From IMG/VR virus record IMGVR_UViG_3300034418_008897, positions 16,525 through 80,524 of that record: DNA of 64,000 nucleotides. The stretch is one strand, 5' to 3'. Each line of letters begins with the position of its first letter. The first letter of the stretch is position 1. The notes under the pieces are model-generated. The model did not search any database. It worked only from the letters and a program-made list of their open reading frames with translations, and was not told the DNA's origin. Positions 1 through 64,000 of this stretch are shown in pieces. Made by a program: the position numbers and the translations under genes. Source of the DNA: a virus.

Positions 1-147
1 AGATTGAATTAAATTATCCATAGCCTGTTTTGTTTCTAAAACATTATCATAAACAAAACTTAAAACTTGATCATTATGTTTTACTTCATAAACAACCTTT
101 GTGCCTTTTGTATTTAATTCATTTTCTAATGCTATAAAATCTGCCAT
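1..147 (-). CDS. Small protein next to a fibre gene (3' end outside window)
   Basis: The first 49 codons of a gene that continues beyond the left edge. It starts at the ATG whose complement lies at 145-147, three bases after the stop of the upstream adhesin-like gene at 151-798. The visible part is hydrophilic and mildly acidic, with an MADFIALENELN start and a QAMDNLIQS stretch. Small genes of 85-106 residues sit between the large fibre genes in this region, and this one may be another of that kind. No function can be assigned. Confidence 0.6.
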   Translation of the reverse strand, partial: MADFIALENELNTKGTKVVYEVKHNDQVLSFVYDNVLETKQAMDNLIQS

Positions 148-150
148 ATC

Positions 151-798
151 TTAATATTTTAATTGTAAATGAGGTCTTACACTACTTCTATTTACACTTG
201 TTGGTTTAACTGTATCTGAATATTGATACGCACCTTTGTTCGTACTTGCACTTGTGCTGTCCGTATCCCAAAACGGATAATTTGTTGAATCATAAGCACC
301 GTCATTATTAATCCACATAAATACTACGTTGTCTGTACCATTATAACAAAAGTTAGTAGAAAAAGTTAAGTCTTTCCAACCTGCTGCCGATGTCTGAAAC
401 CAACTTGAATCAAATACAGTCGTTTCATCTGAAACTGGTAAAAAAGCATTTACACCATTAAGAGTTAAACCACTTCCAAATGTACCACTTGTGTTAATAG
501 TTGAAGCTGGTAACTCTGTAGCAGTAGTATGATACATCTTAATAGTCTGATTTAATTGTGTTATACCTGAAGGTTCTGTATAAGCTTTTTCAAGTAACAA
601 TCCTGTAAACTGTTTAGCTGCACCTAATTCAGCAGCTGTCATTAACCAAATTCCTAATGAGTAATTGTAATATCCTGAGTATGGAACATAATGTAATACA
701 GTTCCTGCACCATTAATATATGTAGTGGTTGTACCTGTAACAGGAGCACAACGAGGTGATCTTGAACCCTGATTAAAAAATTGTCCTAAGTGTATCAT
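151..798 (-). CDS. Adhesin-like / receptor-binding tail protein
   Basis: A 215-residue protein, very rich in Thr, Ser, Asn, Gly and Tyr and poor in charged residues, the composition expected of a beta-rich trimeric fibre tip or adhesin. No enzyme motif or transmembrane segment is visible. It lies two bases after the 1052-residue fibre gene, in the same orientation, at the far end of the tail array, so a host-recognition role is the natural inference. No specific family was recognised. Confidence 0.55.
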   Translation of the reverse strand: MIHLGQFFNQGSRSPRCAPVTGTTTTYINGAGTVLHYVPYSGYYNYSLGIWLMTAAELGAAKQFTGLLLEKAYTEPSGITQLNQTIKMYHTTATELPASTINTSGTFGSGLTLNGVNAFLPVSDETTVFDSSWFQTSAAGWKDLTFSTNFCYNGTDNVVFMWINNDGAYDSTNYPFWDTDSTSASTNKGAYQYSDTVKPTSVNRSSVRPHLQLKY

Positions 799-801
799 AT
801 T

Positions 802-3800
802 TTATTGATAATCTTGTGCGTAATTTCCAAATAAATTAATACCATCATAATAAAATACAATAGTATCAATAGCAAATGGACTTGTAGTAATAGTAGGTGC
901 TGTACCTCCTGGCCATTTAACAGAACCTCCTGATACTATATAAGTTCCAATATCTACAAAGTTTGCTGATTTTTGAATAACCTTTAAGAAGTAAGTTCCA
1001 CCTGATTGCATATTAGTGAATGTTAAAATTATATTTGCTGTAGCATTAGTCAAATCTAACACCATACTGTTACCGTTATCACAATTAAAAGTAGCAAGGT
1101 TAGTTGTTACTCCTGTAGAGTGTTGAGGAGAATAGAATTGACCATCACTTCTAACATTACCACCAAACCTATTAAGCTCAGAACCTACTTGGTATACACC
1201 ATAAACATTAGTTGCTGTACCTTGAATACTAAAAGGCTCTATTCTAATACCTGAAACTGTACCTACAGTATCTCCTGAAGAGACTCTTAACATTCTAATA
1301 TGGAAACCATTTGCAAGACCATGATCGTATTGAGTAGCAAAGTCTAATGAATACCCATTTAATGAATCTGAAGTAACGTTTAAAAAACTACCTGTAACAG
1401 CGTGTATTGATGAAAATGCACCTTTAACTGTAGGTTGTGCAGTTAAACTTAATTGAGACTTTATAGGTGAATATAATCTTGTTGCCAAATCATTATCAGA
1501 AACAAAACCTGAAACTTGAAAAGTTTGTTTAGAACCACCTGTATGAACACCTATATTCTTAGATATAAGAACTCTATCTCCATCATCCTGCATTATTCCA
1601 TTTACTAAAGTATTAGTAGTTGAATCCCATTTAGGAATTACATTTGCAGTATAACTACCAACGAGTGCATAACCTGCTGTAGAGTGGTCTCCCCAACCGT
1701 ATGCTATATCCCATTGACCTACTTTAGGATCTGTAATAGTATTAACACCCATGTCAATATTAAACAAGTTAGCATCTAATGTACCACCTAATTGTGGGGT
1801 TGTATCATCTATTAAGTTAGACATACCACTAACTGCAGGTGTTTGCCAAGAAGCGTTACCGTTTGAATCAGAAGTAAGGACTTTTCCTGCTGCCTGTAAA
1901 CCATCAACTAATTTAAGAGAGTAAGCGTTTCCTGAACCACCGTTTGAAGCTTCAAAATATCCGCCAACATTATCAGATGAACTATCAATAGAAACTATTG
2001 AGTAAACACCATATTGCTTATTAGTTACACCTGTAAAAGTACCTGTAAGTGAAGATAAGTATCCAATATTAGAATCAGCTACACCATAACCGTTTCCAAT
2101 ATTTGTAACAACACCATTAATTGTTGTTGTAGAAGCAGTTGAAAGACCATACAATTGGAAAGCAGCACCTGTTACAATAGAAGTAGTTGAAGAACTACTT
2201 ATATGTAAACCTACTTGCTTAGATGTAGAAGCAAAAAGCACCGTACCTGGCGAAGGGGCTGTTCCATCTAAACCAATATTACCTAATCCATTATCTCTAA
2301 TAGAGCCACTCTCTAAAGTATTTGTAGTACTGTTCCAACGTGGAACGCGAGTGTCTGAGTAAGTACCTACCTTAGCGTAAGTTCCTAAATCTGTAACATC
2401 AGCCTCTGTAATATCTGCCCAATTAGCTTTACCATCTGACGTAACAGATTTTAAAAACTTACCTATTCCTTGCGTACCATCACTTAATCTAACTGAATAA
2501 GGATTAGTACCATTAGCTATAAATACACCACCAACGTTTTCAAGAGTAGACCCTGTAGCTACGGCAACTATACCGTTATTTGTACCTGAATTAATTCCTT
2601 GAGTAGATAATTGAAGAGCAGAAGCATTTGATCCCCCTGAATAAGAATTTATATTATACTGTGTGAACTGTAAAGGACTTGATATTCTTAAAGTGTTATT
2701 TGCATCAGGACTTACATTGATACCTAATGTTGTACCATTATCTCTAATTAATGAATCACCTAATGTACTTCCATCAGGAGTCCATCTAGCGACATAATTA
2801 TTAGTGCCTGAACCTTCTGTAAAAGTATTTGTTGTTAAATATGTATGTTGTGCATTTGTTAAATGAAAATATTCTCCACCAGTCCCACCTTGTATCCCTG
2901 AAAGATCATTATGAGCAGTTACATTTGTCGATTTAAATACTAAATCAAATGCAGAATCTACTGATACAGGAGAACTATTTCCTTGTTGACAAATTACTCT
3001 ACCAACAAGTATAGTATGTGATTCTACTAATTCAGGTATAGAAGGAGAAGCTTCTAATTCGGCCGCAGCTAAAGAGTTATGTTCTTGTCTACCTATAACT
3101 TCATATAAATGACTACCAGATTCTATACCTTTATAATACCAATTTGTTACATATTTACCAGAACCTAATGCAACTAGATTAGTTCCATTATCGTAATTAG
3201 TGTTATTAGCAATTCCTGATCCTGCCCCAGTTACAGTTCTATCCCATACTCCTGCTGTATGATAATTAGAAAAAAGAACATCATCCCAGCTATTAATTGC
3301 TGGTGTAATTTCTCTATTAGCGCCATTCCAAATATCTCCAGCAGCAATATTTACTTGAAGTGGGTCATTACCACCTGTAGTTATTCCTAAGCCACTAGCC
3401 CTTTCAAATTTATTAGTTTCATATATTCTATGTAATAATTTATTACTTAAACCAGAACCTTCAAATCCCCAGTCTAAAATATGTAAAAAATTACCTGCTC
3501 TATATAATGTTATATATTTTGCTCTATCTGATCTATTATAATCAGGCTCTGATGTTGTAATAACCCATTGTGGAGACCCTAAATTATAATCTAAATATAT
3601 ATAATTTGTTGATTCATCAGTAAGAGCAGTTAATTCAGTGCCTGTTGTACCACCTGCAACTGTATAATTATTAGCAACTCCTGTCCAATTTTGATCGTTA
3701 TAAAGAGTAACATCTACCGTAGGTATAGTAAGAGTACCATCTAAATTATCTGTCCATGTAGAACCAGTATGCAAAATACCATTCGACCCTAAACCATTAA

Positions 3801-3960
3801 GTTGTATTCCTAATGCTACCCAATTAGACCCATCATAATAATAATTTATACCTGTGCTGTTATCAATTGCTTGATCACCAATTGTTGCACTATGTACAGG
3901 TACAGAATCGCACATGTAAACTGTAATTCCTTGTTCTAATTTTGAATATACTATTGCCAT
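802..3960 (-). CDS. Large tail fibre protein with internal repeats
   Basis: A 1052-residue beta-rich structural protein. At least three copies of a short repeat are visible: an aromatic or Ile-Pro lead, then RW or KW, then a Ser/Thr-Asn-Thr-Leu stretch, then a D-N/D-G turn (for example VPRWNSTTNTL and IPKWDSTTNTL). Such repeats are common in fibres of Bacteroidetes phages. A linker containing DDTTPQLGGTLD precedes the third repeat. The last 100 or so residues form a separate beta-sandwich-like C-terminal domain. The N-terminus (MAIVYSKLEQGI) may anchor it to the virion. No peptidase or chaperone-type cleavage motif was recognised. Confidence 0.75.
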   Translation of the reverse strand: MAIVYSKLEQGITVYMCDSVPVHSATIGDQAIDNSTGINYYYDGSNWVALGIQLNGLGSNGILHTGSTWTDNLDGTLTIPTVDVTLYNDQNWTGVANNYTVAGGTTGTELTALTDESTNYIYLDYNLGSPQWVITTSEPDYNRSDRAKYITLYRAGNFLHILDWGFEGSGLSNKLLHRIYETNKFERASGLGITTGGNDPLQVNIAAGDIWNGANREITPAINSWDDVLFSNYHTAGVWDRTVTGAGSGIANNTNYDNGTNLVALGSGKYVTNWYYKGIESGSHLYEVIGRQEHNSLAAAELEASPSIPELVESHTILVGRVICQQGNSSPVSVDSAFDLVFKSTNVTAHNDLSGIQGGTGGEYFHLTNAQHTYLTTNTFTEGSGTNNYVARWTPDGSTLGDSLIRDNGTTLGINVSPDANNTLRISSPLQFTQYNINSYSGGSNASALQLSTQGINSGTNNGIVAVATGSTLENVGGVFIANGTNPYSVRLSDGTQGIGKFLKSVTSDGKANWADITEADVTDLGTYAKVGTYSDTRVPRWNSTTNTLESGSIRDNGLGNIGLDGTAPSPGTVLFASTSKQVGLHISSSSTTSIVTGAAFQLYGLSTASTTTINGVVTNIGNGYGVADSNIGYLSSLTGTFTGVTNKQYGVYSIVSIDSSSDNVGGYFEASNGGSGNAYSLKLVDGLQAAGKVLTSDSNGNASWQTPAVSGMSNLIDDTTPQLGGTLDANLFNIDMGVNTITDPKVGQWDIAYGWGDHSTAGYALVGSYTANVIPKWDSTTNTLVNGIMQDDGDRVLISKNIGVHTGGSKQTFQVSGFVSDNDLATRLYSPIKSQLSLTAQPTVKGAFSSIHAVTGSFLNVTSDSLNGYSLDFATQYDHGLANGFHIRMLRVSSGDTVGTVSGIRIEPFSIQGTATNVYGVYQVGSELNRFGGNVRSDGQFYSPQHSTGVTTNLATFNCDNGNSMVLDLTNATANIILTFTNMQSGGTYFLKVIQKSANFVDIGTYIVSGGSVKWPGGTAPTITTSPFAIDTIVFYYDGINLFGNYAQDYQ

Positions 3961-3962
3961 AA

Positions 3963-4283
3963 TTAACTATTTAATAATTGTGTACACAATAAACTAACAG
4001 CATCTACAATTGGTTTATCATCACCTAAATCACTCACTTCTAATCTTACTACATCACCTTCATTCGGTTCTAAATCCCATGTATTACTTTCTGCTGTATG
4101 AACAATATATTTAATATCCGCAACTTTAGTTAATGCAAAAGTCTTAAGATTATCTAATACTGTTTTTTGTTCTGTTGTTAATTCAGAGTAGAATCGTGGA
4201 GTAGGGGTTAATTCTTCATTATCAGCAATAATCATTAACACTCCATCACTATCTCTATATACTATTTGTTTTACTGTTTCCAT
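3963..4283 (-). CDS. Small inter-fibre protein with EQKTVLDN motif
   Basis: A 106-residue acidic protein placed between two large fibre genes. Its centre carries the segment LTTEQKTVLDNLK, which recurs almost exactly as MTAEQKTVLDNF in the protein at 6328-6609; the rest of the two proteins differs. It may be a fibre chaperone, a connector, or a small virion component. The pairing of each small gene with a neighbouring fibre gene is the only functional clue. Confidence 0.6.
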   Translation of the reverse strand: METVKQIVYRDSDGVLMIIADNEELTPTPRFYSELTTEQKTVLDNLKTFALTKVADIKYIVHTAESNTWDLEPNEGDVVRLEVSDLGDDKPIVDAVSLLCTQLLNS

Positions 4284-4309
4284 GTGTTAAATATATTAAC
4301 TTTTATTTA

Positions 4310-6325
4310 TTAAAAATCGTAACTTGTATCTTCATAAGTTGTACCTCCAACTAAAATGTTTGGTGCGTATGCTGTTCCGTAGGTTGTATCTGAAAAAGTA
4401 TCTGCTAATCTAAACCCTGCTGCACCGTTTGTAACTACTCCAAAATTCATAACATCTTGTGCTGTCCCAGTATTAGATGTTATTTGTAATGGTGCTAACC
4501 CATTTGCCACTTTTAAATATGGTTGTCCTTTTAATATGACTGTTGAAGTATCTGATTGCTTCCATATTAAACCTGATTTTGAACCTGCTTGTGAGCATAT
4601 AATCTTACCACCGTCTACAAACAGTTTACCACCAGCACTTACTTTTATTGCAGGTGTAGTTGTACTATTTTCAGTTCCAATTTTTCTAAAAAGTTCTATT
4701 GTACCACCATTAAGATTTACAGTTCCTGTTAAAACAGAAGTGTACCATTGACTATATGACCAACCTAAATAACAATTACTTGGGATATTTAATGTACCTG
4801 CTAAATTACCTATAAACTTACAGAAAAATCTACCTGTAACAGTCATTTCACAACCTGCACCTATAGTAACTCCTGTACAATTCTCCCCGCTAAAAGAGTC
4901 ATAATTTCCAGAATTTTCAATATATAACTTACATGTACCACTTAATGATATACCTGATATACCATTTGCTATAGTGTTACTTCTCCCAGGTGTTATTATA
5001 CCGATTGATGAACTTGCACCAATATAAGTACCTTGAAATGCAAGAACATTTACTAAACTATTATTGGTTATTGTACCTATTGTTGTACCGCTAAATACAG
5101 CAAACCCAGTTGAACCTGAACCTGAGCCACCACTAACATTGATATTTGTATATCTTATATTACCGCTAAATACTGAATCAGAGTAGCCATTGCCAGACTG
5201 TGCTTCTAGCGTAGTTCCGGACATATCACCTGTAAAATTCAATCCTGCAGTATAGTTGAATATATTAATACTTCCTATTACTTTATCATTAACTGTTGCA
5301 CCTGTTGATGTAGATTTAAAATCAAAAGCATTAACTGATGAAGGAGTTTGTGTTATACCCCAAGAATATAAATATCCCCTATTAATAGATATTCCACCAA
5401 GTAAGCCATATTTATTACCCTTCCAGTATATATTTCCATTAGTGTCAAACCATGCGATAGAACCTAGATTTGCTATAAAATTAGGACAGTCTATGTTAAT
5501 TGTATTAAAACTTTGTACACCGAAAAAGTATAATTGGTTACCTGTACCAATAGAGTAATAATCATGTAATGTAATTGATATGTCTGCTGTTCCTGATACT
5601 GAATTACTGTAATACAACACAGAAGAACTACTTGTCCCTTTTAAATATCCACCATTAACTTTAAAATTAACATTTGATACGGATAATCTTTCAAACAATC
5701 TACCTGAAAATGCTATAGTAGAACTACCAAAATCATAACTAATTGCTTCTTTATACCAATTTCCAGTAGCAACAAAACTACCGTTTAAAACTAACGTATA
5801 AGCCTTGTACCAAGTTAATGTTGTTCCTACAACAGTTGATGTAGTTGCTTTAGAAATTGTTATAGTGTTTAAATCGCCCCCCTCATTTCCCTTAGAAACA
5901 ATTGTTGTACCATAAGCAACACCACTACCAACAATATACATACCTACTTCTAATGTAGCATTATCAGCATCTGAAATACCACTAATAGTAGTATTAGTGT
6001 TAGTATTACCAGTAATAGTTGCTGTATTGTTAATTTGTGTTAAAGCGTATTCAGGTGTTAAGAAAGGTTTTGACAGATCACCGCTAGTAGCCTCATCAAC
6101 TCCACTTACTGAATCTACATATAAAATTTGAGCTTGTGAAGTAGATGTTTCAGGTGCATAAGCTCCTATTACAACTCCATTAGTATCTTTATAATTTACT
6201 ATTTCTGTTGCTATATCATAAAAATAAGTGTCATTAGGAACACTAGCCCAGTCTGCTGAATCAGCTGTAGTATGAGTGTATTTAACACCCGCTACCATTT
6301 TTGTTGTTATTGCAGTTACTGCCAT
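4310..6325 (-). CDS. Right-handed beta-helix tail protein
   Basis: A 671-residue protein. Near residue 65 it has the sequence ILYVDSVSGVDEATSGDLSK, followed by a Pro-rich turn, which is how many phage beta-helix (pectate-lyase-fold) spikes begin. The rest is a long run of short Gly-, Ser-, Thr- and Asn-rich strands of the kind that stack into a parallel beta-helix. No catalytic residues of a known polysaccharide lyase can be named. It lies in the fibre array and is likely a surface-glycan-binding or degrading spike. Confidence 0.7.
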   Translation of the reverse strand: MAVTAITTKMVAGVKYTHTTADSADWASVPNDTYFYDIATEIVNYKDTNGVVIGAYAPETSTSQAQILYVDSVSGVDEATSGDLSKPFLTPEYALTQINNTATITGNTNTNTTISGISDADNATLEVGMYIVGSGVAYGTTIVSKGNEGGDLNTITISKATTSTVVGTTLTWYKAYTLVLNGSFVATGNWYKEAISYDFGSSTIAFSGRLFERLSVSNVNFKVNGGYLKGTSSSSVLYYSNSVSGTADISITLHDYYSIGTGNQLYFFGVQSFNTINIDCPNFIANLGSIAWFDTNGNIYWKGNKYGLLGGISINRGYLYSWGITQTPSSVNAFDFKSTSTGATVNDKVIGSINIFNYTAGLNFTGDMSGTTLEAQSGNGYSDSVFSGNIRYTNINVSGGSGSGSTGFAVFSGTTIGTITNNSLVNVLAFQGTYIGASSSIGIITPGRSNTIANGISGISLSGTCKLYIENSGNYDSFSGENCTGVTIGAGCEMTVTGRFFCKFIGNLAGTLNIPSNCYLGWSYSQWYTSVLTGTVNLNGGTIELFRKIGTENSTTTPAIKVSAGGKLFVDGGKIICSQAGSKSGLIWKQSDTSTVILKGQPYLKVANGLAPLQITSNTGTAQDVMNFGVVTNGAAGFRLADTFSDTTYGTAYAPNILVGGTTYEDTSYDF

Positions 6326-6327
6326 TT

Positions 6328-6609
6328 TTAAATATTATTAGATGTTATAAAATTATCTAAAACTGTTTTTTGTTCCGCAGTCATAGAATCGTAATCTAAT
6401 TCTACAACACTTTCAGGAATACCCATTTTTATATTATAGAATTTTATTATTCTTTTAATCGGTTGATTAACATTAATTGTTAATAAATCTTGCGTGTCCA
6501 TAAAAGTAGATTCAAATGTAGTGTCATTAAAAGTTGTGCCTGCTTGTTGTTGCATATCAGCATCGTATCTATATACAACATTTTCTATTATGTCAAATTT
6601 TTCTGTCAT
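6328..6609 (-). CDS. Small inter-fibre protein with EQKTVLDN motif
   Basis: A 93-residue acidic protein. Its C-terminal part, MTAEQKTVLDNF, matches a segment in the 106-residue protein at 3963-4283. Its start overlaps the stop of the upstream beta-helix gene in a TAATG arrangement, implying translational coupling by termination-reinitiation. As with its counterpart, the position next to a spike gene suggests a dedicated partner or assembly factor; no known family was recognised. Confidence 0.6.
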   Translation of the reverse strand: MTEKFDIIENVVYRYDADMQQQAGTTFNDTTFESTFMDTQDLLTINVNQPIKRIIKFYNIKMGIPESVVELDYDSMTAEQKTVLDNFITSNNI

Positions 6610-7880
6610 TATATTAAAATATTACCTTGTGAATCACTTGTGTTTGTAATTGTCTGTGTTACATTTGCTGTATTAACAGGTGTAGTTGAACCAATAAATG
6701 TGTTATTAGCGATTGCAGAAGTTGTTCCACCTGATGCTGTTAAACAGTATGCACTAGCATCAGAAACTTGTAGTACATTATTCTGAATATAGCAAAATGT
6801 TGCACCAACTGTACCACCAATTGCATGACCACCAGCATTTGCCCAACCAGATTTAATTGTACAATTTTGTATAGTTCCTAATCTGCCAGTTAATGCAACA
6901 TTTGAAGTTGATTCTATAACTGAATTTCTTAATATACAAGAACCTGCAAAAAATGTATAATAACCAACACCTGATGAAGACTTTACATGGCAATTATCTA
7001 ATTGACTAGACGAAGCACCATAATTACTTGTTGAAATGCCTATAGAATTTTTAAAAGCTCCACCACCTAGACCAGCACCACTTGTAGATATACCGACAGA
7101 ATTATACCCAAAATTACTAACAATACCACTTCCACTTGTTGAACGCCCTATACAATTAGATACAACACCATTACAAGTTATAGCTGTCACAGATATAGAT
7201 ATACCAGTACAATCATAACAATTACCAGTAGGGTTAGTTATACCTGAACCTGTACCATAACTTTCAGCAAAACAATTATACATTGTAGAACTAACTGTTC
7301 CTGTTAATGCATTACCATATGCTCTAACATTTAATCCTTTAATTGTACATCTAACAACAACACCTGTACCATAGTCATTATCACAATACACACTACTAAA
7401 TTCAACAACAGATATATCAAAATTTGAATAAAAACAATAACCTGTTTCGCCTATTGCTCTCCCTGTTCTTAGAACATTAAGATTTTTAACTTTACATCTT
7501 GTTGAATTAGGTACAGTAAAAGCATTAGTTGCATCATCAACACTTAAAGTGTATGTATGACCATTACCATTTATTGTAACTTCATTTTTTAATGTTATTG
7601 TAACACTACCAGTTTCCTCAACATCAGCAAACATTTCAATAGTATCGCCGCTAACTGCCGCAGCCATTGCAAGAGTTAATGTTGCATAATAAGTGTATTT
7701 ACCATTTCCGTCAGATATACCAAAAACACCTGTAGGTATTAAAGTAGAAACTAAACCACTGTTAACACCACCATTAGCATCTACTCCTAATAGTTTTACT
7801 ATAGGATCTGCAGAGTAATCTTGCTCTATTAAAGCAGTGTTTACTTTTAATAACCCTTTTATATATTTAACTAAAGACAT
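6609..7880 (-). CDS. Right-handed beta-helix tail protein
   Basis: A 423-residue protein. Residues 60-110 show the usual opening of a phage pectate-lyase-like fold (an alanine-rich helix ending in SGDTIEMF, then a strand with VTINGNGHTYTL). The remainder is short Cys-, Asn-, Ser- and Gly-rich rungs such as NCTIKSG and NCYDCTGISI. The many cysteines spaced along the rungs are unusual for a secreted spike and could stack as a ladder. The N-terminus (MSLVKYIKGLLKV) may be the virion anchor. Likely a tail spike. Confidence 0.7.
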   Translation of the reverse strand: MSLVKYIKGLLKVNTALIEQDYSADPIVKLLGVDANGGVNSGLVSTLIPTGVFGISDGNGKYTYYATLTLAMAAAVSGDTIEMFADVEETGSVTITLKNEVTINGNGHTYTLSVDDATNAFTVPNSTRCKVKNLNVLRTGRAIGETGYCFYSNFDISVVEFSSVYCDNDYGTGVVVRCTIKGLNVRAYGNALTGTVSSTMYNCFAESYGTGSGITNPTGNCYDCTGISISVTAITCNGVVSNCIGRSTSGSGIVSNFGYNSVGISTSGAGLGGGAFKNSIGISTSNYGASSSQLDNCHVKSSSGVGYYTFFAGSCILRNSVIESTSNVALTGRLGTIQNCTIKSGWANAGGHAIGGTVGATFCYIQNNVLQVSDASAYCLTASGGTTSAIANNTFIGSTTPVNTANVTQTITNTSDSQGNILI

Positions 7881-7882
7881 AA

Positions 7883-8140
7883 TTATAATTCTTTAAAATA
7901 TTTTAGTATATTATCTTCTATATATAAATCACCTGGTAAAAATTTAGGCTTAATATCTAAAGTAATCTCTGAAGGAAAAATTATTTCTTTCTCACCTTCT
8001 AAAACTATCTCTTCCCCTAAATAGTTATATATAGTTTCACCAACAATAAAAGCTATTTGTAGTTCTTTATTTGCTAAATAATCTAATCCTTCCTCTAAAG
8101 AATTGAATTTTAATAATATTATGAATTCTTTTTCTAACAT
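7883..8140 (-). CDS. Small inter-fibre protein, function unknown
   Basis: An 85-residue acidic protein between two beta-helix genes. It alternates hydrophobic and charged residues (IILLKFNSLEEGLDYL; LDIKPKFLPGDLYI) and looks like a compact alpha/beta domain. It does not contain the EQKTVLDN segment of the other two small inter-fibre proteins. It starts one base after the stop of the 767-residue spike gene, so it is probably co-translated with it. No family recognised. Confidence 0.55.
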   Translation of the reverse strand: MLEKEFIILLKFNSLEEGLDYLANKELQIAFIVGETIYNYLGEEIVLEGEKEIIFPSEITLDIKPKFLPGDLYIEDNILKYFKEL

Positions 8141-8141
8141 A

Positions 8142-10445
8142 TTAGTAAATTAAATCTGTTAATATTGTTATTTCTCCTAATAAATTTGTTATCGTATAAT
8201 TTGTATTTACTAAAGTATTAGATGATATAACTGAATTAGTACCTGCATATTCTATGCCGTCCCCTGTATTTGAATAAATACTAGAGTTTAAAATCTGTAA
8301 ATCTCCGTTGTTAGTTGAGTTTGTTAAAGTATTATTTGTACCTAAATTTACTATATTACTGTTTAATATTGCAACATTTAAATATTTACCATCAGCTCCA
8401 ACATTTACATCACTATTTAATTTTAAAACAGTATTTATAAAGCTTAAGCTAGATAAAGTTGTAGAAGTGTTGTTATACAATTCTGCTCCTGTCACTGTAG
8501 ATTCTATATTAGAATTAGTGAACAAAGTAATAGATCCGTTTTTAGTGTCGGTTAAAGAAGCAAACTTACCTTCTATATTACCTTTAAAAATAACTTTATT
8601 ATTTGCACCGAAATTTATAAATAAAGTATTTGTAGTATCAGTAGTACCTTCTACTTTAATATTACCTTCTATATTTATACTATTATTAGAACAGTAACCA
8701 GATCCAAAAGCACCATTTGCGCAATGTACAATAGTTTTGCCACTTCCTGTGTTAGTTTTTAAAATTATATTTCCTTTGTAATTTATTACACTATTAGGGC
8801 CTATCATTTCAAAAAGAGAACCACCAAAACTATTTTCATAAGCTTCTTCTAAATCTCCGTAGATATTTAAAACAAAATCTGATAAAGAAGATGGATCGAA
8901 TACTTCAGTTATTACGCCATTACCATAAGTAGCTGTATTTCTATCAAAAAGTATTTTATCTATTTTTATATTTATGTTTTTATGTTTAACCTCTCTAAGC
9001 CTTATTAAGTTTTTAGTTAAGTTAGAACAATATTTACCTGTAAAATTAATAATAGAAGAATCAGAAAAAGTTGATCTTATATAAAAAGGGTAACCAAATC
9101 CTACTATACTAACATAATTATAATATCTTCTTTCCGTATTTATATTTATAAATACTTCAGCGTCAGTACCAGCACCCATAATAAAATACATAGAACCAGC
9201 TCCACCGTTACCGCCAGAATAACTAAAATATTCTTCTTGACAATTTATATTTAAATTGATAGAAGTAGCAGCAGTATTACTTTTTACTATAGTAATAATA
9301 TCATTATGGTCACTATATAAAGTTTTTAATTCTACATTAAAAGTATAACCACCGTCAGTAGCTGCGTCGCTAAGTAAAAAATAACCTTTACCGTTGCTAC
9401 TATCAGGACCGTTACCATAGTTATAAAATTCTAAATAACCTTCTACAGTACAAGTTTCCCCTGAAACAACTCTACAATCAAATAAAGATAAATTTTCCCC
9501 AGCAGAATTTTCGTTATGAATTTCTATTTTACAATTAGGTTCAAAGTAATAAGTAACTCCATCTTTCCATAAATCTATCTCTGCTTGTCTTCCATTCCAT
9601 TGATTAGAAGTAGAGTTTCTATTATCGTAAACAATAGTCTGAGAGAAAACATAAATTAAATCTCCTGAAGTAGCTGCAGTTTTAGCTGCGTATAAAGTAG
9701 CATAAGGGTAATTAATATTTCCTTTTTGTGCTAAAGAATTGTCCCCATTTTCAGAAACGTATAATATATTTCCTAAGTTTAAATATTTAAGATCTTTAAA
9801 TACTATATTATCAGTATTAACTACAGGTAACTCTGTTATTTGTTCATAAATTCTACCTGTACTTTCTACTTTCCATAATCTGAAATAAAACTCACTTGTT
9901 TTATTCGAGATTCTTGTTAATATCCAACCTTCAGTAGCTCCATCACCAATTCTAGTTAATTCATAATCCCCATTATAAAATTGAGAGGTTTGATCTTTTA
10001 CCAATACTTTCATACCTAAAAAAGGCGTTACACCTTGTAAAGTAGGGAAAATATCTGTTCCTAATGCATTAAGAGAGTTATTAGAAATATTAAAAGGGCC
10101 GATTAATTCCCCCACAGTCTCTACATCTACATAAGCTAAAGAAGGACTATAATTTGCTTCTACAAAATTAAAAGATCTATTTGAATAGTCTATACCGTTA
10201 GCTTGTATATTAACTGGGTACGTAATACTAGCAGGTAAAACGCCTGTAGAAGATTCTTTCCAAATGTATTCTTGTTCTTCTTCTACTACATAAACTTTCA
10301 TACCTTCATAATATCTAAAAGCCTCAAAATTTGAGGCCCCTAAATCAATTAATTCAGCTAAAGTATTAAATACTAGTCTATCATCAATAGGAGTTTGACT
10401 ACCAACCCTCCAACCAGTAGATATAATTTTTTTGTTATCGTCCAT
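8142..10445 (-). CDS. Beta-helix tail spike with shared N-terminal anchor
   Basis: A 767-residue protein with two parts. Residues 15-65 contain TPIDDRL, then an aromatic-GMKVYVVEEEQEYIW stretch, which is similar to the start of the 515-residue protein at 11133-12680 and is probably the module that attaches spikes to the tail. From about residue 225 (ILYVSENGDNSLAQKGN, then an ALA-rich helix ending SGDLIYVF) it becomes a long parallel beta-helix of short Asn/Gly/Ser-rich rungs. It overlaps the upstream gene by one base (TAATG). Likely a receptor-binding or glycan-binding spike. Confidence 0.75.
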   Translation of the reverse strand: MDDNKKIISTGWRVGSQTPIDDRLVFNTLAELIDLGASNFEAFRYYEGMKVYVVEEEQEYIWKESSTGVLPASITYPVNIQANGIDYSNRSFNFVEANYSPSLAYVDVETVGELIGPFNISNNSLNALGTDIFPTLQGVTPFLGMKVLVKDQTSQFYNGDYELTRIGDGATEGWILTRISNKTSEFYFRLWKVESTGRIYEQITELPVVNTDNIVFKDLKYLNLGNILYVSENGDNSLAQKGNINYPYATLYAAKTAATSGDLIYVFSQTIVYDNRNSTSNQWNGRQAEIDLWKDGVTYYFEPNCKIEIHNENSAGENLSLFDCRVVSGETCTVEGYLEFYNYGNGPDSSNGKGYFLLSDAATDGGYTFNVELKTLYSDHNDIITIVKSNTAATSINLNINCQEEYFSYSGGNGGAGSMYFIMGAGTDAEVFININTERRYYNYVSIVGFGYPFYIRSTFSDSSIINFTGKYCSNLTKNLIRLREVKHKNINIKIDKILFDRNTATYGNGVITEVFDPSSLSDFVLNIYGDLEEAYENSFGGSLFEMIGPNSVINYKGNIILKTNTGSGKTIVHCANGAFGSGYCSNNSINIEGNIKVEGTTDTTNTLFINFGANNKVIFKGNIEGKFASLTDTKNGSITLFTNSNIESTVTGAELYNNTSTTLSSLSFINTVLKLNSDVNVGADGKYLNVAILNSNIVNLGTNNTLTNSTNNGDLQILNSSIYSNTGDGIEYAGTNSVISSNTLVNTNYTITNLLGEITILTDLIY

Positions 10446-11131
10446 TAGTAAACTAATTTATAGCGGTAAACAGCTGGTGTTAATGCTAGTTTTGAAACAT
10501 ATATTTTTCTGCTATTAGAAGCATCTACTATTGTATTAAATTCGCTTAATACACTAGAATCAGTATTATCTGAAATATCTAATAAAGTACCGAAAGAATC
10601 AGGTACTACAATAACAATTCTACCTGTATTAACTGCTGTAATAGTAAACAAATTAATAGACTGTAACTGAGATAAATCCGTCAAAGTACCTTCTATAGCT
10701 GGTGTTAAATCTCCAGGAATAGTGATATCATCACCAGGTAGAGCTAATTGACCAACTAAAGTTTTAGCCAATACAGTTACATTTACTGTAGCATTAGTAG
10801 TAAAGTTAGAACCATTAGCATCTTGATAATCTATAATTAATGTATAAGTATAAACACCAACTGTAGTAGGCTCTGCAAGTAAAACATGGCTAATAGTATT
10901 ACCAAATCCTGAAATTAAAGAAACATTAGAAGAATCTCTTAAATCCCAAGTAATGCTTACTCCATCATTAGGAGTAATAACACCATCTATAGTAACAGAA
11001 ATAGGAGTATCTGATTCATAATAATAGTCAGGTGTAGCTGTCAATATAGCAGTAGGTGCAGCAAAGCCACTCACGCTATTACTAGAAAAGCTATTATCTA
11101 AAATATTTTTTAATTGTCTTGCGCTAATCAT
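10445..11131 (-). CDS. Ig/PKD-like tail protein (paralogue A)
   Basis: A 228-residue protein. Residues 25-120 look like an Ig or PKD-type beta-sandwich (TAILTATPDYYYESDTPI, then VTIDGVITPNDGVSITWD, ending in a TVNVTVL strand). The C-terminal 70 residues contain GRIVIVVPDSFGTLL, which matches GRIYIVMPVGTSPIV at the same place in the 232-residue protein at 12722-13420. The two are therefore paralogues flanking the 515-residue protein. A structural, surface-exposed tail role is likely. Confidence 0.6.
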   Translation of the reverse strand: MISARQLKNILDNSFSSNSVSGFAAPTAILTATPDYYYESDTPISVTIDGVITPNDGVSITWDLRDSSNVSLISGFGNTISHVLLAEPTTVGVYTYTLIIDYQDANGSNFTTNATVNVTVLAKTLVGQLALPGDDITIPGDLTPAIEGTLTDLSQLQSINLFTITAVNTGRIVIVVPDSFGTLLDISDNTDSSVLSEFNTIVDASNSRKIYVSKLALTPAVYRYKLVY

Positions 11132-11132
11132 T

Positions 11133-12680
11133 TTAAGAAAGTTTTTTTATAGTTAAAGTTCCACCATAACCTGACATATTTTCAAGAGTAGAATAAGCCG
11201 AACCTAAATAACAAGATATAGCTTCTCTAGTAGTCATTTTTATTAGATATTTAACTGTCATAGTATAGTGTTGAGTGCCAGCCTCAGAAAATTGACCTGC
11301 AGGACTGTATATAGCTTTTAAACCAGAAAAACCTGCAGGATAAGCAGTAGAGCTAGTTATCACATCAGTAGATTTAACTAAATTTATATAAAAAACCGGT
11401 TGAGCATCGTTAGTACTATAAAATTTACAATCATATTCTATTTCAAACAAAGTACCATTTACAGAGTCTACCCATTTAGGTTTAAAACTATAAGCCGAAG
11501 TAATTCCGTTTATAGTATCAAAATCAAAATAAGAATCTAAATTACCAGTTGCTGTTCTGCTAAACCTTAAAGCATTAACACTATCGTTGAAATCACCTAC
11601 TGGTACTTGCTCTAAGGCATATTGAGTTACCATGTCTTTAGGAGACTCTATCATAAACCAATTTGAAGGATCTGATCCGTTTAAACCTGCAGGTAACATC
11701 CATATACCAAAATTTAAAGGTTGGCCTATAGACAAGCCTTTTGATGGTGTCATATTAACATACCTATCTTCATTAACTATAGTAGTTATTTCTGGAAATG
11801 GCGGCGATGGAGGTTGTGGCGGTGTACATAAATCAGCTAAAAAAGTAGCTGTATTTGATGCAGCTGAATTTAATCTTAAAGTACTCCAAGTTATAGAAAT
11901 TTCATTTTTAGGATAAGGTTTTATAGTAATTATATCATTAGTAAGGTCTATTCTTTCACTAGGAGCAACAGTTAAATTATTTTGTTTAGTTTCATTTAAA
12001 ATTTTACCTTGATTAGCAGATAAAGCGGTATTAATAGAAGTACTAGTTAAACTATCTTCTACAACTAAGCTTAATACTGTATTAACCCAGTCGGTAGACT
12101 TAATAAATTGAGTAGCTGAAACTTGTACTATAGCTGTGTCTTGTTTTTCAAAAGTAACAGATTCATTTCCTACAGTACGACCTCTTAAATCCATATTGAA
12201 GCCATCTTCTATTACAATTTTACCTGTATTAGCAGATGTATAATCTTCATGCTTTAAAGTCAATGTTTGCCCTACACCTGTAAAGAAAGTTAGTTTTACA
12301 TCGTCTGGGAAATTAGTAATAGTTTGTACCGAAGCAGTTGTACCACCTACAATATTTACTAAAACAGAATCACACAGCTCTATACTAGGAGAAACTAAAT
12401 TTAAATCTAAATTTGTAGTTAAAGGTGTTATATTTAAAGTACCAGTAACTAATCCCGCAGAAGATTGTTTTACCCAGATTAAAAACCCAGGATTATTAGG
12501 GTCTTCTTCTACTCTATAGTTAGAATTATCCTCTTGTACATATATAGTTGCCCCTAAAAATAGAAAATTATCAGGGGTCATAGGATTAGGTAAGTCTGCG
12601 ATAAGAGCTAAAGGAGCTAATCTACTGTCTAAAGGACTAGCTTTTTTAAGGTCAAAATCGTTATATATTTCTGCAGGCAT
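11133..12680 (-). CDS. Tail fibre protein with shared N-terminal anchor
   Basis: A 515-residue protein. Residues 15-60 carry SPLDSRLAPL and an aromatic-LGATIYVQEDNSNY stretch similar to the N-terminus of the 767-residue spike, suggesting a common docking module. The middle resembles a phage fibre stalk (alternating strands, then a helix with TALSANQGKILNETKQNNL, a motif common in phage fibres). A proline-rich linker (CTPPQPPSPPFPEI) near residue 290 separates a C-terminal beta-sandwich of about 200 residues. Likely a receptor-binding fibre. Confidence 0.7.
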   Translation of the reverse strand: MPAEIYNDFDLKKASPLDSRLAPLALIADLPNPMTPDNFLFLGATIYVQEDNSNYRVEEDPNNPGFLIWVKQSSAGLVTGTLNITPLTTNLDLNLVSPSIELCDSVLVNIVGGTTASVQTITNFPDDVKLTFFTGVGQTLTLKHEDYTSANTGKIVIEDGFNMDLRGRTVGNESVTFEKQDTAIVQVSATQFIKSTDWVNTVLSLVVEDSLTSTSINTALSANQGKILNETKQNNLTVAPSERIDLTNDIITIKPYPKNEISITWSTLRLNSAASNTATFLADLCTPPQPPSPPFPEITTIVNEDRYVNMTPSKGLSIGQPLNFGIWMLPAGLNGSDPSNWFMIESPKDMVTQYALEQVPVGDFNDSVNALRFSRTATGNLDSYFDFDTINGITSAYSFKPKWVDSVNGTLFEIEYDCKFYSTNDAQPVFYINLVKSTDVITSSTAYPAGFSGLKAIYSPAGQFSEAGTQHYTMTVKYLIKMTTREAISCYLGSAYSTLENMSGYGGTLTIKKLS

Positions 12681-12721
12681 AATTTATTATTTGAATTTTT
12701 ATATTAAAAATAACTCTATAT

Positions 12722-13420
12722 TTAAGAGAAATTTATTGTGAAGTATTTCAGGTTAGTACCAGTTAATTGAGTATCCCATTTTAAAATATAATAAGTAAAA
12801 GAACCACTGACTATAATATTAAAATCAGAAACAGGATAAATAATACCATTACTCTCTGTAACTGAAACAATAGGAGAAGTCCCTACAGGCATAACAATGT
12901 AAATTCTACCAAATATAGAATTTGTCATAGAAAAAGTTAAATTGGTATTTGCTTGTTTTGATAATCCTGTAATATCTGGAGTAAGTGAATTAGCTTTTAC
13001 ACCATAATACATAGGTAAAACAGCTGTCATAGTGTGGCTACCGTTTAATACAATATCTGGATCAACTCCATTTGATAAAGTAACAGTTGTTGTAACTACA
13101 AAAGTAGAACCTACTGCGCCTAAAATAATTGTAGTCGATGCTCCTGTTAAAGTATCTGTACTTCCTATTGTATCAGGCGCTCCATTAGGATAACTGATTA
13201 CGTGGCTGCTTGCTTGAACTGAGTAACCAGAAGGTATATTTACTACAGTAGAAGTATAAGCAATGCTCCCGTTATAGTTTTCTTCTAATTCGTTAACACC
13301 TAAAGAGTTAGTCAATACTACTCTAGGTACTACATTGCTACCGCCACCGCTACCACCGCTACCACCGCCGGCTTTTAGTATTAGTTCTGAAATTGTTAAA
13401 TCATAAATGTTAGATTCCAT
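12722..13420 (-). CDS. Ig-like tail protein (paralogue B) with Gly/Ser linker
   Basis: A 232-residue protein. A short helix at residues 1-16 is followed by an extreme glycine-serine linker (KAGGGSGGSGGGS), then an Ig-like beta-sandwich to about residue 135. The C-terminal domain, with IFGRIYIVMPVGTSP, is shared with the 228-residue protein at 10445-11131. The N-terminal helix plus flexible linker would suit a domain that docks on the muzzle-like protein encoded immediately upstream and displays a mobile Ig domain. Confidence 0.6.
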   Translation of the reverse strand: MESNIYDLTISELILKAGGGSGGSGGGSNVVPRVVLTNSLGVNELEENYNGSIAYTSTVVNIPSGYSVQASSHVISYPNGAPDTIGSTDTLTGASTTIILGAVGSTFVVTTTVTLSNGVDPDIVLNGSHTMTAVLPMYYGVKANSLTPDITGLSKQANTNLTFSMTNSIFGRIYIVMPVGTSPIVSVTESNGIIYPVSDFNIIVSGSFTYYILKWDTQLTGTNLKYFTINFS

Positions 13421-13432
13421 TGTTCTATTTTA

Positions 13433-16400
13433 TTAATTAAATGAATAAACAAAAGACGATAATATAGCTTGTATAGTTACATAATCGTACCCTTCGTAAG
13501 TAAATTTTATTTTTATTGCTTTATCTCTAATGTCAACGCCTTTATCGTTTTTACCAGCTTCTATATAAAGATGGTCCTCTATATATTCCATATTTTGCTT
13601 TATAATACCAAAGTCAATAGTGTTAAAAGTAAAACCAGCCGGTAAAGTACCTGATATATTATTACCATTTTGATCTAAAATTTCATTGTAAAATACACCA
13701 TTTGAATCCTGAACTTTTTTTCCTATTATGTAAATTACCCCTGCAAATACAACATAACCGCCTTCTAACCTTTCTACTTCTTGTTCACTCATATCAGCAA
13801 TATTTATAACTGCATTACTAGATAAAGTAGATGTTGTTATATTCCAACCAACAGAAGGCTCTAGCTCTTGTCTTTGTTTTAATTTTTGTTCATAATCATT
13901 GTTATTACTCAAAAAGTTATCGTAATCAAAATCATTTTCTAATAAAGTATAAGTAACTCTACCAGGGAAAGCTCGGTTAGAAATAACCATTAAGCTATTT
14001 ATTACTTTTTGAACAGCAGATTTATCTACTAAAACAAATTCAAAAATAAATTGTTCTTGATTTCCATATATATAAGAATAAGGAACCTTATCAGAAAAAT
14101 GTTTCCATATACTTTCTCTATCTGCAATAGCATTAAAAGAATATAGATTATTTTCTATATTAAACATCCATAAAGGGTTCCAAGATAATTTAGATACCCA
14201 TTTTTGTAAAGTTTCATTATAATAAATAGAAGCTATTTTATTTTTATCGCAAATACTTTCATAAGTACCTATATATAAATTTTCTTCTCCTTCCCTAACT
14301 TTTCTATTGATTTCTGCTTCAGCCCTTCCTCTATTAATTTCAAATTCCCCTTCAGCCCTTTCTGCAGCATTATTTAAAAATTGATTAGCGCCAAATACTT
14401 CTGCAGATTGACTAGTATTACTAACTTGCACCTTATTATTTATGTAATCTAAAGCAGGGCCTAAAGCAGGATTATATGTTTCTGCTTTGGTTGTATCTCT
14501 TACAGTTGTATCTTTTACGGTTGTAGTTCTTACTATTTCTGTTTCCTTACAAGAACCTAACACATCAGTAGTAAATTTGCCGTTTTCTAGGTTCATATAA
14601 GAAAATACAACATCATTACGTTCTCTATCGTAGTTAGCTTTTACATAATTACGAGCTGGAGAATTGTTTATCCTCTTTTTATATTCTTTTAATACAGATT
14701 GTACAGCAAAATCACTGATAATTTCTAAGCCGTACTGGCTATTAATTCCCACAACACGCCAAATTCTGTTTTTTCTTAAATCACAACCGTATATAGCTTG
14801 ATCTGTTTTTATAATACTAAATTGCTGGTCACTACCATATTCTGTAGATATAACTTGCATTTTAGGAGCTAGTACTTCAGCGTTGTCTATAAATACCCCG
14901 CCGTCTTGTTGTGATAACATTGTTTTTTGGTTGATAGGTATCACACCAACACCTTGCTCAAATATACAATAAACATTGTTATTATGTGTAATAAGCTTGG
15001 TTATTTGACCAAATTGTCTATTGTAGTCTTTAAAATTTAATCCAGAAAAATCTAAATAACCATTTTCAAAACTACCTGATACACTCGCTTCAGAAACATA
15101 AACTCTATTACTAAAATCTAAATTAAACACAGGCGATCTATCGTTTAAAGCCACTGAGAATTTGTCGTGTATATTATCATTATAACCAAAGTTATAAGCT
15201 GAAGATTCTCTTTGCCTAGAATCTCTAATACTATTTATAGATCTAACTGGGTAAAAACTTCTACCTTGCCCATATATACTAAGTTCGGTCGCAACACTTT
15301 TATCTTCTATTCTTAAATTTACATTGTAATTATTTTCAGTTACTAATGGCATTACAAAACCCTTTTCTATTAATCCTGTAGAACGATTTCCATCAGTGTA
15401 TCCAGTAGGATCTGTAGCAATTGGGTTTTCTTGTATACCTAAACCAAGCATTATATTTTTATATATATGCGCTATATAACAATCCCCGGAATATAAACTG
15501 ACTTCAGTTAATGTATTTAAATCATCTAAAGTATATCTTTCAGTAATAGCGTAGTAGGCTTCCGTGCTTGACAAAGAATTATATTTATTTTTCCAATTAG
15601 TTTGAGTTAAAACCCCATCCATGGAATCATAAACATTAGTTAATACGCCTAAGTTAAAGCCATTAAATTGAACTTGCCATACATAATCTTGGATATCATT
15701 ACCAGTTAATCCTTGCCCATTGCCTTTACCAACGTTTGAAAAAGTATTTATATTTTTCACTCTATAAGGGTCATTTTCCAAAGGTACAACTAAGGCATTA
15801 TCCCCTTGTTTGGCTTTTATACCTATATAATCAGAATATTGAGTATTAGAGCTGAATAATTCAGAAGCAATATTTGTGCCCGTAGAGACAACATTACTAG
15901 GCCAACTTGGCTCAAAAGTTGCTGGATTTTGACTAGCAGAAGCAGCATAATAAATATTTCTATCTTCTTTAGCAGAGAATTGCCTAGCTCCAAAAGCATC
16001 TTGATCATAGCCTATATAAGATAAATTATAAGTGTTATCACTTATTAAATCTAAAGGGTTAGTAAAATTACTTTTAAAATTTTCTAAGTTTAAAACTTTT
16101 ATTGGGGTTACCTCAGCGGGATCAACACTTATACTAGGCCCAAAAGAGTAAGAAGAAATTTTTAACTTATTAAGCACAGGTGTTTGAACAATAAAGACAT
16201 TAGAAGTATAACCATTAATTTGTTTTAAGTTACTGTGGTTAGATTTTTTTCTAACATGATAAACACCAAAATTTATTGCTATCTGTAAATCTGTATTTAA
16301 AGGTGTATTAGGTGTTATATAAGGAAAAGTACTGTTAGCTTTTAATTTAGGTGCAAAATTACCGTCCTGTGTTTCCCAGTTGTCATAAGCTGTTATCCTT

Positions 16401-18811
16401 GTATATTTGCTGTATACTATTTGATTAGCACTATTTACTTCTATATAAAGATAAAATCGTTCTCTCTGATTATTATTGTTGCCCCCTGGATCAAATTTAT
16501 TAACTGCATTTATTCTCCATTTTTGAACGGTAACACCAGTACCAGCAGTAGTTGAAGATTGGCCTAAATAATTCCAGTTACCTATCAAATCTTCTATTTC
16601 CATTCCATTATTACCGACATTACCAGCAGAAGAAGCACCATAAGGAACTAATTGTACATTATTTAATGCGGTATTTCCACCAGAAACAGCATTAGGCGCA
16701 ACTATACTATTTGCTTTTATAGGGTCTGTTACGCCATTAAAAAATAATCCTTTCTGGCTGCTGTTGAAAGTAGTAGCCATTATAGCAGGGTCAGCTAATT
16801 GGTCAGCAGCATAAAAAGCCCAATACATCTCTGGAAGCCCCCCATTAAATTCATTTTGCCCAGTATTTGCGTAACTCCAATCTTGTGCTGGATAAATTTG
16901 ACCTTGTTTAGATATAGGCACATGATTATTTACATCATCAGTACTATCTTTAGTTATTTCTTGAATTCTACCTGGGCAAGGTAATATTTTCAAAGGCACT
17001 TCTTTTATATCATTGTAAGCTCCAGCGCCTATAGGACCATCAATATCAGCTATAAACTCTCTGTCATCTAGTCCACCTGTGTACCACTCTGTGTAAGAAG
17101 TATTATAATCATATCTACCAGTGTTTCTTATTTTTTGATTTACAGGTAACCTATTAGTGTTTGTAGTAAACCCTTGTACTATACAATCTCTTTTACGTTC
17201 TTTCCTAGTAAAAAAGAAACCTGTAGTTTCATTTTGAACCACGGTACTACTCTTTAAAGGAGTTAAATCTATATCAAAATATTTTATTTCTGTAGTATCT
17301 GCATCAAAATTACCAGTAGAATTTTTAAACATAGTTCTGTTTTTATAAGTACGATATATACCTAATCTATTTTCAGAACTATTTGTTTTAAACCCATTAT
17401 CGCCAAAATTGTCACCTGAAGTATAAACAAAATTACCATCATAATTATCACCGCCCCTTATAGGCAACGCAGGAGATAGAGTACCGTCTTTCATCATAAA
17501 TACTATACCTAATTCATATGTTTCCCCCGCCCAATAACCTAATTTATTATATACATTATCAGGTTTAGCATAACCTTCGCCTAAACCTTTTATTAATAAA
17601 TCTTCGCTTTTTTCTTTTACTTTTAATTGTAAAGCTACTGTTCTTAAGTCTTCGTAGTCATTTAAATTTGTGGTAACATTCCCCAATAATAATCGATCAT
17701 CATATTGAGTCATTGTTTTTACTGTATTAATAGAAGAATAAGTTAAGTTTAAATTGTTTCTATCATATAATATACTGTCTTCGTTACCATAAATAGTAAT
17801 ACTTATACTTTGAGTAGGAGAGGTTATATTGTTAGGTATATCATATATATCAACAATCTCGTATACTAAAGTAGAAGGGCTGACTAAATCTTGTCCTTCT
17901 GAATAATAAACTTTAATACCTGAAAATTTTGTATCTAGATTAGATAAAGTAAATTTTACAGCTTTTCCTGTGTTTTCATCATTATTAGCGCCTATATTAT
18001 CATAAGCAAAAATAACTAACCTAGATTCTTCTACAACATCAGTTAAAGAACCGTCGCTATCTATATATCTAAAATAAAATCTACGCCCACCACCTTTATG
18101 AGCTCCGCCTGGAAATACGCCATCAAATTGTAATTTTAATATTTGACTAGTAGTTTTAATTAATTTAGTAGCGTCAAATTCTAAATTAGAATAAGTATTG
18201 GTGTCTTTCTTTTGTCTTCTATTTGCAATAGCAGCCCTTTTACCGTCTTCATGTAATTTAAATCTACTATTCACTAGTCTTACAGGGTTATAATCATCTG
18301 TAAAAATTATATTAATAGATTCATCATAAGAAGGTTGCAATTCTATTTCTATTAACCTATCAGCTTGAAAATTTAATTTAGCTGTTCTAAAAGGGCTTTG
18401 GTGAGAAATATCAGTTGAAGCTAAAGGATTAGTACCACTATAAAAATTATGCAAAGGAGCATAGGCTTGTACTAAAGGAAAATATTCTTCAGGATCTTGA
18501 GAATTATTTATAGCCGTCCAATCAGGGCTAGGAAAAGTACCTATTTCACCTGAGATAAAAGTACCATCATTATGAAATTTACCAGATAATATATAAGCAA
18601 TATTTTCATGAACTGCTACTCCTAAAGGTCTATAATCTTTAGTCAAACTAGAAAATAGATCTGTACCCTTCATATTTTGAAGAATTAACTGGTTAGCTCC
18701 ATCTGTTGTTAATGCGGCATTAATAGCATCAACCATAGTATCTGCTTTAGCATTTAATGGGTGCGCATCAGTATTTAATTCTGTAAATGTATTAAACGTA
18801 GAATTGCTCAT
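13433..18811 (-). CDS. Giant tail-barrel (muzzle/stabilisation-like) protein
   Basis: At 1792 residues the largest gene in the window. It has the size and position (after the ring proteins, before the fibres) of the crAss-like muzzle protein, formerly called the phage stabilisation protein, which forms the distal tail barrel. It is overwhelmingly beta-rich with many Tyr/Asn strands. Residues of about 1430-1530 break this pattern with a charged coiled-coil-like insertion (TTTVKDTTVRDTTKAE, then an Ala/Glu/Arg helix). Its start overlaps the upstream gene by 20 bases. The assignment rests on size, order and composition. Confidence 0.75.
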   Translation of the reverse strand: MSNSTFNTFTELNTDAHPLNAKADTMVDAINAALTTDGANQLILQNMKGTDLFSSLTKDYRPLGVAVHENIAYILSGKFHNDGTFISGEIGTFPSPDWTAINNSQDPEEYFPLVQAYAPLHNFYSGTNPLASTDISHQSPFRTAKLNFQADRLIEIELQPSYDESINIIFTDDYNPVRLVNSRFKLHEDGKRAAIANRRQKKDTNTYSNLEFDATKLIKTTSQILKLQFDGVFPGGAHKGGGRRFYFRYIDSDGSLTDVVEESRLVIFAYDNIGANNDENTGKAVKFTLSNLDTKFSGIKVYYSEGQDLVSPSTLVYEIVDIYDIPNNITSPTQSISITIYGNEDSILYDRNNLNLTYSSINTVKTMTQYDDRLLLGNVTTNLNDYEDLRTVALQLKVKEKSEDLLIKGLGEGYAKPDNVYNKLGYWAGETYELGIVFMMKDGTLSPALPIRGGDNYDGNFVYTSGDNFGDNGFKTNSSENRLGIYRTYKNRTMFKNSTGNFDADTTEIKYFDIDLTPLKSSTVVQNETTGFFFTRKERKRDCIVQGFTTNTNRLPVNQKIRNTGRYDYNTSYTEWYTGGLDDREFIADIDGPIGAGAYNDIKEVPLKILPCPGRIQEITKDSTDDVNNHVPISKQGQIYPAQDWSYANTGQNEFNGGLPEMYWAFYAADQLADPAIMATTFNSSQKGLFFNGVTDPIKANSIVAPNAVSGGNTALNNVQLVPYGASSAGNVGNNGMEIEDLIGNWNYLGQSSTTAGTGVTVQKWRINAVNKFDPGGNNNNQRERFYLYIEVNSANQIVYSKYTRITAYDNWETQDGNFAPKLKANSTFPYITPNTPLNTDLQIAINFGVYHVRKKSNHSNLKQINGYTSNVFIVQTPVLNKLKISSYSFGPSISVDPAEVTPIKVLNLENFKSNFTNPLDLISDNTYNLSYIGYDQDAFGARQFSAKEDRNIYYAASASQNPATFEPSWPSNVVSTGTNIASELFSSNTQYSDYIGIKAKQGDNALVVPLENDPYRVKNINTFSNVGKGNGQGLTGNDIQDYVWQVQFNGFNLGVLTNVYDSMDGVLTQTNWKNKYNSLSSTEAYYAITERYTLDDLNTLTEVSLYSGDCYIAHIYKNIMLGLGIQENPIATDPTGYTDGNRSTGLIEKGFVMPLVTENNYNVNLRIEDKSVATELSIYGQGRSFYPVRSINSIRDSRQRESSAYNFGYNDNIHDKFSVALNDRSPVFNLDFSNRVYVSEASVSGSFENGYLDFSGLNFKDYNRQFGQITKLITHNNNVYCIFEQGVGVIPINQKTMLSQQDGGVFIDNAEVLAPKMQVISTEYGSDQQFSIIKTDQAIYGCDLRKNRIWRVVGINSQYGLEIISDFAVQSVLKEYKKRINNSPARNYVKANYDRERNDVVFSYMNLENGKFTTDVLGSCKETEIVRTTTVKDTTVRDTTKAETYNPALGPALDYINNKVQVSNTSQSAEVFGANQFLNNAAERAEGEFEINRGRAEAEINRKVREGEENLYIGTYESICDKNKIASIYYNETLQKWVSKLSWNPLWMFNIENNLYSFNAIADRESIWKHFSDKVPYSYIYGNQEQFIFEFVLVDKSAVQKVINSLMVISNRAFPGRVTYTLLENDFDYDNFLSNNNDYEQKLKQRQELEPSVGWNITTSTLSSNAVINIADMSEQEVERLEGGYVVFAGVIYIIGKKVQDSNGVFYNEILDQNGNNISGTLPAGFTFNTIDFGIIKQNMEYIEDHLYIEAGKNDKGVDIRDKAIKIKFTYEGYDYVTIQAILSSFVYSFN

Positions 18812-19565
18812 ATTTCTCTTTATGTATACGTTGTAATCGTTTTTTAACTACTTTTTTCATAATAGCATCATGAAATCTTCCTAATGCTCTAAAAAATCTT
18901 ACTTCACCTGTTTTATCTATAAATCTTACTTCTTCGCCTCTTTTAAGCTCCTCTAGTAAAAGATTAAAACAATGTACAACAAGTTTTTTTACTTTATCTT
19001 CTTGAATATAAGAAAAGGTATCATAAAGGTACGGTAAAAAATAATCTATACTCCTTGGTCTTACTGAAAATTTTTCTCCGCTATTAGCGTGTGCTACCAT
19101 ATTATTATATATGTCTTTAGGTACATATATTTTTAATTCTTTTTTCTTTTGTCTAGGTGCAAACCTAAAAGTTAAATAAGGCACAGTGTTATTGGTTTGT
19201 GTCATATCCACGTAGCCTAATTTACCATGCTTTACTTTACTCCTAACAATAGCATCATTTAATTCTCCAACAAAAATAACAGCTTTACTATTACCTGGAA
19301 ATTTAAATGAACATTTACCTGTTGCTACTTCCCACAATATAGCTTGCAATAAAGTATTAAATATTTTTCTAATTAAGGCAGGGTTGTCTTTACAACTATA
19401 AAAATTTCTTATTCTTCCTTTAGGAGCAGTTTTCTTTTTAACTAAATACTCTTTACAAGTTTGTCTGTCAGAAGGAAAGATATCTTTAGATGTCAACATT
19501 AAAGTTGTATCATATTCTGATCTTTTATATCCTTTTCCTTTTTCATTTATACCATAAAAAGGCAT
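18792..19565 (-). CDS. Tail/ring-region protein, possibly IHF/HU-like in part
   Basis: A 257-residue basic protein. The C-terminal third (DKVKKLVVHCFNLLLEELKR then GEEVRFIDKTGEVRFF) resembles the helix-then-arm part of HU/IHF family proteins, and IHF-like genes are known near the ring proteins of crAss-like phages. That match is short and this protein is far longer than HU (about 90 residues), so it is only a suggestion. The N-terminal part has several Lys-rich segments and no recognised motif. Its start overlaps the previous stop as TAATG. Confidence 0.5.
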   Translation of the reverse strand: MPFYGINEKGKGYKRSEYDTTLMLTSKDIFPSDRQTCKEYLVKKKTAPKGRIRNFYSCKDNPALIRKIFNTLLQAILWEVATGKCSFKFPGNSKAVIFVGELNDAIVRSKVKHGKLGYVDMTQTNNTVPYLTFRFAPRQKKKELKIYVPKDIYNNMVAHANSGEKFSVRPRSIDYFLPYLYDTFSYIQEDKVKKLVVHCFNLLLEELKRGEEVRFIDKTGEVRFFRALGRFHDAIMKKVVKKRLQRIHKEKYEQFYV

Positions 19566-20329
19566 TATTGTAGGGGTTTATAACTTGAATTAAAAACTTT
19601 TCTATTATGAGTTGTCATAGCAGAAAATACTCTATTCCATTGGTTTTGTGTAATATATTCTGGTATTTTAGCAGCAGCCATTAATCTCCCTGCTTCTTGC
19701 TTAATATAAGGTAATATAGAAGCTGCCCCCGGGTCTCTCATAAATAGTTTCTTTTGAGTATCTATAAAAGCTAATTGAGCCGCAATAGCTTCAGCTTCTT
19801 TTCTGTATAATAAAGGGTTATTATCATCGTCTACACAAATACCTCTATAAATACAAGTACCACTGAAACCTATTAATTCTTCTGTAAATTGCAAGGATTT
19901 ATTTCCACCTTTATCTCCAATTAAATTATAAGGCATATAAGAACCTAGAGGATGTAGCTCGCTATTTTGCGGTAATGGTACTCTTGTATAAGTTGGGTCA
20001 TTTACTACATCCGCTAAATAACCGTTGGGTGAAATATTAGAATCAGAATACAGTAAAGTAAAGTCTCCTTCTGCTCCAGTAATACTATTACCCTCATTAC
20101 TAGAAACCGCTTCAATAAATTCTACGTTGCAAGGTAGCTCTACAATACCAGATTGTGGTACAGTAAATTTAAAAGTATAAATACCTGTAGCTATATTACC
20201 TATAGATCTAAAAACGTTGTAAGCACGCTCTAAATAATCATCTGGTTGCATTTCTATATCATACAAATCTCTAAGTAAATACTTAGGATACATAAAATCA
20301 TAAAATGGAGAAGCTGCTTGTTCTTGCAT
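19565..20329 (-). CDS. Ring/adaptor-type tail protein
   Basis: A 254-residue protein. An N-terminal helical part (residues 1-45: PKYLLRDLYDIEMQPDDYLE) is followed by a beta domain (YTFKFTVPQSGIVELPCNVEFIEAV) and a C-terminal helical bundle (EAEAIAAQLAFIDTQKKLF). This helix-sheet-helix layout is seen in head-to-tail connector (P22 gp4-like) and ring proteins. It lies between the capsid genes and the muzzle-like gene, which supports a connector role. The exact ring position cannot be assigned. Confidence 0.65.
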   Translation of the reverse strand: MQEQAASPFYDFMYPKYLLRDLYDIEMQPDDYLERAYNVFRSIGNIATGIYTFKFTVPQSGIVELPCNVEFIEAVSSNEGNSITGAEGDFTLLYSDSNISPNGYLADVVNDPTYTRVPLPQNSELHPLGSYMPYNLIGDKGGNKSLQFTEELIGFSGTCIYRGICVDDDNNPLLYRKEAEAIAAQLAFIDTQKKLFMRDPGAASILPYIKQEAGRLMAAAKIPEYITQNQWNRVFSAMTTHNRKVFNSSYKPLQ

Positions 20330-20333
20330 ATTT

Positions 20334-20954
20334 TTATTTTTTGTATATTAAACTATTTAAAATACCGCCTTTTTTCCATAATTCAGTACAAGCTAAATGT
20401 CTTGCTGTACCTGGTTTCGCAGTACTACATTTATGTCTTGCTTTAAAAGCTTTTCTTTTGGAGTCTACATTATTTACATAACGTTTATCTCCTGCATGGA
20501 CTAGTTTCTTTTTACCATCTATACAGTAAAGCTTCATAATTTTTTTATGCTTACGGGTAGATCTTTTAGTTTGACCGCATTTCATATCTGATTTTACAGA
20601 CCCGCCCTTTTTATATAGCAACATTCCTAATTTAGCTTTTGAAACTTTTTTACCCATACCTTTATTTTTCTTTTCGGATATTTTCTTTTTTAAATTTTTA
20701 CCTTTAGGCATATTAGGAGTTTTTGAGCTGACTTTTTTACTGGGTCTACAATACTCAGTTTTACCACCTGAACCGCAATCTTCACCAGAAATTTTATCTT
20801 TCCATTTTTCGTCTCCCCATCTTTTTAAATCCGACCCTTTTTTAGTTTTTCTTACATCTCCTTTAGACTTTCTACATTTAGCAATAAGTTGACTACGCCT
20901 AGCAGAGTTGGGCATTTTAGCAGCAAATTTTTTATAACAAGCATCTTTACTCAT
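20334..20954 (-). CDS. Cysteine-rich basic virion protein (DUF5872/DUF5754-like)
   Basis: A 206-residue, strongly lysine-rich protein with regularly placed cysteines. The first half contains GSDLKRWGDEKWKDKI followed by CGSGGKTEYCRPSKK, typical of DUF5872-like proteins in phages and large eukaryotic viruses. The second half has KKLVHAGDKRY, then FKARHKCSTAKPGTARHLAC, typical of a second widespread virion-associated family (DUF5754-like). It carries LLYKKGGS inside and ends WKKGGILNSLIYKK, related to the tag of the cargo proteins. Likely a small DNA-binding or capsid-associated protein. Coupled to the ferritin gene by TAATG. Confidence 0.6.
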   Translation of the reverse strand: MSKDACYKKFAAKMPNSARRSQLIAKCRKSKGDVRKTKKGSDLKRWGDEKWKDKISGEDCGSGGKTEYCRPSKKVSSKTPNMPKGKNLKKKISEKKNKGMGKKVSKAKLGMLLYKKGGSVKSDMKCGQTKRSTRKHKKIMKLYCIDGKKKLVHAGDKRYVNNVDSKRKAFKARHKCSTAKPGTARHLACTELWKKGGILNSLIYKK

Positions 20955-21520
20955 TACTTAGCTAATTCAGCCATCTCGTTATCTAAAAACCTTAAAGCAG
21001 TAGCATCTGTACCAAATGCTTCTAGCTTGTCTAACCAAGTTTGCATTTTAGTAAGCTCTTCATGTTGTTCTTTAACATATTTCAAAGCAAGCTCATATAA
21101 CATATGATCTCCATGAGACATTGCTGCAGATGCTAATTCTTTGCATTGTTTAGTGATCTCTACCTCATGCTCATAAGATTTTTGTATAATATCTGGTAAT
21201 CCTTTATAATCAGAAATTATCTTAGGCATTTCTCTTATTTCAGGTTGTATACCTAAACCTAAAAGATAAGCTCTAGCCCAATCTACATGGGCCATTTCTT
21301 CATGAGCATATTTATGCCATAAAGCCCCAGCTCCAGTATAACCTAAATTATCTAAAAACATGTACATATCTTCATACATTCGAGAAGACTTTTCTTCTTC
21401 TTGAGCGCGAAAATTTAACATATCTATACAATGCTCGCTAATCAAACTATTTTTGATTAACTTTTTTTCAGTTTTATCTCCTGTTGGAGTGTCGTTATTT
21501 AAAATCTCTTTTAAAGCCAT
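20954..21520 (-). CDS. Ferritin (bacterial FtnA-like, ferroxidase centre intact)
   Basis: A 188-residue four-helix-bundle protein aligning along its full length with bacterial non-haem ferritins. The ferroxidase ligands can be placed: E42 and Y49 (helix A), E75 and H78 (HEEMAH), E119 (YEHEVEIT), and Q152/E155 (YVKEQHEE). Ferritins oxidise Fe(II) and store it in a 24-subunit shell. The N-terminus has about 25 extra residues (MALKEILNNDTPTGDK) not expected in FtnA. It sits between ring-type genes and the cysteine-rich virion protein gene, starts 2 bases after the upstream gene and overlaps the next as TAATG, so it is expressed late with the virion genes. Confidence 0.88.
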   Translation of the reverse strand: MALKEILNNDTPTGDKTEKKLIKNSLISEHCIDMLNFRAQEEEKSSRMYEDMYMFLDNLGYTGAGALWHKYAHEEMAHVDWARAYLLGLGIQPEIREMPKIISDYKGLPDIIQKSYEHEVEITKQCKELASAAMSHGDHMLYELALKYVKEQHEELTKMQTWLDKLEAFGTDATALRFLDNEMAELAK

Positions 21521-21522
21521 AA

Positions 21523-22218
21523 TTATTGAACTATATCATTTTGTTGATTAGGTAAAGGTTGTACATTTAATTGTCTAAAGTATCTAATATACTTCTCAGT
21601 TAAAGTATCTATAATAGCCATTTGCATATGTAAAGGAGCTGGATATTCTTTATCTAAAGCGTCAGGGTCTAAAGCTAAAATATCCATTGGGTGATTAAAC
21701 ATTGCTCTTAAAGAAACATATTTAAGTGGGTTATACTTGCCTAAGTTAAAGAAATAAATAGTATTTTTACCATTGTGGTTCATAGATGTATCTACCCAAG
21801 CAAAAGGTTTATGGGCAGTTCTTATTCTCACCCTGTGATTTTGAATATCATCTGTATTATAATAAACAGCAAATTCTTCTTGTTTATTTGCTAACCCTAA
21901 AAACTCTATAGCACTGTCATCAGGAGTGGCTAATAAAGTAGGCACTTCTATAGCAGGCACTTGTGAGTCACAATTAGGAATAAAACTACAAATAGTTGAA
22001 GCTAAATCTTTTTGCTCTAATATTATATTATCAAGTGTTTGTATTAAATATTTACTATTTAGTTTAAAAGTAGTAGAATATTTATTTACAAAATCAGCCC
22101 TAGCTAAGTCTATTTCATCATATAATTGCTCTATACTGAAAGATTGATCGCTGATGTTACCAGATAATCCATCTGCCACTCTATTTCTAATACTACTAGC
22201 AAGTTCTAAAGAAGTCAT
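21523..22218 (-). CDS. Tail ring/adaptor-type protein
   Basis: A 231-residue protein. The N-terminal 75 residues are helical (SLELASSIRNRVADGL, then FSIEQLYDEIDLARADFVNK), the centre is beta-rich, and the end is a helix pair (HMQMAIIDTLTEKYIRYFRQ). This is the layout of crAss-like ring proteins and of P22 gp4-like adaptors. It is the first gene after a strong intrinsic terminator at 22275-22302, so it probably has its own promoter in 22219-22275. The exact subtype is not assigned. Confidence 0.55.
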   Translation of the reverse strand: MTSLELASSIRNRVADGLSGNISDQSFSIEQLYDEIDLARADFVNKYSTTFKLNSKYLIQTLDNIILEQKDLASTICSFIPNCDSQVPAIEVPTLLATPDDSAIEFLGLANKQEEFAVYYNTDDIQNHRVRIRTAHKPFAWVDTSMNHNGKNTIYFFNLGKYNPLKYVSLRAMFNHPMDILALDPDALDKEYPAPLHMQMAIIDTLTEKYIRYFRQLNVQPLPNQQNDIVQ

Positions 22219-22274
22219 AAAAATCTTATTTATGAAATATAATATAAAAGATAAGCCGAAAAACTAAGTAAAAT

Positions 22275-22302
22275 AAAAAACCCCCTTAACTTAATAAGAG
22301 GG
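22275..22302 (-). terminator. Intrinsic terminator after the Ala-rich structural gene
   Basis: Read on the minus strand, CCCTCTTA pairs with TAAGGGGG across a six-base loop, with a single T-G wobble, and is followed by six Ts. It lies 29 bases after the stop of the gene at 22331-23350 and separates that gene from the ring-type gene downstream. Confidence 0.85.
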
Positions 22303-22330
22303 CTTAGTATATAGGTTGTTAGTATTCCTA

Positions 22331-23350
22331 TTATGCGATAAAAGCAGCGCTTGTAGCAACAGAAGAACCATCAGCTAAAATTAATACTTCTGATGTTTCT
22401 TGAGCTAAAGTTAAAGGCGCAGCAGTTACAGTAGCAGTTAAATCAGCTAAAGCAGCAGCTCTTAAAATAGCAACAGCAGCTAATTTATCAGCAGCACCGT
22501 TAGCAGCCAAACAAGTCGCTTCATTCATCCAAAGAACGAACTCGTGAGTAGCTGGTAATGGACCGTGGTCTGCAGCGATAGTAGAGATTTTTTCTGTGTA
22601 AGGAGCAGAAACTTTAAAATATAAAGCACTATAAGTTCCTCTTAAATCAACTCTAGTATCAGCTGTATCAACTCCGTATGGATCAACATTTCCTGGAGTA
22701 GCCATTCTAATAGACTCTTCTAAGAATTTACCTAATCCTTCACCTTCGAAAGCAGTAGCAACAGTTGCGTTTAAAGCTAAAGCTACCCAATTTTGAGAAC
22801 CAATTCCTTGCGCACTTCTTCTGATTTCAACTCTTTTAAAAGAAACTGATTCGTATCCAGATAAAGTAGTTAAACGGATATCAGCTGCACCATTAGATGC
22901 TACTGAAAAAGGAAAAGCAGCAGTTGGGAATTCAGCAATAAAGTCAGTGTAAGCAGTAACTAAAGCTGTACGAATATCAGCAGCAGCAACAGCAGCTAAA
23001 GGCTTAGTTGTTAAAGAAAAAGTTCTTGTTCTTCCTAATTTAGAAGCAACTGCTAATTCTGATTGGTAGCGAGTAGTATCTACTTCAACTCTCAACTCAA
23101 CAACTTCACCAATAGCAATACCTGCAGGAGCAGTTACAGTAAAGTCTTTACTTTCGTTAACAGCAGCTCTACCTCTACGTAATTGGATATCAGTAATAGC
23201 TGATAATTCGAAGTGTCCGAAACCTTCGATTAATAATTTGTCTGTTGCAGCTACAGCAGCAGCAGTCGTTCTTTCAACACCTGCGCTAGAAAATACTCTT
23301 ACGCTATCAGGAGTGTTGATAACTCTTTGTTTGTCAGATAATGTAAACAT
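22331..23350 (-). CDS. Abundant Ala-rich structural protein, role unknown
   Basis: A 339-residue protein with a very high alanine content (about a fifth of residues) and repeated GCA/GCT codons, unlike the Asn/Lys/Ile-rich proteins around it. It is beta-rich in the first half (DKLLIEGFGHFELSAITDIQ). The C-terminal 60 residues form an Ala/Leu helix then a short strand. It is bracketed by its own leader, containing two dyads, and an intrinsic terminator, the same arrangement as the major capsid gene, which suggests a very highly expressed component such as a head decoration or tube protein. No family recognised. Confidence 0.6.
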   Translation of the reverse strand: MFTLSDKQRVINTPDSVRVFSSAGVERTTAAAVAATDKLLIEGFGHFELSAITDIQLRRGRAAVNESKDFTVTAPAGIAIGEVVELRVEVDTTRYQSELAVASKLGRTRTFSLTTKPLAAVAAADIRTALVTAYTDFIAEFPTAAFPFSVASNGAADIRLTTLSGYESVSFKRVEIRRSAQGIGSQNWVALALNATVATAFEGEGLGKFLEESIRMATPGNVDPYGVDTADTRVDLRGTYSALYFKVSAPYTEKISTIAADHGPLPATHEFVLWMNEATCLAANGAADKLAAVAILRAAALADLTATVTAAPLTLAQETSEVLILADGSSVATSAAFIA

Positions 23351-23383
23351 TTGTTTAATTAATTTTTTGTGTAACTTGTACCA

Positions 23384-23445
23384 GTGTAATTACACGGTTT
23401 ATAAAAAAAGGAGCTGGTATCCCCTAAAACTACTGTAATATTACA
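23384..23445. promoter_or_regulatory. Two related palindromes upstream of the Ala-rich structural gene
   Basis: GTGTAATTACAC at 23384-23395 and TGTAATATTACA at 23434-23445 are both perfect 12-base dyads built on the same half-site TGTAAT/ATTACA. They lie 34 and 84 bases upstream of the start at 23350. Repeated dyads before a highly expressed late gene look like operators or part of a late promoter; the protein that would bind is unknown. Confidence 0.45.
23403..23424 (-). terminator. Probable terminator after the 253-residue ring-type gene
   Basis: On the minus strand GGGG and CTCC close a seven-base loop (one G-T pair), followed directly by seven Ts. The stem is short, so efficiency is uncertain. 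It follows the gene at 23474-24235 and lies between the two palindromes of the next gene's leader. Confidence 0.45.
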
Positions 23446-23473
23446 ATTTTATTTTAATATATAAGGTAAATTA

Positions 23474-24235
23474 TCACGTAGTGCTTTGATTTACTTGAAC
23501 ATGTGTATTTAATCTAGGATCAGAACTGTTCTCTAAAATTAATTTTACAACTCTTTTGATAATTTCGTTGCAAACATACTCTGGAAATTCTAATACCGCA
23601 GACGTATCTACTGGTACGTCTCTTTGACCTACAGTAAGATTAACTACTTCTGGTTTTTTTAAATAATCTAAACTTACTTCAGTAATGTTAAATTTTTTAC
23701 TGTCACCATAATAAAAAGTTAAATTAGGTAAAACAGAACCGGCAGAGCCATCTGTAAAATCATGAAATACTCTACTTGCACTTGGCTTTAAATAAGCATT
23801 GTTTATAATACCGTTTGCAGTATGACTATTTAATTTTTTAGATGGTTTAGTGTCTTCATGTCCTTTTGGGTAGCATTTATAAGGGAATTTAGCAACTGTA
23901 GTTACGTTAGTTCCTACCATATGCCAATAATTATCAGGTGCTGGAAATTTAATAAAATCTGAACTATACCTTTTACCTGTAGTAATGTTTAAAATTACTG
24001 CAGGGTTAGAAGAATAATAGCCTGTATTATTAGAAATAATAAAGGTATTAGGTACAATTAATGGGCTGATATCATCCGTTATTTGTTGGCTTACTTGAAA
24101 TTTATTATATCTTTCATTTATATACTCTTGAATACCTTTATTAATAAAATAATTATAATCATCAAGATGTAAAGAAGGGGCTTTTGCCTTCCTTAATTCT
24201 CTTAATATATTTTCATAAGCCCCTTTTACAGTCAT
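23474..24235 (-). CDS. Head-tail adaptor / ring-type protein
   Basis: A 253-residue protein. It begins with a helical domain (MTVKGAYENILRELRKAK, then YNYFINKGIQEYINERYNKF) of the type seen in crAss-like ring proteins, followed by a beta domain, and ends with a helix containing EFPEYVCNEIIKRVVKLILE, which resembles the C-terminal helix of P22 gp4-like adaptors. It is the second gene after the capsid gene, a normal place for a connector. Which ring it forms cannot be told from the sequence alone. Confidence 0.65.
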   Translation of the reverse strand: MTVKGAYENILRELRKAKAPSLHLDDYNYFINKGIQEYINERYNKFQVSQQITDDISPLIVPNTFIISNNTGYYSSNPAVILNITTGKRYSSDFIKFPAPDNYWHMVGTNVTTVAKFPYKCYPKGHEDTKPSKKLNSHTANGIINNAYLKPSASRVFHDFTDGSAGSVLPNLTFYYGDSKKFNITEVSLDYLKKPEVVNLTVGQRDVPVDTSAVLEFPEYVCNEIIKRVVKLILENSSDPRLNTHVQVNQSTT

Positions 24236-24251
24236 TTTAATTACGTTTTAA

Positions 24252-25115
24252 TTATTTTCCCTCTTCTAATTTCTTTTTTCTTGCTTCTTGAGCTAATTCA
24301 ATAGGAGTTTGTTTTTTCTCTGTAGTTGGTTTAGCTATAGCTTTTTTAGAATTATAATAATCAGGATCTACATCTCTTTCTAATAACTCTAAAATATCTT
24401 CATTTTGTTGTAAAAAAGCAATAGCTGACTCATCAGATAACCCTAAAATAGTAGTACCATATTTAATTACTCTTGTTTCTGGGTCTTCAATAATGAAACG
24501 TGCTTTTTTAGCTTTTAAATACAACAAATTAATTTTCATTGATTTATCTCTATAAATACGTTCAATAGTCTTAGGTTCTGTTTTTGCTTTTTCTAATAAA
24601 AACTCTTCAACAGTATCTGGATTTTCACCTTCCATATCAAAACCTAATAACAAAGCTCTATTAACATGGTTAGATCGAGGATCATTAATAACTAATTCCA
24701 TAGCTTTAAAAATGTCCATTGACTTTTTGTTTTTAATCTGAGACTCTCTACCTTCGATATGAACATAGAATAAAGCTTTAGAAGATTGAGCTTCCTCAAA
24801 AGACATAGCTATTTCCGGACAATGCTTTAACCATTGCCATGTTATTTTATCTACTTCCGTATTTAAATCTAAAATCAAACCGTCTTTTAAAACTAATTTA
24901 GTATTTAAATGCGGGTCTACTTTATTACCCACTGTTACATAATATTCTCTGGCTTCTTTATCTCGATCAGATAATCTTTCTACACCAGCCCACCAGTTTG
25001 TCATAGGGTCATATGCTGGTTGTACAGTATGTTTAGTAGTTTTGTAAACCGCTTTAATTTCTATAACTCTATCTGTTACAGTTCCATTTTCTAATTGTTC
25101 AATTTCTGTTATCAT
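24252..25115 (-). CDS. Conserved structural protein after the capsid gene, function unknown
   Basis: A 287-residue, mostly helical and charged protein. The middle has a compact region (WQWLKHCPEIAMSFEEAQSS, then FYVHIEGRES), and the C-terminal 40 residues are a Lys/Glu/Ala/Pro tail (TPIELAQEARKKKLEEGK) likely to be disordered. It starts after the terminator that follows the capsid gene. Helical proteins of this size occur at this place in crAss-like genomes; no motif reveals its job. Confidence 0.5.
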   Translation of the reverse strand: MITEIEQLENGTVTDRVIEIKAVYKTTKHTVQPAYDPMTNWWAGVERLSDRDKEAREYYVTVGNKVDPHLNTKLVLKDGLILDLNTEVDKITWQWLKHCPEIAMSFEEAQSSKALFYVHIEGRESQIKNKKSMDIFKAMELVINDPRSNHVNRALLLGFDMEGENPDTVEEFLLEKAKTEPKTIERIYRDKSMKINLLYLKAKKARFIIEDPETRVIKYGTTILGLSDESAIAFLQQNEDILELLERDVDPDYYNSKKAIAKPTTEKKQTPIELAQEARKKKLEEGK

Positions 25116-25179
25116 ATTTACATATTTTATTATTATGGTATAATATACTTAATATTTTTTAAAAAATAAGGGGAATAAA

Positions 25180-25204
25180 ATAAAAAGGGCAGCCTAAGCT
25201 ACCC
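25180..25204 (-). terminator. Intrinsic terminator after the major capsid gene
   Basis: On the minus strand GGGTAGC pairs with GCTGCCC (one wobble) across a TTAG loop and is followed by five Ts. It lies 29 bases downstream of the capsid stop codon. A terminator right after the capsid gene would allow its transcript to be made in excess. Confidence 0.85.
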
Positions 25205-25232
25205 TCTTTTGTATTTTTTATTTCACTGTTAA

Positions 25233-26648
25233 TTAAGCGATTCTTGCTTCTTGTACAATGAAAGATTTGTAAGGATTGAATACAACAGCTCCAGAGTATC
25301 CTAATAAGTGGTATTCTGAACCGTGAACTCCTGTAGAAACTTCTCCTGAAGTTTTTCCATCAGCTCCACCCATTCCATGTAAGTTACCAGAAATCATTTC
25401 TGATCCTTCTAATGTGAACGTAGCAACGTTTGGACGTCCTGAAGATAAATCAGCACCAGTATCTAAGAAAATACCGTATCCACCTTCTGGGTACTCTTGA
25501 GAAAGTACTCTATCTGGCATAAAAGAGATAGTGTTTCCTTGGAAGTGGTAAGTATCAAACTCAGCACCAACTTTAACTTTTCCACCAGCTGCTTTAGAGT
25601 AGAAGTATGCTCCATCTGCTGAAGATTGGAAACGTAATTCAGAACTCATCAATTTACCAACTTGGTCGTAGAAACGCTCGTTACAAATAACTGCGTAAAT
25701 GTTTCCTGTTGGAGCATCAGATTTTTCACGCATAGTAGCTAATACGTCATCTAATACGTCGATAGTCAAGATAGAGTAAGAGAATTTATCACAGTATCTT
25801 TCGATTTGTGGAATAACTCCGTCTCCCATTGGAATATCGCGTCCATGATCATCTTGATCTAAACATTTACCGTTAACATCGTAGTTAGTTTCAGAGAACA
25901 AACAGTTTTGCTCACGAGAAATTAAGAAAGTATCTAAACATTCTTTCTCTTTTTTATTCATCTTGTAATAAGAAGAAGAATCTTTACTATCTTTTCCAGT
26001 TTGGATATAAATATCTTCCATCATTGCGAAATCAGCTGACCAAGAAGTAGAAGCTCTTTGACGAGATAAGTAGTTACGGTGAGTTTCAGTGTTAGAAATC
26101 CACTTAGTATAACCTCTTTCAGATAATTCTGGGTGGTAATTTGAACGATAACGAGTATCTTTACCAGCAGCAGCATAAGCAGTGTTGATAGTCTTAGACA
26201 TATCATTACCAACTAATACCACTTTGTATTCCCAACGAGATTGAGATAATTTCTTAGGAGTAGAAACAACGAATAATTGTTGTTTATTATCCAATGTGAA
26301 AGTATCGTTTTTATCGTAGTATCTTTCAGCTAAGATAATAGACTCTACGTTTTTGTTAGCTCCATCTCCAGAAATAGAACCCACGATTCTTACTTTTTTA
26401 ATAAAGTTTACGTCGATATTCCACTCAATAACCATAGAGTTAATTGGTGTGAAAGATCCTGAACCTTTTTTAGGGTTGTAATAAACGTTTTTTAACGCGT
26501 CTGTCAACGTAGCTAAAGCTAGTTGTTTGTACATAGTAACTACAGTACCTAATTTATGAGGCTTAGCTCCTAATAAAGTACCGAAATTTTGTACAGTTTT
26601 TGTGTCGCCTAGATGCTGAACGACTGAATTTCTGTCTACAATTTTCAT
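25233..26648 (-). CDS. Major capsid protein (crAss-like, HK97 fold)
   Basis: A 471-residue protein directly downstream of the scaffold candidate, in the position and length range of crAss-like major capsid proteins (about 470-510). Features fitting these proteins include a long N-terminal helical/extended region, the stretch HRNYLSRQRASTSWSADFAM near residue 190, and a C-terminal end GSEYHLLGYSGAVVFNPYKS. Codon choice shifts to more GC-rich synonymous codons (for example CGT, TCC, GAC) than in neighbours, expected for the most abundant protein. It has its own 94-base leader with a hairpin and its own terminator. Builds the icosahedral head shell. Confidence 0.85.
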   Translation of the reverse strand: MKIVDRNSVVQHLGDTKTVQNFGTLLGAKPHKLGTVVTMYKQLALATLTDALKNVYYNPKKGSGSFTPINSMVIEWNIDVNFIKKVRIVGSISGDGANKNVESIILAERYYDKNDTFTLDNKQQLFVVSTPKKLSQSRWEYKVVLVGNDMSKTINTAYAAAGKDTRYRSNYHPELSERGYTKWISNTETHRNYLSRQRASTSWSADFAMMEDIYIQTGKDSKDSSSYYKMNKKEKECLDTFLISREQNCLFSETNYDVNGKCLDQDDHGRDIPMGDGVIPQIERYCDKFSYSILTIDVLDDVLATMREKSDAPTGNIYAVICNERFYDQVGKLMSSELRFQSSADGAYFYSKAAGGKVKVGAEFDTYHFQGNTISFMPDRVLSQEYPEGGYGIFLDTGADLSSGRPNVATFTLEGSEMISGNLHGMGGADGKTSGEVSTGVHGSEYHLLGYSGAVVFNPYKSFIVQEARIA

Positions 26649-26659
26649 TTTGCTTTTGT

Positions 26660-26676
26660 TTTGTGGATGGTAGTGC
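26660..26676 (-). promoter_or_regulatory. Hairpin in the capsid gene leader
   Basis: In the leader just before the capsid start, minus strand, GGGTGG pairs with CCATCC (one wobble) around a short CACTA loop. It lies about 12-28 bases upstream of the ATG, close enough to affect ribosome access or to protect the 5' end of an abundant messenger. It has no T-run, so it is not a terminator. Confidence 0.4.
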
Positions 26677-26742
26677 CACCCTTTGTTTATAATTAATTAA
26701 TACTTCCTTAAATTAAAAGATTTTTAAACTTTAAGGGAAAAT

Positions 26743-27909
26743 TTAAAAATCACTGTGTAAATCATCTAAATCTACAAAATTTTCTTTTCTAATAGGTTCT
26801 TCTTTACTAGACCCTGAAGTGCTATTGTTATTTATACTCCCACTTATTGGTCTAGAAGGCATACCATTTAAAGCTTCATTTTTACCGTTTTGATAAGCTT
26901 TAGCAATTTCTTTTTTATAATATTGTTCTAAATTGTCGAAATAAGCTTCTCCATTTTTATACATCCAAGCAGCTTTAAATAAAGTTTTAGGATCAGAAAA
27001 AACTTCTTCCATAAATAAAGAGTCTCCATATTCATTAGTCTCTAGTAAATCATGTAAGATATTATTTTTATCTTCATCACTAACTTTAAAACCGGCAATA
27101 TCGTTAATATCTTGTACTACGGTTACAATAGTAGACCTTTGTTCTTCCAACATATTATTGAACTCTTCTTGTTGTTGTAATTCTACGGTTCTATTAATTT
27201 CTTCTTGTTGTTTTGTAAATTGCTCTCTTAGGCGATTTACATTTTTTTCATACAATTTACTCTCTTTCTGCCTAGTAAGTTCTTCCGCTAAATCTTCTTC
27301 TGAAGCTTCTGGGTCACTTTCTTTTAGCCATCTCATCATAACTGCATCGTCAGCCATACTAGAAAAATCTGTAGAATTAGATTCGTTAAAAGCTAAAATT
27401 TGCTCTACCCTTGCTTGTGCTAATGATTCAATAGATTGTTGTAGCGGTTGGTTTTGCTGTCTTAACCAGTTAATTAAACCTATTTCTTCTTCATCTAAAC
27501 CATATCTAGACTCAATATCTGGAGAAGATGTAGCAGATAAATCTTGTAAAATATTGAATTTTTCTGATTCTGTTAACTCATTGAAATGTTTAGCCTCACC
27601 ATCTTCAAAGTTAATCATACCCCCTACAATCCCATACTTAGATAAAAATTGTTCAATACCTGGTGTATTATCATCTACTTGAGACTCTCCTTCAGCTCCT
27701 ATTTGGCTTCTGTCTGAACTTGTTTGGTCACTTTGACTATCTTTTTCATTGCTTGCACTAGTTTCAGAGGCACTTTGCCCTTCGGCTGTTTTTTCAGTTC
27801 CTTCTGTGCTTTCTGCATTTACTTCAGATGTAAATTGCGTTCCTTCTTGTGTTCCTTCTTGAGCGTCATCATCGTTATGTAACGCGTCAAGGTTTAATTC
27901 TTCACTCAT
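26743..27909 (-). CDS. Scaffolding-like protein
   Basis: A 388-residue, highly acidic protein immediately upstream of the capsid gene. Residues 1-80 are low-complexity Glu/Ser/Thr/Gln sequence, residues 150-270 are a long Gln/Glu-rich coiled coil (REQFTKQQEEINRTVELQQQ), and the C-terminus is a short charged end. Acidity, coiled coil and position fit an internal scaffold. Both termini carry a related peptide: LNLDALHNDD at residues 5-14 and VDLDDLHSDF at the extreme C-terminus. The same peptide opens the 60-residue protein at 36784-36966. Scaffold-capsid contacts are often made by such terminal segments. Confidence 0.7.
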   Translation of the reverse strand: MSEELNLDALHNDDDAQEGTQEGTQFTSEVNAESTEGTEKTAEGQSASETSASNEKDSQSDQTSSDRSQIGAEGESQVDDNTPGIEQFLSKYGIVGGMINFEDGEAKHFNELTESEKFNILQDLSATSSPDIESRYGLDEEEIGLINWLRQQNQPLQQSIESLAQARVEQILAFNESNSTDFSSMADDAVMMRWLKESDPEASEEDLAEELTRQKESKLYEKNVNRLREQFTKQQEEINRTVELQQQEEFNNMLEEQRSTIVTVVQDINDIAGFKVSDEDKNNILHDLLETNEYGDSLFMEEVFSDPKTLFKAAWMYKNGEAYFDNLEQYYKKEIAKAYQNGKNEALNGMPSRPISGSINNNSTSGSSKEEPIRKENFVDLDDLHSDF

Positions 27910-27970
27910 ATTATCTTATTTATTTGTTATTAACTTTCTTATTATAAAGAAAAAATTTTAATCTTTCTAG

Positions 27971-28408
27971 TTAGTTTGTACTGTCACTAGCAACCCTTAA
28001 GTAAAATTTACCATTTATAATAGTTCCAAACCAAACTTGTTTCTTACCTGCTGTTACAGTATAAGAGTTTGTGGTATTAGCCGGATCATCTAAAAATACA
28101 TACTCAGGAGAAAAGTTAAAAACTTTGTCTAAAGTATTATTAGAATTATCTAAAACAAAACTATGTAAACTTCTATTTTCAGCTTTAGTAGGATAAGTAA
28201 AACTTACCGGCAATCCATTACCTATAGGTGAAATATAATGTATATAAGAATGGTCATGCATTAGATTAGGAGTAATAACTGAACTATTATCTGTGATTAA
28301 TATCTGTCTGCTATCTGTGTCAGGTTTGTTAAAAATCTGCATAGCTCTAGGATTCCTAGTTGATTGTCCTAGTATAGTGTTATTTAATTGCGTGTTTGGC
28401 ATAATATA
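27971..28408 (-). CDS. Small structural protein before the scaffold gene
   Basis: A 145-residue protein (MPNTQLNNTILGQSTRNPRA at the start). The start at 28408 is preferred because an earlier in-frame ATG at 28456 lies inside the preceding gene. It is beta-rich, without transmembrane or catalytic motifs, ending in YTVTAGKKQVWFGTIINGKF and a short strand. Beta-rich proteins of this size near the capsid gene are often head-decoration or vertex proteins, but there is no direct evidence for that. Confidence 0.55.
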   Translation of the reverse strand, partial: YIMPNTQLNNTILGQSTRNPRAMQIFNKPDTDSRQILITDNSSVITPNLMHDHSYIHYISPIGNGLPVSFTYPTKAENRSLHSFVLDNSNNTLDKVFNFSPEYVFLDDPANTTNSYTVTAGKKQVWFGTIINGKFYLRVASDSTN

Positions 28409-28425
28409 TTTATTTAAAATTTTCT

Positions 28426-28860
28426 TTATTGGTAAATTCCGCTGCCTGTATTCCAAGGACTACTACCTAAACTAGTCGGAGTTCCTGTTGGAGGTACGTA
28501 AGGACTTCTACCAGGAATTCCTGTGGGTGGTACGTAAGGACTTACTGTGGGTGGAGCAGGATTAACATGATAATTAGTTTTATCTATTGTTTTGTTTCTT
28601 ACTTTTTTACAAGGGTTTTTATCTATGGCTTCTCTTAAGCACATTAATAAAGCCTCGTCTTCTCTAGGATTACTATGATCGTTGTTTTCAAAATAATCAA
28701 TAATCCCAGAAATAATTATAGCTTGAGCATATAATTTATCTAGATATTTAGAAGCCCCCATATAAGGTTCTTGCTGGGCTAAATTAAATTGTATATCCCC
28801 TAATAACAATCTACCATTTTCTATGGTATTAATATAATCATCTGTGTAATTTAATAGCAT
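28426..28860 (-). CDS. Small protein with Pro-rich repeat tail
   Basis: A 144-residue protein. Residues 1-95 are helical (YTDDYINTIENGRLLLGDI; ALLMCLREAIDKNPCKKV). From residue 98 the sequence becomes a proline/glycine-rich tail with a repeated unit SPYVPPTG-I/T-PG/T. Such tails are usually extended and may bind other virion proteins. It lies between the 359- and 145-residue genes in the portal-to-capsid segment. Function unknown. Confidence 0.5.
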   Translation of the reverse strand: MLLNYTDDYINTIENGRLLLGDIQFNLAQQEPYMGASKYLDKLYAQAIIISGIIDYFENNDHSNPREDEALLMCLREAIDKNPCKKVRNKTIDKTNYHVNPAPPTVSPYVPPTGIPGRSPYVPPTGTPTSLGSSPWNTGSGIYQ

Positions 28861-28868
28861 AAATTTTA

Positions 28869-29948
28869 TTATTTACAAGTACAACCATTATCATAAATAC
28901 ACATTTGGCATAAAGCCCTAGAACTTTCTAGGATACATTGTGCTTCATGATATATTTCAGAATTAAATTGGACATAAGCCCCTAATCTTTTTTGCATTAG
29001 TTTTTGATAATGTAAAATAGAAGATGACCCAAAAGAAGGATGCTCACAACAATTACATTGTTTTTTCAATTCTTCTAATATAGCTTTATTTAATTCAACA
29101 GTAACTAAATGTTGCGTTTCTATATAATATATAGGGTCCCCTGGTAATGTTGAGTCTGTATATCCTCTCATAAAATCTAACCATTCTTCAAAGTTAGGAT
29201 TAGGAGACCAATTTGTTGTATCTGGCATCATTAAACCAGGATTGTTGGGGTCTGGAACTAAAGAACCACCAGAGCCTGTGCGGTTAATGTAGAATTTACT
29301 TTGTGGTTCATAATAAACAATAGATCCTGTTGCAGCTCCATTTAAAACTGGGTCAACTACAGACCACTTTTTACAAGCAATAACATAACTAGTGTACCAA
29401 CCGTCCAAGTAGATTCTATTATTTTCAACATTAGCTGGTAAAAATGAAGTTAAATGTGGCGCTCTATAAAAAGCTGTGTAAGCAGGTGTTCCTGGTGCAA
29501 TATTAGCTTGAGCAGTTAAAAATTGTTTAACTACTGTAAAACCTTGGCTATAATCAAAAGGAAAATTAGCGTAATCAGCTGGATCTGTTAAATTTGCTAA
29601 TTCTGGATTATAAGTAAATTCACTAGGTTTATAAGACCATTCATTTGAGTTATTATAACCAGGGATTTGATTTAAATCGGCCTCTGCCCCTGATTCAATC
29701 AATACAGTTTCAACCATCTGACCTGTCGAACAGTTTTTACCATTATAAGTCAAAAAAGTTTTTTTCACCATATCAGTACCTATTTGATAAGGTAAAATGT
29801 TATAATCTAAGTTATAATCAACTAAGTTTAAAGTTTGGCTAGGCTCATCCCAAGTCAAACTTATGTTTTCCAATGTTGGATTGACCCTAAACACAGGATC
29901 CATTAAACCACCACTAGTTGCCAAAGATTCTACTACTCTAATATCCAT
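28869..29948 (-). CDS. Structural protein with C-terminal cysteine cluster
   Basis: A 359-residue protein. The first 260 residues are beta-rich with many Tyr/Asn/Pro, and the last 75 form helices bearing a dense set of cysteines (KQCNCCEHPSF; CILESSRALCQMCIY; ending GCTCK). About nine cysteines within 70 residues could bind one or two metal ions. It lies four genes upstream of the capsid gene, in a segment conserved in crAss-like phages. Role unknown, probably in the head or connector. Confidence 0.55.
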   Translation of the reverse strand: MDIRVVESLATSGGLMDPVFRVNPTLENISLTWDEPSQTLNLVDYNLDYNILPYQIGTDMVKKTFLTYNGKNCSTGQMVETVLIESGAEADLNQIPGYNNSNEWSYKPSEFTYNPELANLTDPADYANFPFDYSQGFTVVKQFLTAQANIAPGTPAYTAFYRAPHLTSFLPANVENNRIYLDGWYTSYVIACKKWSVVDPVLNGAATGSIVYYEPQSKFYINRTGSGGSLVPDPNNPGLMMPDTTNWSPNPNFEEWLDFMRGYTDSTLPGDPIYYIETQHLVTVELNKAILEELKKQCNCCEHPSFGSSSILHYQKLMQKRLGAYVQFNSEIYHEAQCILESSRALCQMCIYDNGCTCK

Positions 29949-29950
29949 AA

Positions 29951-30601
29951 TTATTCTATTGTTCTATATATAACATCTTGTGCTTCATCATTTAAAATCC
30001 AGTTACCCACACCTTCTAATTTATAAGCGTAAGGCACTGTGCTTTTTTCTCTAGTTACAGTTTTATTACCATCTTTATCTGTAGTAATTACAGTAACATA
30101 TTTATAAATAGCATCTTTAAACTCTTTTGTTGGAGAGTTTTCTTCAAGTTCTATTTTTGGTTTTAATTCTTTAGAAGGAGAAATCTCAACAATAGATAAA
30201 GCCGCCCTCATTGGCATCTTATCTACTTTAGGCTTTTCTTTTTTAACTTCTTCAATTTTTGGAACAGAAGCTGCAACAGTTTTTAAAACTACTTTTTTAG
30301 GTTGCTTTATATCTTCAAAACTGCTTATATTAAACGGTTGATTATTTTTAGCTTCTAACCTTTTAATAGCTGGTACTATAACAGTAGCCTCATAAGATCT
30401 ATTTTTTTCAGTATAATCTTGGTATGCTTTAACTTTTTCCTCTTGAGTATTTAAAGTTTTTAATTTAGATTCTAATTCTTTAAAATAATTAAAAACTTTT
30501 GCGCTATCCGCTTCACTTTCTTTTAAGCCAGTTAAAGCTATGGGGTCTGTTGTGTAATAAACCCCGCTTGTACCACTCTGATATTTTTTTAGTAGTGACA
30601 T
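29951..30601 (-). CDS. Tagged virion protein (MSLLKKYQSG N-terminus)
   Basis: A 216-residue, lysine-rich, largely disordered protein (KVVLKTVAASVPKIEEVKKE). Its first ten residues, MSLLKKYQSG, match the N-terminal peptide of the cargo proteins encoded at 37-49.6 kb even though nothing else in the sequence does. The C-terminal 60 residues look folded (YKYVTVITTDKDGNKTVTRE). It starts directly after the portal stop codon. The shared tag suggests that it is sorted into the head or tail with the cargo set. Confidence 0.55.
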   Translation of the reverse strand: MSLLKKYQSGTSGVYYTTDPIALTGLKESEADSAKVFNYFKELESKLKTLNTQEEKVKAYQDYTEKNRSYEATVIVPAIKRLEAKNNQPFNISSFEDIKQPKKVVLKTVAASVPKIEEVKKEKPKVDKMPMRAALSIVEISPSKELKPKIELEENSPTKEFKDAIYKYVTVITTDKDGNKTVTREKSTVPYAYKLEGVGNWILNDEAQDVIYRTIE

Positions 30602-32971
30602 TTATAAATTATTTTTTATTTCCCTTGCATTACCCGCTACATTTTCTGCATATAACTGCTCTCTTTCTAAACGAACTACTTCTTTATCTTTCTCTACTTC
30701 AGCTGTAGCTGTTTTTTCATCTAAATCTAATCTTCTTTCGCTGATTTTAATTCGTTCTTCAGATTCTTTTTTACGAATCTCCAGATCTTGCATTTTATAT
30801 TCTCTATCTGATTTTTCAAGTTTTTCTTTTTCTTTTTGGGTTTTTTCTAGCTCTGTTTGCAATTGTTTAGCTTGCTCAGAAAGTTGCTCCAATTGTTGAG
30901 CCATTTGTTGCAGTTGATTATTCTCTTCTTTTTTCTTTTTAATACTTTCTGACAATAATAGATTAGCTTCTGTGATAGAGTCAGTCATCATCAATTTCAT
31001 CAATACCTCGTCTTCTATAGAGCCTTTACCTGCTAATTGAGGCGCAAGAGCGTTCAATTTTTCTAATTTTAAGTTTTCTTTACTAGAATTTACTAATTGA
31101 ATATTGAAATCAGTAAACCTAAAGTTTTCTGGAGAAGCATTAAATAAAATGTTTCTATGGCCAACTATATAAGCTCCTTTCTTACCTTCTTTATAAGTAA
31201 TTTTAGCTTGGTTTAATAAATCAATCAAAACAAATTTTCTACTATCAAAAACTAATTCAAATAAATCTTTTGTAATTAAAGATGTTTGTTTAATACCAGT
31301 TTTAACATTTGTGACTGCATCTCTTTGTTCAGCAGCTGCATACATATATCTGTTTATACCTGTAACAATATCAGCTTGTGCTTGTATAGATTCTAAAACA
31401 ACATTTAATTGTTGTATAATATTTCCATTTAAAGAACCTCTGAAATCCCCATAATGTTGGAATAAACCAGCTCCTTCTTCTGTTGGGTCGTATAATTCTA
31501 ATCCTTGTTTACGGAAAGCTACAAATTTAAGTAATCTTTCCATAAAATCTTGCCCTAATACTTTTGGTATAGCAGCTAAATTAACACGAGAGCCATCTAC
31601 ACCTGCGTTAGCAATTAAATTATCTCTAAAGAAAGTAATTACATCATAAGAATTTTGTAAGTCTTCTAGAGACAACGCTACTGAATATGGCCTAGTATTT
31701 CTATCGTTATAACCAACTCCATTTATAGATAAAGTAGTTTTCCAAGGCGCACTTATACTTCTAGGTGGATTTTTACTCTTACCTAAATTTAAATAAATGT
31801 CCCAACCAATTCTAACTCCTTCATACCTATCTAACCTATAGCCTTTCTTATTAGGTTCGCCGTAACCAGCATCTTTTCCACCTCTGAGGTCTTTATCTAA
31901 AACTTCGCTGTAATATTTGCTCTTTTTTATGGTTTCTACTACTTGATAGCTTTCTTTATCTTCTCCCGCAATTTCTACTTCATTGTTCGCTAACCATTCT
32001 ACATGGTATACAGGTAAAGTATCCCACATAGAATTCAAATGTTGGTTGTAGGTAGTATTCGCAGCTAATTCATAAATCCTATCCAACTGCCTTGGGTCCC
32101 TAATAACTTGAGCGCCTGATGAATCTGATTTACCGTATAAAATAGTTTTTTGTTCGTCAGTCATTACATGACCCCATTTATTTAAAATAGCTGTTCTAGT
32201 CATATAAGTCCTGTGAACTACTGCAGTTACATTAGGTTCGTTTCCGTTAGATAAAAACTGAAAGTTTGTATTTTTACTAAAAAATACATTTTCAGGTTTA
32301 CATATTTCTAATTTTGGGTCTTCCCCTTCTCGGTCTATATAAGTTCTATAATAAGCTTCCCCCGTTATTAATAAATCTAAAAGATATTGTTTTAGTTTTT
32401 GTTTTAAATCTATAGTAGGGTCTTGCTCAAAAAATTTAATTAAAGATTGAGCTGCAATTTCGTATTGAGAAACAAAATCACTATTTAATGTTTTATTCAA
32501 ATTTTCAATGAAGCTTTCTTCATAAGCTGTTTTAGGGCTTTCTTTACCGGCTTTTATTGCTTCTGTTGTATCTTTTTTAAATTGCTCTAACTTTTTTAAT
32601 ATTTCTTCGCTTTTCTTTTTCATCTTTTGCGCTTCTATATTATTTATAGTTTGAGCGTCATTCATAGAAATGCGATAGGTATACTCTTCATCTAAGAATA
32701 TACCTATTAATACATCTATTTTAGTTTTTACTAGAGGAGTCATTTTTACAGACATAGGAGTTTCTATGCCAAAAACTTGCTCTAAATATGCAAATTCTTC
32801 TTTATCCCGCACACCATCATATAAATTTCTAGCTTTTCTGATGTGTTCTTTTTCTCTAACTAAAGCAGAAATATAAAAATCAACGCTTTGACTTAAATAG
32901 TCAAATTTTGATTTATCCTCTTCAGATATAGAAACATCTTCAATGTGGTAGTAACGTTGTATAAGACTCAT
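30602..32971 (-). CDS. Portal protein (crAss-like)
   Basis: A 789-residue protein, in the size range and position (two genes downstream of TerL) of crAss-like portals. Residues 1-130 are helical (DFYISALVREKEHIRKARNL then YDGVRDKEEF), the centre is mixed with the stretch KPENVFFSKNTNFQF, and the last 110 residues are a long Gln/Glu/Lys coiled coil (QQMAQQLEQLSEQAKQLQTE), as expected for the barrel/crown end. Forms the dodecameric DNA gate at one vertex and binds the terminase during packaging. Confidence 0.8.
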   Translation of the reverse strand: MSLIQRYYHIEDVSISEEDKSKFDYLSQSVDFYISALVREKEHIRKARNLYDGVRDKEEFAYLEQVFGIETPMSVKMTPLVKTKIDVLIGIFLDEEYTYRISMNDAQTINNIEAQKMKKKSEEILKKLEQFKKDTTEAIKAGKESPKTAYEESFIENLNKTLNSDFVSQYEIAAQSLIKFFEQDPTIDLKQKLKQYLLDLLITGEAYYRTYIDREGEDPKLEICKPENVFFSKNTNFQFLSNGNEPNVTAVVHRTYMTRTAILNKWGHVMTDEQKTILYGKSDSSGAQVIRDPRQLDRIYELAANTTYNQHLNSMWDTLPVYHVEWLANNEVEIAGEDKESYQVVETIKKSKYYSEVLDKDLRGGKDAGYGEPNKKGYRLDRYEGVRIGWDIYLNLGKSKNPPRSISAPWKTTLSINGVGYNDRNTRPYSVALSLEDLQNSYDVITFFRDNLIANAGVDGSRVNLAAIPKVLGQDFMERLLKFVAFRKQGLELYDPTEEGAGLFQHYGDFRGSLNGNIIQQLNVVLESIQAQADIVTGINRYMYAAAEQRDAVTNVKTGIKQTSLITKDLFELVFDSRKFVLIDLLNQAKITYKEGKKGAYIVGHRNILFNASPENFRFTDFNIQLVNSSKENLKLEKLNALAPQLAGKGSIEDEVLMKLMMTDSITEANLLLSESIKKKKEENNQLQQMAQQLEQLSEQAKQLQTELEKTQKEKEKLEKSDREYKMQDLEIRKKESEERIKISERRLDLDEKTATAEVEKDKEVVRLEREQLYAENVAGNAREIKNNL

Positions 32972-32977
32972 CTTTTA

Positions 32978-33565
32978 TTATAATGTATATAAAATATCAA
33001 ACTGATTAACTGTTTTCAATTTACAATCACTTTCATTTAGTATAAGATTTCCACAAAATGGATCAAAAGCTACAACAGTGCCTTTTTTATATTTTTTAGC
33101 TTCTGGACCACAAGAAATAACTTCACCTTTTTGAGTTAAAGCTGATCTTGGATCTTCTTTACTATCATCATAAATACCGTCTTTTACAAGACCTTCACCT
33201 ATAATCTTAACTAAAATTCTATCACCTGTTGGTTTTACTGTTTCTTCTGTCATATTTTCAAAATTACTTGTTACTTTGGCCACTATATCATGACCTCTAA
33301 TTATCTTACAGTATCCATCTGTAGTTGGAACTCCATAACCTGCAAACTGAGAAAAAATAATATTTTCTCCCTCTTTCAGTTCAGGACACTGGCTTTCTTC
33401 AGTTGCTTTATCTCCTAACTTTAAAGCACTACCGTAATAGTACTCAATATTACTTTTAGTAGCAACTGGACCAGAACCAATATAGATTTCTCCATTTAAA
33501 TTAGGTAATTCTGTTACTTCAGCTAAAACGTTAAACCCTTCTGGTTTAATTGTTAATTTCTCCAT
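32978..33565 (-). CDS. Tandem GroES (Cpn10)-like protein
   Basis: A 195-residue protein whose C-terminal half (111-195) follows the GroES pattern: KPTGDRILVKI, then a mobile-loop region ending GEVISCGPEAKK, then GTVVAFDPFCGNL and a final FDILYTL strand matching the GroES end. The N-terminal half (7-99) repeats the plan (FNVLAEVTEL, GENIIFSQFAGYG, IIRGHDIVAKV), giving two Cpn10 folds in one chain. Canonical GroES is about 97 residues. T4 gp31 shows that a phage co-chaperonin can be required for capsid folding. It sits between TerL and portal. It may work with the host chaperonin or have become a virion protein. Confidence 0.7.
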   Translation of the reverse strand: MEKLTIKPEGFNVLAEVTELPNLNGEIYIGSGPVATKSNIEYYYGSALKLGDKATEESQCPELKEGENIIFSQFAGYGVPTTDGYCKIIRGHDIVAKVTSNFENMTEETVKPTGDRILVKIIGEGLVKDGIYDDSKEDPRSALTQKGEVISCGPEAKKYKKGTVVAFDPFCGNLILNESDCKLKTVNQFDILYTL

Positions 33566-33626
33566 ATTGACTTATTTACATATTATAGAAGTATATTAAC
33601 AATTAAAACATACAGTTTAAGGTAAA

Positions 33627-35900
33627 TTAATCATACATATATTTAGGGTTTTTAGGGTCTGTCATATCTATCCACCTAACCCCACCATGTCTATTGAAAG
33701 ATTGCGCATCATTTCTAATTTGGTTTTTAAAAGCTTTTTCTTCGCTGTTTTGGTTAGGAATAACACCGTATCTTTTTATTTTTTTACCATTAACATATTC
33801 AGAATAGTACCCAAATAATTGCAAACCTTCTGTTGCTTTTTCTGGTGGTTTAGCTTCTCTACCCATAAGATCTTCATCAGACAGCTCACATAATCCCATA
33901 GCAATAACAAAATCGTATTTTGTTCTGTCTTCTCTATTGTAATCTTGTAATTGCTCTAATAATTCAGGAAACCAAATAATATCGTAAAAATCATCTATAT
34001 AAGCCTTTATTTTTTGGTCCATATGGTCAATTATGGGACCAGCAGCTGTAGTACCTATAAGATTAGTATGTTTGTTTGGATCGGCATTTTGTAAATTAAT
34101 AGATGGCCTTTTCTTTAGTAAGTGATAGAAGCCTTGATCTCTAAACCAACTTACAATACCTATTTTAGTGTATTCTATATTTACTTCAGCATTAAAATAA
34201 TAAGCTAATTTTAAAGCATTGTCCCAATCATCTCTTACATTGTCGGATCTTTTGTTATATTTAGCCACATATATATTAGAAGTAGTTCTAAAATAACCTT
34301 TAGACAAAATCCTTTTCTTTACTAATATTGCTAATTCTGATCCTTTTCTATTATCTTTTGCATAAGATGAATCTGCTAAACCTTGGTCAATACTATCACA
34401 ACCAGCAACATATAAATTAGACATAGGTTCTTTTTCGTCGTCCGCCGCGTCTTCTGATAACCAGTGAGGGTGCTCTAAAATTTCTACATCCCCAACAGGG
34501 CTAGGGTTCCAGGTAACACCTATAATTTTACCGTTTTCAGCCCTTTGCCATTTTAAAAATCCTTTACCTGGTTTTGGGCAATCTGGGTTATGAGAAATAT
34601 TTATACGTTGAGTGGCTATTTTATCTTGGTTGAATATATTAGTACCTCTTCTAGTAAATACTTCTTTAATATTCATAGGGTATTCTTGCAGTAAACCAGA
34701 ATAAGTTTCAGGTTCATTTTTAGCTGCTTCTCTTTCTTTATTTACTTGCTCTGTAGCAAGTTCTACATCAGGGCAACCAGTTACTTCCCAAGTACCAGCT
34801 CTTTTAATATGAGTTGGGCAAAAGAAACCTGATTCTATTTCAAAGTCGTTAGTTTCTAAAATTTCATGGGCCCTAGGATTACAAAATATACCTTCAGCTT
34901 CGTCATTCTCTATAGTACCACCAGTACCAGAATAAAGCACTTGACATTTTTTAATACTACCCATTACATACCATGAACCACGACTTTCTCTTTTACAAGC
35001 CCCTAAAGACCCTTTTTGGTGGGAAGGCGGGAAAGCTGCAAACTCTTCTATTAATTGCTTAGTTGGACGCTTACCCCTTGTTTTACCGGCGTTTTTACCG
35101 TAGATGATTTTTTCATATTTACTTAAATGACCTCTATCTTCTGTAGTACCGTCGGGTAATTCTACCCTTTCTCCTGCATATTTCATATCAGAAGAGTCTG
35201 TAATAAGTTTTAATTTTAAAGGTCTATGTAAAGCTTCTATAGCATTTAACCCGGATTCTATTTTATTCCAAGCCTCGTTTGTTGTTTCTTCATTGGTAGA
35301 AGATACCAAGATATGGCTTTCAACCATAAGTCTAAACTCACGGTCTAATATACAGTTGTACATGAAAGATTTACCTACACCACGACCACCCATAATGGCC
35401 GCATCTTTATTGTTTAAATAAGCTTTCCAACAATAATCAAAGAAGTATCTATCTATATTACTGTATTGAGGGTGAGAGGTTGTAAAGTCTTCTGTTGGTT
35501 TTCCATCTATATAAATAGGAACAGGAAAAACAAAAATATTTAACCAGTAAACAAAAAATGGATTATAATATTCACCATCAATAAATACTCCATCGTAGCA
35601 GTAATCTATTAAAGGCTTATACCATTCTTCCATATCTAAGCTGTCTGGGTGAAAACTAGGTATATTTCTCCAAGCTGTTAATTCTTTAGGCAAAGGCCTG
35701 TACACTAAATAATCAGTTAATTTTATTTCTTCATGGCCGGTAGGAACACCAGTTAATCTTTTAGGGGCATTAGTAACTTCAAATTCGCCATTCCATATTC
35801 TACCGTGCTCATCCTTTCTAAGAAAATCTAAGTCAAAAGGGTCATACTCATTTTTTACTCCAAAAAGTTCTGGTATTTTATCTACATTAACTGTTTTCAT
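33627..35900 (-). CDS. Terminase large subunit (crAss-like TerL)
   Basis: A 757-residue packaging motor. The ATPase domain has Walker A GGRGVGKS at residues 171-178 after a hydrophobic strand, and a Walker B-like LIEEFA near 283-288. The nuclease half has the acidic sites expected of an RNase H-like fold: NLYVAGCDSIDQG near residue 500 and the late ELSDED segment. Length agrees with crAss-like TerL (about 700-770). It overlaps the upstream gene by 14 bases. Cuts concatemers and pumps DNA through the portal. Confidence 0.9.
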   Translation of the reverse strand: MKTVNVDKIPELFGVKNEYDPFDLDFLRKDEHGRIWNGEFEVTNAPKRLTGVPTGHEEIKLTDYLVYRPLPKELTAWRNIPSFHPDSLDMEEWYKPLIDYCYDGVFIDGEYYNPFFVYWLNIFVFPVPIYIDGKPTEDFTTSHPQYSNIDRYFFDYCWKAYLNNKDAAIMGGRGVGKSFMYNCILDREFRLMVESHILVSSTNEETTNEAWNKIESGLNAIEALHRPLKLKLITDSSDMKYAGERVELPDGTTEDRGHLSKYEKIIYGKNAGKTRGKRPTKQLIEEFAAFPPSHQKGSLGACKRESRGSWYVMGSIKKCQVLYSGTGGTIENDEAEGIFCNPRAHEILETNDFEIESGFFCPTHIKRAGTWEVTGCPDVELATEQVNKEREAAKNEPETYSGLLQEYPMNIKEVFTRRGTNIFNQDKIATQRINISHNPDCPKPGKGFLKWQRAENGKIIGVTWNPSPVGDVEILEHPHWLSEDAADDEKEPMSNLYVAGCDSIDQGLADSSYAKDNRKGSELAILVKKRILSKGYFRTTSNIYVAKYNKRSDNVRDDWDNALKLAYYFNAEVNIEYTKIGIVSWFRDQGFYHLLKKRPSINLQNADPNKHTNLIGTTAAGPIIDHMDQKIKAYIDDFYDIIWFPELLEQLQDYNREDRTKYDFVIAMGLCELSDEDLMGREAKPPEKATEGLQLFGYYSEYVNGKKIKRYGVIPNQNSEEKAFKNQIRNDAQSFNRHGGVRWIDMTDPKNPKYMYD

Positions 35901-36498
35901 TGTCTCGTCTTCTTACTAAACTACCTCTTTCTATGAGTGACGAACCTTTATTACCCCTAACTCTACCGGAATTTTCCATCTTTTTAGCAGCGTTCATAAC
36001 ACTGATTTTCAATGTCATTAGTTTACCTATATTTTCCGCTAATTTAGATAATATGGTTTCATTAGAAGCGAAACTAACTACACCAGTAGATTCGTTAACA
36101 TTCCTAATTATTTCTATTTCTTCTTCTTCTAGTTTAGTACGGGCTTCATCTATCTTTTTATCGATAGCCAATACAGCTCTTTCAGCAGAAGTTTCGTTGA
36201 AAAAGTTGTAAGCATCAATAGCCGCGTCTATTAATTTTTGTTCTTCAGCTGTAAATTTATCTTTTTTACCGGCAAAAGCCCTAACCATAGCTTGTTCAGG
36301 CTTCATACGATAATCTAGATCCCTCATAATATTGTCTTCTGACAAATCACAACAATAATAGACATAAATTAACATACGGTTTCCTAAATCTTCTGATTTT
36401 TTCTTTTTCCCGTATGCTAATATATTGTTGAATTCTTCTATTAATACTATATTGGGATCTATACAAACTTTGCTGTTATGTACAGTAAACTTTAGCAT
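35887..36498 (-). CDS. Protein upstream of TerL, possibly small terminase subunit
   Basis: A 203-residue protein, largely helical, with a coiled-coil stretch around residues 110-135 (DKKIDEARTKLEEEEIEIIR) and a basic C-terminal end (SGRVRGNKGSSLIERGSL). It overlaps the TerL start by 14 bases. Position, size and a helical, basic-tailed layout suit a small terminase, but there is no visible helix-turn-helix motif, so this is only a candidate. Confidence 0.5.
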   Translation of the reverse strand: MLKFTVHNSKVCIDPNIVLIEEFNNILAYGKKKKSEDLGNRMLIYVYYCCDLSEDNIMRDLDYRMKPEQAMVRAFAGKKDKFTAEEQKLIDAAIDAYNFFNETSAERAVLAIDKKIDEARTKLEEEEIEIIRNVNESTGVVSFASNETILSKLAENIGKLMTLKISVMNAAKKMENSGRVRGNKGSSLIERGSLVRRRDNENS

Positions 36499-36719
36499 AA
36501 TTTTTCTAAATCTTTTGAGCTAAAAGTTCTCTCTTGATACAACCCATCTTTTGTAAACCAAAAACAAGTTATACCTAATAAAATAGGTTTTTTAATAGCA
36601 GTGTCCTCTTTTGTAGGGCGGATTTTGCTAATTTTTTGCACAACCATTGTAGGTTTATGCGGGAGATCTTGTTTTAATTGCACTAAGTCTCCTGTGTGGA
36701 AGTAAACGTGTAAACTCAT
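36492..36719 (-). CDS. Small protein, possible SH3-like fold
   Basis: A 75-residue protein with the pattern of a small beta-barrel: TGDLVQLKQDLPHKPTMVVQ, then ITCFWFTKDGLYQERTF. Phages carry many proteins with this opening (a basic loop followed by a MVV-Q strand), of unknown role. It overlaps the next gene by 7 bases, so it is translated with the packaging genes. Confidence 0.55.
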   Translation of the reverse strand: MSLHVYFHTGDLVQLKQDLPHKPTMVVQKISKIRPTKEDTAIKKPILLGITCFWFTKDGLYQERTFSSKDLEKLC

Positions 36720-36783
36720 ATTATCTTATTTTCTTTATTTATAAAGATATTATAAGACAAATATTTTAAATTTTCAAGTTAAT

Positions 36784-36966
36784 CTAAATTTTATATTTAT
36801 CCCATTTACTATCTTCTTCCATCTGCGGTCTGTGTAATCTTGCAATAGTAGTCTCTTTATAAGTTTTGTGTAAAGGATCTTTTTTAATTTTAGGTTCTAC
36901 AATTTTTTTATTGTCATCGTAAACTTCAAATCCTTCGTCGCTGTCGTGTAGATCGTCTAAGTTCAT
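36784..36966 (-). CDS. Small acidic protein sharing the scaffold terminal peptide
   Basis: A 60-residue, highly charged, probably disordered protein. Its first residues, MNLDDLHDSDEG, match the end of the scaffold-like protein (VDLDDLHSDF) and its N-terminal segment (LNLDALHNDD). It starts one base after the stop of the metallopeptidase-like gene. A short peptide shared with a scaffold suggests binding to the same partner, most simply the capsid protein. No other clue is visible. Confidence 0.5.
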   Translation of the reverse strand: MNLDDLHDSDEGFEVYDDNKKIVEPKIKKDPLHKTYKETTIARLHRPQMEEDSKWDKYKI

Positions 36967-36967
36967 T

Positions 36968-38704
36968 TTAATTTTGTTTTTGATAGATAATTTTACCGTT
37001 TTTTATTTGTTTTATTATATTACCTTTCGAGTCAAAAAAATCTATTACTCTAGAATCTGCCCCTAAAGTATTATCTAAAACTTCTTGCTCTCTAGATACA
37101 GGGTTTGTTCTTCTTGAAATATAGGGCTCAAATCCTTCTTCTATAGTAGTCTTTATAAATCTATCTTTATAATTAGAGTTAGTTTCTATGCTTTTTTTCA
37201 TTAAGTCTCTTGCTGATTTTTCCCTTAATCTAGTTGCTTCTTTTAATTGATTAAACTCATCTAAATTTCTAGGCATACCAAGGCGAACAGAGTTAAAACT
37301 TTGAGGTTTTTCAACAGAAAGAAGAGTTGGTTGTTTTGCTTTTTTAATTGGGTATTTTAAAGCCATTACAGCAACCGGGTCTATCATTACATCAGCGATG
37401 GTATTAGTAACAGGATTATTTATTCCTTTGCTTTGTAAATAAGAACTTGGAGTTAAATGTTTGTTATTTGTAAACGCAGACATCATCATGTTTTGAGGAA
37501 TGCTAAACATATCTAATAAAGTAGTATTATTAGATAATTCTATTTTTTCTGTACCAGGTTTATTATTTCTTAAATTATCTTCGTAAATTTTATTTTTAAC
37601 ATCTTCTTCTTGTGCAGGTATAGCATTTTTATTTAACTCTGCTGCACGTTTACCATCTGGATCTTTAATTGGAACATATCCGTTTGTTTTTCCAGGAATA
37701 TTAATCATCCAACCAAATGCACCTTTCTGGTACCTTACACCTGGTCTACTTGGGTAGGTGTAGGTAACTGGACTTGTGCCATTTTGGTATTTTTTAATGT
37801 ATAAAATTCCGCCTTTGCGAGCCATCATTATTTTATTTTTATTATTTGTATTAGCAATAGTATTAAAAATTTCTAATAAATCATTGTCATTAAATCTCTG
37901 CTCTAATTGTTCAAGTTGATTTCTCCCATTTATACCTTTCATTTTAGCTTTTATTTTTTCTAAAATTTCCGGGGTCATTGTTTCTGTATAAGGATCGAAA
38001 ATGTTATTATCTTTTGCAAATTGCAATATTGCATCTTTTCTAGCACTTATTTCTTCTAATCTACCTAAATAATTTAATTCCTTCAAGTTATTAATAATAT
38101 GTTGCTTGCCTTGGTCGGTTTTTAAAAAATCTTCATAAGGCATCGACATAAAGAAATTATTTTCTTGTTCATATTTTAATTTAGCGTTTTGTGCTAATTT
38201 TGTGTCTTTAAAAAGCTCATATGCTTTATAAGGATTATTGTAATCAAATATAATTGCTTTTGCTTCAGGCATTTTTTCTGGCGTTGCAATTTGCCACTTT
38301 TGGTAATCATATTTTGGGAATGTATGGCCAGTTTCATTACTATTAGACATATGTCTATATTCATGAGTTTTAACATAAGGATTATAATCTGGCATATTTG
38401 TAAACAAAGTAACATTTCTTTTACCTTCATAATAATTAGGGCTAGGATTAGCTTCCCCTAATACATTTGATAAAATAGGAGGTTCATTTGTTTCAAAATC
38501 ATTTAAATTTTTTAACCTTTCAGTTATTATTTCATCTGCTTTCAGTTGTAATTCTTCTTTATTTAAATTTGGAAAATCTTTACTTAAAGAATTCAGTAAT
38601 AATTCTTTGTGTTTAGGTGAATTAAACCAACCTTCTAAATATTCTTTTGAGTCGCTTGGGCTAACTAAAGTATTACCTTTTTGATATTTTTTTAATAATG
38701 CCAT
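36968..38704 (-). CDS. Tagged virion protein with HExxH metallopeptidase domain; apparent gene fusion
   Basis: A 578-residue protein in two parts. Part one (1-290) opens with the cargo tag MALLKKYQKG and has HEYRH at 114-118, an HExxH zinc site; a later LEEISARKDAI segment could give the third ligand. Part two starts at residue 293 with MMARKGGILYIKKYQNG, which looks like a second tag, followed by a 45-residue module shared with other cargo proteins. The bases before that internal ATG (at 37825 or 37828) read as AT-rich leader sequence and encode NTNNKNKI. Two genes appear to have fused; the internal ATG may still be used. Probably a virion-packaged peptidase. Confidence 0.65.
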   Translation of the reverse strand: MALLKKYQKGNTLVSPSDSKEYLEGWFNSPKHKELLLNSLSKDFPNLNKEELQLKADEIITERLKNLNDFETNEPPILSNVLGEANPSPNYYEGKRNVTLFTNMPDYNPYVKTHEYRHMSNSNETGHTFPKYDYQKWQIATPEKMPEAKAIIFDYNNPYKAYELFKDTKLAQNAKLKYEQENNFFMSMPYEDFLKTDQGKQHIINNLKELNYLGRLEEISARKDAILQFAKDNNIFDPYTETMTPEILEKIKAKMKGINGRNQLEQLEQRFNDNDLLEIFNTIANTNNKNKIMMARKGGILYIKKYQNGTSPVTYTYPSRPGVRYQKGAFGWMINIPGKTNGYVPIKDPDGKRAAELNKNAIPAQEEDVKNKIYEDNLRNNKPGTEKIELSNNTTLLDMFSIPQNMMMSAFTNNKHLTPSSYLQSKGINNPVTNTIADVMIDPVAVMALKYPIKKAKQPTLLSVEKPQSFNSVRLGMPRNLDEFNQLKEATRLREKSARDLMKKSIETNSNYKDRFIKTTIEEGFEPYISRRTNPVSREQEVLDNTLGADSRVIDFFDSKGNIIKQIKNGKIIYQKQN

Positions 38705-38728
38705 ATTATTATATATATTATAAATATT

Positions 38729-38884
38729 TTATTTTTTCAAGTTATGTATAGAATCTATTATATAATTTAAACAAGTATCATTATATTTAACGTAATATTT
38801 AGCAAATTTTGTTAAGTTATTTATATTTTCCGGGCTAGCATCTGCCATATCCCCTTTTAAAACTTCAGGTAAATCAAAATTCAT
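38729..38884 (-). CDS. Small acidic protein, function unknown
   Basis: A 51-residue protein starting MNFDLPEVLKGDMADASPEN. The ATG at 38884, just after the stop of the 738-residue gene, is preferred over an earlier in-frame ATG at 38914 that lies inside that gene. It is helical in its second half, with no membrane segment. The MADASPENI stretch is similar to small phage peptides of unknown role. It lies within the cargo gene set. Confidence 0.45.
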   Translation of the reverse strand: MNFDLPEVLKGDMADASPENINNLTKFAKYYVKYNDTCLNYIIDSIHNLKK

Positions 38885-38885
38885 A

Positions 38886-41102
38886 TTACTTATTTCCTTT
38901 GTTATAATTTTCAAGGTCTTTTTTTACTCTGTCCATATGTCTTTTTGCCATATAGCCTAGAGGAATACTTGTTGCGCCAAGCAAACCAGCAGCCCCCTTT
39001 ATAAACTTATTATTTGAAGCTTTATCCCAGTCTCTAAGCACATCCATTTGCTTTGTATTAGCTGCATTTTTAGTACCCAACATAGTTAATTTAGCTGTTG
39101 TTTTTTGATTATCTCCTAAAGTACCTGGAGAAAATTCTTCAATAGTTTCAATAAGCTTATTGCCTTTATGATCAAAAAATTCACCTGAATCGTTGTAATA
39201 TATTCTATTTTTCAAATCAAAAGGTTTACCACCTGTTAAAGAAGAAACTTCAAAATCTCTGACTTTATTAGGTAAGAATTTCATCTTTTTTAATGGTTGT
39301 AAATCCCATGTATCTGTAAAATCAATAAATTTTCTACCTTGCTCATCTACACCTTTTGTAATCCAACCATTACCATGCACACCACCAAAATTTAATTCTT
39401 TTTCAATTTCCATAGTACCAAATGATTTTTTAGGATTATCTATTATTTTTTGCAGTTTATTCTTCTCTAATTTAAAATCATTCAGCGCTAATGTATTATC
39501 TGCGTTTTTAGAGAAAGTATTAAACTCAGGTTCTAATCCGTTGTATAATCTCCAAGAATCAAATCTATTTTTAGTAGCGTAAGTTTTTGGCTTAAACTTC
39601 AAAGCTTTAGGTGTTATTACTTCTAATGGGGCTCCAGCTACTGTAAATAAATCATAACCTATAGGAGTTATAGATCTATTAACAATTTTACCTAACAAAT
39701 TATTTTTAGCTTGCTTTGTATAGGTTTTCATTATTTCTTTTTGTCTCTCAGGACTAAATCTAAAACCAAAACCTTCATATTTATTTGTAAATTGATTCCA
39801 TTTAGCATCATTATATTTTCTTTTTAAACCTTTTAAAAAATCACCTTTGGGGGCAACAATATCTTCTCCAAGATTAATTAAATCTTGTGGAGCTACATGA
39901 GAAGCTACTCCATGAATAAAATCTACCTTATTTACATTTATATTTTTAAGTTCTGGATTTAATTTTACTAAAGATTCATATACAACATTTAATTCAACTG
40001 GCTCTACAAGTCCTGCTTGAGATCTTCTAGCAAATTCATTTAATCTATTAACATCAACTCCTTCTGGTAAAACATAGTCATGCCCAAATTGAGGATTTAC
40101 AAGTTTTGATTTTTTAATAGAAGGTTCAAATTTTTTAGTAACAAAATTATAATAGGAATCAGAATTCTTTTTAATAGCATCCACTGCTCTATAATGTACA
40201 GGATCTATACCTACTTGAGTCTTAGCAGATTGTAAATTATATTTTGGAAATTTATATTCAAAATTAGGTGAGCCTGGTAGTTGTTTAGTAAAATTATTAG
40301 CTAATAAACCCCTAGCATCATCTGCATATTTACCTAATACTTTACCGCCTAATCTTACCACATCAGGAGCCTTGTATAATAATCCTGCAGGAGCTGTAAC
40401 TATACCCGGCAAAGAAGCTGCATTTAAAGTATTTGGTGTGTATCTACCTGATAAAGCATCTCCTAATGTAGTAGGTTGATCGGCATTAGTAGCATATTTC
40501 ATAACAAATGAACCTGGTATATCTGCAAAAGAAAGAGCATCAGCAGCATTTCCTAATTTTTGCATTACACCTTTAGGGTAGTAATATTTCGCTTCTTCAG
40601 CTGGAGTTAATCCTTTTATATCAGGTGTAAAAGTCGGTCCTTGCTTTCCTGTTAAATTTAAGAAGCTGTTAGCTGCGGATACTGCTCCACCTTTGGTTCT
40701 TGCCCACAATGAAGGCTCTATATATTTAGCATATTTAGAGTTAGGCATTGCTTTAGAAAGAATCTTAGCGTTAACTAAGTTATTCATTATAGACTCTCTA
40801 TCTGTAAGATCTATATTATTTTCTTTAGCATACTGCTCTATAACATAATTATTTCTATCATAATCATATCGATTGTGTATCCTTTGTTCAGCTTGCTCAG
40901 GAAAATTTCTTTCGTTTACATTAAATAAATTTTGTAGTCCTTTATTACCTTTGTTTAAGTAATTATCTTTTTCATTTATAAGGTAATCACGATAAGGATT
41001 TTTAGAATTATAATCATTATAATACCTAGTTAAAGGAGTTATAGATGTTTCCTTTAACGTCTTTCCTTTTTGGTATTTTCCTATTTTATTATATAACATC
41101 AT
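38886..41102 (-). CDS. Large tagged cargo protein, function unknown
   Basis: A 738-residue protein beginning MMLYNKIGKYQKGKTL, a variant of the cargo tag. Residues 150-275 contain small-residue hydrophobic stretches (AASLPGIVTAPAGLL), and near the C-terminus GAAGLLGATSIPLGYMA could insert in a membrane. A region at about 590-640 (GGVHGNGWITKGVDEQ, then KFIDFTDTWDLQPLKKM) looks like a compact folded domain. No enzyme motif recognised. Size, tag and possible membrane helices fit an ejection protein that helps DNA cross the envelope. Confidence 0.55.
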   Translation of the reverse strand: MMLYNKIGKYQKGKTLKETSITPLTRYYNDYNSKNPYRDYLINEKDNYLNKGNKGLQNLFNVNERNFPEQAEQRIHNRYDYDRNNYVIEQYAKENNIDLTDRESIMNNLVNAKILSKAMPNSKYAKYIEPSLWARTKGGAVSAANSFLNLTGKQGPTFTPDIKGLTPAEEAKYYYPKGVMQKLGNAADALSFADIPGSFVMKYATNADQPTTLGDALSGRYTPNTLNAASLPGIVTAPAGLLYKAPDVVRLGGKVLGKYADDARGLLANNFTKQLPGSPNFEYKFPKYNLQSAKTQVGIDPVHYRAVDAIKKNSDSYYNFVTKKFEPSIKKSKLVNPQFGHDYVLPEGVDVNRLNEFARRSQAGLVEPVELNVVYESLVKLNPELKNINVNKVDFIHGVASHVAPQDLINLGEDIVAPKGDFLKGLKRKYNDAKWNQFTNKYEGFGFRFSPERQKEIMKTYTKQAKNNLLGKIVNRSITPIGYDLFTVAGAPLEVITPKALKFKPKTYATKNRFDSWRLYNGLEPEFNTFSKNADNTLALNDFKLEKNKLQKIIDNPKKSFGTMEIEKELNFGGVHGNGWITKGVDEQGRKFIDFTDTWDLQPLKKMKFLPNKVRDFEVSSLTGGKPFDLKNRIYYNDSGEFFDHKGNKLIETIEEFSPGTLGDNQKTTAKLTMLGTKNAANTKQMDVLRDWDKASNNKFIKGAAGLLGATSIPLGYMAKRHMDRVKKDLENYNKGNK

Positions 41103-41104
41103 TT

Positions 41105-43618
41105 TTAATTTTGTTTTTTATTCCAAGGGTTATAAAGTAAAGATCCTAAACCTATTGGAGCTAATGCCTTATATATATTAGGGTTAGTCATGTCAAACAT
41201 TCCATTATTACCTATTAAAGATTTAAGTCTATTGTTACCTTTAAAGAATATTACATCATCCCCTATATCTTCTCCTGGTTTTAACTTTAAAGAATTATCA
41301 TAATTATCTACAACATTTTTAGCTGTAAAAGAATCGAACCCTTGTTTTTTATATCTTTCTGCTAATTTATTAGTAGTAAGAGGCGAAGTTTCACGAGCAT
41401 TAGGATCTAAAAAATCATTTTTTTGGATTGTCATATCTTTTTTATAAGGGGCAGATTCAGGTAAAGATTTTAAATATTTTTCTGCTGCTTGTTTTGATCT
41501 AAATGTATTTCCTTCTGGAGACAGCATATTACCAAAAGCATCATATTGCATACCTTCTTTATTATTAGAACCTACGACATAACCACTTTTCTTACCTATC
41601 CAACTATTTCCTTTATAATCTACAGATTTATTTTTACCTAAATTTGCTCCTAATTCTAGCACCTTACCTTTATCCCCAGCATAAGTTTTAGCTATGTTTT
41701 TGTTAGTAGTCGTAAAAATTAGGTCAGGGTATAAATTTCCACTAGTTAATCTTTCTGCTTTACTTAAATCAAATTCTGTTAAATCTCTAGCTGGAGTTCC
41801 GTGGTATAGTACATTTTTATACATATTTTCAGCTTGTTTTTCCCCCCCTGCAAATCTTGTTAAATTTTTAGATTTCATTTGGACAAACTGTTCTGGACTA
41901 CCGTTGAATTTAGTACCGTCACTATATTTCATCCATGTTCCATCAGCTTTAGCTTGTTGCTCAATAGCATTATACTCTTGCATTAAAGCTTTATTTTCTG
42001 GTATTTCTTTATTCCATTTACCCCAATCTATTTCAGATTTAAAATCTTGAGTAGGTAATAAATCAGATAAGTATTTATTTGTATTGATTACTTTAGATTT
42101 ATCTGCTTTTGCTACTACTTCATCTATACTGTTTTTCCATTCTGTTATATCGTATTTAGCACCGCGTTTTTCTATTCTTTTTACAAACTCATCTTTTGGT
42201 ATATTTATAATTTTATCAAAAGAGTCTAAATTATTCCTTAATAAGTTTGTATTTGATGTAAACAATACTTGCCCTTTACTTTTAGCTTCTTTTTTAACTT
42301 CATCAAATAAAGACTGCATCATTTGATTATATTCTTTATTCCATACTTCATTACCTCCGTTCTTTACTTGATATGTAGAAATATTATACTTTTTTGCAAT
42401 ATCATTTACTGAATTATTTATAACATCTGCATAGTCATCATCTAAAGATAAAAACCTATTGTCACCGGCTTGCTTTAAATAACTTTTACCTATAGTTGGA
42501 TGACCAAATATAATTTCATCTGTGTTATTTATTACCGGTTCAAAAACACTTCCTGTAGCTTGCCCTACATCTTGAGCTTTTGCTCCTACAACTGCTTTAT
42601 TATAAGCTTTTCTAACAATTGGATTATATTTTGCACTAGCTGGGTTTAATTGAGGCACTAACACAGATCTGAAATCGTTAGCTACACTAGTTGGAGTGGA
42701 ACTAATCCTAGGAATTATTTTATTACCTATAATATTGTTTAATTTAGAAGAGTTGCTTAACCTCATAGTTTCCAAAGCAGCGCTTTCTCCCATGTTCATT
42801 AACCTACCAGAACGACCAATTAATTTAGTACCTGGTATAAGATCTAAAGCCGTAAATGCCGTTGAAGTTAAAGCATTTTGCCAATCCTCCATTTTACCGC
42901 TTTTTATTGCTTTTCTTATGTCCTCTTCAGTGTAAAGAGCATCATTACCAGCATTAATTAAAGCAGTAGTTGGGTGTAAATATGAAGCTGCGTTTAAACC
43001 TTTTAAAACAGTGTTATTATCAAAAACGGGATCTGAAAATCCAGGCGATCTTTCCATAGCACTATAATTCATAGGCATATTGAAAGGCCCAGGTTTTAAA
43101 AAATAAGCTGTTGCTACTAGAGGGTTTCTAATTATGTTTCCAGCTTTATCTGCCCAAGTATATTCAGGAGCCGATTGTATTGTCCCAGGATCTTTCGGAT
43201 ATACCATTGCTGGTATATAACTATCTATTTTGTTTGTATCTAATAGGATTTTAGCTTTATCTTCTTCAGACAACCAATTAGCATTTTTAATTTTATCTAC
43301 TACTATAGATCTTTCAGCAGCTCTTCTTTTTGAACCCTCTTCAACTATATTAGCAGCTGTATTAGCTATAAGTAAATTTTTTGGTTGAGTTGATTCAGCA
43401 ACTTCTACTCTAGGTAAAGAATTAAAATTAGCTGTATTAAAATTAGAATAAGGTATAGCGTTCTTATTTAATTCTGCTGTTCTTTGTTCTACATTTCCAG
43501 CAGTTAATGGTAAATATTTACCATTAATTTCTTTAAACCATTTATCTCCTTCTTTCTTATAATTGTGGTTATTATATCTATAATACCCGCCGTCTTGATA
43601 TTTTTTTAATAATGCCAT
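41105..43618 (-). CDS. Polyvalent cargo protein: P-loop domain plus ADP-ribosyltransferase-like domain
   Basis: An 837-residue modular protein. It opens with the tag MALLKKYQDGG and a 45-residue module shared with other cargo proteins (ending ELNKNAIP at 49-56). A P-loop NTPase or kinase-like domain follows: strand EIIF, Walker A GHPTIGKS (372-379), acidic RFLSLDDDYADVI (388-400), strand VLFTSN (451-456). The C-terminal domain matches phage ADP-ribosyltransferase-like (ART-PolyVal) proteins: LYHGT (604-608), FTTTNKNIAKTYAG (635-648) and a late DVIFFKGNNRLKSLIGNNG. Such proteins can enter the host with phage DNA, as T4 Alt does. Likely modifies host targets early in infection. Confidence 0.75.
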   Translation of the reverse strand: MALLKKYQDGGYYRYNNHNYKKEGDKWFKEINGKYLPLTAGNVEQRTAELNKNAIPYSNFNTANFNSLPRVEVAESTQPKNLLIANTAANIVEEGSKRRAAERSIVVDKIKNANWLSEEDKAKILLDTNKIDSYIPAMVYPKDPGTIQSAPEYTWADKAGNIIRNPLVATAYFLKPGPFNMPMNYSAMERSPGFSDPVFDNNTVLKGLNAASYLHPTTALINAGNDALYTEEDIRKAIKSGKMEDWQNALTSTAFTALDLIPGTKLIGRSGRLMNMGESAALETMRLSNSSKLNNIIGNKIIPRISSTPTSVANDFRSVLVPQLNPASAKYNPIVRKAYNKAVVGAKAQDVGQATGSVFEPVINNTDEIIFGHPTIGKSYLKQAGDNRFLSLDDDYADVINNSVNDIAKKYNISTYQVKNGGNEVWNKEYNQMMQSLFDEVKKEAKSKGQVLFTSNTNLLRNNLDSFDKIINIPKDEFVKRIEKRGAKYDITEWKNSIDEVVAKADKSKVINTNKYLSDLLPTQDFKSEIDWGKWNKEIPENKALMQEYNAIEQQAKADGTWMKYSDGTKFNGSPEQFVQMKSKNLTRFAGGEKQAENMYKNVLYHGTPARDLTEFDLSKAERLTSGNLYPDLIFTTTNKNIAKTYAGDKGKVLELGANLGKNKSVDYKGNSWIGKKSGYVVGSNNKEGMQYDAFGNMLSPEGNTFRSKQAAEKYLKSLPESAPYKKDMTIQKNDFLDPNARETSPLTTNKLAERYKKQGFDSFTAKNVVDNYDNSLKLKPGEDIGDDVIFFKGNNRLKSLIGNNGMFDMTNPNIYKALAPIGLGSLLYNPWNKKQN

Positions 43619-43623
43619 AATAC

Positions 43624-45429
43624 TTATTTTGCAAAGTTTTTAGCAAAATTAGCCTTCTTGACCATCTTACTACTATATTTATTCTTATTAGCTAAAATAT
43701 GGCTAGCTGCTTCTTGAACATCCATGCCCATTTTTGTAGCTTGCGCTTTAAATGTACCTTTCTTTTCAGGATCTATTTTTATAGTATTTCCTTTTTTATA
43801 TAAAAGACCACCTTTTTTAAAAATTGCAGTTTGAGGTATACTCTTACCTGCTGTTGATCTTATATAATTATCTAAATTATACATGGTTTTATTTACATAC
43901 TTATTTTTTGTGGCATCACCACGCAATAGTACACCTGGACTACGCCAAGCAGTTGCCCATCTTTCTTCAGGGCTTAATTCTACATTACCCTCTGCTTGCC
44001 TATAAACTTCACCGTTTTTTACACTGTATAAATTGCCTTGATTGGGGTAGTATTTTTCTACTTCTTTTCTTAATAAAGCAGTTTTATATTGATCATCAAC
44101 GTCATAATTTAAGAATACTCTTTTACCATTAGGTAGCATATAATAACCATCAAATGTTTCATCTGGTTTTTGAAATGAACTACCTCTTAAATCCCTGGAA
44201 AAGAATTGCTTAGGTGAAGACCACATACCAGGAGCTTCTTTACTTTTAATAACCCTAGGATTTTCATTACCCCTATTATATAAGCTCTTAGAAGATTTAT
44301 CCAATTGGCTCAAATATATCATAGAAGCTAAACCAGCTTTATAAGGATCTTTTAAATCAGATCTAGATCTAATACCATATTTATCCGCTATACTCGCTAA
44401 CCTAGGGTCGTTAAAAATATTATCTGGGTTTATTTGAGTCATACCTATACTACTACCTACTAATTCTGAAGCATACCCTTTGATTCCCTTCAAAGATTTA
44501 CCGCCTTTGGTTTCGGTCATAGCAGTTGCGGTTAAAAAGTTAACCATTTGTTTGTATTTATCTGGGTCTAAATTTAAATCTTTAGCTAAATTATTTGCGT
44601 GTTGAACTAAAGCTAAAGTAAAATTACCTAAATCATGAGTTAAATATTTTTCCCCCTCACTACTATTATTTACTGCTTTTTCAAAACCAACTGATTTTTT
44701 AATTTTATCATAAGGATTTTGCACTTCAAAATCGTAGGATTTATTTTGCTCATCAAAAAACTTTTGAAAAAATTCTCTATTTAAATTTAAATTTTCTTCT
44801 GGTGCTATAACTGTTTGCAAATTATATTTTTTCCACACTTCTCTAGCTTCTGATAAAGTATATAATTTTTTATCATAAGCATCCATTAATATAGATTCCC
44901 CAGTATCTTTATCCCATCCTACTTTGATCATAGTATGGTTAGAATTTTTATAGCCTTTGGCTTTAGAATAACCATATGGGTGCATATCTTGATCAGGTCC
45001 CCATAAATAAAAAGTACCTACAGGGGTATCTAAATCAAAATTTTCATTTCTATTTTCATCTAAAATATTGTAAAAAGTCTTACCACTATCTGCGTATACC
45101 CCTGCTAAATCCCAACTGTCTACAGATCCCTTGTAATCACCTTTTAAATAAGGGTATTTTTCTATTTGTTCTGGTGTTGGTTGAGTAGATGTTGTCAATA
45201 AACCTCTAGCGTTTTCTATATCACCTATAGTTTTTACTCCAGGAATATAACCTAAACCTTTAGTATATAACAAACAAGCGTCCCCTTTACAATTACCCAG
45301 AGTACCTTCTAACATATTATCTCTAAAAAAGTCAGAATTAGCTCTGTCTTCTGCAGTATAAATTACTTTATCTATGCGAGTATTAAATCCTTTACCTGGT
45401 TGAAATTTTTTTACTTTGTTATATAGCAT
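43624..45429 (-). CDS. Tagged dual-domain peptidoglycan-active protein (cysteine-peptidase-like plus lysozyme-like)
   Basis: A 601-residue protein. It opens with the tag-like MLYNKVKKFQPGKG. Residues 44-185 contain GNCKGDACLLYTKGLG and later NHTMIKVGWDKDTGESILMD, a Cys-then-His order like NlpC/P60 or CHAP-type amidases. Residues 295-380 contain ETKGGKSLKG and SSIGMTQINPDN, the pattern of lysozyme-like transglycosylases with the catalytic Glu at 307. Near the end FKKGGLLYKKGNTIKI repeats the tag, and a C-terminal 45-residue domain (KKGTFKAQATKMGMDVQEAA) is a common phage module. Likely opens the host cell wall during entry. Confidence 0.7.
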   Translation of the reverse strand: MLYNKVKKFQPGKGFNTRIDKVIYTAEDRANSDFFRDNMLEGTLGNCKGDACLLYTKGLGYIPGVKTIGDIENARGLLTTSTQPTPEQIEKYPYLKGDYKGSVDSWDLAGVYADSGKTFYNILDENRNENFDLDTPVGTFYLWGPDQDMHPYGYSKAKGYKNSNHTMIKVGWDKDTGESILMDAYDKKLYTLSEAREVWKKYNLQTVIAPEENLNLNREFFQKFFDEQNKSYDFEVQNPYDKIKKSVGFEKAVNNSSEGEKYLTHDLGNFTLALVQHANNLAKDLNLDPDKYKQMVNFLTATAMTETKGGKSLKGIKGYASELVGSSIGMTQINPDNIFNDPRLASIADKYGIRSRSDLKDPYKAGLASMIYLSQLDKSSKSLYNRGNENPRVIKSKEAPGMWSSPKQFFSRDLRGSSFQKPDETFDGYYMLPNGKRVFLNYDVDDQYKTALLRKEVEKYYPNQGNLYSVKNGEVYRQAEGNVELSPEERWATAWRSPGVLLRGDATKNKYVNKTMYNLDNYIRSTAGKSIPQTAIFKKGGLLYKKGNTIKIDPEKKGTFKAQATKMGMDVQEAASHILANKNKYSSKMVKKANFAKNFAK

Positions 45430-45444
45430 ATCTTTTTTTTTGTT

Positions 45445-46338
45445 TTATTTTTTATACAATAAACCGCCTTTTTTGAATTTGTAAGTTTTAACAGCTTTAG
45501 CATATTGTCTTTCAAACTCAGGGTTAGATTTATATAAAATTTTATTTACATAATCTCTAGTTTCTCTAGGTAGCTCGTTCATCCACTCTTTCCCTTTATA
45601 AATATCTACGCCTTTTTTCTTTTGTTCATTCAAATATTCTAAAAAATTACCTCTTCCATGGTTGTAAGCTGCTAAAGTTTTAGCTAACCTTATCTCATTA
45701 GATTGATTAGGTTTATTAATGAAAGATGCATTATACAAATCAGTCATGTACCATTTCTGAATCTTAGCACTAACTTCAGGATCATATAAACTATCTGTAG
45801 ATTTTATTATTCCTGCTTTTACAGCATCCCCCTTTACATCAGGCATTATTTGCGCTAAGCCAGCAGCACCAGCGGGAGATACTGATTTAGGGTTAAAGCT
45901 AGATTCTTTAAATTGTTGTCTTAATAAAAAATCATTAGTGAATATTTCAGAATTTACTTTAGGCTCTGCTTTAGGCTCAGGTTTAGCATCTGATACAAGT
46001 TTAGGCTCAGAAGAATCTTTAATATATCTTTCTGGTTTTTCTGGTTCACCAAAGAAAGACTTACCATAAGCAGGTACATCTGTTCTTAGTTGTGTAGATG
46101 GTAATCTAAGCTCATCATTTAACTTTGATTTGCGAGATCCATCGGGGTCTTTTATAGCTACATAGTAACCATTAGTACTTTCATTCTTTATAAACCAATC
46201 ATCAAAAGCATCTTTCATATAAGTAGATCCTGGTCTTTCAGGGTGTACATATATTTTTTTATCGAAAATATCTGCTTCATTTATAGTTCTACCTGGAGCT
46301 TTAGGTTTTGGTTTTTTATCGTTGTACAATAAAGACAT
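45445..46338 (-). CDS. Tagged lytic transglycosylase (SLT domain)
   Basis: A 297-residue protein. The start at MSLLYNDKK (46338) is chosen because the sister genes begin the same way; an earlier ATG lies at 46350. Residues 36-75 carry the module shared with other cargo proteins (WFIKNESTNGYYVAIKDPDG). The SLT domain follows: catalytic Glu145 in ESSFNP, GLAQIMP at 160-166, and AYNHGRG at 224-230, all canonical for soluble lytic transglycosylases. It ends YKFKKGGLLYKK. Cleaves peptidoglycan glycan strands, probably as a virion-borne entry enzyme. Confidence 0.85.
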   Translation of the reverse strand: MSLLYNDKKPKPKAPGRTINEADIFDKKIYVHPERPGSTYMKDAFDDWFIKNESTNGYYVAIKDPDGSRKSKLNDELRLPSTQLRTDVPAYGKSFFGEPEKPERYIKDSSEPKLVSDAKPEPKAEPKVNSEIFTNDFLLRQQFKESSFNPKSVSPAGAAGLAQIMPDVKGDAVKAGIIKSTDSLYDPEVSAKIQKWYMTDLYNASFINKPNQSNEIRLAKTLAAYNHGRGNFLEYLNEQKKKGVDIYKGKEWMNELPRETRDYVNKILYKSNPEFERQYAKAVKTYKFKKGGLLYKK

Positions 46339-46346
46339 AATTAAAA

Positions 46347-46601
46347 TCAATTCATTAAACTAAATTTTTGTCTGTAAGCTAATTTCTTACTAACTACCTC
46401 ATTATCAGCAATTTCTCTTACAGAACAAAATATAATATTTTCTTCTCCATACTTATCATACATATTTTGTATAGCTTCTACAGGATGTTTTCCTTCTCTT
46501 AAAAGCTTAAGATGTACAGAAACACTAGCATTAAAATCTTGAGTAGTATTAATGTAGATGTACTCATCTTGTATACTAGTTATGTAGTAAAGAGTTGCCA
46601 T
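46347..46601 (-). CDS. Degenerate GIY-YIG-fold protein
   Basis: An 84-residue protein. The start LYYITSIQDEYIYINTTQDF aligns with the GIY and YIG strands, and VHLKLLREGKHPVEAIQNMY then DKYGEENIIFCSVRE matches the helix-strand part of GIY-YIG nucleases. However, GIY has become LYY, YIG has become YIN, and the usual arginine in the next helix is missing (DFNASVSVHL). It therefore looks like the fold without the active site. It ends nine bases upstream of the transglycosylase start, follows a terminator, and sits in the virion cargo set, an odd place for a homing-type protein. Confidence 0.6.
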   Translation of the reverse strand: MATLYYITSIQDEYIYINTTQDFNASVSVHLKLLREGKHPVEAIQNMYDKYGEENIIFCSVREIADNEVVSKKLAYRQKFSLMN

Positions 46602-46615
46602 AGAAATTTATAGTA

Positions 46616-46653
46616 AATAAAAAAGAAAAAACCAGAATAAATTAATATCCTGG
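46616..46653 (-). terminator. Intrinsic terminator inside the cargo gene set
   Basis: On the minus strand CCAGGATA pairs with TATTCTGG (one wobble) across a TTAATT loop, then six Ts, a C and six more Ts. It lies about 30 bases after the stop of the beta-barrel-like gene at 46682-47428, so the genes further down need their own promoter or readthrough. Confidence 0.85.
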
Positions 46654-46681
46654 CTGAAATTTTTATATGTAAAATAATAAA

Positions 46682-47428
46682 TTAAAATCTATATTTTAAA
46701 CCTGCTCTGATATTATAATTAGAGTCGTATTTACCTTTATCATATCTACCTTCTAAATTACCTGATAATTTAGGCGTGAAATATTTTTCGGCATTAATAT
46801 TAGCGCCTACTCTGTAGTTTTCATTCTTACCTAGACCTTTTTCAGCGGAAGCAGAAACCCCTAAATAACCATTCTTCAAAGGCACTCCTTTATTAACATT
46901 ATAGCCTAAAGAAAAGCTAGGGCGGCTTATACCTTTATATGTCACAAATTCAGGAAATCCGGGTGCACTAGGTATTTTATCCATAGCGTAGTTAGCCTCA
47001 GCCTTGACCCCTAGGGACCCTAAATTTTTAGGTAAGTCTTTGTATAAACTAGACTCGAACCTATTAAACTCTTCTATCTGCGGATATTGTTCTATTATTT
47101 TTTCACCATTTTTATCTACATCTTCATAAATTCTCATTCTCTTTGCCTTCTCAAGGCTAGCCATACCATCAACTCTAAAACCTTTAGGCAAAGCAGCACC
47201 AGCACCACCCATTTTCATATAGTCATTGGGAGCTTCTAATCTTTCTTCATGGCTCCACCCATAAGCAGTAGGATTCCATCTACCAACAGGAGCTGATAAA
47301 TTTATCCTAGGTTCTTCTTTTTCTACTAAAGGGCTGGTATTCATAAACTTATGTTTAAGGTCTAAATCCTTTATATAGGAATTTATAGTACCTTCTGTTT
47401 GATATTTTTTAGTATATAGTAAAGACAT
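46682..47428 (-). CDS. Tagged outer-membrane-like beta-barrel protein
   Basis: A 248-residue protein. It begins MSLLYTKKYQTEGT (cargo tag) with no signal peptide. Residues 150-248 are amphipathic beta strands with Gly/Asn turns (GYNVNKGVPLKNGYLGVSAS; YRVGANINAEKYF; LSGNLEGRYDKGKYD). The last residues, IRAGLKYRF, follow the C-terminal signature of outer membrane proteins: alternating hydrophobics ending in Phe, read by the BAM complex. A barrel without a Sec signal but with the virion tag suggests delivery from the particle to the envelope. That is inference; a soluble virion barrel is the alternative. Confidence 0.6.
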   Translation of the reverse strand: MSLLYTKKYQTEGTINSYIKDLDLKHKFMNTSPLVEKEEPRINLSAPVGRWNPTAYGWSHEERLEAPNDYMKMGGAGAALPKGFRVDGMASLEKAKRMRIYEDVDKNGEKIIEQYPQIEEFNRFESSLYKDLPKNLGSLGVKAEANYAMDKIPSAPGFPEFVTYKGISRPSFSLGYNVNKGVPLKNGYLGVSASAEKGLGKNENYRVGANINAEKYFTPKLSGNLEGRYDKGKYDSNYNIRAGLKYRF

Positions 47429-47430
47429 AA

Positions 47431-48855
47431 TTATTTTTTATTATATAATATTCCTCCTTTGTTAAACTTATAACTACCGTAATAATTAGGTTTAGTACTC
47501 TCTTCTCCTGTTTCTGGGTTATAGTATAATATAGGTTCACTTACATCTTGCCAACCATCGCTATCTTTAAAAAAAGCATCTTTTTGAGTTCTAACTTCTT
47601 TTACTTGATGTCTGCCTGTTTTAGGGTTAAATACTAAAACTGTTTGCATTCTAGGGCTCGTCATAAGCGGAGTATAATAATCTTTAAGAGAGCCTGTTTT
47701 TTCTATAATAGGTCTAAAATCTGGTTTTTTAACCATAGGTCTCATTTCCATTTTATCTGGAATGATTGGTTTAGGCTTACTTATTAATCCAAGATTAAAT
47801 TTTATAGATTTTTTACCATTAGTAATTAAAGGATGATCATACCGACTAGTTGATGGTGGTAAAGTTCCAGTTAAATTCTTATAATCTTTAAACAAATCCT
47901 CCAATTTTTTCTCTTCTAATTTCCACTTAAGAGCCCCATTATAATCATCAGGCTTTATTTGTTTTAACTTTGCTAATCTTTCTTGTTGCATCTTATAGAT
48001 AGCCAATTCCAAATCGTATTTTTTCTTTTCATATTCAAAACTTGTCTTTTTAGGTGGCTCAATAGAAACAAGAGTCTTTTTTAACGAAACACCAGTATTG
48101 TTACTTTTTAAATCTACACTATCTATAGGTTTAGCATTTTTGTCCAAAAAAGCAGATCTTTTTGCTACGTCTGTTTTTAATTCTACAAACTTACCATTAA
48201 TTTCTTTTTGCCATTTACCATTTACTTTCCTATAAGTATTACCTCCATAAGTATAAGAACCTGCCCAATTTTTAGGATTAGAAGGTGGTAATATAGGTTG
48301 TATAGGGTTAGCAGGAATTTCGTCTTGCAAATAAAAATATTCTTTTTTTTGTTGATTATAAATTTTATCAGAAATTAACTCTCGTTCTTTGTCCGACGAT
48401 GCTTGCTCATAGTCCTCCCAAAGGCTACTAAAATAAGGAGAATGAATATGAGTACCTATAAGACGACCCCCGTGTAATTGATTTAACCTACTAGGAATTT
48501 TATTCCATAAATCATCACCTGACCCTATTAAAATTCCTTGTTCATCTTTAAGAATTATTTTATCACCTCTATTTTCAGGCTCATAACCGGCAGCAGCAAT
48601 TTGAGCAAAAATAGGACTTTTCCAACGATCATAATCCCATATACTATAATTATTTATATTATTTTGTATTTGATTTCGCGTAGTTTTAAAATCCTCCACT
48701 GCTTGTACATGCCTAGTATTACTATCGTTGTAAGCTTGCAATCTATTATTATATTCATCCCAAGTTTGAGCCTGGTAAGGATTAGTTTGAGGACGATAAT
48801 TTAAAGGATCTATCCTTCTACCTTTTTGAAATTTTTCTACATATAATAAACTCAT
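47431..48855 (-). CDS. Tagged cargo protein with shared module; possible HxH hydrolase-like region
   Basis: A 474-residue protein. Tag at both ends: MSLLYVEKFQKG at the start and KGGILYNKK at the end. Residues 128-150 read HGGRLIGTHIHSPYFS, then WEDYE, which resembles the H-x-H-x-P, S-x-x-D pattern of JAB-like or MuF-associated effector domains; the match is short. Residues 199-243 are the module shared with three other cargo proteins (GNTYRKVNGKWQKEINGKF). Residues 250-330 are a Lys-rich coiled coil. The rest is unassigned. Probably packaged with the other tagged proteins. Confidence 0.55.
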   Translation of the reverse strand: MSLLYVEKFQKGRRIDPLNYRPQTNPYQAQTWDEYNNRLQAYNDSNTRHVQAVEDFKTTRNQIQNNINNYSIWDYDRWKSPIFAQIAAAGYEPENRGDKIILKDEQGILIGSGDDLWNKIPSRLNQLHGGRLIGTHIHSPYFSSLWEDYEQASSDKERELISDKIYNQQKKEYFYLQDEIPANPIQPILPPSNPKNWAGSYTYGGNTYRKVNGKWQKEINGKFVELKTDVAKRSAFLDKNAKPIDSVDLKSNNTGVSLKKTLVSIEPPKKTSFEYEKKKYDLELAIYKMQQERLAKLKQIKPDDYNGALKWKLEEKKLEDLFKDYKNLTGTLPPSTSRYDHPLITNGKKSIKFNLGLISKPKPIIPDKMEMRPMVKKPDFRPIIEKTGSLKDYYTPLMTSPRMQTVLVFNPKTGRHQVKEVRTQKDAFFKDSDGWQDVSEPILYYNPETGEESTKPNYYGSYKFNKGGILYNKK

Positions 48856-48859
48856 ATTA

Positions 48860-49597
48860 TTAGGAATTATATCTTTGGTTAACCCAGTTCCCTCCTTGTG
48901 GTTGAGGCTTAACTTTATGTTGAGGCTTGACCTTCTTTCTTATAGCATTTAAATTAGCTGTTGCACTTAGCCCTGCGTTCCAAGTAAAATAAGGTTTGTC
49001 TTTATAACTTGAATTTGCTATACCTGCATTGCCGTATAAATTAAAAGAAAAAGGAGATTTTTTAGGTTGATAAGACAAACGCCCATAAGTACCCATAGTA
49101 GCTTCACCTTTTGCTTCTTGTTCTTTTTTAAGTAAACCTGCAAGGGATAAATAGTACCCATAAGTCCCTTTTAAATTAGAACCGTATTTACCTATATCGA
49201 ATTTAGAGCCTAGATGTCCTTGATGAGTTAATTTTAACCCATCATTATTAAATGAAGCTCCTATTCCTAACCCCATATCATATTTTTTACGAGGATTTTC
49301 TGTTACTTCTAAACCTAGCCTACCATATAATTTATTATTAGAATCTAAGGCTAAACCTACATCTCCATAAGTACGATTACCATCTAAACTAGTAACATTA
49401 GGATTTTTTATTCTATGTGTGTACATAAAATTAGTGTTGTAATTATTATCCCCTAGATTTGAATAATAATCGTTGCCGCCTTGTGTATATACAGCAAAAT
49501 TACTATTTAAAGGCATGCCGGTTTTTTTATTCCTCCCTTGTATATCATGCAGGCCAGTACCGCCTATTTGAAATTTTTGTACGTATAGTAAAGACAT
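48860..49597 (-). CDS. Tagged beta-barrel-like protein
   Basis: A 245-residue protein, first gene of the late arm. It starts MSLLYVQKFQIGGTG and has no signal peptide. Residues 75-215 are a regular series of amphipathic strands with Gly/Asn/Asp turns (GDVGLALDSNNKLYGRLGLE; MGLGIGASFNNDG; FSFNLYGNAGIA; WNAGLSATANL), typical of an outer-membrane-type barrel. A basic tail of about 30 residues (RKKVKPQHKVKPQP) follows, so unlike its neighbour it lacks a terminal aromatic BAM signal. It probably belongs to the same delivered set. Confidence 0.55.
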   Translation of the reverse strand: MSLLYVQKFQIGGTGLHDIQGRNKKTGMPLNSNFAVYTQGGNDYYSNLGDNNYNTNFMYTHRIKNPNVTSLDGNRTYGDVGLALDSNNKLYGRLGLEVTENPRKKYDMGLGIGASFNNDGLKLTHQGHLGSKFDIGKYGSNLKGTYGYYLSLAGLLKKEQEAKGEATMGTYGRLSYQPKKSPFSFNLYGNAGIANSSYKDKPYFTWNAGLSATANLNAIRKKVKPQHKVKPQPQGGNWVNQRYNS

Positions 49598-50187
49598 AGT
49601 GTATAAATATAAAGTTATATAGCAAATATTTCCGTAAAAGCAAAGAAAAATCCGCAGTGTAATATAGGTACTTGTAGAAAAAGCCCCCCCGGTAGTAGAG
49701 TAAAAAGAAGAAGAGTAGAAAATAGAAGTTGCAGAAAAAGAGGGGGGGGTAAGTTGAAAAATAGTGAAAGTTGGAAATAAAACAGAGAGGGAAGGGCTAG
49801 TCGTCTTGTCCCCCCGGCGGGCGCTTTGCGGGGGTTTGGTTCGTTGCTGCCGCGGCTCGTTATTGGGCGGGGGGTTACTTTCACGGTCCTGGTGATGGGG
49901 GCACTGCTTTCATCTTCGGCCTTGTTATCGTATTTAAGTTAACTTTGCTTGCTAGCGTGTCCGCTGCTGCGCTTGGCTCTCTTCTGCGTTTGGGTTCTAC
50001 TCGTCCGACCTCTCTAGGGGGTAGCCTGGTGTTGTCTTATTACACACGAGGGGGGGGGTGCCCTAGAGTTTTATTATGCCTAGATAACGGGCTTGGTACG
50101 TTATTATAACAACAACAACCAGAGCTGTATGGTTTTACAAGACACAATAGCTTAGTGAAAATCTTGTTTATTTAAAAAATAAAGAAA
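49598..50187. other. Divergent intergenic region with GC-rich core
   Basis: Late genes run left from here and early genes run right. In an otherwise roughly 30 percent GC sequence, bases 49801-49920 are about 64 percent GC by direct count. There are G and C runs (about 49686-49692, 49742-49748, 49811-49816, 50050-50058), a CCCCC/GGGGG pairing near 49811-49844, and purine-rich tracts at 49695-49800. No credible gene fits. It must hold both divergent promoters; a replication origin or a structured noncoding RNA is possible. A weak a-b-a'-b' pairing near 50117-50152 (AACCA/TGGTT and AGCT/AGCT) resembles the leaders downstream. Confidence 0.7.
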
Positions 50188-50514
50188 ATGACAACAACAA
50201 ACAAAAAAGGTTATTCTTGGGTAGATTGCCCAACTTTAACAGAAAGAATCGACAGATTAAGAGAGCAAATCAAAGCCGGAGAATTTGTGTATACAGGTAG
50301 TAGAATACACCCTACTACAAAGCATGAGATATTCCATGCTATAAAACCTAGTACAAGATTTATGATAAGATTCACTTTTAAATTTAATAGTGATGGTGAA
50401 AAGTATTGTAATTGGTTCGCTATGATCGGGTCAACAAAGGAGCAGGAACAATTTCTAAAAGAAGTTGGTCATGAAGCGTACCAGGAGTACCAGTCTAAAG
50501 AAATAGATTGGTAA
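50188..50514 (+). CDS. First early-arm protein, function unknown
   Basis: A 108-residue protein (MTTTNKKGYSWVDCPTLTER). A helix (ERIDRLREQIKAGEF) is followed by a beta region (RFMIRFTFKFNSDGEKYCNW) and a C-terminal helix (TKEQEQFLKEVGHEAYQEY). It is the gene closest to the divergent region, so it is probably among the first expressed after infection. No family recognised. The bases after its stop (50534-50569) form two short hairpins, ACGG/CCGT-type and GGCT/AGCC. Confidence 0.55.
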   Translation: MTTTNKKGYSWVDCPTLTERIDRLREQIKAGEFVYTGSRIHPTTKHEIFHAIKPSTRFMIRFTFKFNSDGEKYCNWFAMIGSTKEQEQFLKEVGHEAYQEYQSKEIDW

Positions 50515-50587
50515 TATCTAAAAATCAAAGCATGTCCGTACCAGACGGGGCTGAGAAGTGCTGAAAGCCAATCTGTTATTTACTAAC

Positions 50588-50618
50588 AACCTTAGATGGG
50601 TGTAAAGGTTAAACCATC
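50588..50618 (+). promoter_or_regulatory. Leader pseudoknot, copy 1
   Basis: AACCTT at 50588-50593 can pair with AAGGTT at 50605-50610, and GATGG at 50595-50599 with CCATC at 50614-50618. The order a-b-a'-b' is an H-type pseudoknot with a one-base first loop, five-base second and three-base third. It ends ten bases before the ATG at 50629. Two more copies lie at 50809 and 52036. Position suggests control of translation. Confidence 0.6.
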
Positions 50619-50628
50619 ACAAAATATT

Positions 50629-50787
50629 ATGGAAAGAATATTTCGGTTGCAAATTACAAGAACAGCAATCTCAAACCCTGAATGGGTTGAAATAGTAGCT
50701 GCTTCTGAAACAGAAGCACAAACTAAATACTATTCAATGAACCCAACCCACTTCATTATTTGGACTATTGATTCTTTAAATGAGTAA
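50629..50787 (+). CDS. Small early protein behind pseudoknot leader 1
   Basis: A 52-residue protein (MERIFRLQITRTAISNPEWV). An upstream in-frame ATG at 50596 lies inside the pseudoknot, so the ATG at 50629 is chosen; it has the same ten-base spacing to the leader as in copy 2. The pattern EWVEIVAASETEAQTKYY resembles small alpha/beta phage proteins that begin with a strand, then a helix starting ASETEA. Function unknown. Confidence 0.6.
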   Translation: MERIFRLQITRTAISNPEWVEIVAASETEAQTKYYSMNPTHFIIWTIDSLNE

Positions 50788-50808
50788 CTTTGTAAATTAA
50801 ATATTAAC

Positions 50809-50839
50809 AACCTTAGATGAGGGTATAGGTTAAATCATC
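50809..50839 (+). promoter_or_regulatory. Leader pseudoknot, copy 2
   Basis: AACCT at 50809-50813 can pair with AGGTT at 50827-50831, and GATGA at 50816-50820 with TCATC at 50835-50839. Compared with copy 1, one base pair of the second stem has changed on both sides (G-C to A-T), keeping the pairing. It ends ten bases before the ATG at 50850. The upstream sequence AATTAAATATTAACAACC is shared with copy 3. Confidence 0.62.
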
Positions 50840-50849
50840 ACAAAATATT

Positions 50850-51182
50850 ATGGAAGTAATTAATTTAACACCGCATGCTATTAAAGTAGTAGGTAAAGAT
50901 GGCGAAAGAGTTTATCAACCATCAGGATTGGTAGCTCGAGTAGAGCAATCTGTTGTAGAAACAGGTGATTATATAGATGGGTTCTCAGTGAGCCAATCTG
51001 TATTTGGAGATATAGTAAATCTCCCAGCACCTCAACCTGGGGTGTACTATCTAGTGTCAGCTATGGTTTTAGGGGCTTTGGCTGGCTCTAGAAGTGATGT
51101 AGTAGCACCTAAGACGGATGCTACGGCCATAAGAAATGAGAAAGGCCATATAGTGGCTGTTAGAGGTTTCTTAAAATATTAA
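50850..51182 (+). CDS. Conserved phage/mobile-element protein (NLTPHA family), function unknown
   Basis: A 110-residue protein beginning MEVINLTPHAIKVVGKDGER. It has the ordered motifs of a widespread family in phages and plasmids: NLTPHA, PSG then AR, NLPAPQPGVYYLVSAMV and RSDVVAPKTD, with a C-terminal GHIVAVRGF. The family has no established function. The pseudoknot leader ends ten bases before its start. Confidence 0.75.
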   Translation: MEVINLTPHAIKVVGKDGERVYQPSGLVARVEQSVVETGDYIDGFSVSQSVFGDIVNLPAPQPGVYYLVSAMVLGALAGSRSDVVAPKTDATAIRNEKGHIVAVRGFLKY

Positions 51183-51229
51183 AAAATTACTAATTTAAAG
51201 CTGACCTATCGGCATGACGGGGAAATTAT

Positions 51230-51502
51230 ATGGAATGCATGGAAGATATAAATGACGCATTTGCGTCAGGTTTATTGTTTTTCCCTAAAACTTCTGACGA
51301 AGAATGGGAAAGAAGAAGGATTGAGTCAGAAGAAAGACTCAAAGAGTATAAAAAGACGGAAGGGCAGGTCCGTCATATAAAAAAAGGTAACTATTGGTTA
51401 CCGATTATAATCATGGAAGTAAAAGCTTACCATGAAGTAATAATAAAAATAATTGCAACGAAAGAAGTAAAAACAGTTGCATTTTACGAAATAAAATACT
51501 AG
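51230..51502 (+). CDS. Small charged protein, function unknown
   Basis: A 90-residue protein. The N-terminal half is a Glu/Arg-rich helix (WERRRIESEERLKEYKKTE) and the second half is beta-rich (YWLPIIIMEVKAYHEVIIKI). Its leader (51183-51229) contains GACCTATCGG then ACGGGG, some potential pairing, but not the pseudoknot layout of its neighbours. No family recognised. Confidence 0.5.
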   Translation: MECMEDINDAFASGLLFFPKTSDEEWERRRIESEERLKEYKKTEGQVRHIKKGNYWLPIIIMEVKAYHEVIIKIIATKEVKTVAFYEIKY

Positions 51503-51509
51503 TAAAAGT

Positions 51510-51719
51510 ATGGATAAATTGTATTACGTGTATTTTAACACTGGATCTCTTGCCCCCATGTGGGTTAAGAAAAACGAAAGTTTTGCTGCTAAACTGAACA
51601 GTATAGTTGGAAAAGATAAACAGAATGAAATTACTTCGGTAGAATTAATAAAAACTTCACCGAGTATAAGTAAAGAAGTTTTAGACTCATTATTTAATAA
51701 ACCATTAAACAATAATTAA
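51510..51719 (+). CDS. Small early protein, function unknown
   Basis: A 69-residue protein (MDKLYYVYFNTGSLAPMWVK) with a beta-rich first half and a Ser/Lys-rich helix at the end. It starts seven bases after the previous stop and ends one base before the next gene, so it belongs to a tight operon of 51230-52014. No family recognised. Confidence 0.5.
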   Translation: MDKLYYVYFNTGSLAPMWVKKNESFAAKLNSIVGKDKQNEITSVELIKTSPSISKEVLDSLFNKPLNNN

Positions 51720-51720
51720 G

Positions 51721-52014
51721 ATGAACAATATATCAAAACAAGAAACTGAACTAAAAGCAATAGGCTTAGATTTAAACCTAAATTACGTAAACAATAGCGT
51801 AATAATAGTGAAAGGCCATAAAATAGTAGCGCCTGAAGAATGTATAGTGCGAGCTATACAATTAAAAATAAGAGAAGGGGAATTAAAACCACAAGACGTC
51901 GAGCTATACGACAATAAGAAAAGGATAGAAATCAGACCAGATGGTATGATAAAAGAAAAATTAGAATCAAATTTTTATCAACTTAGTGCTAATTTAGCAT
52001 TTAAGTTATTCTAA
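51721..52014 (+). CDS. Small early protein, function unknown
   Basis: A 97-residue protein with alternating charged and hydrophobic segments (ETELKAIGLDLNLNYVNNSV, then GHKIVAPEECIVRAIQLKI). Probably a compact alpha/beta domain. It is the last gene of the small operon before the third pseudoknot leader. No recognised motif. Confidence 0.5.
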   Translation: MNNISKQETELKAIGLDLNLNYVNNSVIIVKGHKIVAPEECIVRAIQLKIREGELKPQDVELYDNKKRIEIRPDGMIKEKLESNFYQLSANLAFKLF

Positions 52015-52035
52015 AACAAATAATTAAATATTAAC

Positions 52036-52066
52036 AACCCTAGATGATAGTATAGGTTAGATCATC
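52036..52066 (+). promoter_or_regulatory. Leader pseudoknot, copy 3
   Basis: AACC at 52036-52039 can pair with GGTT at 52055-52058 (or CCTA with TAGG, shifted by one), and GATGAT at 52043-52048 with ATCATC at 52061-52066, a six-pair second stem. The first stem is weaker than in copies 1 and 2. It ends eleven bases before the ATG at 52078, after a CAACAACAAC spacer. Confidence 0.58.
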
Positions 52067-52077
52067 ACAACAACAAC

Positions 52078-52605
52078 ATGAGAGTACCAAATTATGAATT
52101 GTATTTAGGCTTGCGAAGCGAGCTAGACGGTAGAATTGCTATAGGTGGTTCTACTGCACTTGTAGTTAGAGGTGAATTACCTGCTGACTACAAACCAGGA
52201 GATCTGGACTTGTGCATTGAGCACGAGATCCAACTAAGCATTATAGATACTTACCTGACCCAAAGAGGTTGGGAAATGTCTATAGACATACCAAATGGTA
52301 ATGCCTTTACTGTTAGAAGGCAATACAAGCTGGATGGAGAGAAAGTAGATTTCTTCATCATACCTGACTTAGACCGTTGGGTAGATTACATGGACGGAAA
52401 CGTTTATGTTAAGCCCCAAGTTATATGGGCCGCGCGTGGTTATTATGCTGGCGTAGGCTCAGACAAAGCCCAAAACCAACTAGTAAAGAATGGTATGATT
52501 AGGCCATTTGTACCCAACTCAACCCCTAACTCAAAATTGACTAAGAGACAAGTAATACGCCGTATTATCGGCGATGTTAAACACTTAATTAAGAGTATAT
52601 TATGA
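52078..52605 (+). CDS. Nucleotidyltransferase-like protein
   Basis: A 175-residue protein. RIAIGGSTALVVRGELPADY then KPGDLDLCIEH gives the Gly-Gly-Ser helix start and the Asp-x-Asp pair (D42, D44) of minimal (MNT/AbiEii-like) nucleotidyltransferases. A third acidic residue may be in EKVDFFIIPD. The C-terminus is basic (KLTKRQVIRRIIGDVKHLIK). It could add nucleotides to RNA, protein or a small molecule, or be a catalytically modified regulator. It has pseudoknot leader 3 and overlaps the deaminase gene by four bases (ATGA). Confidence 0.65.
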   Translation: MRVPNYELYLGLRSELDGRIAIGGSTALVVRGELPADYKPGDLDLCIEHEIQLSIIDTYLTQRGWEMSIDIPNGNAFTVRRQYKLDGEKVDFFIIPDLDRWVDYMDGNVYVKPQVIWAARGYYAGVGSDKAQNQLVKNGMIRPFVPNSTPNSKLTKRQVIRRIIGDVKHLIKSIL

Positions 52606-52901
52606 AAAAATTAATGATGACGGTGCTACTAAAGTCAGTAGCTAATCTTTCACCTGATAAATATAAGGTGGGAGCTATCTATGTTCAAGGCTGGAGAATC
52701 AGCTTTGGATATAATACTAGTAGAGATTACGGTAGTCATGCAGAGGACATGGCTATTCGTATGTTCGAGAAGCTCTACAAGCCCAGAGCACAAAAAGGAA
52801 CTATGTATTGTACATGGTCTCCATGTTCTGTATGTGCAAAGAATCTCTTTAACCTAGGTATAAGGCCTTGGTATTTAGATCGATACACTGGCAAACTCTA
52901 A
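52602..52901 (+). CDS. Cytidine/deoxycytidylate deaminase-like protein
   Basis: A 99-residue zinc-dependent deaminase-fold protein: GSHAEDMAIR (H46, E48) and TMYCTWSPCSVCAKNLFNLG (P74, C75, C78), the HAE and PCxxC sites. The spacing and SPC-x-x-C-AK-N-L-x-N-L-GI fit dCMP deaminases; the TWSPC form also recalls the AID/APOBEC branch but does not prove it. It is short compared with dCMP deaminases (about 150-190), and ends soon after the second motif. It overlaps the nucleotidyltransferase-like gene. Probably acts on pyrimidine nucleotides or on nucleic-acid cytosine. Confidence 0.75.
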   Translation: MKKLMMTVLLKSVANLSPDKYKVGAIYVQGWRISFGYNTSRDYGSHAEDMAIRMFEKLYKPRAQKGTMYCTWSPCSVCAKNLFNLGIRPWYLDRYTGKL

Positions 52902-52942
52902 ACTCGTCTGAGCGAGTATAAATAGGCTTTAGGCTCAGAGCG

Positions 52943-52958
52943 TCCCACTTCGGTGGGG
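52943..52958 (+). promoter_or_regulatory. UUCG-capped hairpin in leader
   Basis: CCCAC and GTGGG close a TTCG loop (an unusually stable RNA tetraloop), with a further T-G pair. A CTCG/CGAG pairing lies upstream at about 52903-52916. There is no T-run, so it is more likely a processing or stability element than a terminator. Confidence 0.5.
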
Positions 52959-52985
52959 GTAGTATTAATTTAAAATTTAAAAGTT

Positions 52986-53273
52986 ATGTTAGTAAGAGAA
53001 AAATGTGATCAAGAAATGATCAGGATTGCGGATCAAGAAATGGGATTCGCTATTAATCCCAAAAATGGTGTCTTTGCGGACACTGAACAAGAGGGACAAG
53101 ACCTAGAAGCATTATATGCTGAGGTGCAAAGAGTTAAGGAGACTTGCAGATGCTGGACTCCGAGTAATAAGGAAGGTGTTAGTTGCTACACTGAACTAGG
53201 AAAAGGCAATATCATAATAGTAGAAGATCAAGGGTATGTAGGTATCTTCTACAACAACTATTTATTCATTTAA
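52986..53273 (+). CDS. Small early protein, function unknown
   Basis: A 95-residue acidic protein (MLVREKCDQEMIRIADQEMG). Helices in the first half (EGQDLEALYAEVQRVKE) are followed by Cys/Thr-rich turns (TCRCWTPSNKEGVSCYTE) and a C-terminal hydrophobic strand (IIIVEDQGYVGIFYNN). Four cysteines in the middle could bind a metal. No family recognised. Confidence 0.5.
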   Translation: MLVREKCDQEMIRIADQEMGFAINPKNGVFADTEQEGQDLEALYAEVQRVKETCRCWTPSNKEGVSCYTELGKGNIIIVEDQGYVGIFYNNYLFI

Positions 53274-53289
53274 TTAAAATTTAAAAGTT

Positions 53290-53496
53290 ATGAAAACAAG
53301 AAGACCAAGAATTAATCAAGAAACAAAAGTAGAAAGAAAGATAGAATTTTCTACTAGATTTGCAAAAGACAAAAACCCTAACTGGGATAAAAATATACGC
53401 TCTAAAGAAGGAGAGCGTAAAGTAAAAGCTAAACCAACGCCGCAAGATAAATGGGCTGAGTTTAAAGCTTTTGCAGCAACAGAATTAAATTATTAA
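53290..53496 (+). CDS. Small basic protein, function unknown
   Basis: A 68-residue, very basic protein (MKTRRPRINQETKVERKIEF, later EGERKVKAKPTPQDK). It has a short C-terminal helix. The charge pattern suggests nucleic-acid binding, but nothing more specific can be said. Its leader is the common AT-rich sequence. Confidence 0.5.
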   Translation: MKTRRPRINQETKVERKIEFSTRFAKDKNPNWDKNIRSKEGERKVKAKPTPQDKWAEFKAFAATELNY

Positions 53497-53513
53497 TTAA
53501 ATTAACAAATAAG

Positions 53514-53651
53514 ATGAAGAAAATATTATTAGAAAATGGTACTGTAAAATACGGTATACAATACTATCGTGTGTTAGAGTTAAAAGAAAATCAAGTATTA
53601 TTAATGATTAGTAAAAAACCAACTTGGGTTGATATTAAAGAATTAAACTAA
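53514..53651 (+). CDS. Small early protein (45 residues)
   Basis: A short gene starting MKKILLENGTVKYGIQYYRV, with three or four beta strands and no membrane segment, ending PTWVDIKELN. It starts 17 bases after the previous gene, with a typical AT-rich leader (ATTAACAAATAAG). Codon use is like its neighbours. Function unknown. Confidence 0.5.
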   Translation: MKKILLENGTVKYGIQYYRVLELKENQVLLMISKKPTWVDIKELN

Positions 53652-53797
53652 TCAACTAACCTATCACCTTAGTCTTCCTTTCTTCCTCGCCTTAGTCTTC
53701 CCTTCGTCGGAGTCTTCCCTTCGGCCTCGCGGTTTTTTGGCGTGAGACAGTCTCACGTGTAGTATATTATTTTTTTAAACTTTTAAATTTTTAGATT
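53652..53797 (+). promoter_or_regulatory. Intergenic CT-rich repeats and 17-base palindrome
   Basis: Three imperfect copies of TAGTCTTCCCTTCG-like sequence lie at about 53668-53723 in a GC-rich stretch. A perfect dyad CGTGAGAC-A-GTCTCACG follows at 53741-53757, then about 40 AT-rich bases and the start at 53798. The dyad is a good operator candidate for the next gene. A CGCGG then six Ts at 53727-53738 could be the end of a terminator, but no clear stem was found. Confidence 0.5.
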
Positions 53798-54280
53798 ATG
53801 TTAAAGATTAACAGACAAGCAGCATTAAAGCAGTTCAGAACTCAATCAGCGAAAGGCTTAAAATTAGAGCCAGGAACTGAGATTAGTGTTATGGAAGTAC
53901 GTGAGAACAACAACGAGGATGGTTCAGTGACTCACTCTTTAATCTGTTCAACAGATAAATCACTTGTGATTAACATCTCTTTATCTGATTACTTCAAAAT
54001 GGGAGTGGTAAACAATGGATCTCATTACACTTCAGAGGAAGGTGATGAGGACATCGAGATCTTCCAATCGTTCACTATCGAAACGGCAGAAGACCGTAAA
54101 GATAGAAACGGTGACTTAGTTTATCCTTTATATGCTTATGAAGGATGGGACGAGATGAGAGATGAAATCAGAGCAGGTAATGCTAAATTCGATTGGAATG
54201 CTCTAATTGAATCAGGATTGAAAGAAGGTATTACAGACCGTATCAGTCCATTACAAGATTATACTATCAAAATCGGATAG
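53798..54280 (+). CDS. Highly expressed early protein, function unknown
   Basis: A 160-residue protein (MLKINRQAALKQFRTQSAKG). Codons are noticeably richer in C-ending forms (ATC, TTC, AAC, CGT) than in neighbours, a sign of high expression. The first half is alpha/beta with VTHSLICSTDKSLVINISLS; an acidic segment GDEDIEIF follows. It has its own operator-like dyad upstream and a very strong terminator downstream, making it a stand-alone unit. No family recognised. Confidence 0.6.
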   Translation: MLKINRQAALKQFRTQSAKGLKLEPGTEISVMEVRENNNEDGSVTHSLICSTDKSLVINISLSDYFKMGVVNNGSHYTSEEGDEDIEIFQSFTIETAEDRKDRNGDLVYPLYAYEGWDEMRDEIRAGNAKFDWNALIESGLKEGITDRISPLQDYTIKIG

Positions 54281-54291
54281 TATTACACTCA

Positions 54292-54330
54292 TATGGGGTA
54301 GCATAGAAATATGTTACCCTATATTTTTTT
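54292..54330 (+). terminator. Strong intrinsic terminator
   Basis: GGGTAGCATA pairs with TATGTTACCC (one wobble) around a GAAA loop, and four further outer pairs extend the stem to fourteen. Seven Ts follow. It directly follows the gene at 53798-54280. Confidence 0.93.
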
Positions 54331-54407
54331 AAAGGGGCTTATGGCTAATAACCCGATCTAGCTCTATAATTATTTTTTTTTAAACCATTAATAGTAAATA
54401 ACCCGAT

Positions 54408-54644
54408 ATGGCAACAATAAAACACAACTTTAAAGGTAATTTTGAATTCCCTTTATACAATCAACACGAAATTAAAAGTATTTTAAATGATATCAATGCA
54501 GATATCAGAGAAGTAGAAGAAGATATTAATCATTATTCTCTTATAGGAGATATGGAAAATGAGATGAATTGTTTAGAAGAATCAGTTGTATTAAATTGCG
54601 TTAAGTACGACTATGAAGAATTACTTCAAGCAGCTTTAAATTAA
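54408..54644 (+). CDS. Small acidic protein, function unknown
   Basis: A 78-residue, strongly acidic helical protein (IKSILNDINADIREVEEDIN). Its leader has the 11-base sequence AATAACCCGAT at 54336-54357 and again right before the start codon. Acidic helical early proteins of this size are sometimes nucleic-acid mimics or inhibitors; that is speculation. No family recognised. Confidence 0.5.
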   Translation: MATIKHNFKGNFEFPLYNQHEIKSILNDINADIREVEEDINHYSLIGDMENEMNCLEESVVLNCVKYDYEELLQAALN

Positions 54645-54651
54645 TTATGTT

Positions 54652-54816
54652 ATGAAAAATTTTTTTAAAAGTGCTTTTGCATTGTGCCTATATGTTATTA
54701 TAGGCTCTTTGCTATTAGCGTATAGGTTTTCAGATAGTAGTTTAGCTGTAGAGATATTTACAGTAATAGCTATAGTATATTTAATATTGCTACCTAGTTG
54801 TAGCACAAAAAATTAA
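54652..54816 (+). CDS. Small membrane protein (54 residues)
   Basis: Two hydrophobic segments, LCLYVIIGSLLLA at about 11-23 and FTVIAIVYLILLPS at 36-49, joined by a short polar loop (YRFSDSSLAVE). Basic residues at the start (MKNFFKS) favour an inside N-terminus. It starts seven bases after the previous gene. First of four small membrane-protein genes in about 1.1 kb. Confidence 0.55.
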   Translation: MKNFFKSAFALCLYVIIGSLLLAYRFSDSSLAVEIFTVIAIVYLILLPSCSTKN

Positions 54817-54822
54817 AAGATT

Positions 54823-55038
54823 ATGTTAGAATTAATTATATCAATAGGTTACTTCTTAGGTATAGGTTATACTATAGAAGATTACAGTAGTGTTAACGGT
54901 AATTATGTAAATGATTTTAAATCTAGACTAGGTTTAGTTATATACATTTCATTTGTATTTTTATATTCACCTGTGTTTTTATTAATAGATTTAGGTAGAT
55001 TATTATATAAATTAAACAGTAAAGAAGATGACAAATAG
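54823..55038 (+). CDS. Small membrane protein (71 residues)
   Basis: Hydrophobic segments at residues 1-16 (MLELIISIGYFLGIGY) and 37-59 (LGLVIYISFVFLYSPVFLL), and a charged C-terminal end (KLNSKEDDK). Probably inserts in the host inner membrane. Its 3' end overlaps the next gene by eleven bases. No family recognised. Confidence 0.55.
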   Translation: MLELIISIGYFLGIGYTIEDYSSVNGNYVNDFKSRLGLVIYISFVFLYSPVFLLIDLGRLLYKLNSKEDDK

Positions 55039-55411
55039 AGAAGAATATGCAAAATTTGCAGAGAAGCACCCTAACAGTGTAACAATTAGAGCAGCAGTTA
55101 TAAATCATTCTGTAGAAGATTATATTGCTGGACACACTATGAATTTAGTTGTAGTGTATGAAGATAATCACGGTAGTGTGGTTTTCTTAGACCCTTACTG
55201 CGGTGTAGCAGACATTTTAAATTGGGATGGTAATGAACCCCTAGCTTTTAAAGACAATGAAGATATTAAACCTTTTTTGTCTAAATGTATGTTAGATTTT
55301 AACATTCAAGACCCGGCTTTTACTAAAATTTACAAGAGCTTAAATTTCTTTGATGAGCATTTTGAAGCTCCTATAAACTTCGAAAGGTATGGGGTTGTAG
55401 AAGTAGAGTAA
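55028..55411 (+). CDS. Acidic soluble protein, function unknown
   Basis: A 127-residue protein, MTNREEYAKFAEKHPNSVTI at the start, with a mixed alpha/beta layout and acidic overall. The centre contains VVFLDPYCGVADILNWDGN. It lies between two small membrane protein genes and overlaps the first. No motif recognised. Confidence 0.5.
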   Translation: MTNREEYAKFAEKHPNSVTIRAAVINHSVEDYIAGHTMNLVVVYEDNHGSVVFLDPYCGVADILNWDGNEPLAFKDNEDIKPFLSKCMLDFNIQDPAFTKIYKSLNFFDEHFEAPINFERYGVVEVE

Positions 55412-55452
55412 TAACTTGAGGGAGATACGTCTCCCTTTTAAATTTAAAAATT

Positions 55453-55647
55453 ATGAGAGAGACTTTATTTTTCTTAGCGTATTTAGCTTTTCTATTAGCT
55501 ATATTATATTTTACTTTCGTATCCTTTAGTTGGATGATGTTAGCTATAGCAGCTTGTTTAGCTATATTATGTTTAGCAGCAATAATTAATCTTTTACTAC
55601 CCAAAACAACTAACGTTTTTAAATACTTTTTACGTAATAAAAAATAA
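55453..55647 (+). CDS. Small membrane protein (64 residues)
   Basis: Nearly all hydrophobic: two membrane segments, residues 4-22 (TLFFLAYLAFLLAILYF) and 28-49 (MMLAIAACLAILCLAAIINL), then a basic tail (FKYFLRNKK). The pattern could fit a holin-like or superinfection-exclusion protein, but early position makes lysis unlikely. No family recognised. Confidence 0.55.
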   Translation: MRETLFFLAYLAFLLAILYFTFVSFSWMMLAIAACLAILCLAAIINLLLPKTTNVFKYFLRNKK

Positions 55648-55651
55648 AAGT

Positions 55652-55771
55652 ATGAATGAAGAAGAAAGAAACAAAGAACTAGATGACAAAGAAGGTTGTA
55701 TAATGATTTTTATAACGTTATTTACCCTTTTTATTTTGTGGTTAGCTAGTAACTTGTATAAATTTGTATAA
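55652..55771 (+). CDS. Small single-pass membrane protein (39 residues)
   Basis: A charged N-terminal part (MNEEERNKELDDKEG) and one hydrophobic helix (IMIFITLFTLFILWLA). It starts four bases after the previous stop, so the two membrane proteins are probably co-translated. No family recognised. Confidence 0.5.
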   Translation: MNEEERNKELDDKEGCIMIFITLFTLFILWLASNLYKFV

Positions 55772-55810
55772 ATTGTTGGTTTATAGATTGTTGTTGTTGT
55801 TTTAAAATTT

Positions 55811-55847
55811 AGAGTGGGGGTCGCACGGTGTGTAAATCCCCCTCTTT
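55811..55847 (+). terminator. Probable terminator after the small membrane-protein genes
   Basis: GGGGG at 55816-55820 pairs with CCCCC at 55838-55842; the stem extends outward after a single mismatch (AGAG with CTTT/TCTT-type pairing). A short T-run follows (TCTTTAAA). The loop is 17 bases and GC-rich, so it might instead be a small RNA element. Confidence 0.5.
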
Positions 55848-55982
55848 AAATAAAATAAACTCTTCAACTTTATATAAAATATATAATATTAATATATATA
55901 AGCAACGTCTACATAACGTGCCACACTACTGCACTAACAAGACAGTAGCACACACAAATAATTTTATTATTTTGTATACTAT

Positions 55983-56000
55983 AAGGCCATACGCCTTTTT
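55983..56000 (+). terminator. Intrinsic terminator
   Basis: AAGGC pairs with GCCTT around a CATAC loop and runs into six Ts. It lies 34 bases upstream of the next gene. The 211 bases between the membrane-protein gene and this point hold no credible gene. Confidence 0.7.
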
Positions 56001-56034
56001 TATATATAATTATTTTTTAAAAAAAGTATAAAAT

Positions 56035-56196
56035 ATGGTTAAATTTAGAGTAATATTGATACCGATAGTAAGGTTAAATGAAGATGACTCTGCTGATTAT
56101 AAAGAGTGGAGAGAAGTAGAATATCGTAGTGCGAAGGAAGCGTTAGATGATTTAGAAAAAGATTATTTAGTAGTAAATATAGAAAGAATAAAATAA
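56035..56196 (+). CDS. Small early protein (53 residues)
   Basis: MVKFRVILIPIVRLNEDDSA, then a strongly charged helix (YRSAKEALDDLEKDYLVVNI). The pattern of a strand, an acidic loop, then a helix beginning SAKEAL resembles other small phage proteins with a beta-alpha-beta fold. It begins after the terminator, so its promoter should lie in or just after it. Function unknown. Confidence 0.5.
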   Translation: MVKFRVILIPIVRLNEDDSADYKEWREVEYRSAKEALDDLEKDYLVVNIERIK

Positions 56197-56213
56197 TTAT
56201 TAAAAGTAAAAAT

Positions 56214-56879
56214 ATGAAAGTAGGAGATAAAATATTAGGTTTTAAATTTTTTTATAGCGACTTATCTTATGTAAAAGAAATGGATAATTTTATAGGTAAA
56301 GTAGGTACTATAATAACTATAATTGATGATACCATAGAAATAGATTTTAATGGTGAAGGTATATGGTGGTATCCTAAAGAAGAGGCTAAATTATATTTAG
56401 TAGATGAAACTATTAAAGTTAGAGTTATAAAACCTAATATAATAGACCTTGATTTAGGTAAAGTTTATCCTGTATTGGAACAAAATGAAAGTTATTATCG
56501 GGTATTAGATAATGTAGGTCATGCTAGGTGGATAATGAAAGAATATTTTAGTTTAGTAAAGGAAAATGATGATGTTATGTATAGACTTAAAGAAGAAGTT
56601 AAAAAATATTTAAAAGAAGATAATCCTTTGAAAGATAAAACTATGTCTATGGAGGATTGGAGTATGACTAGTTTTTCTAGCGTAGCCTTAGAGGAGGCGG
56701 ATTATAGTGTGGATTTGAGTTCTATAGATAAAGATGAAATGGAGGAAGTAAGTGAGGGTTTTATAGAAGTTGCTAAATTTTTTAACTATAGAGATAAAGC
56801 TTTTTGGTTAAATCCTAACTATAATTGGGAATTGAAATATTATGATAAAGAAGTATTTTTAGAACCAACTAAAAAATAA
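56214..56879 (+). CDS. Protein with two SH3-like domains, function unknown
   Basis: A 221-residue acidic protein. Residues 1-62 form one small beta-barrel-like unit (MKVGDKILGFKFF; IGKVGTIITIIDDTIEIDFN; WWYPKEEAKLY), and residues 64-115 a second (LGKVYPVLEQNESYYRVLDN). The C-terminal 100 residues are acidic and helical. Tandem SH3-like folds often bind peptides or nucleic acids; no specific family was recognised. Confidence 0.55.
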   Translation: MKVGDKILGFKFFYSDLSYVKEMDNFIGKVGTIITIIDDTIEIDFNGEGIWWYPKEEAKLYLVDETIKVRVIKPNIIDLDLGKVYPVLEQNESYYRVLDNVGHARWIMKEYFSLVKENDDVMYRLKEEVKKYLKEDNPLKDKTMSMEDWSMTSFSSVALEEADYSVDLSSIDKDEMEEVSEGFIEVAKFFNYRDKAFWLNPNYNWELKYYDKEVFLEPTKK

Positions 56880-56908
56880 AATTATGTTAAATCTTATTAC
56901 ACTTTGAT

Positions 56909-57316
56909 ATGGTTACAATATTTAGAATGGGGTATATACTCTTATTGAGTTATAACCCGTGTGATGTATTTTATTATTTTAATGTAGATGAAATGCATGG
57001 ATTGTCTTTAAAAGAATGTCAAGAACATGTAAATACAAAAGATTCGGCATATATTGCTGGATGGAGCAATTTTATTCCTAAAGAATCAGGTGAGTATAAT
57101 GATGATGATGCTAGATTTGTATTCATTAATTTATCAAGATGCACAGATCCTGTAAAAACAACAGGTCTTATTATGCATGAGATGATGCATCATTCTTTAT
57201 GGATGAATAGTTATAATGCAGAAACTAGAGAAGAAGAGATTATTACCTGGGCTGAAGAAGAAACTTATGAGGTTTATGAAATAATTAAACCTATGTTAAG
57301 TTTTAAATCAGAGTAA
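56909..57316 (+). CDS. Zincin-type metallopeptidase-like protein
   Basis: A 135-residue protein with HEMMH at 90-94 in TTGLIMHEMMHHSLWM, an HExxH zinc site, followed by EEEIITWAEEE at 108-118, which supplies possible third-ligand glutamates. Upstream, RFVFINLSRCTD forms a strand before the helix, as in small zincins. The organisation resembles small HExxH proteins of phages and toxin-antitoxin systems. Substrate unknown; an early host-takeover or anti-defence protease is possible. It begins at 56909 because an upstream ATG gives only a 7-residue frame. Confidence 0.65.
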   Translation: MVTIFRMGYILLLSYNPCDVFYYFNVDEMHGLSLKECQEHVNTKDSAYIAGWSNFIPKESGEYNDDDARFVFINLSRCTDPVKTTGLIMHEMMHHSLWMNSYNAETREEEIITWAEEETYEVYEIIKPMLSFKSE

Positions 57317-57370
57317 AATATTTAATTGCAGTGAAAAACGATTAATTTAATCATTTAATAGTGTAAAATT

Positions 57371-57604
57371 ATGGAAAGAATAGAAGTAATGCATAGATTA
57401 TTTAGAATATTAGTTTCTAATAAATTCATAAAAGTAGGCGATTTTTATAATATATCTATAGAAAGAGGTTCTATAAAATTACAAGGTGTATTTTGTAGTA
57501 AAATAACAAGAAAATATATGGAACTAGGAGCTAAATTTCACATAGAAGCCAATGGATTTGTATATTTAAAAAAGGGTAGTGTAGAAATTGTTTTAACAGA
57601 TTAA
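57371..57604 (+). CDS. Small early protein, function unknown
   Basis: A 77-residue basic protein (MERIEVMHRLFRILVSNKFI) with a short helix followed by at least four beta strands (YNISIERGSIKLQGVF; FHIEANGFVYLKKGSVEIVL). The strand-turn-strand order is that of a small beta domain. It overlaps nothing and has one base between its stop and the next start. No family recognised. Confidence 0.5.
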   Translation: MERIEVMHRLFRILVSNKFIKVGDFYNISIERGSIKLQGVFCSKITRKYMELGAKFHIEANGFVYLKKGSVEIVLTD

Positions 57605-57605
57605 T

Positions 57606-57872
57606 ATGAATAATAAATATGAAATAGAATATTGGGATAGAGTAGATTATTATAGCGTAAATTCTAAAGTTAAAAGTACTGAAATTTGGGAAGGTTCTAA
57701 AGAAGAAATATTTAAAAAATTTTATGATAAAAATAATTCTCTTCGATATTGTAATGGTAGTTATTATAAGTTTAAAAATAAATTAATTGAAAAAGAATAT
57801 AAAGAATGGTATGATTCTTTAAGTGAAAATACAAAATTTAATATGTACTACGGTAATGGTATTGTTGATTAA
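57606..57872 (+). CDS. Small early protein, function unknown
   Basis: An 88-residue protein rich in Lys, Asn, Tyr and Glu (MNNKYEIEYWDRVDYYSVNS). A strand is followed by a helix (WEGSKEEIFKKFYD) and Tyr-rich stretches. It begins one base after the previous stop. No motif recognised. Confidence 0.5.
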   Translation: MNNKYEIEYWDRVDYYSVNSKVKSTEIWEGSKEEIFKKFYDKNNSLRYCNGSYYKFKNKLIEKEYKEWYDSLSENTKFNMYYGNGIVD

Positions 57873-57883
57873 AAAAAATAAGA

Positions 57884-58075
57884 ATGAATAACAATAAACA
57901 CATATGGGAAGGTTGGACTGTTCAAGATTTTATAAACGAGTTAGAGATAACTTTTCCTTATCAGACATTTAAAACAAAAGAAGAAGTTAAAGAATGGTGT
58001 AAATCAGAACAACCTTATTATAAAAAACATATACCTGAAGTGTATGCACATTTTTTAAGTAAAACTAATTTTTAA
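57884..58075 (+). CDS. Small early protein, function unknown
   Basis: A 63-residue protein (MNNNKHIWEGWTVQDFINEL) with two helices separated by a basic stretch (TFKTKEEVKEWCKSEQPYYK). It looks like a small helical domain, and the shape GWTVQDFINEL recalls DNA- or protein-binding helices of small phage proteins. No family recognised. Confidence 0.5.
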   Translation: MNNNKHIWEGWTVQDFINELEITFPYQTFKTKEEVKEWCKSEQPYYKKHIPEVYAHFLSKTNF

Positions 58076-58096
58076 TAAATTAAAAATTAAAATAAA

Positions 58097-58507
58097 ATGA
58101 AAAAAATATTATTTATCATAATGTTACTCTTAGTAGGAGTAAGTTATGGACAAGAAAATGAACAAGAAGAAGCTATATTTGTAACAACAGGTAGCTTTAG
58201 TAAATTTGAAAACCAAAATAACCCAGAAGAATCTTTCATAAGTGAAGGTAAAATAAATCAGATTTATGTATTTAAATTTTATGAAGGTTGGACTAAAGGA
58301 TCTTTAGTATCTAGAGGTAGCGATATAAGTTTAAAAATTATTAATGTAAAACAAAAAACCGACAATACTATATTAATAGAAGCTAAAGATATAGAAAATA
58401 CTATAATGTATATTAAAGTAGATTTTGTAAATGAAGTAGTAGAAACTTTAATAGGCCTTAATGGAGGTTATTTAACTACGACCCACAATTTATTAACTTA
58501 TAATTAA
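58097..58507 (+). CDS. Secreted early protein with signal peptide
   Basis: A 136-residue protein whose first 20 residues (MKKILFIIMLLLVGVSYGQ) are a clear Sec signal peptide with a likely cut after SYG. The mature part is beta-rich and acidic (EAIFVTTGSFSKFEN; INQIYVFKFYEG), with no cysteines or lipobox. A secreted early phage protein most often acts in the periplasm, for example in superinfection exclusion. Its stop overlaps the next start as TAATG. Confidence 0.65.
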   Translation: MKKILFIIMLLLVGVSYGQENEQEEAIFVTTGSFSKFENQNNPEESFISEGKINQIYVFKFYEGWTKGSLVSRGSDISLKIINVKQKTDNTILIEAKDIENTIMYIKVDFVNEVVETLIGLNGGYLTTTHNLLTYN

Positions 58508-58683
58508 TGAAATTAGAAAAAATGGAAGGTAAAAAATATGGCTCAGAATATTGTTATTTTTTTAATGAAGATGGTCAATGGATAGGTTATTTTAAAGCTG
58601 TATTTTCTAGAAGTTATTATGTTAAAGATACTAGATGTGGTTATTATTTTCATAATTCTTTATACAAATCTTATTATATATAA
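58507..58683 (+). CDS. MKL-YxI family microprotein, copy 1
   Basis: A 58-residue protein starting MKLEKMEGKKYG and ending YKSYYI. Very rich in Tyr and Phe (GYFKAVFSRSYYVKDTRCGY), it alternates aromatic and polar residues as in a small beta-sheet. It begins by TAATG overlap with the secreted protein gene. Its TAA is followed directly by the GC-rich island before the tRNA at 58793. One of seven related genes in this window. Confidence 0.65.
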   Translation: MKLEKMEGKKYGSEYCYFFNEDGQWIGYFKAVFSRSYYVKDTRCGYYFHNSLYKSYYI

Positions 58684-58716
58684 AATTGTGTCCCGCCTAG
58701 CCTCTCTCACGAAACA

Positions 58717-58745
58717 TTGGTGGCGTAGCGGTTCTCCTTTATAAT
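58717..58745 (+). promoter_or_regulatory. Candidate sigma70-like promoter before tRNA
   Basis: TTGGTG at 58717-58722 and TATAAT at 58740-58745, 17 bases apart, 48 bases upstream of the tRNA. The TATAAT element is perfect and the -35 element matches TTGACA in three or four positions. Bacteroidetes hosts usually use a different consensus, so use in the host is uncertain. A hairpin (GTCAG/CTGAC with inner ATCTT/AAGAT) follows at 58763-58788. Confidence 0.4.
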
Positions 58746-58792
58746 ACCGGTTAAATTAGAGAGTCAGTTATCTTAATAAGATGCTGACAAAA

Positions 58793-58866
58793 GCTCCTGT
58801 AGCTCAGTTGGTTAGAGCACCTGACTCATAATCAGGTGGTCCTAGGTTCGAGCCCTAGCAGGAGCA
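58793..58866 (+). tRNA. tRNA with CAU anticodon (Met or Ile2)
   Basis: A complete 74-base cloverleaf: acceptor GCTCCTG/CAGGAGC, D-stem GCTC/GAGC, anticodon stem CCTGA/TCAGG with loop CTCATAA (CAT at 58827-58829), T-stem CTAGG/CCTAG with loop TTCGAGC, discriminator A. The CCA is not encoded. The GACTCATAATC context occurs in both elongator tRNA-Met and lysidine-modified tRNA-Ile2; sequence alone does not decide between them. Confidence 0.95.
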
Positions 58867-58882
58867 CTTAAATATTTAAATT

Positions 58883-59083
58883 ATGAAATTAGTAAAAGCA
58901 GGAAATAAAAACAATTTCCATTTTGAATACCATGAAACATTATTAAATGAATATCTAGTATTAAACTTTGAAGGTTACCACATATGTAAATATAATAATA
59001 AAATAATATCTAAAAAATATTGGTTAAGTGATGAAATAAAAGGTTTTTGTATCACCAGAAACGAAAAAAGTTATAACATATGA
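58883..59083 (+). CDS. MKL-YxI family microprotein, copy 2
   Basis: A 66-residue protein (MKLVKAGNKNNFHFEYHETL, ending KSYNI). It shares with its relatives the KKYW, then DEIKGF, then NEKSYNI C-terminal pattern. It begins 16 bases after the tRNA. Its TGA stop is overlapped by ATGAAATTAAATTAA, which encodes MKLN and stops: the start of a further copy that has decayed (59080-59094). Confidence 0.65.
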   Translation: MKLVKAGNKNNFHFEYHETLLNEYLVLNFEGYHICKYNNKIISKKYWLSDEIKGFCITRNEKSYNI

Positions 59084-59104
59084 AATTAAATTAAAATAAA
59101 TATT

Positions 59105-59416
59105 ATGGAAAAATTTGTAGAAGACGGTCAAGTAGCCGTATTATATAGCCCAAGTTTTGGAGCTGGATGGTCAACATGGAATAGTAATAAGGATATTATT
59201 TTTGATAAAAGAATAGTAAAAAAAGTATTAGCTAAAAAACATTCTGAAATAACTGAAGAATGGATGAAAAAGATAGGTTATAAAAATATTTATTGCGGTG
59301 GTGCAGAAGATTTAACAATAATATGGTTACCTATATCATCTAAATTTATTATAAATGAGTATGATGGCTTTGAATCTATAGAACTATATGATGATATTAA
59401 CTTTATAACTGCTTAA
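59105..59416 (+). CDS. Conserved phage protein (AVLYSPSFGAGWSTW family)
   Basis: A 103-residue protein with the ordered motifs of a widely distributed phage family: VAVLYSPSFGAGWSTWN, then DIIFDKRIVKKVL, CGGAEDLTIIWLP and FIINEYDGFESIEL. Function unknown, but it occurs in many AT-rich and crAss-like phages. The following gene starts two bases after its stop. Confidence 0.75.
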   Translation: MEKFVEDGQVAVLYSPSFGAGWSTWNSNKDIIFDKRIVKKVLAKKHSEITEEWMKKIGYKNIYCGGAEDLTIIWLPISSKFIINEYDGFESIELYDDINFITA

Positions 59417-59418
59417 TT

Positions 59419-59985
59419 ATGCCTAATTATTGTTGGAATTCTATTACTATATACAAAGAAGATATTAAATTATTGGAAGAATTAAAATCAAAATTTGAAA
59501 ATAATAGCTTTAATTATAGTATAGATTATTATAAAAATTTATTTCCTGCTGATTATATTTTACCAGATATAGAAATTCATGACATTTATAGTGTTAGTAG
59601 TACTTTTGGCTCTAAGTGGTTTGATTTATCTAGCTGCTATATAGAAGAAGATAATACTTTGATATTAAATGGAGATAGTGCTTGGGGCCCTATTGTACCT
59701 TTAGTAAAAATGCTATCAGAAGCTTATCAATGTAATACTTCTATATATTATGAAGAACCAGGTTGTGATTTTGGTGGTAAAGCTGAATATAATTGTGGAG
59801 AAATTGTAGAAGAATTACACACTACTTACTTGCATATAAGATATATAGATGATGGATTAGAAGCTATTTATAATGAATTTCAAGAAGGTTTTATAAGTTG
59901 TGAAAGATTGGCTGAAATATCTGAATTTGTAAGTGATGAGGATTTTGAAGAAATATTAAATAATTATAAAGATGTACAAAATTAA
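59419..59985 (+). CDS. Api92-like ferredoxin-fold protein (DUF1281)
   Basis: A 188-residue protein. It begins MPNYCWNSITI (family MPNWC-N), then FGSKWFDL, then DSAWGPIVPLVKMLSEAYQC and IYYEEPGCDFGGKAEY, the same order as Api92-like proteins (the family named after an Acyrthosiphon pisum phage). The fold is ferredoxin-like; no function is known. Length is typical. It ends with a Tyr/Glu-rich helix. The next small gene overlaps its end by 14 bases. Confidence 0.85.
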   Translation: MPNYCWNSITIYKEDIKLLEELKSKFENNSFNYSIDYYKNLFPADYILPDIEIHDIYSVSSTFGSKWFDLSSCYIEEDNTLILNGDSAWGPIVPLVKMLSEAYQCNTSIYYEEPGCDFGGKAEYNCGEIVEELHTTYLHIRYIDDGLEAIYNEFQEGFISCERLAEISEFVSDEDFEEILNNYKDVQN

Positions 59986-60124
59986 AAAAGATAATAAGCA
60001 TAGAAATTCTATGAACAACAGAAAAAGTTTAACAATTAAATTTAAAGTTTTAGATAAACATTGTTTTAAAAAAATGTCAGTTAAACTAAAAATGAAAAAC
60101 CCTGAGTTGCAAGAAATGAATTAA
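59972..60124 (+). CDS. Small basic peptide, function unknown
   Basis: A 50-residue, very basic peptide (MYKIKKDNKHRNSMNNRKSL) that starts in the last codons of the Api92-like gene; a second in-frame ATG at 60011 would give 37 residues. Contains a Lys-rich stretch (CFKKMSVKLKMKN). The short length and overlap make it less certain than its neighbours. Confidence 0.4.
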   Translation: MYKIKKDNKHRNSMNNRKSLTIKFKVLDKHCFKKMSVKLKMKNPELQEMN

Positions 60125-60244
60125 AAATTTAACATTACCTCATTGACCATTTCAAAAGCTATATGCTGATGTGATGTAGAGAATTTAATGTACGCATTGA
60201 ATTATAAATAATGTTATTAAGTATAAACAGTAAAATTTAAAATT

Positions 60245-60478
60245 ATGGAAAAAAGAACAATAGTATTAGAACCATCAACTAACACTCACTCATTAAATGC
60301 TAATGATGTTAAGGTTGAAAAAATCGACAATTCAATTTTAAAATTGACAATCGATGGTGAAGGAATTGTAACGCATGGTGAACATGGAACATTGACTACA
60401 GAATCAAAGAATGTTATTAAATATGTACAACAAGAGTACAATCCGGTTACAAGAAAGTTAAGAAACGCTTTCGATTAA
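60245..60478 (+). CDS. Small early protein, function unknown
   Basis: A 77-residue beta-rich protein (MEKRTIVLEPSTNTHSLNAN) with repeating strands (ILKLTIDGEGIVTHG). Codons are more GC-rich than in neighbours, suggesting good expression. It is preceded by 120 bases of leader without a visible gene and followed by a clear terminator at 60496. No family recognised. Confidence 0.55.
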   Translation: MEKRTIVLEPSTNTHSLNANDVKVEKIDNSILKLTIDGEGIVTHGEHGTLTTESKNVIKYVQQEYNPVTRKLRNAFD

Positions 60479-60495
60479 TTAAACCTTAAATTACT

Positions 60496-60521
60496 AGCCA
60501 GGTGTTAATGCCTGGCTTTTT
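60496..60521 (+). terminator. Intrinsic terminator
   Basis: AGCCAGG pairs with CCTGGCT around an eight-base loop, followed by five Ts. It ends three bases before the start of the next microprotein gene, so that gene must either use readthrough or a start hidden in this region. Confidence 0.88.
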
Positions 60522-60524
60522 ATT

Positions 60525-60731
60525 ATGAAGTTAGAGAGGGAAAAATTATTTTATTCAGAAGAAATTGCTTTGTATCTTAGGTTTGCACAAGGTAAAGGTT
60601 TTTTAAAAAGGTTTGAAGGGTTATATGCCTATGATTTTCCTAGGATTGAGGAATATCATAAATGTTATTTTAAAAACAATGAAGCAATAGGGTTAGCCTT
60701 AAATACAGAGGGAATAGAATATTTCATTTAA
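60525..60731 (+). CDS. MKL-YxI family microprotein, copy 3
   Basis: A 68-residue protein (MKLEREKLFYSEEIALYLRF; end GIEYFI). It departs more from the others but keeps MKL, a GFLKRFEG segment, CYFKNNEAIGLAL, and the Y-F-I terminus. It starts three bases after the T-run of a terminator, leaving no room for a leader of its own. Confidence 0.55.
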   Translation: MKLEREKLFYSEEIALYLRFAQGKGFLKRFEGLYAYDFPRIEEYHKCYFKNNEAIGLALNTEGIEYFI

Positions 60732-60750
60732 AAATTAAATTATAAAAATT

Positions 60751-61671
60751 ATGGAAGAAATAATTATTAACATTACATCTATAGAGCAATTAAAAGGATT
60801 ATCTTTAAACTTAACAACAGGTAAATTCTATGACAATGTAAAAAATAAAGATGTAGTAAAATTATTGAAACAAGTATTCACAAATAAAGCTCGTTTTAAA
60901 TCACGTTTTGTAGATTTGCTAAACTCTATTAAAACTAGATTAGATGCTTTCCCAAACTTTCCAGAAGGATTTTTTGACAATTTAGGGGAAGATGATTACT
61001 ATGAATTTGTAAGGTATATTGATTATAACAAAATGCCATATGAAGAAGTAAAAGCATATTGGGCTAAAATGGAAAAGGAACATGGTATCACATATGACAT
61101 ACAAGATACTTCTGTATTTGAATGTGAAGGCCTAATGAATGAATTGTTGGATATGTATGATGATGCTACACCATTCACATATGAGGAAGCATTCAAAATT
61201 GAAAATGAAGAATTTCAAGCAATGGTATTCGGTACTATTGATATTGTTGATATGATTAAAGAATTAGGTTCTAAAAGAATCAAAACAGATGGTAAACGTG
61301 TCAAACATAAAGATTTTTCAACATCAGGAGAATTTCTAGGTATGAAAGAATACGATGTTATTTATGAAACTCATGAAGTAAATTGTAGTAAATTAGGTTT
61401 AAATAGTAATGCTTATGCTTTGAGATGTTGGTGTACTACTACGGATAAAGAACATTGGTTATGGATAGAAGATCAATACAAAGATGATCCATTAGAAGCA
61501 GTAGCATCAACAATGAGAGTACATGAAAATATCATACCACATATTAAAGAAATTAAACGTCAAGGAGATATATTATTAGTTGAAACTGGTGATATAGATA
61601 TCAAACCAGAAGGTGAAATGATTCCTTTAACAGCAGGGCAATATTTTGGGTTTTTAACAGCTCAATCATAA
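60751..61671 (+). CDS. Conserved phage protein (RQGDxLL family), function unknown
   Basis: A 306-residue acidic protein. The C-terminal half has a family-like ordered pattern: KEYDVIYETHEVNCSKLGLN, then YALRCWCTTTDKEHWLWIED, then EAVASTMRVHENIIPHIKEI and KRQGDILLVETGD. The N-terminal 150 residues are helical (VVKLLKQVFTNKARF). Proteins ending in a similar RQGDILL segment are widespread in phages with no known function. Codon use is more GC-rich than neighbours, suggesting good expression. Confidence 0.65.
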   Translation: MEEIIINITSIEQLKGLSLNLTTGKFYDNVKNKDVVKLLKQVFTNKARFKSRFVDLLNSIKTRLDAFPNFPEGFFDNLGEDDYYEFVRYIDYNKMPYEEVKAYWAKMEKEHGITYDIQDTSVFECEGLMNELLDMYDDATPFTYEEAFKIENEEFQAMVFGTIDIVDMIKELGSKRIKTDGKRVKHKDFSTSGEFLGMKEYDVIYETHEVNCSKLGLNSNAYALRCWCTTTDKEHWLWIEDQYKDDPLEAVASTMRVHENIIPHIKEIKRQGDILLVETGDIDIKPEGEMIPLTAGQYFGFLTAQS

Positions 61672-61736
61672 AATACTTACATCAAGCGTATTTCCTTAGA
61701 TTTCACCTGCAAATGGACTACTAAAAATAATGATAA

Positions 61737-61925
61737 ATGAAATTAAAACACCACAAATACATTAATGAAATAGGATTAACTAGCTTTTTTAGAGCTATTC
61801 ATTCAAATTATGGTATGTTGAGAATTGGTTATCTTATAGAAAGAGACAATAAATTATATTATAACAATAAACACGAACTTGTAGGTTATGGTATTTATGG
61901 AAGATTTAAAAATTATTGGATATGA
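61737..61925 (+). CDS. MKL-YxI family microprotein, copy 4
   Basis: A 62-residue protein (MKLKHHKYINEIGLTSFFRA; end KNYWI). It shares MKL, YNNKHELVGYGI and Y-W-I. Its TGA overlaps the start of copy 5 as ATGA, the two copies forming a tandem pair. Confidence 0.6.
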   Translation: MKLKHHKYINEIGLTSFFRAIHSNYGMLRIGYLIERDNKLYYNNKHELVGYGIYGRFKNYWI

Positions 61926-62098
61926 AATTAATAAAAAATGAATATAACTCTACAAAATGGTTTCACACTTATTATAAAAGAAGTAAAAAATCAATTAATG
62001 AAGGATTATGTGTTACTAAATTAAGTAAAAAATATTATTTATTTGATGAAATAGTGGGTTTTGAACTATCTAAAAATGAAAAAAGTTATTATATATAA
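61922..62098 (+). CDS. MKL-YxI family microprotein, copy 5
   Basis: A 58-residue protein (MKLIKNEYNSTKWFHTYYKR; end EKSYYI). The ATG at 61922 is preferred over an in-frame ATG at 61916 because the relatives all begin MKL and because the ATGA overlap is the same as at 62838 and 63729. Close to copy 2 at the end: DEIVGFELSKNEKSYYI. Its TAA overlaps the next gene as TAATG. Confidence 0.65.
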   Translation: MKLIKNEYNSTKWFHTYYKRSKKSINEGLCVTKLSKKYYLFDEIVGFELSKNEKSYYI

Positions 62099-62583
62099 TG
62101 GGAACAAATTTTTATTCAATACCTAAAGTTAAAGACTTAGAAAAGAAAAGACAAAAATTAATTGAAGAAATTCAATCAATGGACATATCAAATGCCGAGC
62201 TTTGTGAAAATCGCTTTAGAATTCATGAAGATGGTTGGGATAGATTATCACCTTGGGATAAATTTATTAACGGTAATTCAATACATTTAGGTAAACGCTC
62301 AATGGGATGGAAGTTTTGTTGGAACTTTAACGATAACAAATACTACTCAAATAAAGAAGAATTATTAGACTTTATTCGTAGTAGAAGAGTTGTCGATGAA
62401 TATGGTGATGAACTACAACCAGATCAATTTATTCAAATGGCATTAGATTGGGGTGAACCCGATGGTATGGTTGCAGATGAAGAGTATATGAAAGAACATC
62501 ATTTTTGGATGTCAGACCCGTCATTATACGCAGATAGAGAAATAGACGGTTTAAGAGTATCATCAAGTACGGAATTTAGTTAA
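62098..62583 (+). CDS. Conserved phage protein (MGTNFY, HLGKRSxGW family)
   Basis: A 161-residue protein with the markers of a widespread phage family: MGTNFYSIPKVKD, then SIHLGKRSMGWKFCWNF, then SNKEELLDFIRSRRVVDEYG. In the family these are MGTNYY, (I)HIGK-S-GW-F and a helix followed by DEYG. Function unknown. Unlike the microproteins, it uses more balanced codons. It is coupled to copy 5 by TAATG. Confidence 0.8.
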   Translation: MGTNFYSIPKVKDLEKKRQKLIEEIQSMDISNAELCENRFRIHEDGWDRLSPWDKFINGNSIHLGKRSMGWKFCWNFNDNKYYSNKEELLDFIRSRRVVDEYGDELQPDQFIQMALDWGEPDGMVADEEYMKEHHFWMSDPSLYADREIDGLRVSSSTEFS

Positions 62584-62601
62584 AAATTAAAAATTAAAAA
62601 T

Positions 62602-62841
62602 ATGTATACAGATATTTCAACAACAAAAGGATACCCAAAAACTTTAATAATCAGAAACCACGAAGGTGGGATGATATGGCAAGTTTATCACGTTGAAAAA
62701 TTGAGTGAAGCTGATAAATTATCAAGCAACGCAACAATGAACGGTTTTGAAGCCATAACTTTAGAGGACTACCAAGAATATATGCAAGAAACTTGGCCTG
62801 AATGGAGAGAAACAGAAGGTAGTAAAGAAATAATTAAATGA
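62602..62841 (+). CDS. Small early protein, function unknown
   Basis: A 79-residue acidic protein (MYTDISTTKGYPKTLIIRNH) with a beta-rich start (GGMIWQVYHVEKLSEADKL) and a C-terminal acidic helix (EDYQEYMQETWPEW). The order NHEGGMIWQVYHVEKLSEAD suggests a small alpha/beta domain. Its TGA overlaps the next start as ATGA. Confidence 0.55.
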   Translation: MYTDISTTKGYPKTLIIRNHEGGMIWQVYHVEKLSEADKLSSNATMNGFEAITLEDYQEYMQETWPEWRETEGSKEIIK

Positions 62842-63011
62842 AATTAATACTTTTTAAAAGCAATGAATTTTATTGTTATAAGTCCCAAGACATCGTAACA
62901 AGACGTATAGGTTATAGAAATTATTATAATCAAGAGAAATGTTATTATAATAATTCAGGTATTATTATAGGTTATGAATATTATAATAAATTACATTATT
63001 ATAATATATAA
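62838..63011 (+). CDS. MKL-YxI family microprotein, copy 6
   Basis: A 57-residue protein (MKLILFKSNEFYCYKSQDIV; end HYYNI). Extremely Tyr/Asn-rich, with runs such as RNYYNQEKCYYNNSG. It shares MKL, IIIGYEYY and Y-N-I. It starts by ATGA overlap, and its TAA runs directly into the second GC-rich island before the tRNA-like gene. Confidence 0.6.
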   Translation: MKLILFKSNEFYCYKSQDIVTRRIGYRNYYNQEKCYYNNSGIIIGYEYYNKLHYYNI

Positions 63012-63167
63012 AATAATTAGCCCTCTGCCTAGCGCTGGGTATGGATCGAAGATGGGGACGGCGGTCTTAAATGACAATAGGTTTTTGAACCTAGCACACT
63101 TCCCTCCGAATCGTGGGTCGGCACAGTTTTTACCGTTTCTGGGGTTATTTTGTAAAAAACGGTTTAT
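63012..63167 (+). other. GC-rich noncoding island upstream of tRNA-Leu-like gene
   Basis: A 156-base island, GC-rich in its first 110 bases, with several possible stems: TAGGTT/AACCTA at about 63079-63095 and ACCGTTT/AAACGGT at 63132-63138 and 63157-63163. GCCTAGC near its start also occurs in the island before the other tRNA. An open frame across it has Pro/Arg-biased composition unlike any gene here and is rejected. It may be a leader, promoter or structured RNA. Confidence 0.55.
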
Positions 63168-63293
63168 AGTCAGGTGGCGGAATTGGTAGACGCATGAATA
63201 AAGGTTAATAGTAAAGATAACGAAGAGTAACCTTGAGATACCCGTAAAGTCAGCTCATAAGTTATCATATAGGTTCGAATCCTGTCCTGACTA
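63168..63293 (+). tRNA. tRNA-Leu-like gene with abnormal ~40-base insertion
   Basis: Acceptor AGTCAGG/CCTGACT, T8, then a tRNA-Leu-type D-arm (GCGGAATTGGTAGACGC), and T-stem ATAGG/CCTGT with loop TTCGAAT and discriminator A. The part between D- and T-arms is 75 bases instead of about 33, and no standard five-pair, seven-loop anticodon arm can be drawn. AAGGTTA/TAACCTT encloses 20 bases in it, and GATA/TATC a second. It may be a tRNA with a small intron, one with an extra element, or a decayed gene. The anticodon is not assignable. Confidence 0.6.
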
Positions 63294-63315
63294 CAAATTA
63301 CAAATTACAAAAGTT

Positions 63316-63528
63316 ATGAAAAATAAAGATTTAAAAATAGAACAAAGAAAATCAGTGTCTATGAACTTCAATGATGCTTGGCACAAAGAAGGAGATTTTA
63401 TAGAGGTAACTGAATGGTCTAATGAAGAAGGTTGGGATATACAAATAAATGATACTAATCATTTTTCTTTTCACTTTACAGAATTTAAGGCTTTAAAGAA
63501 GTTAATAAATTTTTTAGAAAAAAGTTAA
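63316..63528 (+). CDS. Small early protein, function unknown
   Basis: A 70-residue protein (MKNKDLKIEQRKSVSMNFND) with strand-rich middle (WNEEGWDIQINDTNHFSFHF-like pattern at 36-55) and a C-terminal helix (FKALKKLINFLEKS). The strand, W-G-hydrophobic, then helix order is that of a small phage family with a final F-A-L-KKLI helix. It starts 22 bases after the tRNA-like gene. Confidence 0.5.
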   Translation: MKNKDLKIEQRKSVSMNFNDAWHKEGDFIEVTEWSNEEGWDIQINDTNHFSFHFTEFKALKKLINFLEKS

Positions 63529-63534
63529 TTATAT

Positions 63535-63732
63535 ATGAAGTTGATATTAAGTAAAAGTTATTATGATAATAATCAATTATATTTTCTTAATTTTTCTACA
63601 TATGGTATAATTATGCAGGGTTATGAAATAATTAATTGGTACGATGAAACTGTGTCTAAAGTATATTATATTAATAATGAGAAGATTGGTTTTGAAATTA
63701 AAGAAAGTACAATAAAACACTATAATATATGA
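63535..63732 (+). CDS. MKL-YxI family microprotein, copy 7
   Basis: A 65-residue protein (MKLILSKSYYDNNQLYFLNF; end KHYNI). It shares the beginning MKLIL-x-KS with copy 6 and the terminal pattern VYYINNEKIGFEI then YNI. Its stop overlaps the metallophosphoesterase start as ATGA. Confidence 0.65.
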   Translation: MKLILSKSYYDNNQLYFLNFSTYGIIMQGYEIINWYDETVSKVYYINNEKIGFEIKESTIKHYNI

Positions 63733-64000
63733 AAAATATTTACATAGGAGATATACACGGTCGTGATATATGGAAACAGATAGTAGCAGAGAATGAAGAT
63801 GCTGACAATATTGTATTCATTGGTGATTATTTTGATTCATTTGATATACCAGGTGTTGTACAATTAAGAAATGCTAGAGATATAGTAGAATTTAAAAAAT
63901 CCACAGAATTAGATCCTAGCAAACGAGTTTACTTGTTAATAGGAAACCATGATATTCATTATATGCGAGGTATTAACGGTAAAGGTACAACTAGTGGTTT
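63729..64000 (+). CDS. Metallophosphoesterase (calcineurin-like), truncated at window edge
   Basis: The first 90 residues of a gene that runs off the right end. MKNIYIGDIHGRDIWK (D8, H10), then IVFIGDYFDSFD (D33) and VYLLIGNHDIHYM (N73, H74, D75) are the three metal-binding blocks of calcineurin-like phosphoesterases. Phage members include PrpE/serine-threonine-phosphatase-like enzymes and Ap4A hydrolases; the substrate cannot be told from this part. Its ATG overlaps the preceding microprotein stop. Confidence 0.85.
   Translation, partial: MKNIYIGDIHGRDIWKQIVAENEDADNIVFIGDYFDSFDIPGVVQLRNARDIVEFKKSTELDPSKRVYLLIGNHDIHYMRGINGKGTTSG

What the first reader, a model, noticed from the sequence alone, without database searches (positions are those of the whole stretch)
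58507..63732. New dispersed microprotein family: starts MKL, ends Tyr-X-Ile
Seven genes (58507, 58883, 60525, 61737, 61922, 62838, 63535) encode 57-68-residue proteins that begin MKL, are rich in Tyr/Asn/Phe, have a G-[FY] in the middle and near the end (E-I-x-G-F), and end YYI, YNI, YFI, YWI, YYI, YNI and YNI. They lie singly or in tandem among unrelated genes, usually sharing start/stop bases with them (TAATG or ATGA). Expansion of one microprotein family within 5 kb suggests selection for variants, for example as inhibitors of diverse host defences, or a spreading cassette.
Basis: seen in the sequence. Interest (0 to 1): 0.82.

Follow-up and report, generated by a model that had tools for sequence, protein, structure and literature searches.

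The report
Phage array of MORN-like microproteins
A phage carries at least nine very different copies of one tiny protein, and they look like stripped-down versions of MORN-repeat proteins that several other phages line up at the same spot beside the same two conserved genes, probably as a fast-changing set of small binding proteins.

Summary
Seven 57-68-residue genes lie where stated, and no other ATG-started ORF in the window has this form. A near-identical contig extends past the window end and adds two more copies (nine in all). Profile tests beat composition-matched shuffles. No Pfam or PHROG family matches, and I found the family in no other species.

Its context is not unique. Two conserved neighbours (306 aa and 77 aa) occur in six other phage contigs; a seventh has the 306-type gene alone. 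In each, adjacent slots hold Tyr/Asn/Gly-rich repeat proteins, mostly MORN_2-type: tandem, often ATGA-overlapping, with a C-terminal tail constant within a phage (K-x-YYI, YYAR, FYL, FYARM). The microproteins sit in the same slots, end in Y-x-I, are predicted to fold as a similar beta-meander, and match the mini-MORN profile in register (hhalign P 3.4e-4; 0 of 500 column permutations). They miss the Pfam MORN_2 threshold, so I call them MORN-like.

Best reading: a diverging set of beta-hairpin binders working with the 306/77 pair, organised like a polyimmunity locus. Related arrays show excess amino-acid change at variable repeat positions. Anti-defence function is plausible but untested.

The parts
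58507..58683 (+). microprotein gene m1 (58 aa, ends YYI); shares TAATG with the gene before it
   Evidence: 9.1 bits with the extended mini-MORN HMM, 0.001 of kept-end shuffles as high
58883..59083 (+). microprotein gene m2 (66 aa, ends YNI); followed by a leftover start, ATGAAATTAAATTAA
60525..60731 (+). microprotein gene m3 (68 aa, ends YFI), between the 77-aa and 306-aa genes
61737..61925 (+). microprotein gene m4 (62 aa, ends YWI), next gene after the 306-aa gene
61922..62098 (+). microprotein gene m5 (58 aa, ends YYI), head to tail with m4; AF2-modelled
62838..63011 (+). microprotein gene m6 (57 aa, ends YNI); ATGA overlap with the gene before it
63535..63732 (+). microprotein gene m7 (65 aa, ends YNI); ATGA overlap with the phosphatase gene after it; closest of all to mini-MORN
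   Evidence: 14.2 bits, 0 of 2000 kept-end shuffles
60245..60478 (+). conserved 77-aa gene (TIVLEPSTNTH...HGEHGT...IKYVQQE), beside repeat-protein arrays in six other phage records and beside the 306-type gene in two Flavobacterium genomes
60751..61671 (+). conserved 306-aa gene (CWCTTTDKEHWLWI...IKRQGD), within repeat-protein arrays in seven other phage records; its domain is the C-terminus of LRR-like proteins in two bacterial genomes
59078..59088 (+). junction word ATATGAAATTA over the m2 stop codon
61920..61930 (+). junction word ATATGAAATTA at the m4/m5 head-to-tail join

Best explanation
The microproteins are a lineage-specific, strongly diverged form of the small MORN-type beta-hairpin repeat proteins that a group of phages (probably infecting Bacteroidota) keep in tandem or dispersed arrays around a conserved pair of genes (306 aa and 77 aa). 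Each protein is a short antiparallel beta-meander with a variable body and a constant last strand (K-x-Y-x-I). Copies arise by head-to-tail duplication through the repeated ATGAAATTA start word, which also gives the ATGA gene overlaps. Shown: the family, its nine copies, the shared slots, constant tails within each phage, the profile match, and turnover of related arrays. Inferred: the variable body binds changing host or competitor proteins and the constant tail docks on a shared partner, most simply the 306-aa or 77-aa protein (in bacteria the 306-type domain is fused to an LRR-like repeat body). The set would then act like a polyimmunity locus carried by a phage: a stock of small neutralising binders. 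I put about 0.8 on the MORN-like array identity and about 0.3 on the neutralising-binder function; the confidence given is for the whole statement.
For: Family beyond composition. Slot synteny: 306 and 77 genes with repeat-protein genes in G019, G020, G030, G033, G036 and G038, and the 306 gene alone in G029; G029, G030, G033, G036 and G038 were fetched with a MORN query, not with the 306 gene. Profile match to mini-MORN in the expected register: hhalign P 3.4e-4, 0 of 500 column permutations reach the score, P 4.5e-5 with an extended set. Six of nine microproteins are the top six of 83 small ORFs (nine copies, 74 controls) scored with the extended mini-MORN HMM. AF2: last four strands of m5 (23-31, 35-40, 43-49, 54-57) correspond in order and motif to those of a YYAR mini-MORN (15-20, 26-33, 36-45, 50-56). 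BFVD matches of m5 include MORN proteins of Solumvirus (prob 0.92) and Orpheovirus, none significant. Uniform tails and ATGA junctions in 26/26, 21/26 and 8/8 array genes of three phages. Turnover G030 vs G036. pN/pS about 1.6 at variable positions, 0.46 and 0.87 at framework positions. LRR-306 fusions.
Against: No window copy has a Pfam hit, and MORN_2 finds nothing in this genome even at E 0.01. The first profile comparison, against the long MORN proteins of G019, was not significant, although it aligned the expected segment. m4, m5 and m6 do not individually beat shuffles against the mini-MORN HMM, and m9 is marginal. PDB fold search found nothing. The AF2 model rests on nine sequences and the five models range from 51 to 85 pLDDT. 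Near-identical contigs show no variation across the microgenes. No toxin or defence gene was recognised among the neighbours tested. The docking idea has no direct evidence.
Confidence: 0.5

Rival explanations
1. Convergent slot use: the microproteins are an unrelated Tyr/Asn-rich beta-hairpin family that merely occupies the same insertion hot spot beside the 306/77 genes, as the EYDTNGN repeat proteins do in G020.
For: A third kind of repeat protein sits in the same slots in L045/G020, so the slots accept different families. The match to MORN is weak for several copies and absent at Pfam level.
Against: Register agreement (K..Y.[ND]...G[FY], spacing 22-24 in five copies), the K-x-Y-x-I tail shared with G019, the permutation test and intermediate-looking small YYAR proteins in G038.
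Confidence: 0.2
2. Polyimmunity or antitoxin stock: the copies neutralise polymorphic toxins or toxin-type defence effectors met during infection, by direct binding as YwqK-type antitoxins are thought to do, with no role for the 306/77 proteins.
For: Organisation matches homogeneous polyimmunity loci: tandem, same strand, short spacing, divergent paralogs, no toxin gene between, differing between relatives (PMC3482391). YwqK is treated as the antitoxin of YwqJ (PMC8321402). Excess replacement at variable positions in two related arrays.
Against: No cognate toxin known. The constant tails and the persistent 306/77 neighbours are not explained. MORN is not among the immunity families named in that paper (no occurrence).
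Confidence: 0.3
3. Structural or scaffold role: the proteins are small virion or host-membrane-associated components, duplicated for dosage, with MORN-type sheets binding lipid or assembling by edge strands.
For: MORN repeats in eukaryotes are linked to membranes (own knowledge); beta-meanders can pair edge to edge; copies are many.
Against: The genes lie in the small-gene plus-strand region away from the structural genes on the minus strand. Divergence between copies (about 20-43% identity) does not fit dosage. Copy number and kind turn over between relatives.
Confidence: 0.1
4. Selfish or neutral expansion: short genes that duplicate easily through the ATGAAATTA word and persist with little function.
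For: Junction repeats and leftover starts; overall pN/pS near 1 in two related arrays.
Against: Nine intact frames with conserved framework positions and tails; framework pN/pS 0.46 in one array (only 0.87 in the other).
Confidence: 0.1

Closest known systems
MORN_2 (PF07661) repeat proteins, including those annotated 'toxin-antitoxin system YwqK family antitoxin'
   Same: K..Y.[ND][GN]...G[YF] beta-hairpin register, 22-24-residue G-to-G spacing in five of nine copies, predicted antiparallel meander, K-x-Y-x-I tail like that of the G019 MORN proteins
   Different: No copy reaches a Pfam hit; the H of HG and the W of GYW are lost; spacing shortened to 18-20 in four copies; only 57-69 aa; MKL start (MEL in m9)
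Small MORN-variant proteins of phages (G030/G036 YYAR array, G037 YYL array, G029 FYL array, uncultured Caudovirales 'MORN variant' entries)
   Same: Size 54-64 aa, tandem or dispersed genes, often ATGA junctions, tail constant within a phage, 306/77 neighbours in G030 and G036 (306 only in G029)
   Different: They keep recognisable MORN_2 repeats; other N-terminal words (MQDKKP, MNKDI, MNQ) and other tails
Homogeneous polyimmunity loci (Zhang et al. 2012, PMC3482391)
   Same: Tandem same-strand divergent paralogs, short spacing, no toxin gene between, content differs between close relatives
   Different: Carried by phages; protein family not among those described there; associated with the conserved 306/77 genes; neutralising activity not shown
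EYDTNGN repeat proteins beside the 306/77 genes in G020 (weak RHS_repeat resemblance)
   Same: Same two genomic slots; Tyr/Asn/Gly-rich repeats; one of the two ends IYYIV
   Different: Different repeat sequence, longer (114-115 aa), one gene per slot

Membership tests
Pfam MORN_2 (PF07661) | match to the family HMM above its gathering score | tested here: not met
   No Pfam hit for the seven window members up to E 1; no MORN_2 match in this genome or its near-identical contig up to E 0.01
Pfam MORN_2 (PF07661) | repeat of about 22-24 residues with conserved G-Y-W and N-G turns | tested here: inconclusive
   G-to-G spacing 22-24 in m2, m3, m7, m8, m9 and 18-20 in m1, m4, m5, m6 (A replaces the second G in m9); W lost, NG mostly NN or ND; profile match P 3.4e-4, 0 of 500 permutations
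Pfam MORN_2 (PF07661) | antiparallel beta-hairpin meander | tested here: inconclusive
   Met by AF2 prediction only: all-beta, last four strands as in a mini-MORN; fold searches give no significant hit
YwqK-type antitoxin | encoded with and neutralising a cognate toxin | not testable with these tools
   No toxin recognised among the neighbours tested; neutralisation needs an experiment
Homogeneous polyimmunity locus | tandem same-strand paralogs with short intergenic distance and no toxin gene between | tested here: inconclusive
   Met in G019, G029 and G037; in the window only m4-m5 are tandem and the rest are dispersed on the same strand; not every intervening gene was identified
Homogeneous polyimmunity locus | copy number and kind differ between close relatives | tested here: met
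   Met for G030 vs G036; not assessable for the window phage itself, whose only near relative is nearly identical
Homogeneous polyimmunity locus | members neutralise toxins | not testable with these tools
   needs an experiment
306/77-linked repeat-protein array (defined here) | repeat-protein genes in the slots beside the 306-type and 77-type genes | tested here: met
   m3 between the 77 and 306 genes, m4-m5 after the 306 gene; same slots in G019, G020, G030, G033, G036, G038

The most novel reading that the evidence does not exclude
Phages carry a hypervariable recognition system: a conserved core (306-aa and 77-aa proteins) plus a replaceable, fast-evolving set of tiny beta-hairpin adaptors that share a phage-specific C-terminal docking tail. 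Different phages have filled the same slots with MORN, EYDTNGN or degenerate MORN-like adaptors, and the set neutralises or retargets host factors.
Probability: 0.25. Interest if true: 0.85.

Novelty: new variant of a known kind. Interest (0 to 1): 0.62.

Why it matters
My paper searches found no description of such arrays in phages. One study reports MORN repeats 37 times more frequent in long-read than in assembled marine viral data, so arrays like these may be widely missed (PMC9238414). If the constant-tail, variable-body idea is right, this is a compact phage system for keeping up with host variation, with two conserved partner genes and a tail motif that make it directly testable. The microproteins also show how far a repeat protein can drift below family-model detection while genome context still points to its kind.

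Tried and rejected
Chance or composition: rejected by leave-one-out HMM against shuffles. Known family: Pfam and PHROGs give nothing useful. Close relatives elsewhere: protein and degenerate-DNA scans of viral contigs returned only this phage's own near-identical contig, apart from the chance hits below; tblastn in annotated phages none; 400 Flavobacteriaceae genomes none (without a positive control). L027/L028 hit of m7 (32%): judged chance, a 28-aa ORF overlapping a longer gene. Pattern hits L055-L059: inspected, unrelated. Long MORN profile A3 against the microproteins: not significant; reported because it is one of three profile comparisons, the later two being against small MORN proteins. 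PDB fold search: nothing. Terminase relatives: most contigs end before the array region, so absence there is uninformative. RNA between m1 and tRNA-Met and after m6: folding z -1.5 and +1.2, no structured RNA claimed. Terminase search of bacterial genomes found nothing.
Full report
What is there. The window is G000:C1:16525-80524, the last 64 kb of an 80.5-kb IMG/VR virus record. It is a tailed phage: a terminase, a portal and a major head protein match PHROGs, all on the minus strand. The last 14 kb carries small plus-strand genes. Seven of these, at 58507, 58883, 60525, 61737, 61922, 62838 and 63535, encode 57-68-residue proteins with MKL starts and Y-x-I ends, as reported. The near-identical contig IMGVR_UViG_3300034374_008812 continues 6.7 kb beyond the window and adds two more, MKL...EYYYI and MEL...KQYYI. 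I call the nine m1 to m9.

Is it more than chance? Yes. An HMM built from the other eight scores each left-out copy above all 1000 full shuffles of it. For seven of nine it also beats all 1000 shuffles that keep three residues at each end; 3 and 1 of 1000 exceed m4 and m6. Invariant positions over nine copies are M1, L3, a middle G, a Tyr in the K-x-Y-[YWF] strand, and the terminal Y-x-I. No Pfam family matches the seven window copies, and the best PHROG E-value is 0.048. Scans of viral contigs, annotated phages and 400 Flavobacteriaceae genomes gave no other owner.

How copies arise. The first nine bases of most copies (ATGAAATTA) recur at the 3' end of four copies as ATATGAAATTA, across the stop codon. 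In the 17-kb L026 all four occurrences are such ends, with 0.17 expected and no shuffle reaching four. At m4 the word is the start of m5, and at m9 it is the start of the next gene. At m2 and m8 it is a leftover start that leads to a stop within a few codons. This fits head-to-tail duplication and partial loss by recombination at the shared start word (inference). In L047, whose phosphatase is 81% identical, the MGTNYY gene, one small gene and the phosphatase follow each other without a microprotein.

The context. Relatives of the 306-aa neighbour (60751-61671) led to L044 (G019, 115 kb). There, more than 20 MORN_2 proteins (Pfam E 1.5e-15 for the one tested) lie mostly head to tail, nearly all ending K-x-Y-Y-I, joined by the same ATATGA overlap, beside the 306-type and 77-type genes. 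A MORN search of viral contigs then returned arrays with other constant tails: YYAR in G030 and G036, FYL in G029, FYARM in G033, YYL in G037. Of these MORN-selected records, G019, G029, G030, G033, G036 and G038 carry the 306-type gene within the array region, and five of the six carry the 77-type gene too. In G020 the same two slots hold a different repeat protein, EYDTNGNxIYYEDSxGYW. In the window, m3 lies between the 77-aa and 306-aa genes and m4-m5 follow the 306-aa gene. In G038, small degenerate YYAR proteins lie singly among unrelated genes, as the microproteins do.

Are the microproteins MORN-like? The motif K-x-Y-[YWF]-x-x-[ND]-x-x-x-G-[FY] lines up with MORN K-G-N-Y-V-N-G-K-x-H-G-Y. 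The distance from the middle G to the next G (A in m9) is 22-24 in m2, m3, m7, m8 and m9, against 24 in the MORN arrays, and 18-20 in the other four (read). Against the long MORN proteins the profile comparison failed (P 0.3), although the one segment aligned was this one. Against 35 small MORN proteins hhalign gave P 3.4e-4 in the same register, and none of 500 column permutations reached the score, the best being close (20.2 against 20.6). With six more array members, added for their tails and position, P was 4.5e-5. Six of nine microproteins were then the top six of 83 small ORFs (nine copies plus 74 controls of this phage), while m4, m5 and m6 were indistinguishable from shuffles. That extended set was chosen after the first result and is supporting evidence only. 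AlphaFold gives m5 an all-beta meander (best model pLDDT 85, the others 51-77) whose last four strands correspond in order and motif to those of a YYAR mini-MORN. Fold search of m5 in BFVD lists MORN proteins of giant viruses among non-significant hits; the PDB gives nothing. Because no copy reaches a MORN_2 hit, I do not file them as MORN_2 members. I call them MORN-like, most likely derived.

How it may work. Shown: variable bodies with a tail constant within a phage but different between phages; ATGA overlaps in 26/26, 21/26 and 8/8 array genes of three phages; array turnover between G030 and G036, whose flanks are mostly 79-92% identical at DNA level while much of the array differs. In two arrays young enough to measure, pN/pS is 0.46 and 0.87 at MORN framework positions and 1.57 and 1.56 at the variable positions. 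These are simple counts without a likelihood test, and the paralogs are related. Also shown: in a Chitinophagales genome and in a genome of the Flavobacterium family the 306-type domain is the C-terminus of a protein whose body looks like LRR or receptor-L repeats, and two Flavobacterium genomes carry the 306-type and 77-type genes side by side without an array. Inferred: the repeat body is the recognition part, the tail docks on the 306-aa or 77-aa protein, and the set covers changing targets. The organisation is what Zhang et al. describe for homogeneous polyimmunity loci: tandem, same-strand, closely spaced, divergent paralogs that differ between strains (PMC3482391), although MORN is not named there. 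YwqK is treated as the antitoxin of YwqJ in Bacillus subtilis (PMC8321402); that YwqK is of the MORN_2 kind rests on annotation and my own knowledge.

Limits. Every phage record is a metagenomic contig, several are fragments, and absence in terminase relatives is uninformative because most of their contigs stop short. There are no expression data. Across 56,179-63,970 the two near-identical contigs do not differ at all, so there is no sign of current change in this population. The 306-type and 77-type proteins have no known function. The host is inferred to be a Bacteroidota member from the Flavobacterium and Chitinophagales homologs only.

Noticed in passing
window 52902-52964 +: A Pistol self-cleaving ribozyme (Rfam RF02679, 74 bits against a gathering score of 34.5), directly after a deaminase-like gene.
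   Followed up: no
window 63168-63293 +: A tRNA-like gene with Leu/Ser-type D and T arms but a 66-nt middle, longer than the model allows; ARAGORN reads it as tRNA-Ser(TGA) with a 31-nt intron. Possibly an interrupted or decaying tRNA.
   Followed up: partly
L026:13397-13470 +: A tRNA read by ARAGORN as tRNA-Asn with anticodon ATT, which is unusual.
   Followed up: no
L044, L081, L082 (G019): At least 150 MORN_2 repeats in one 115-kb phage contig, in more than 20 genes; a second tail type (GYYDMGKRVDY...DKLRIKE) occurs beside the K-x-YYI tail.
   Followed up: partly
L045:10581-10928 and 11301-11645: EYDTNGNxIYYEDSxGYW repeat proteins (weak RHS_repeat resemblance) occupy the slots held by MORN proteins in other phages; similar ones stand beside MORN genes in L113.
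   Followed up: partly
L093:110-1873, L116:295-2220, L091:4396-5501: The 306-type domain in bacteria: fused to an LRR-like repeat body in two genomes, and next to the 77-type gene in two Flavobacterium genomes.
   Followed up: partly
window 27376-28001, 48739-50058, 53884-54169, 55870-56178: Nearly all SNPs between the window and its near-identical contig cluster in a few short patches, suggesting recombination; 50178-50575 does not align.
   Followed up: no
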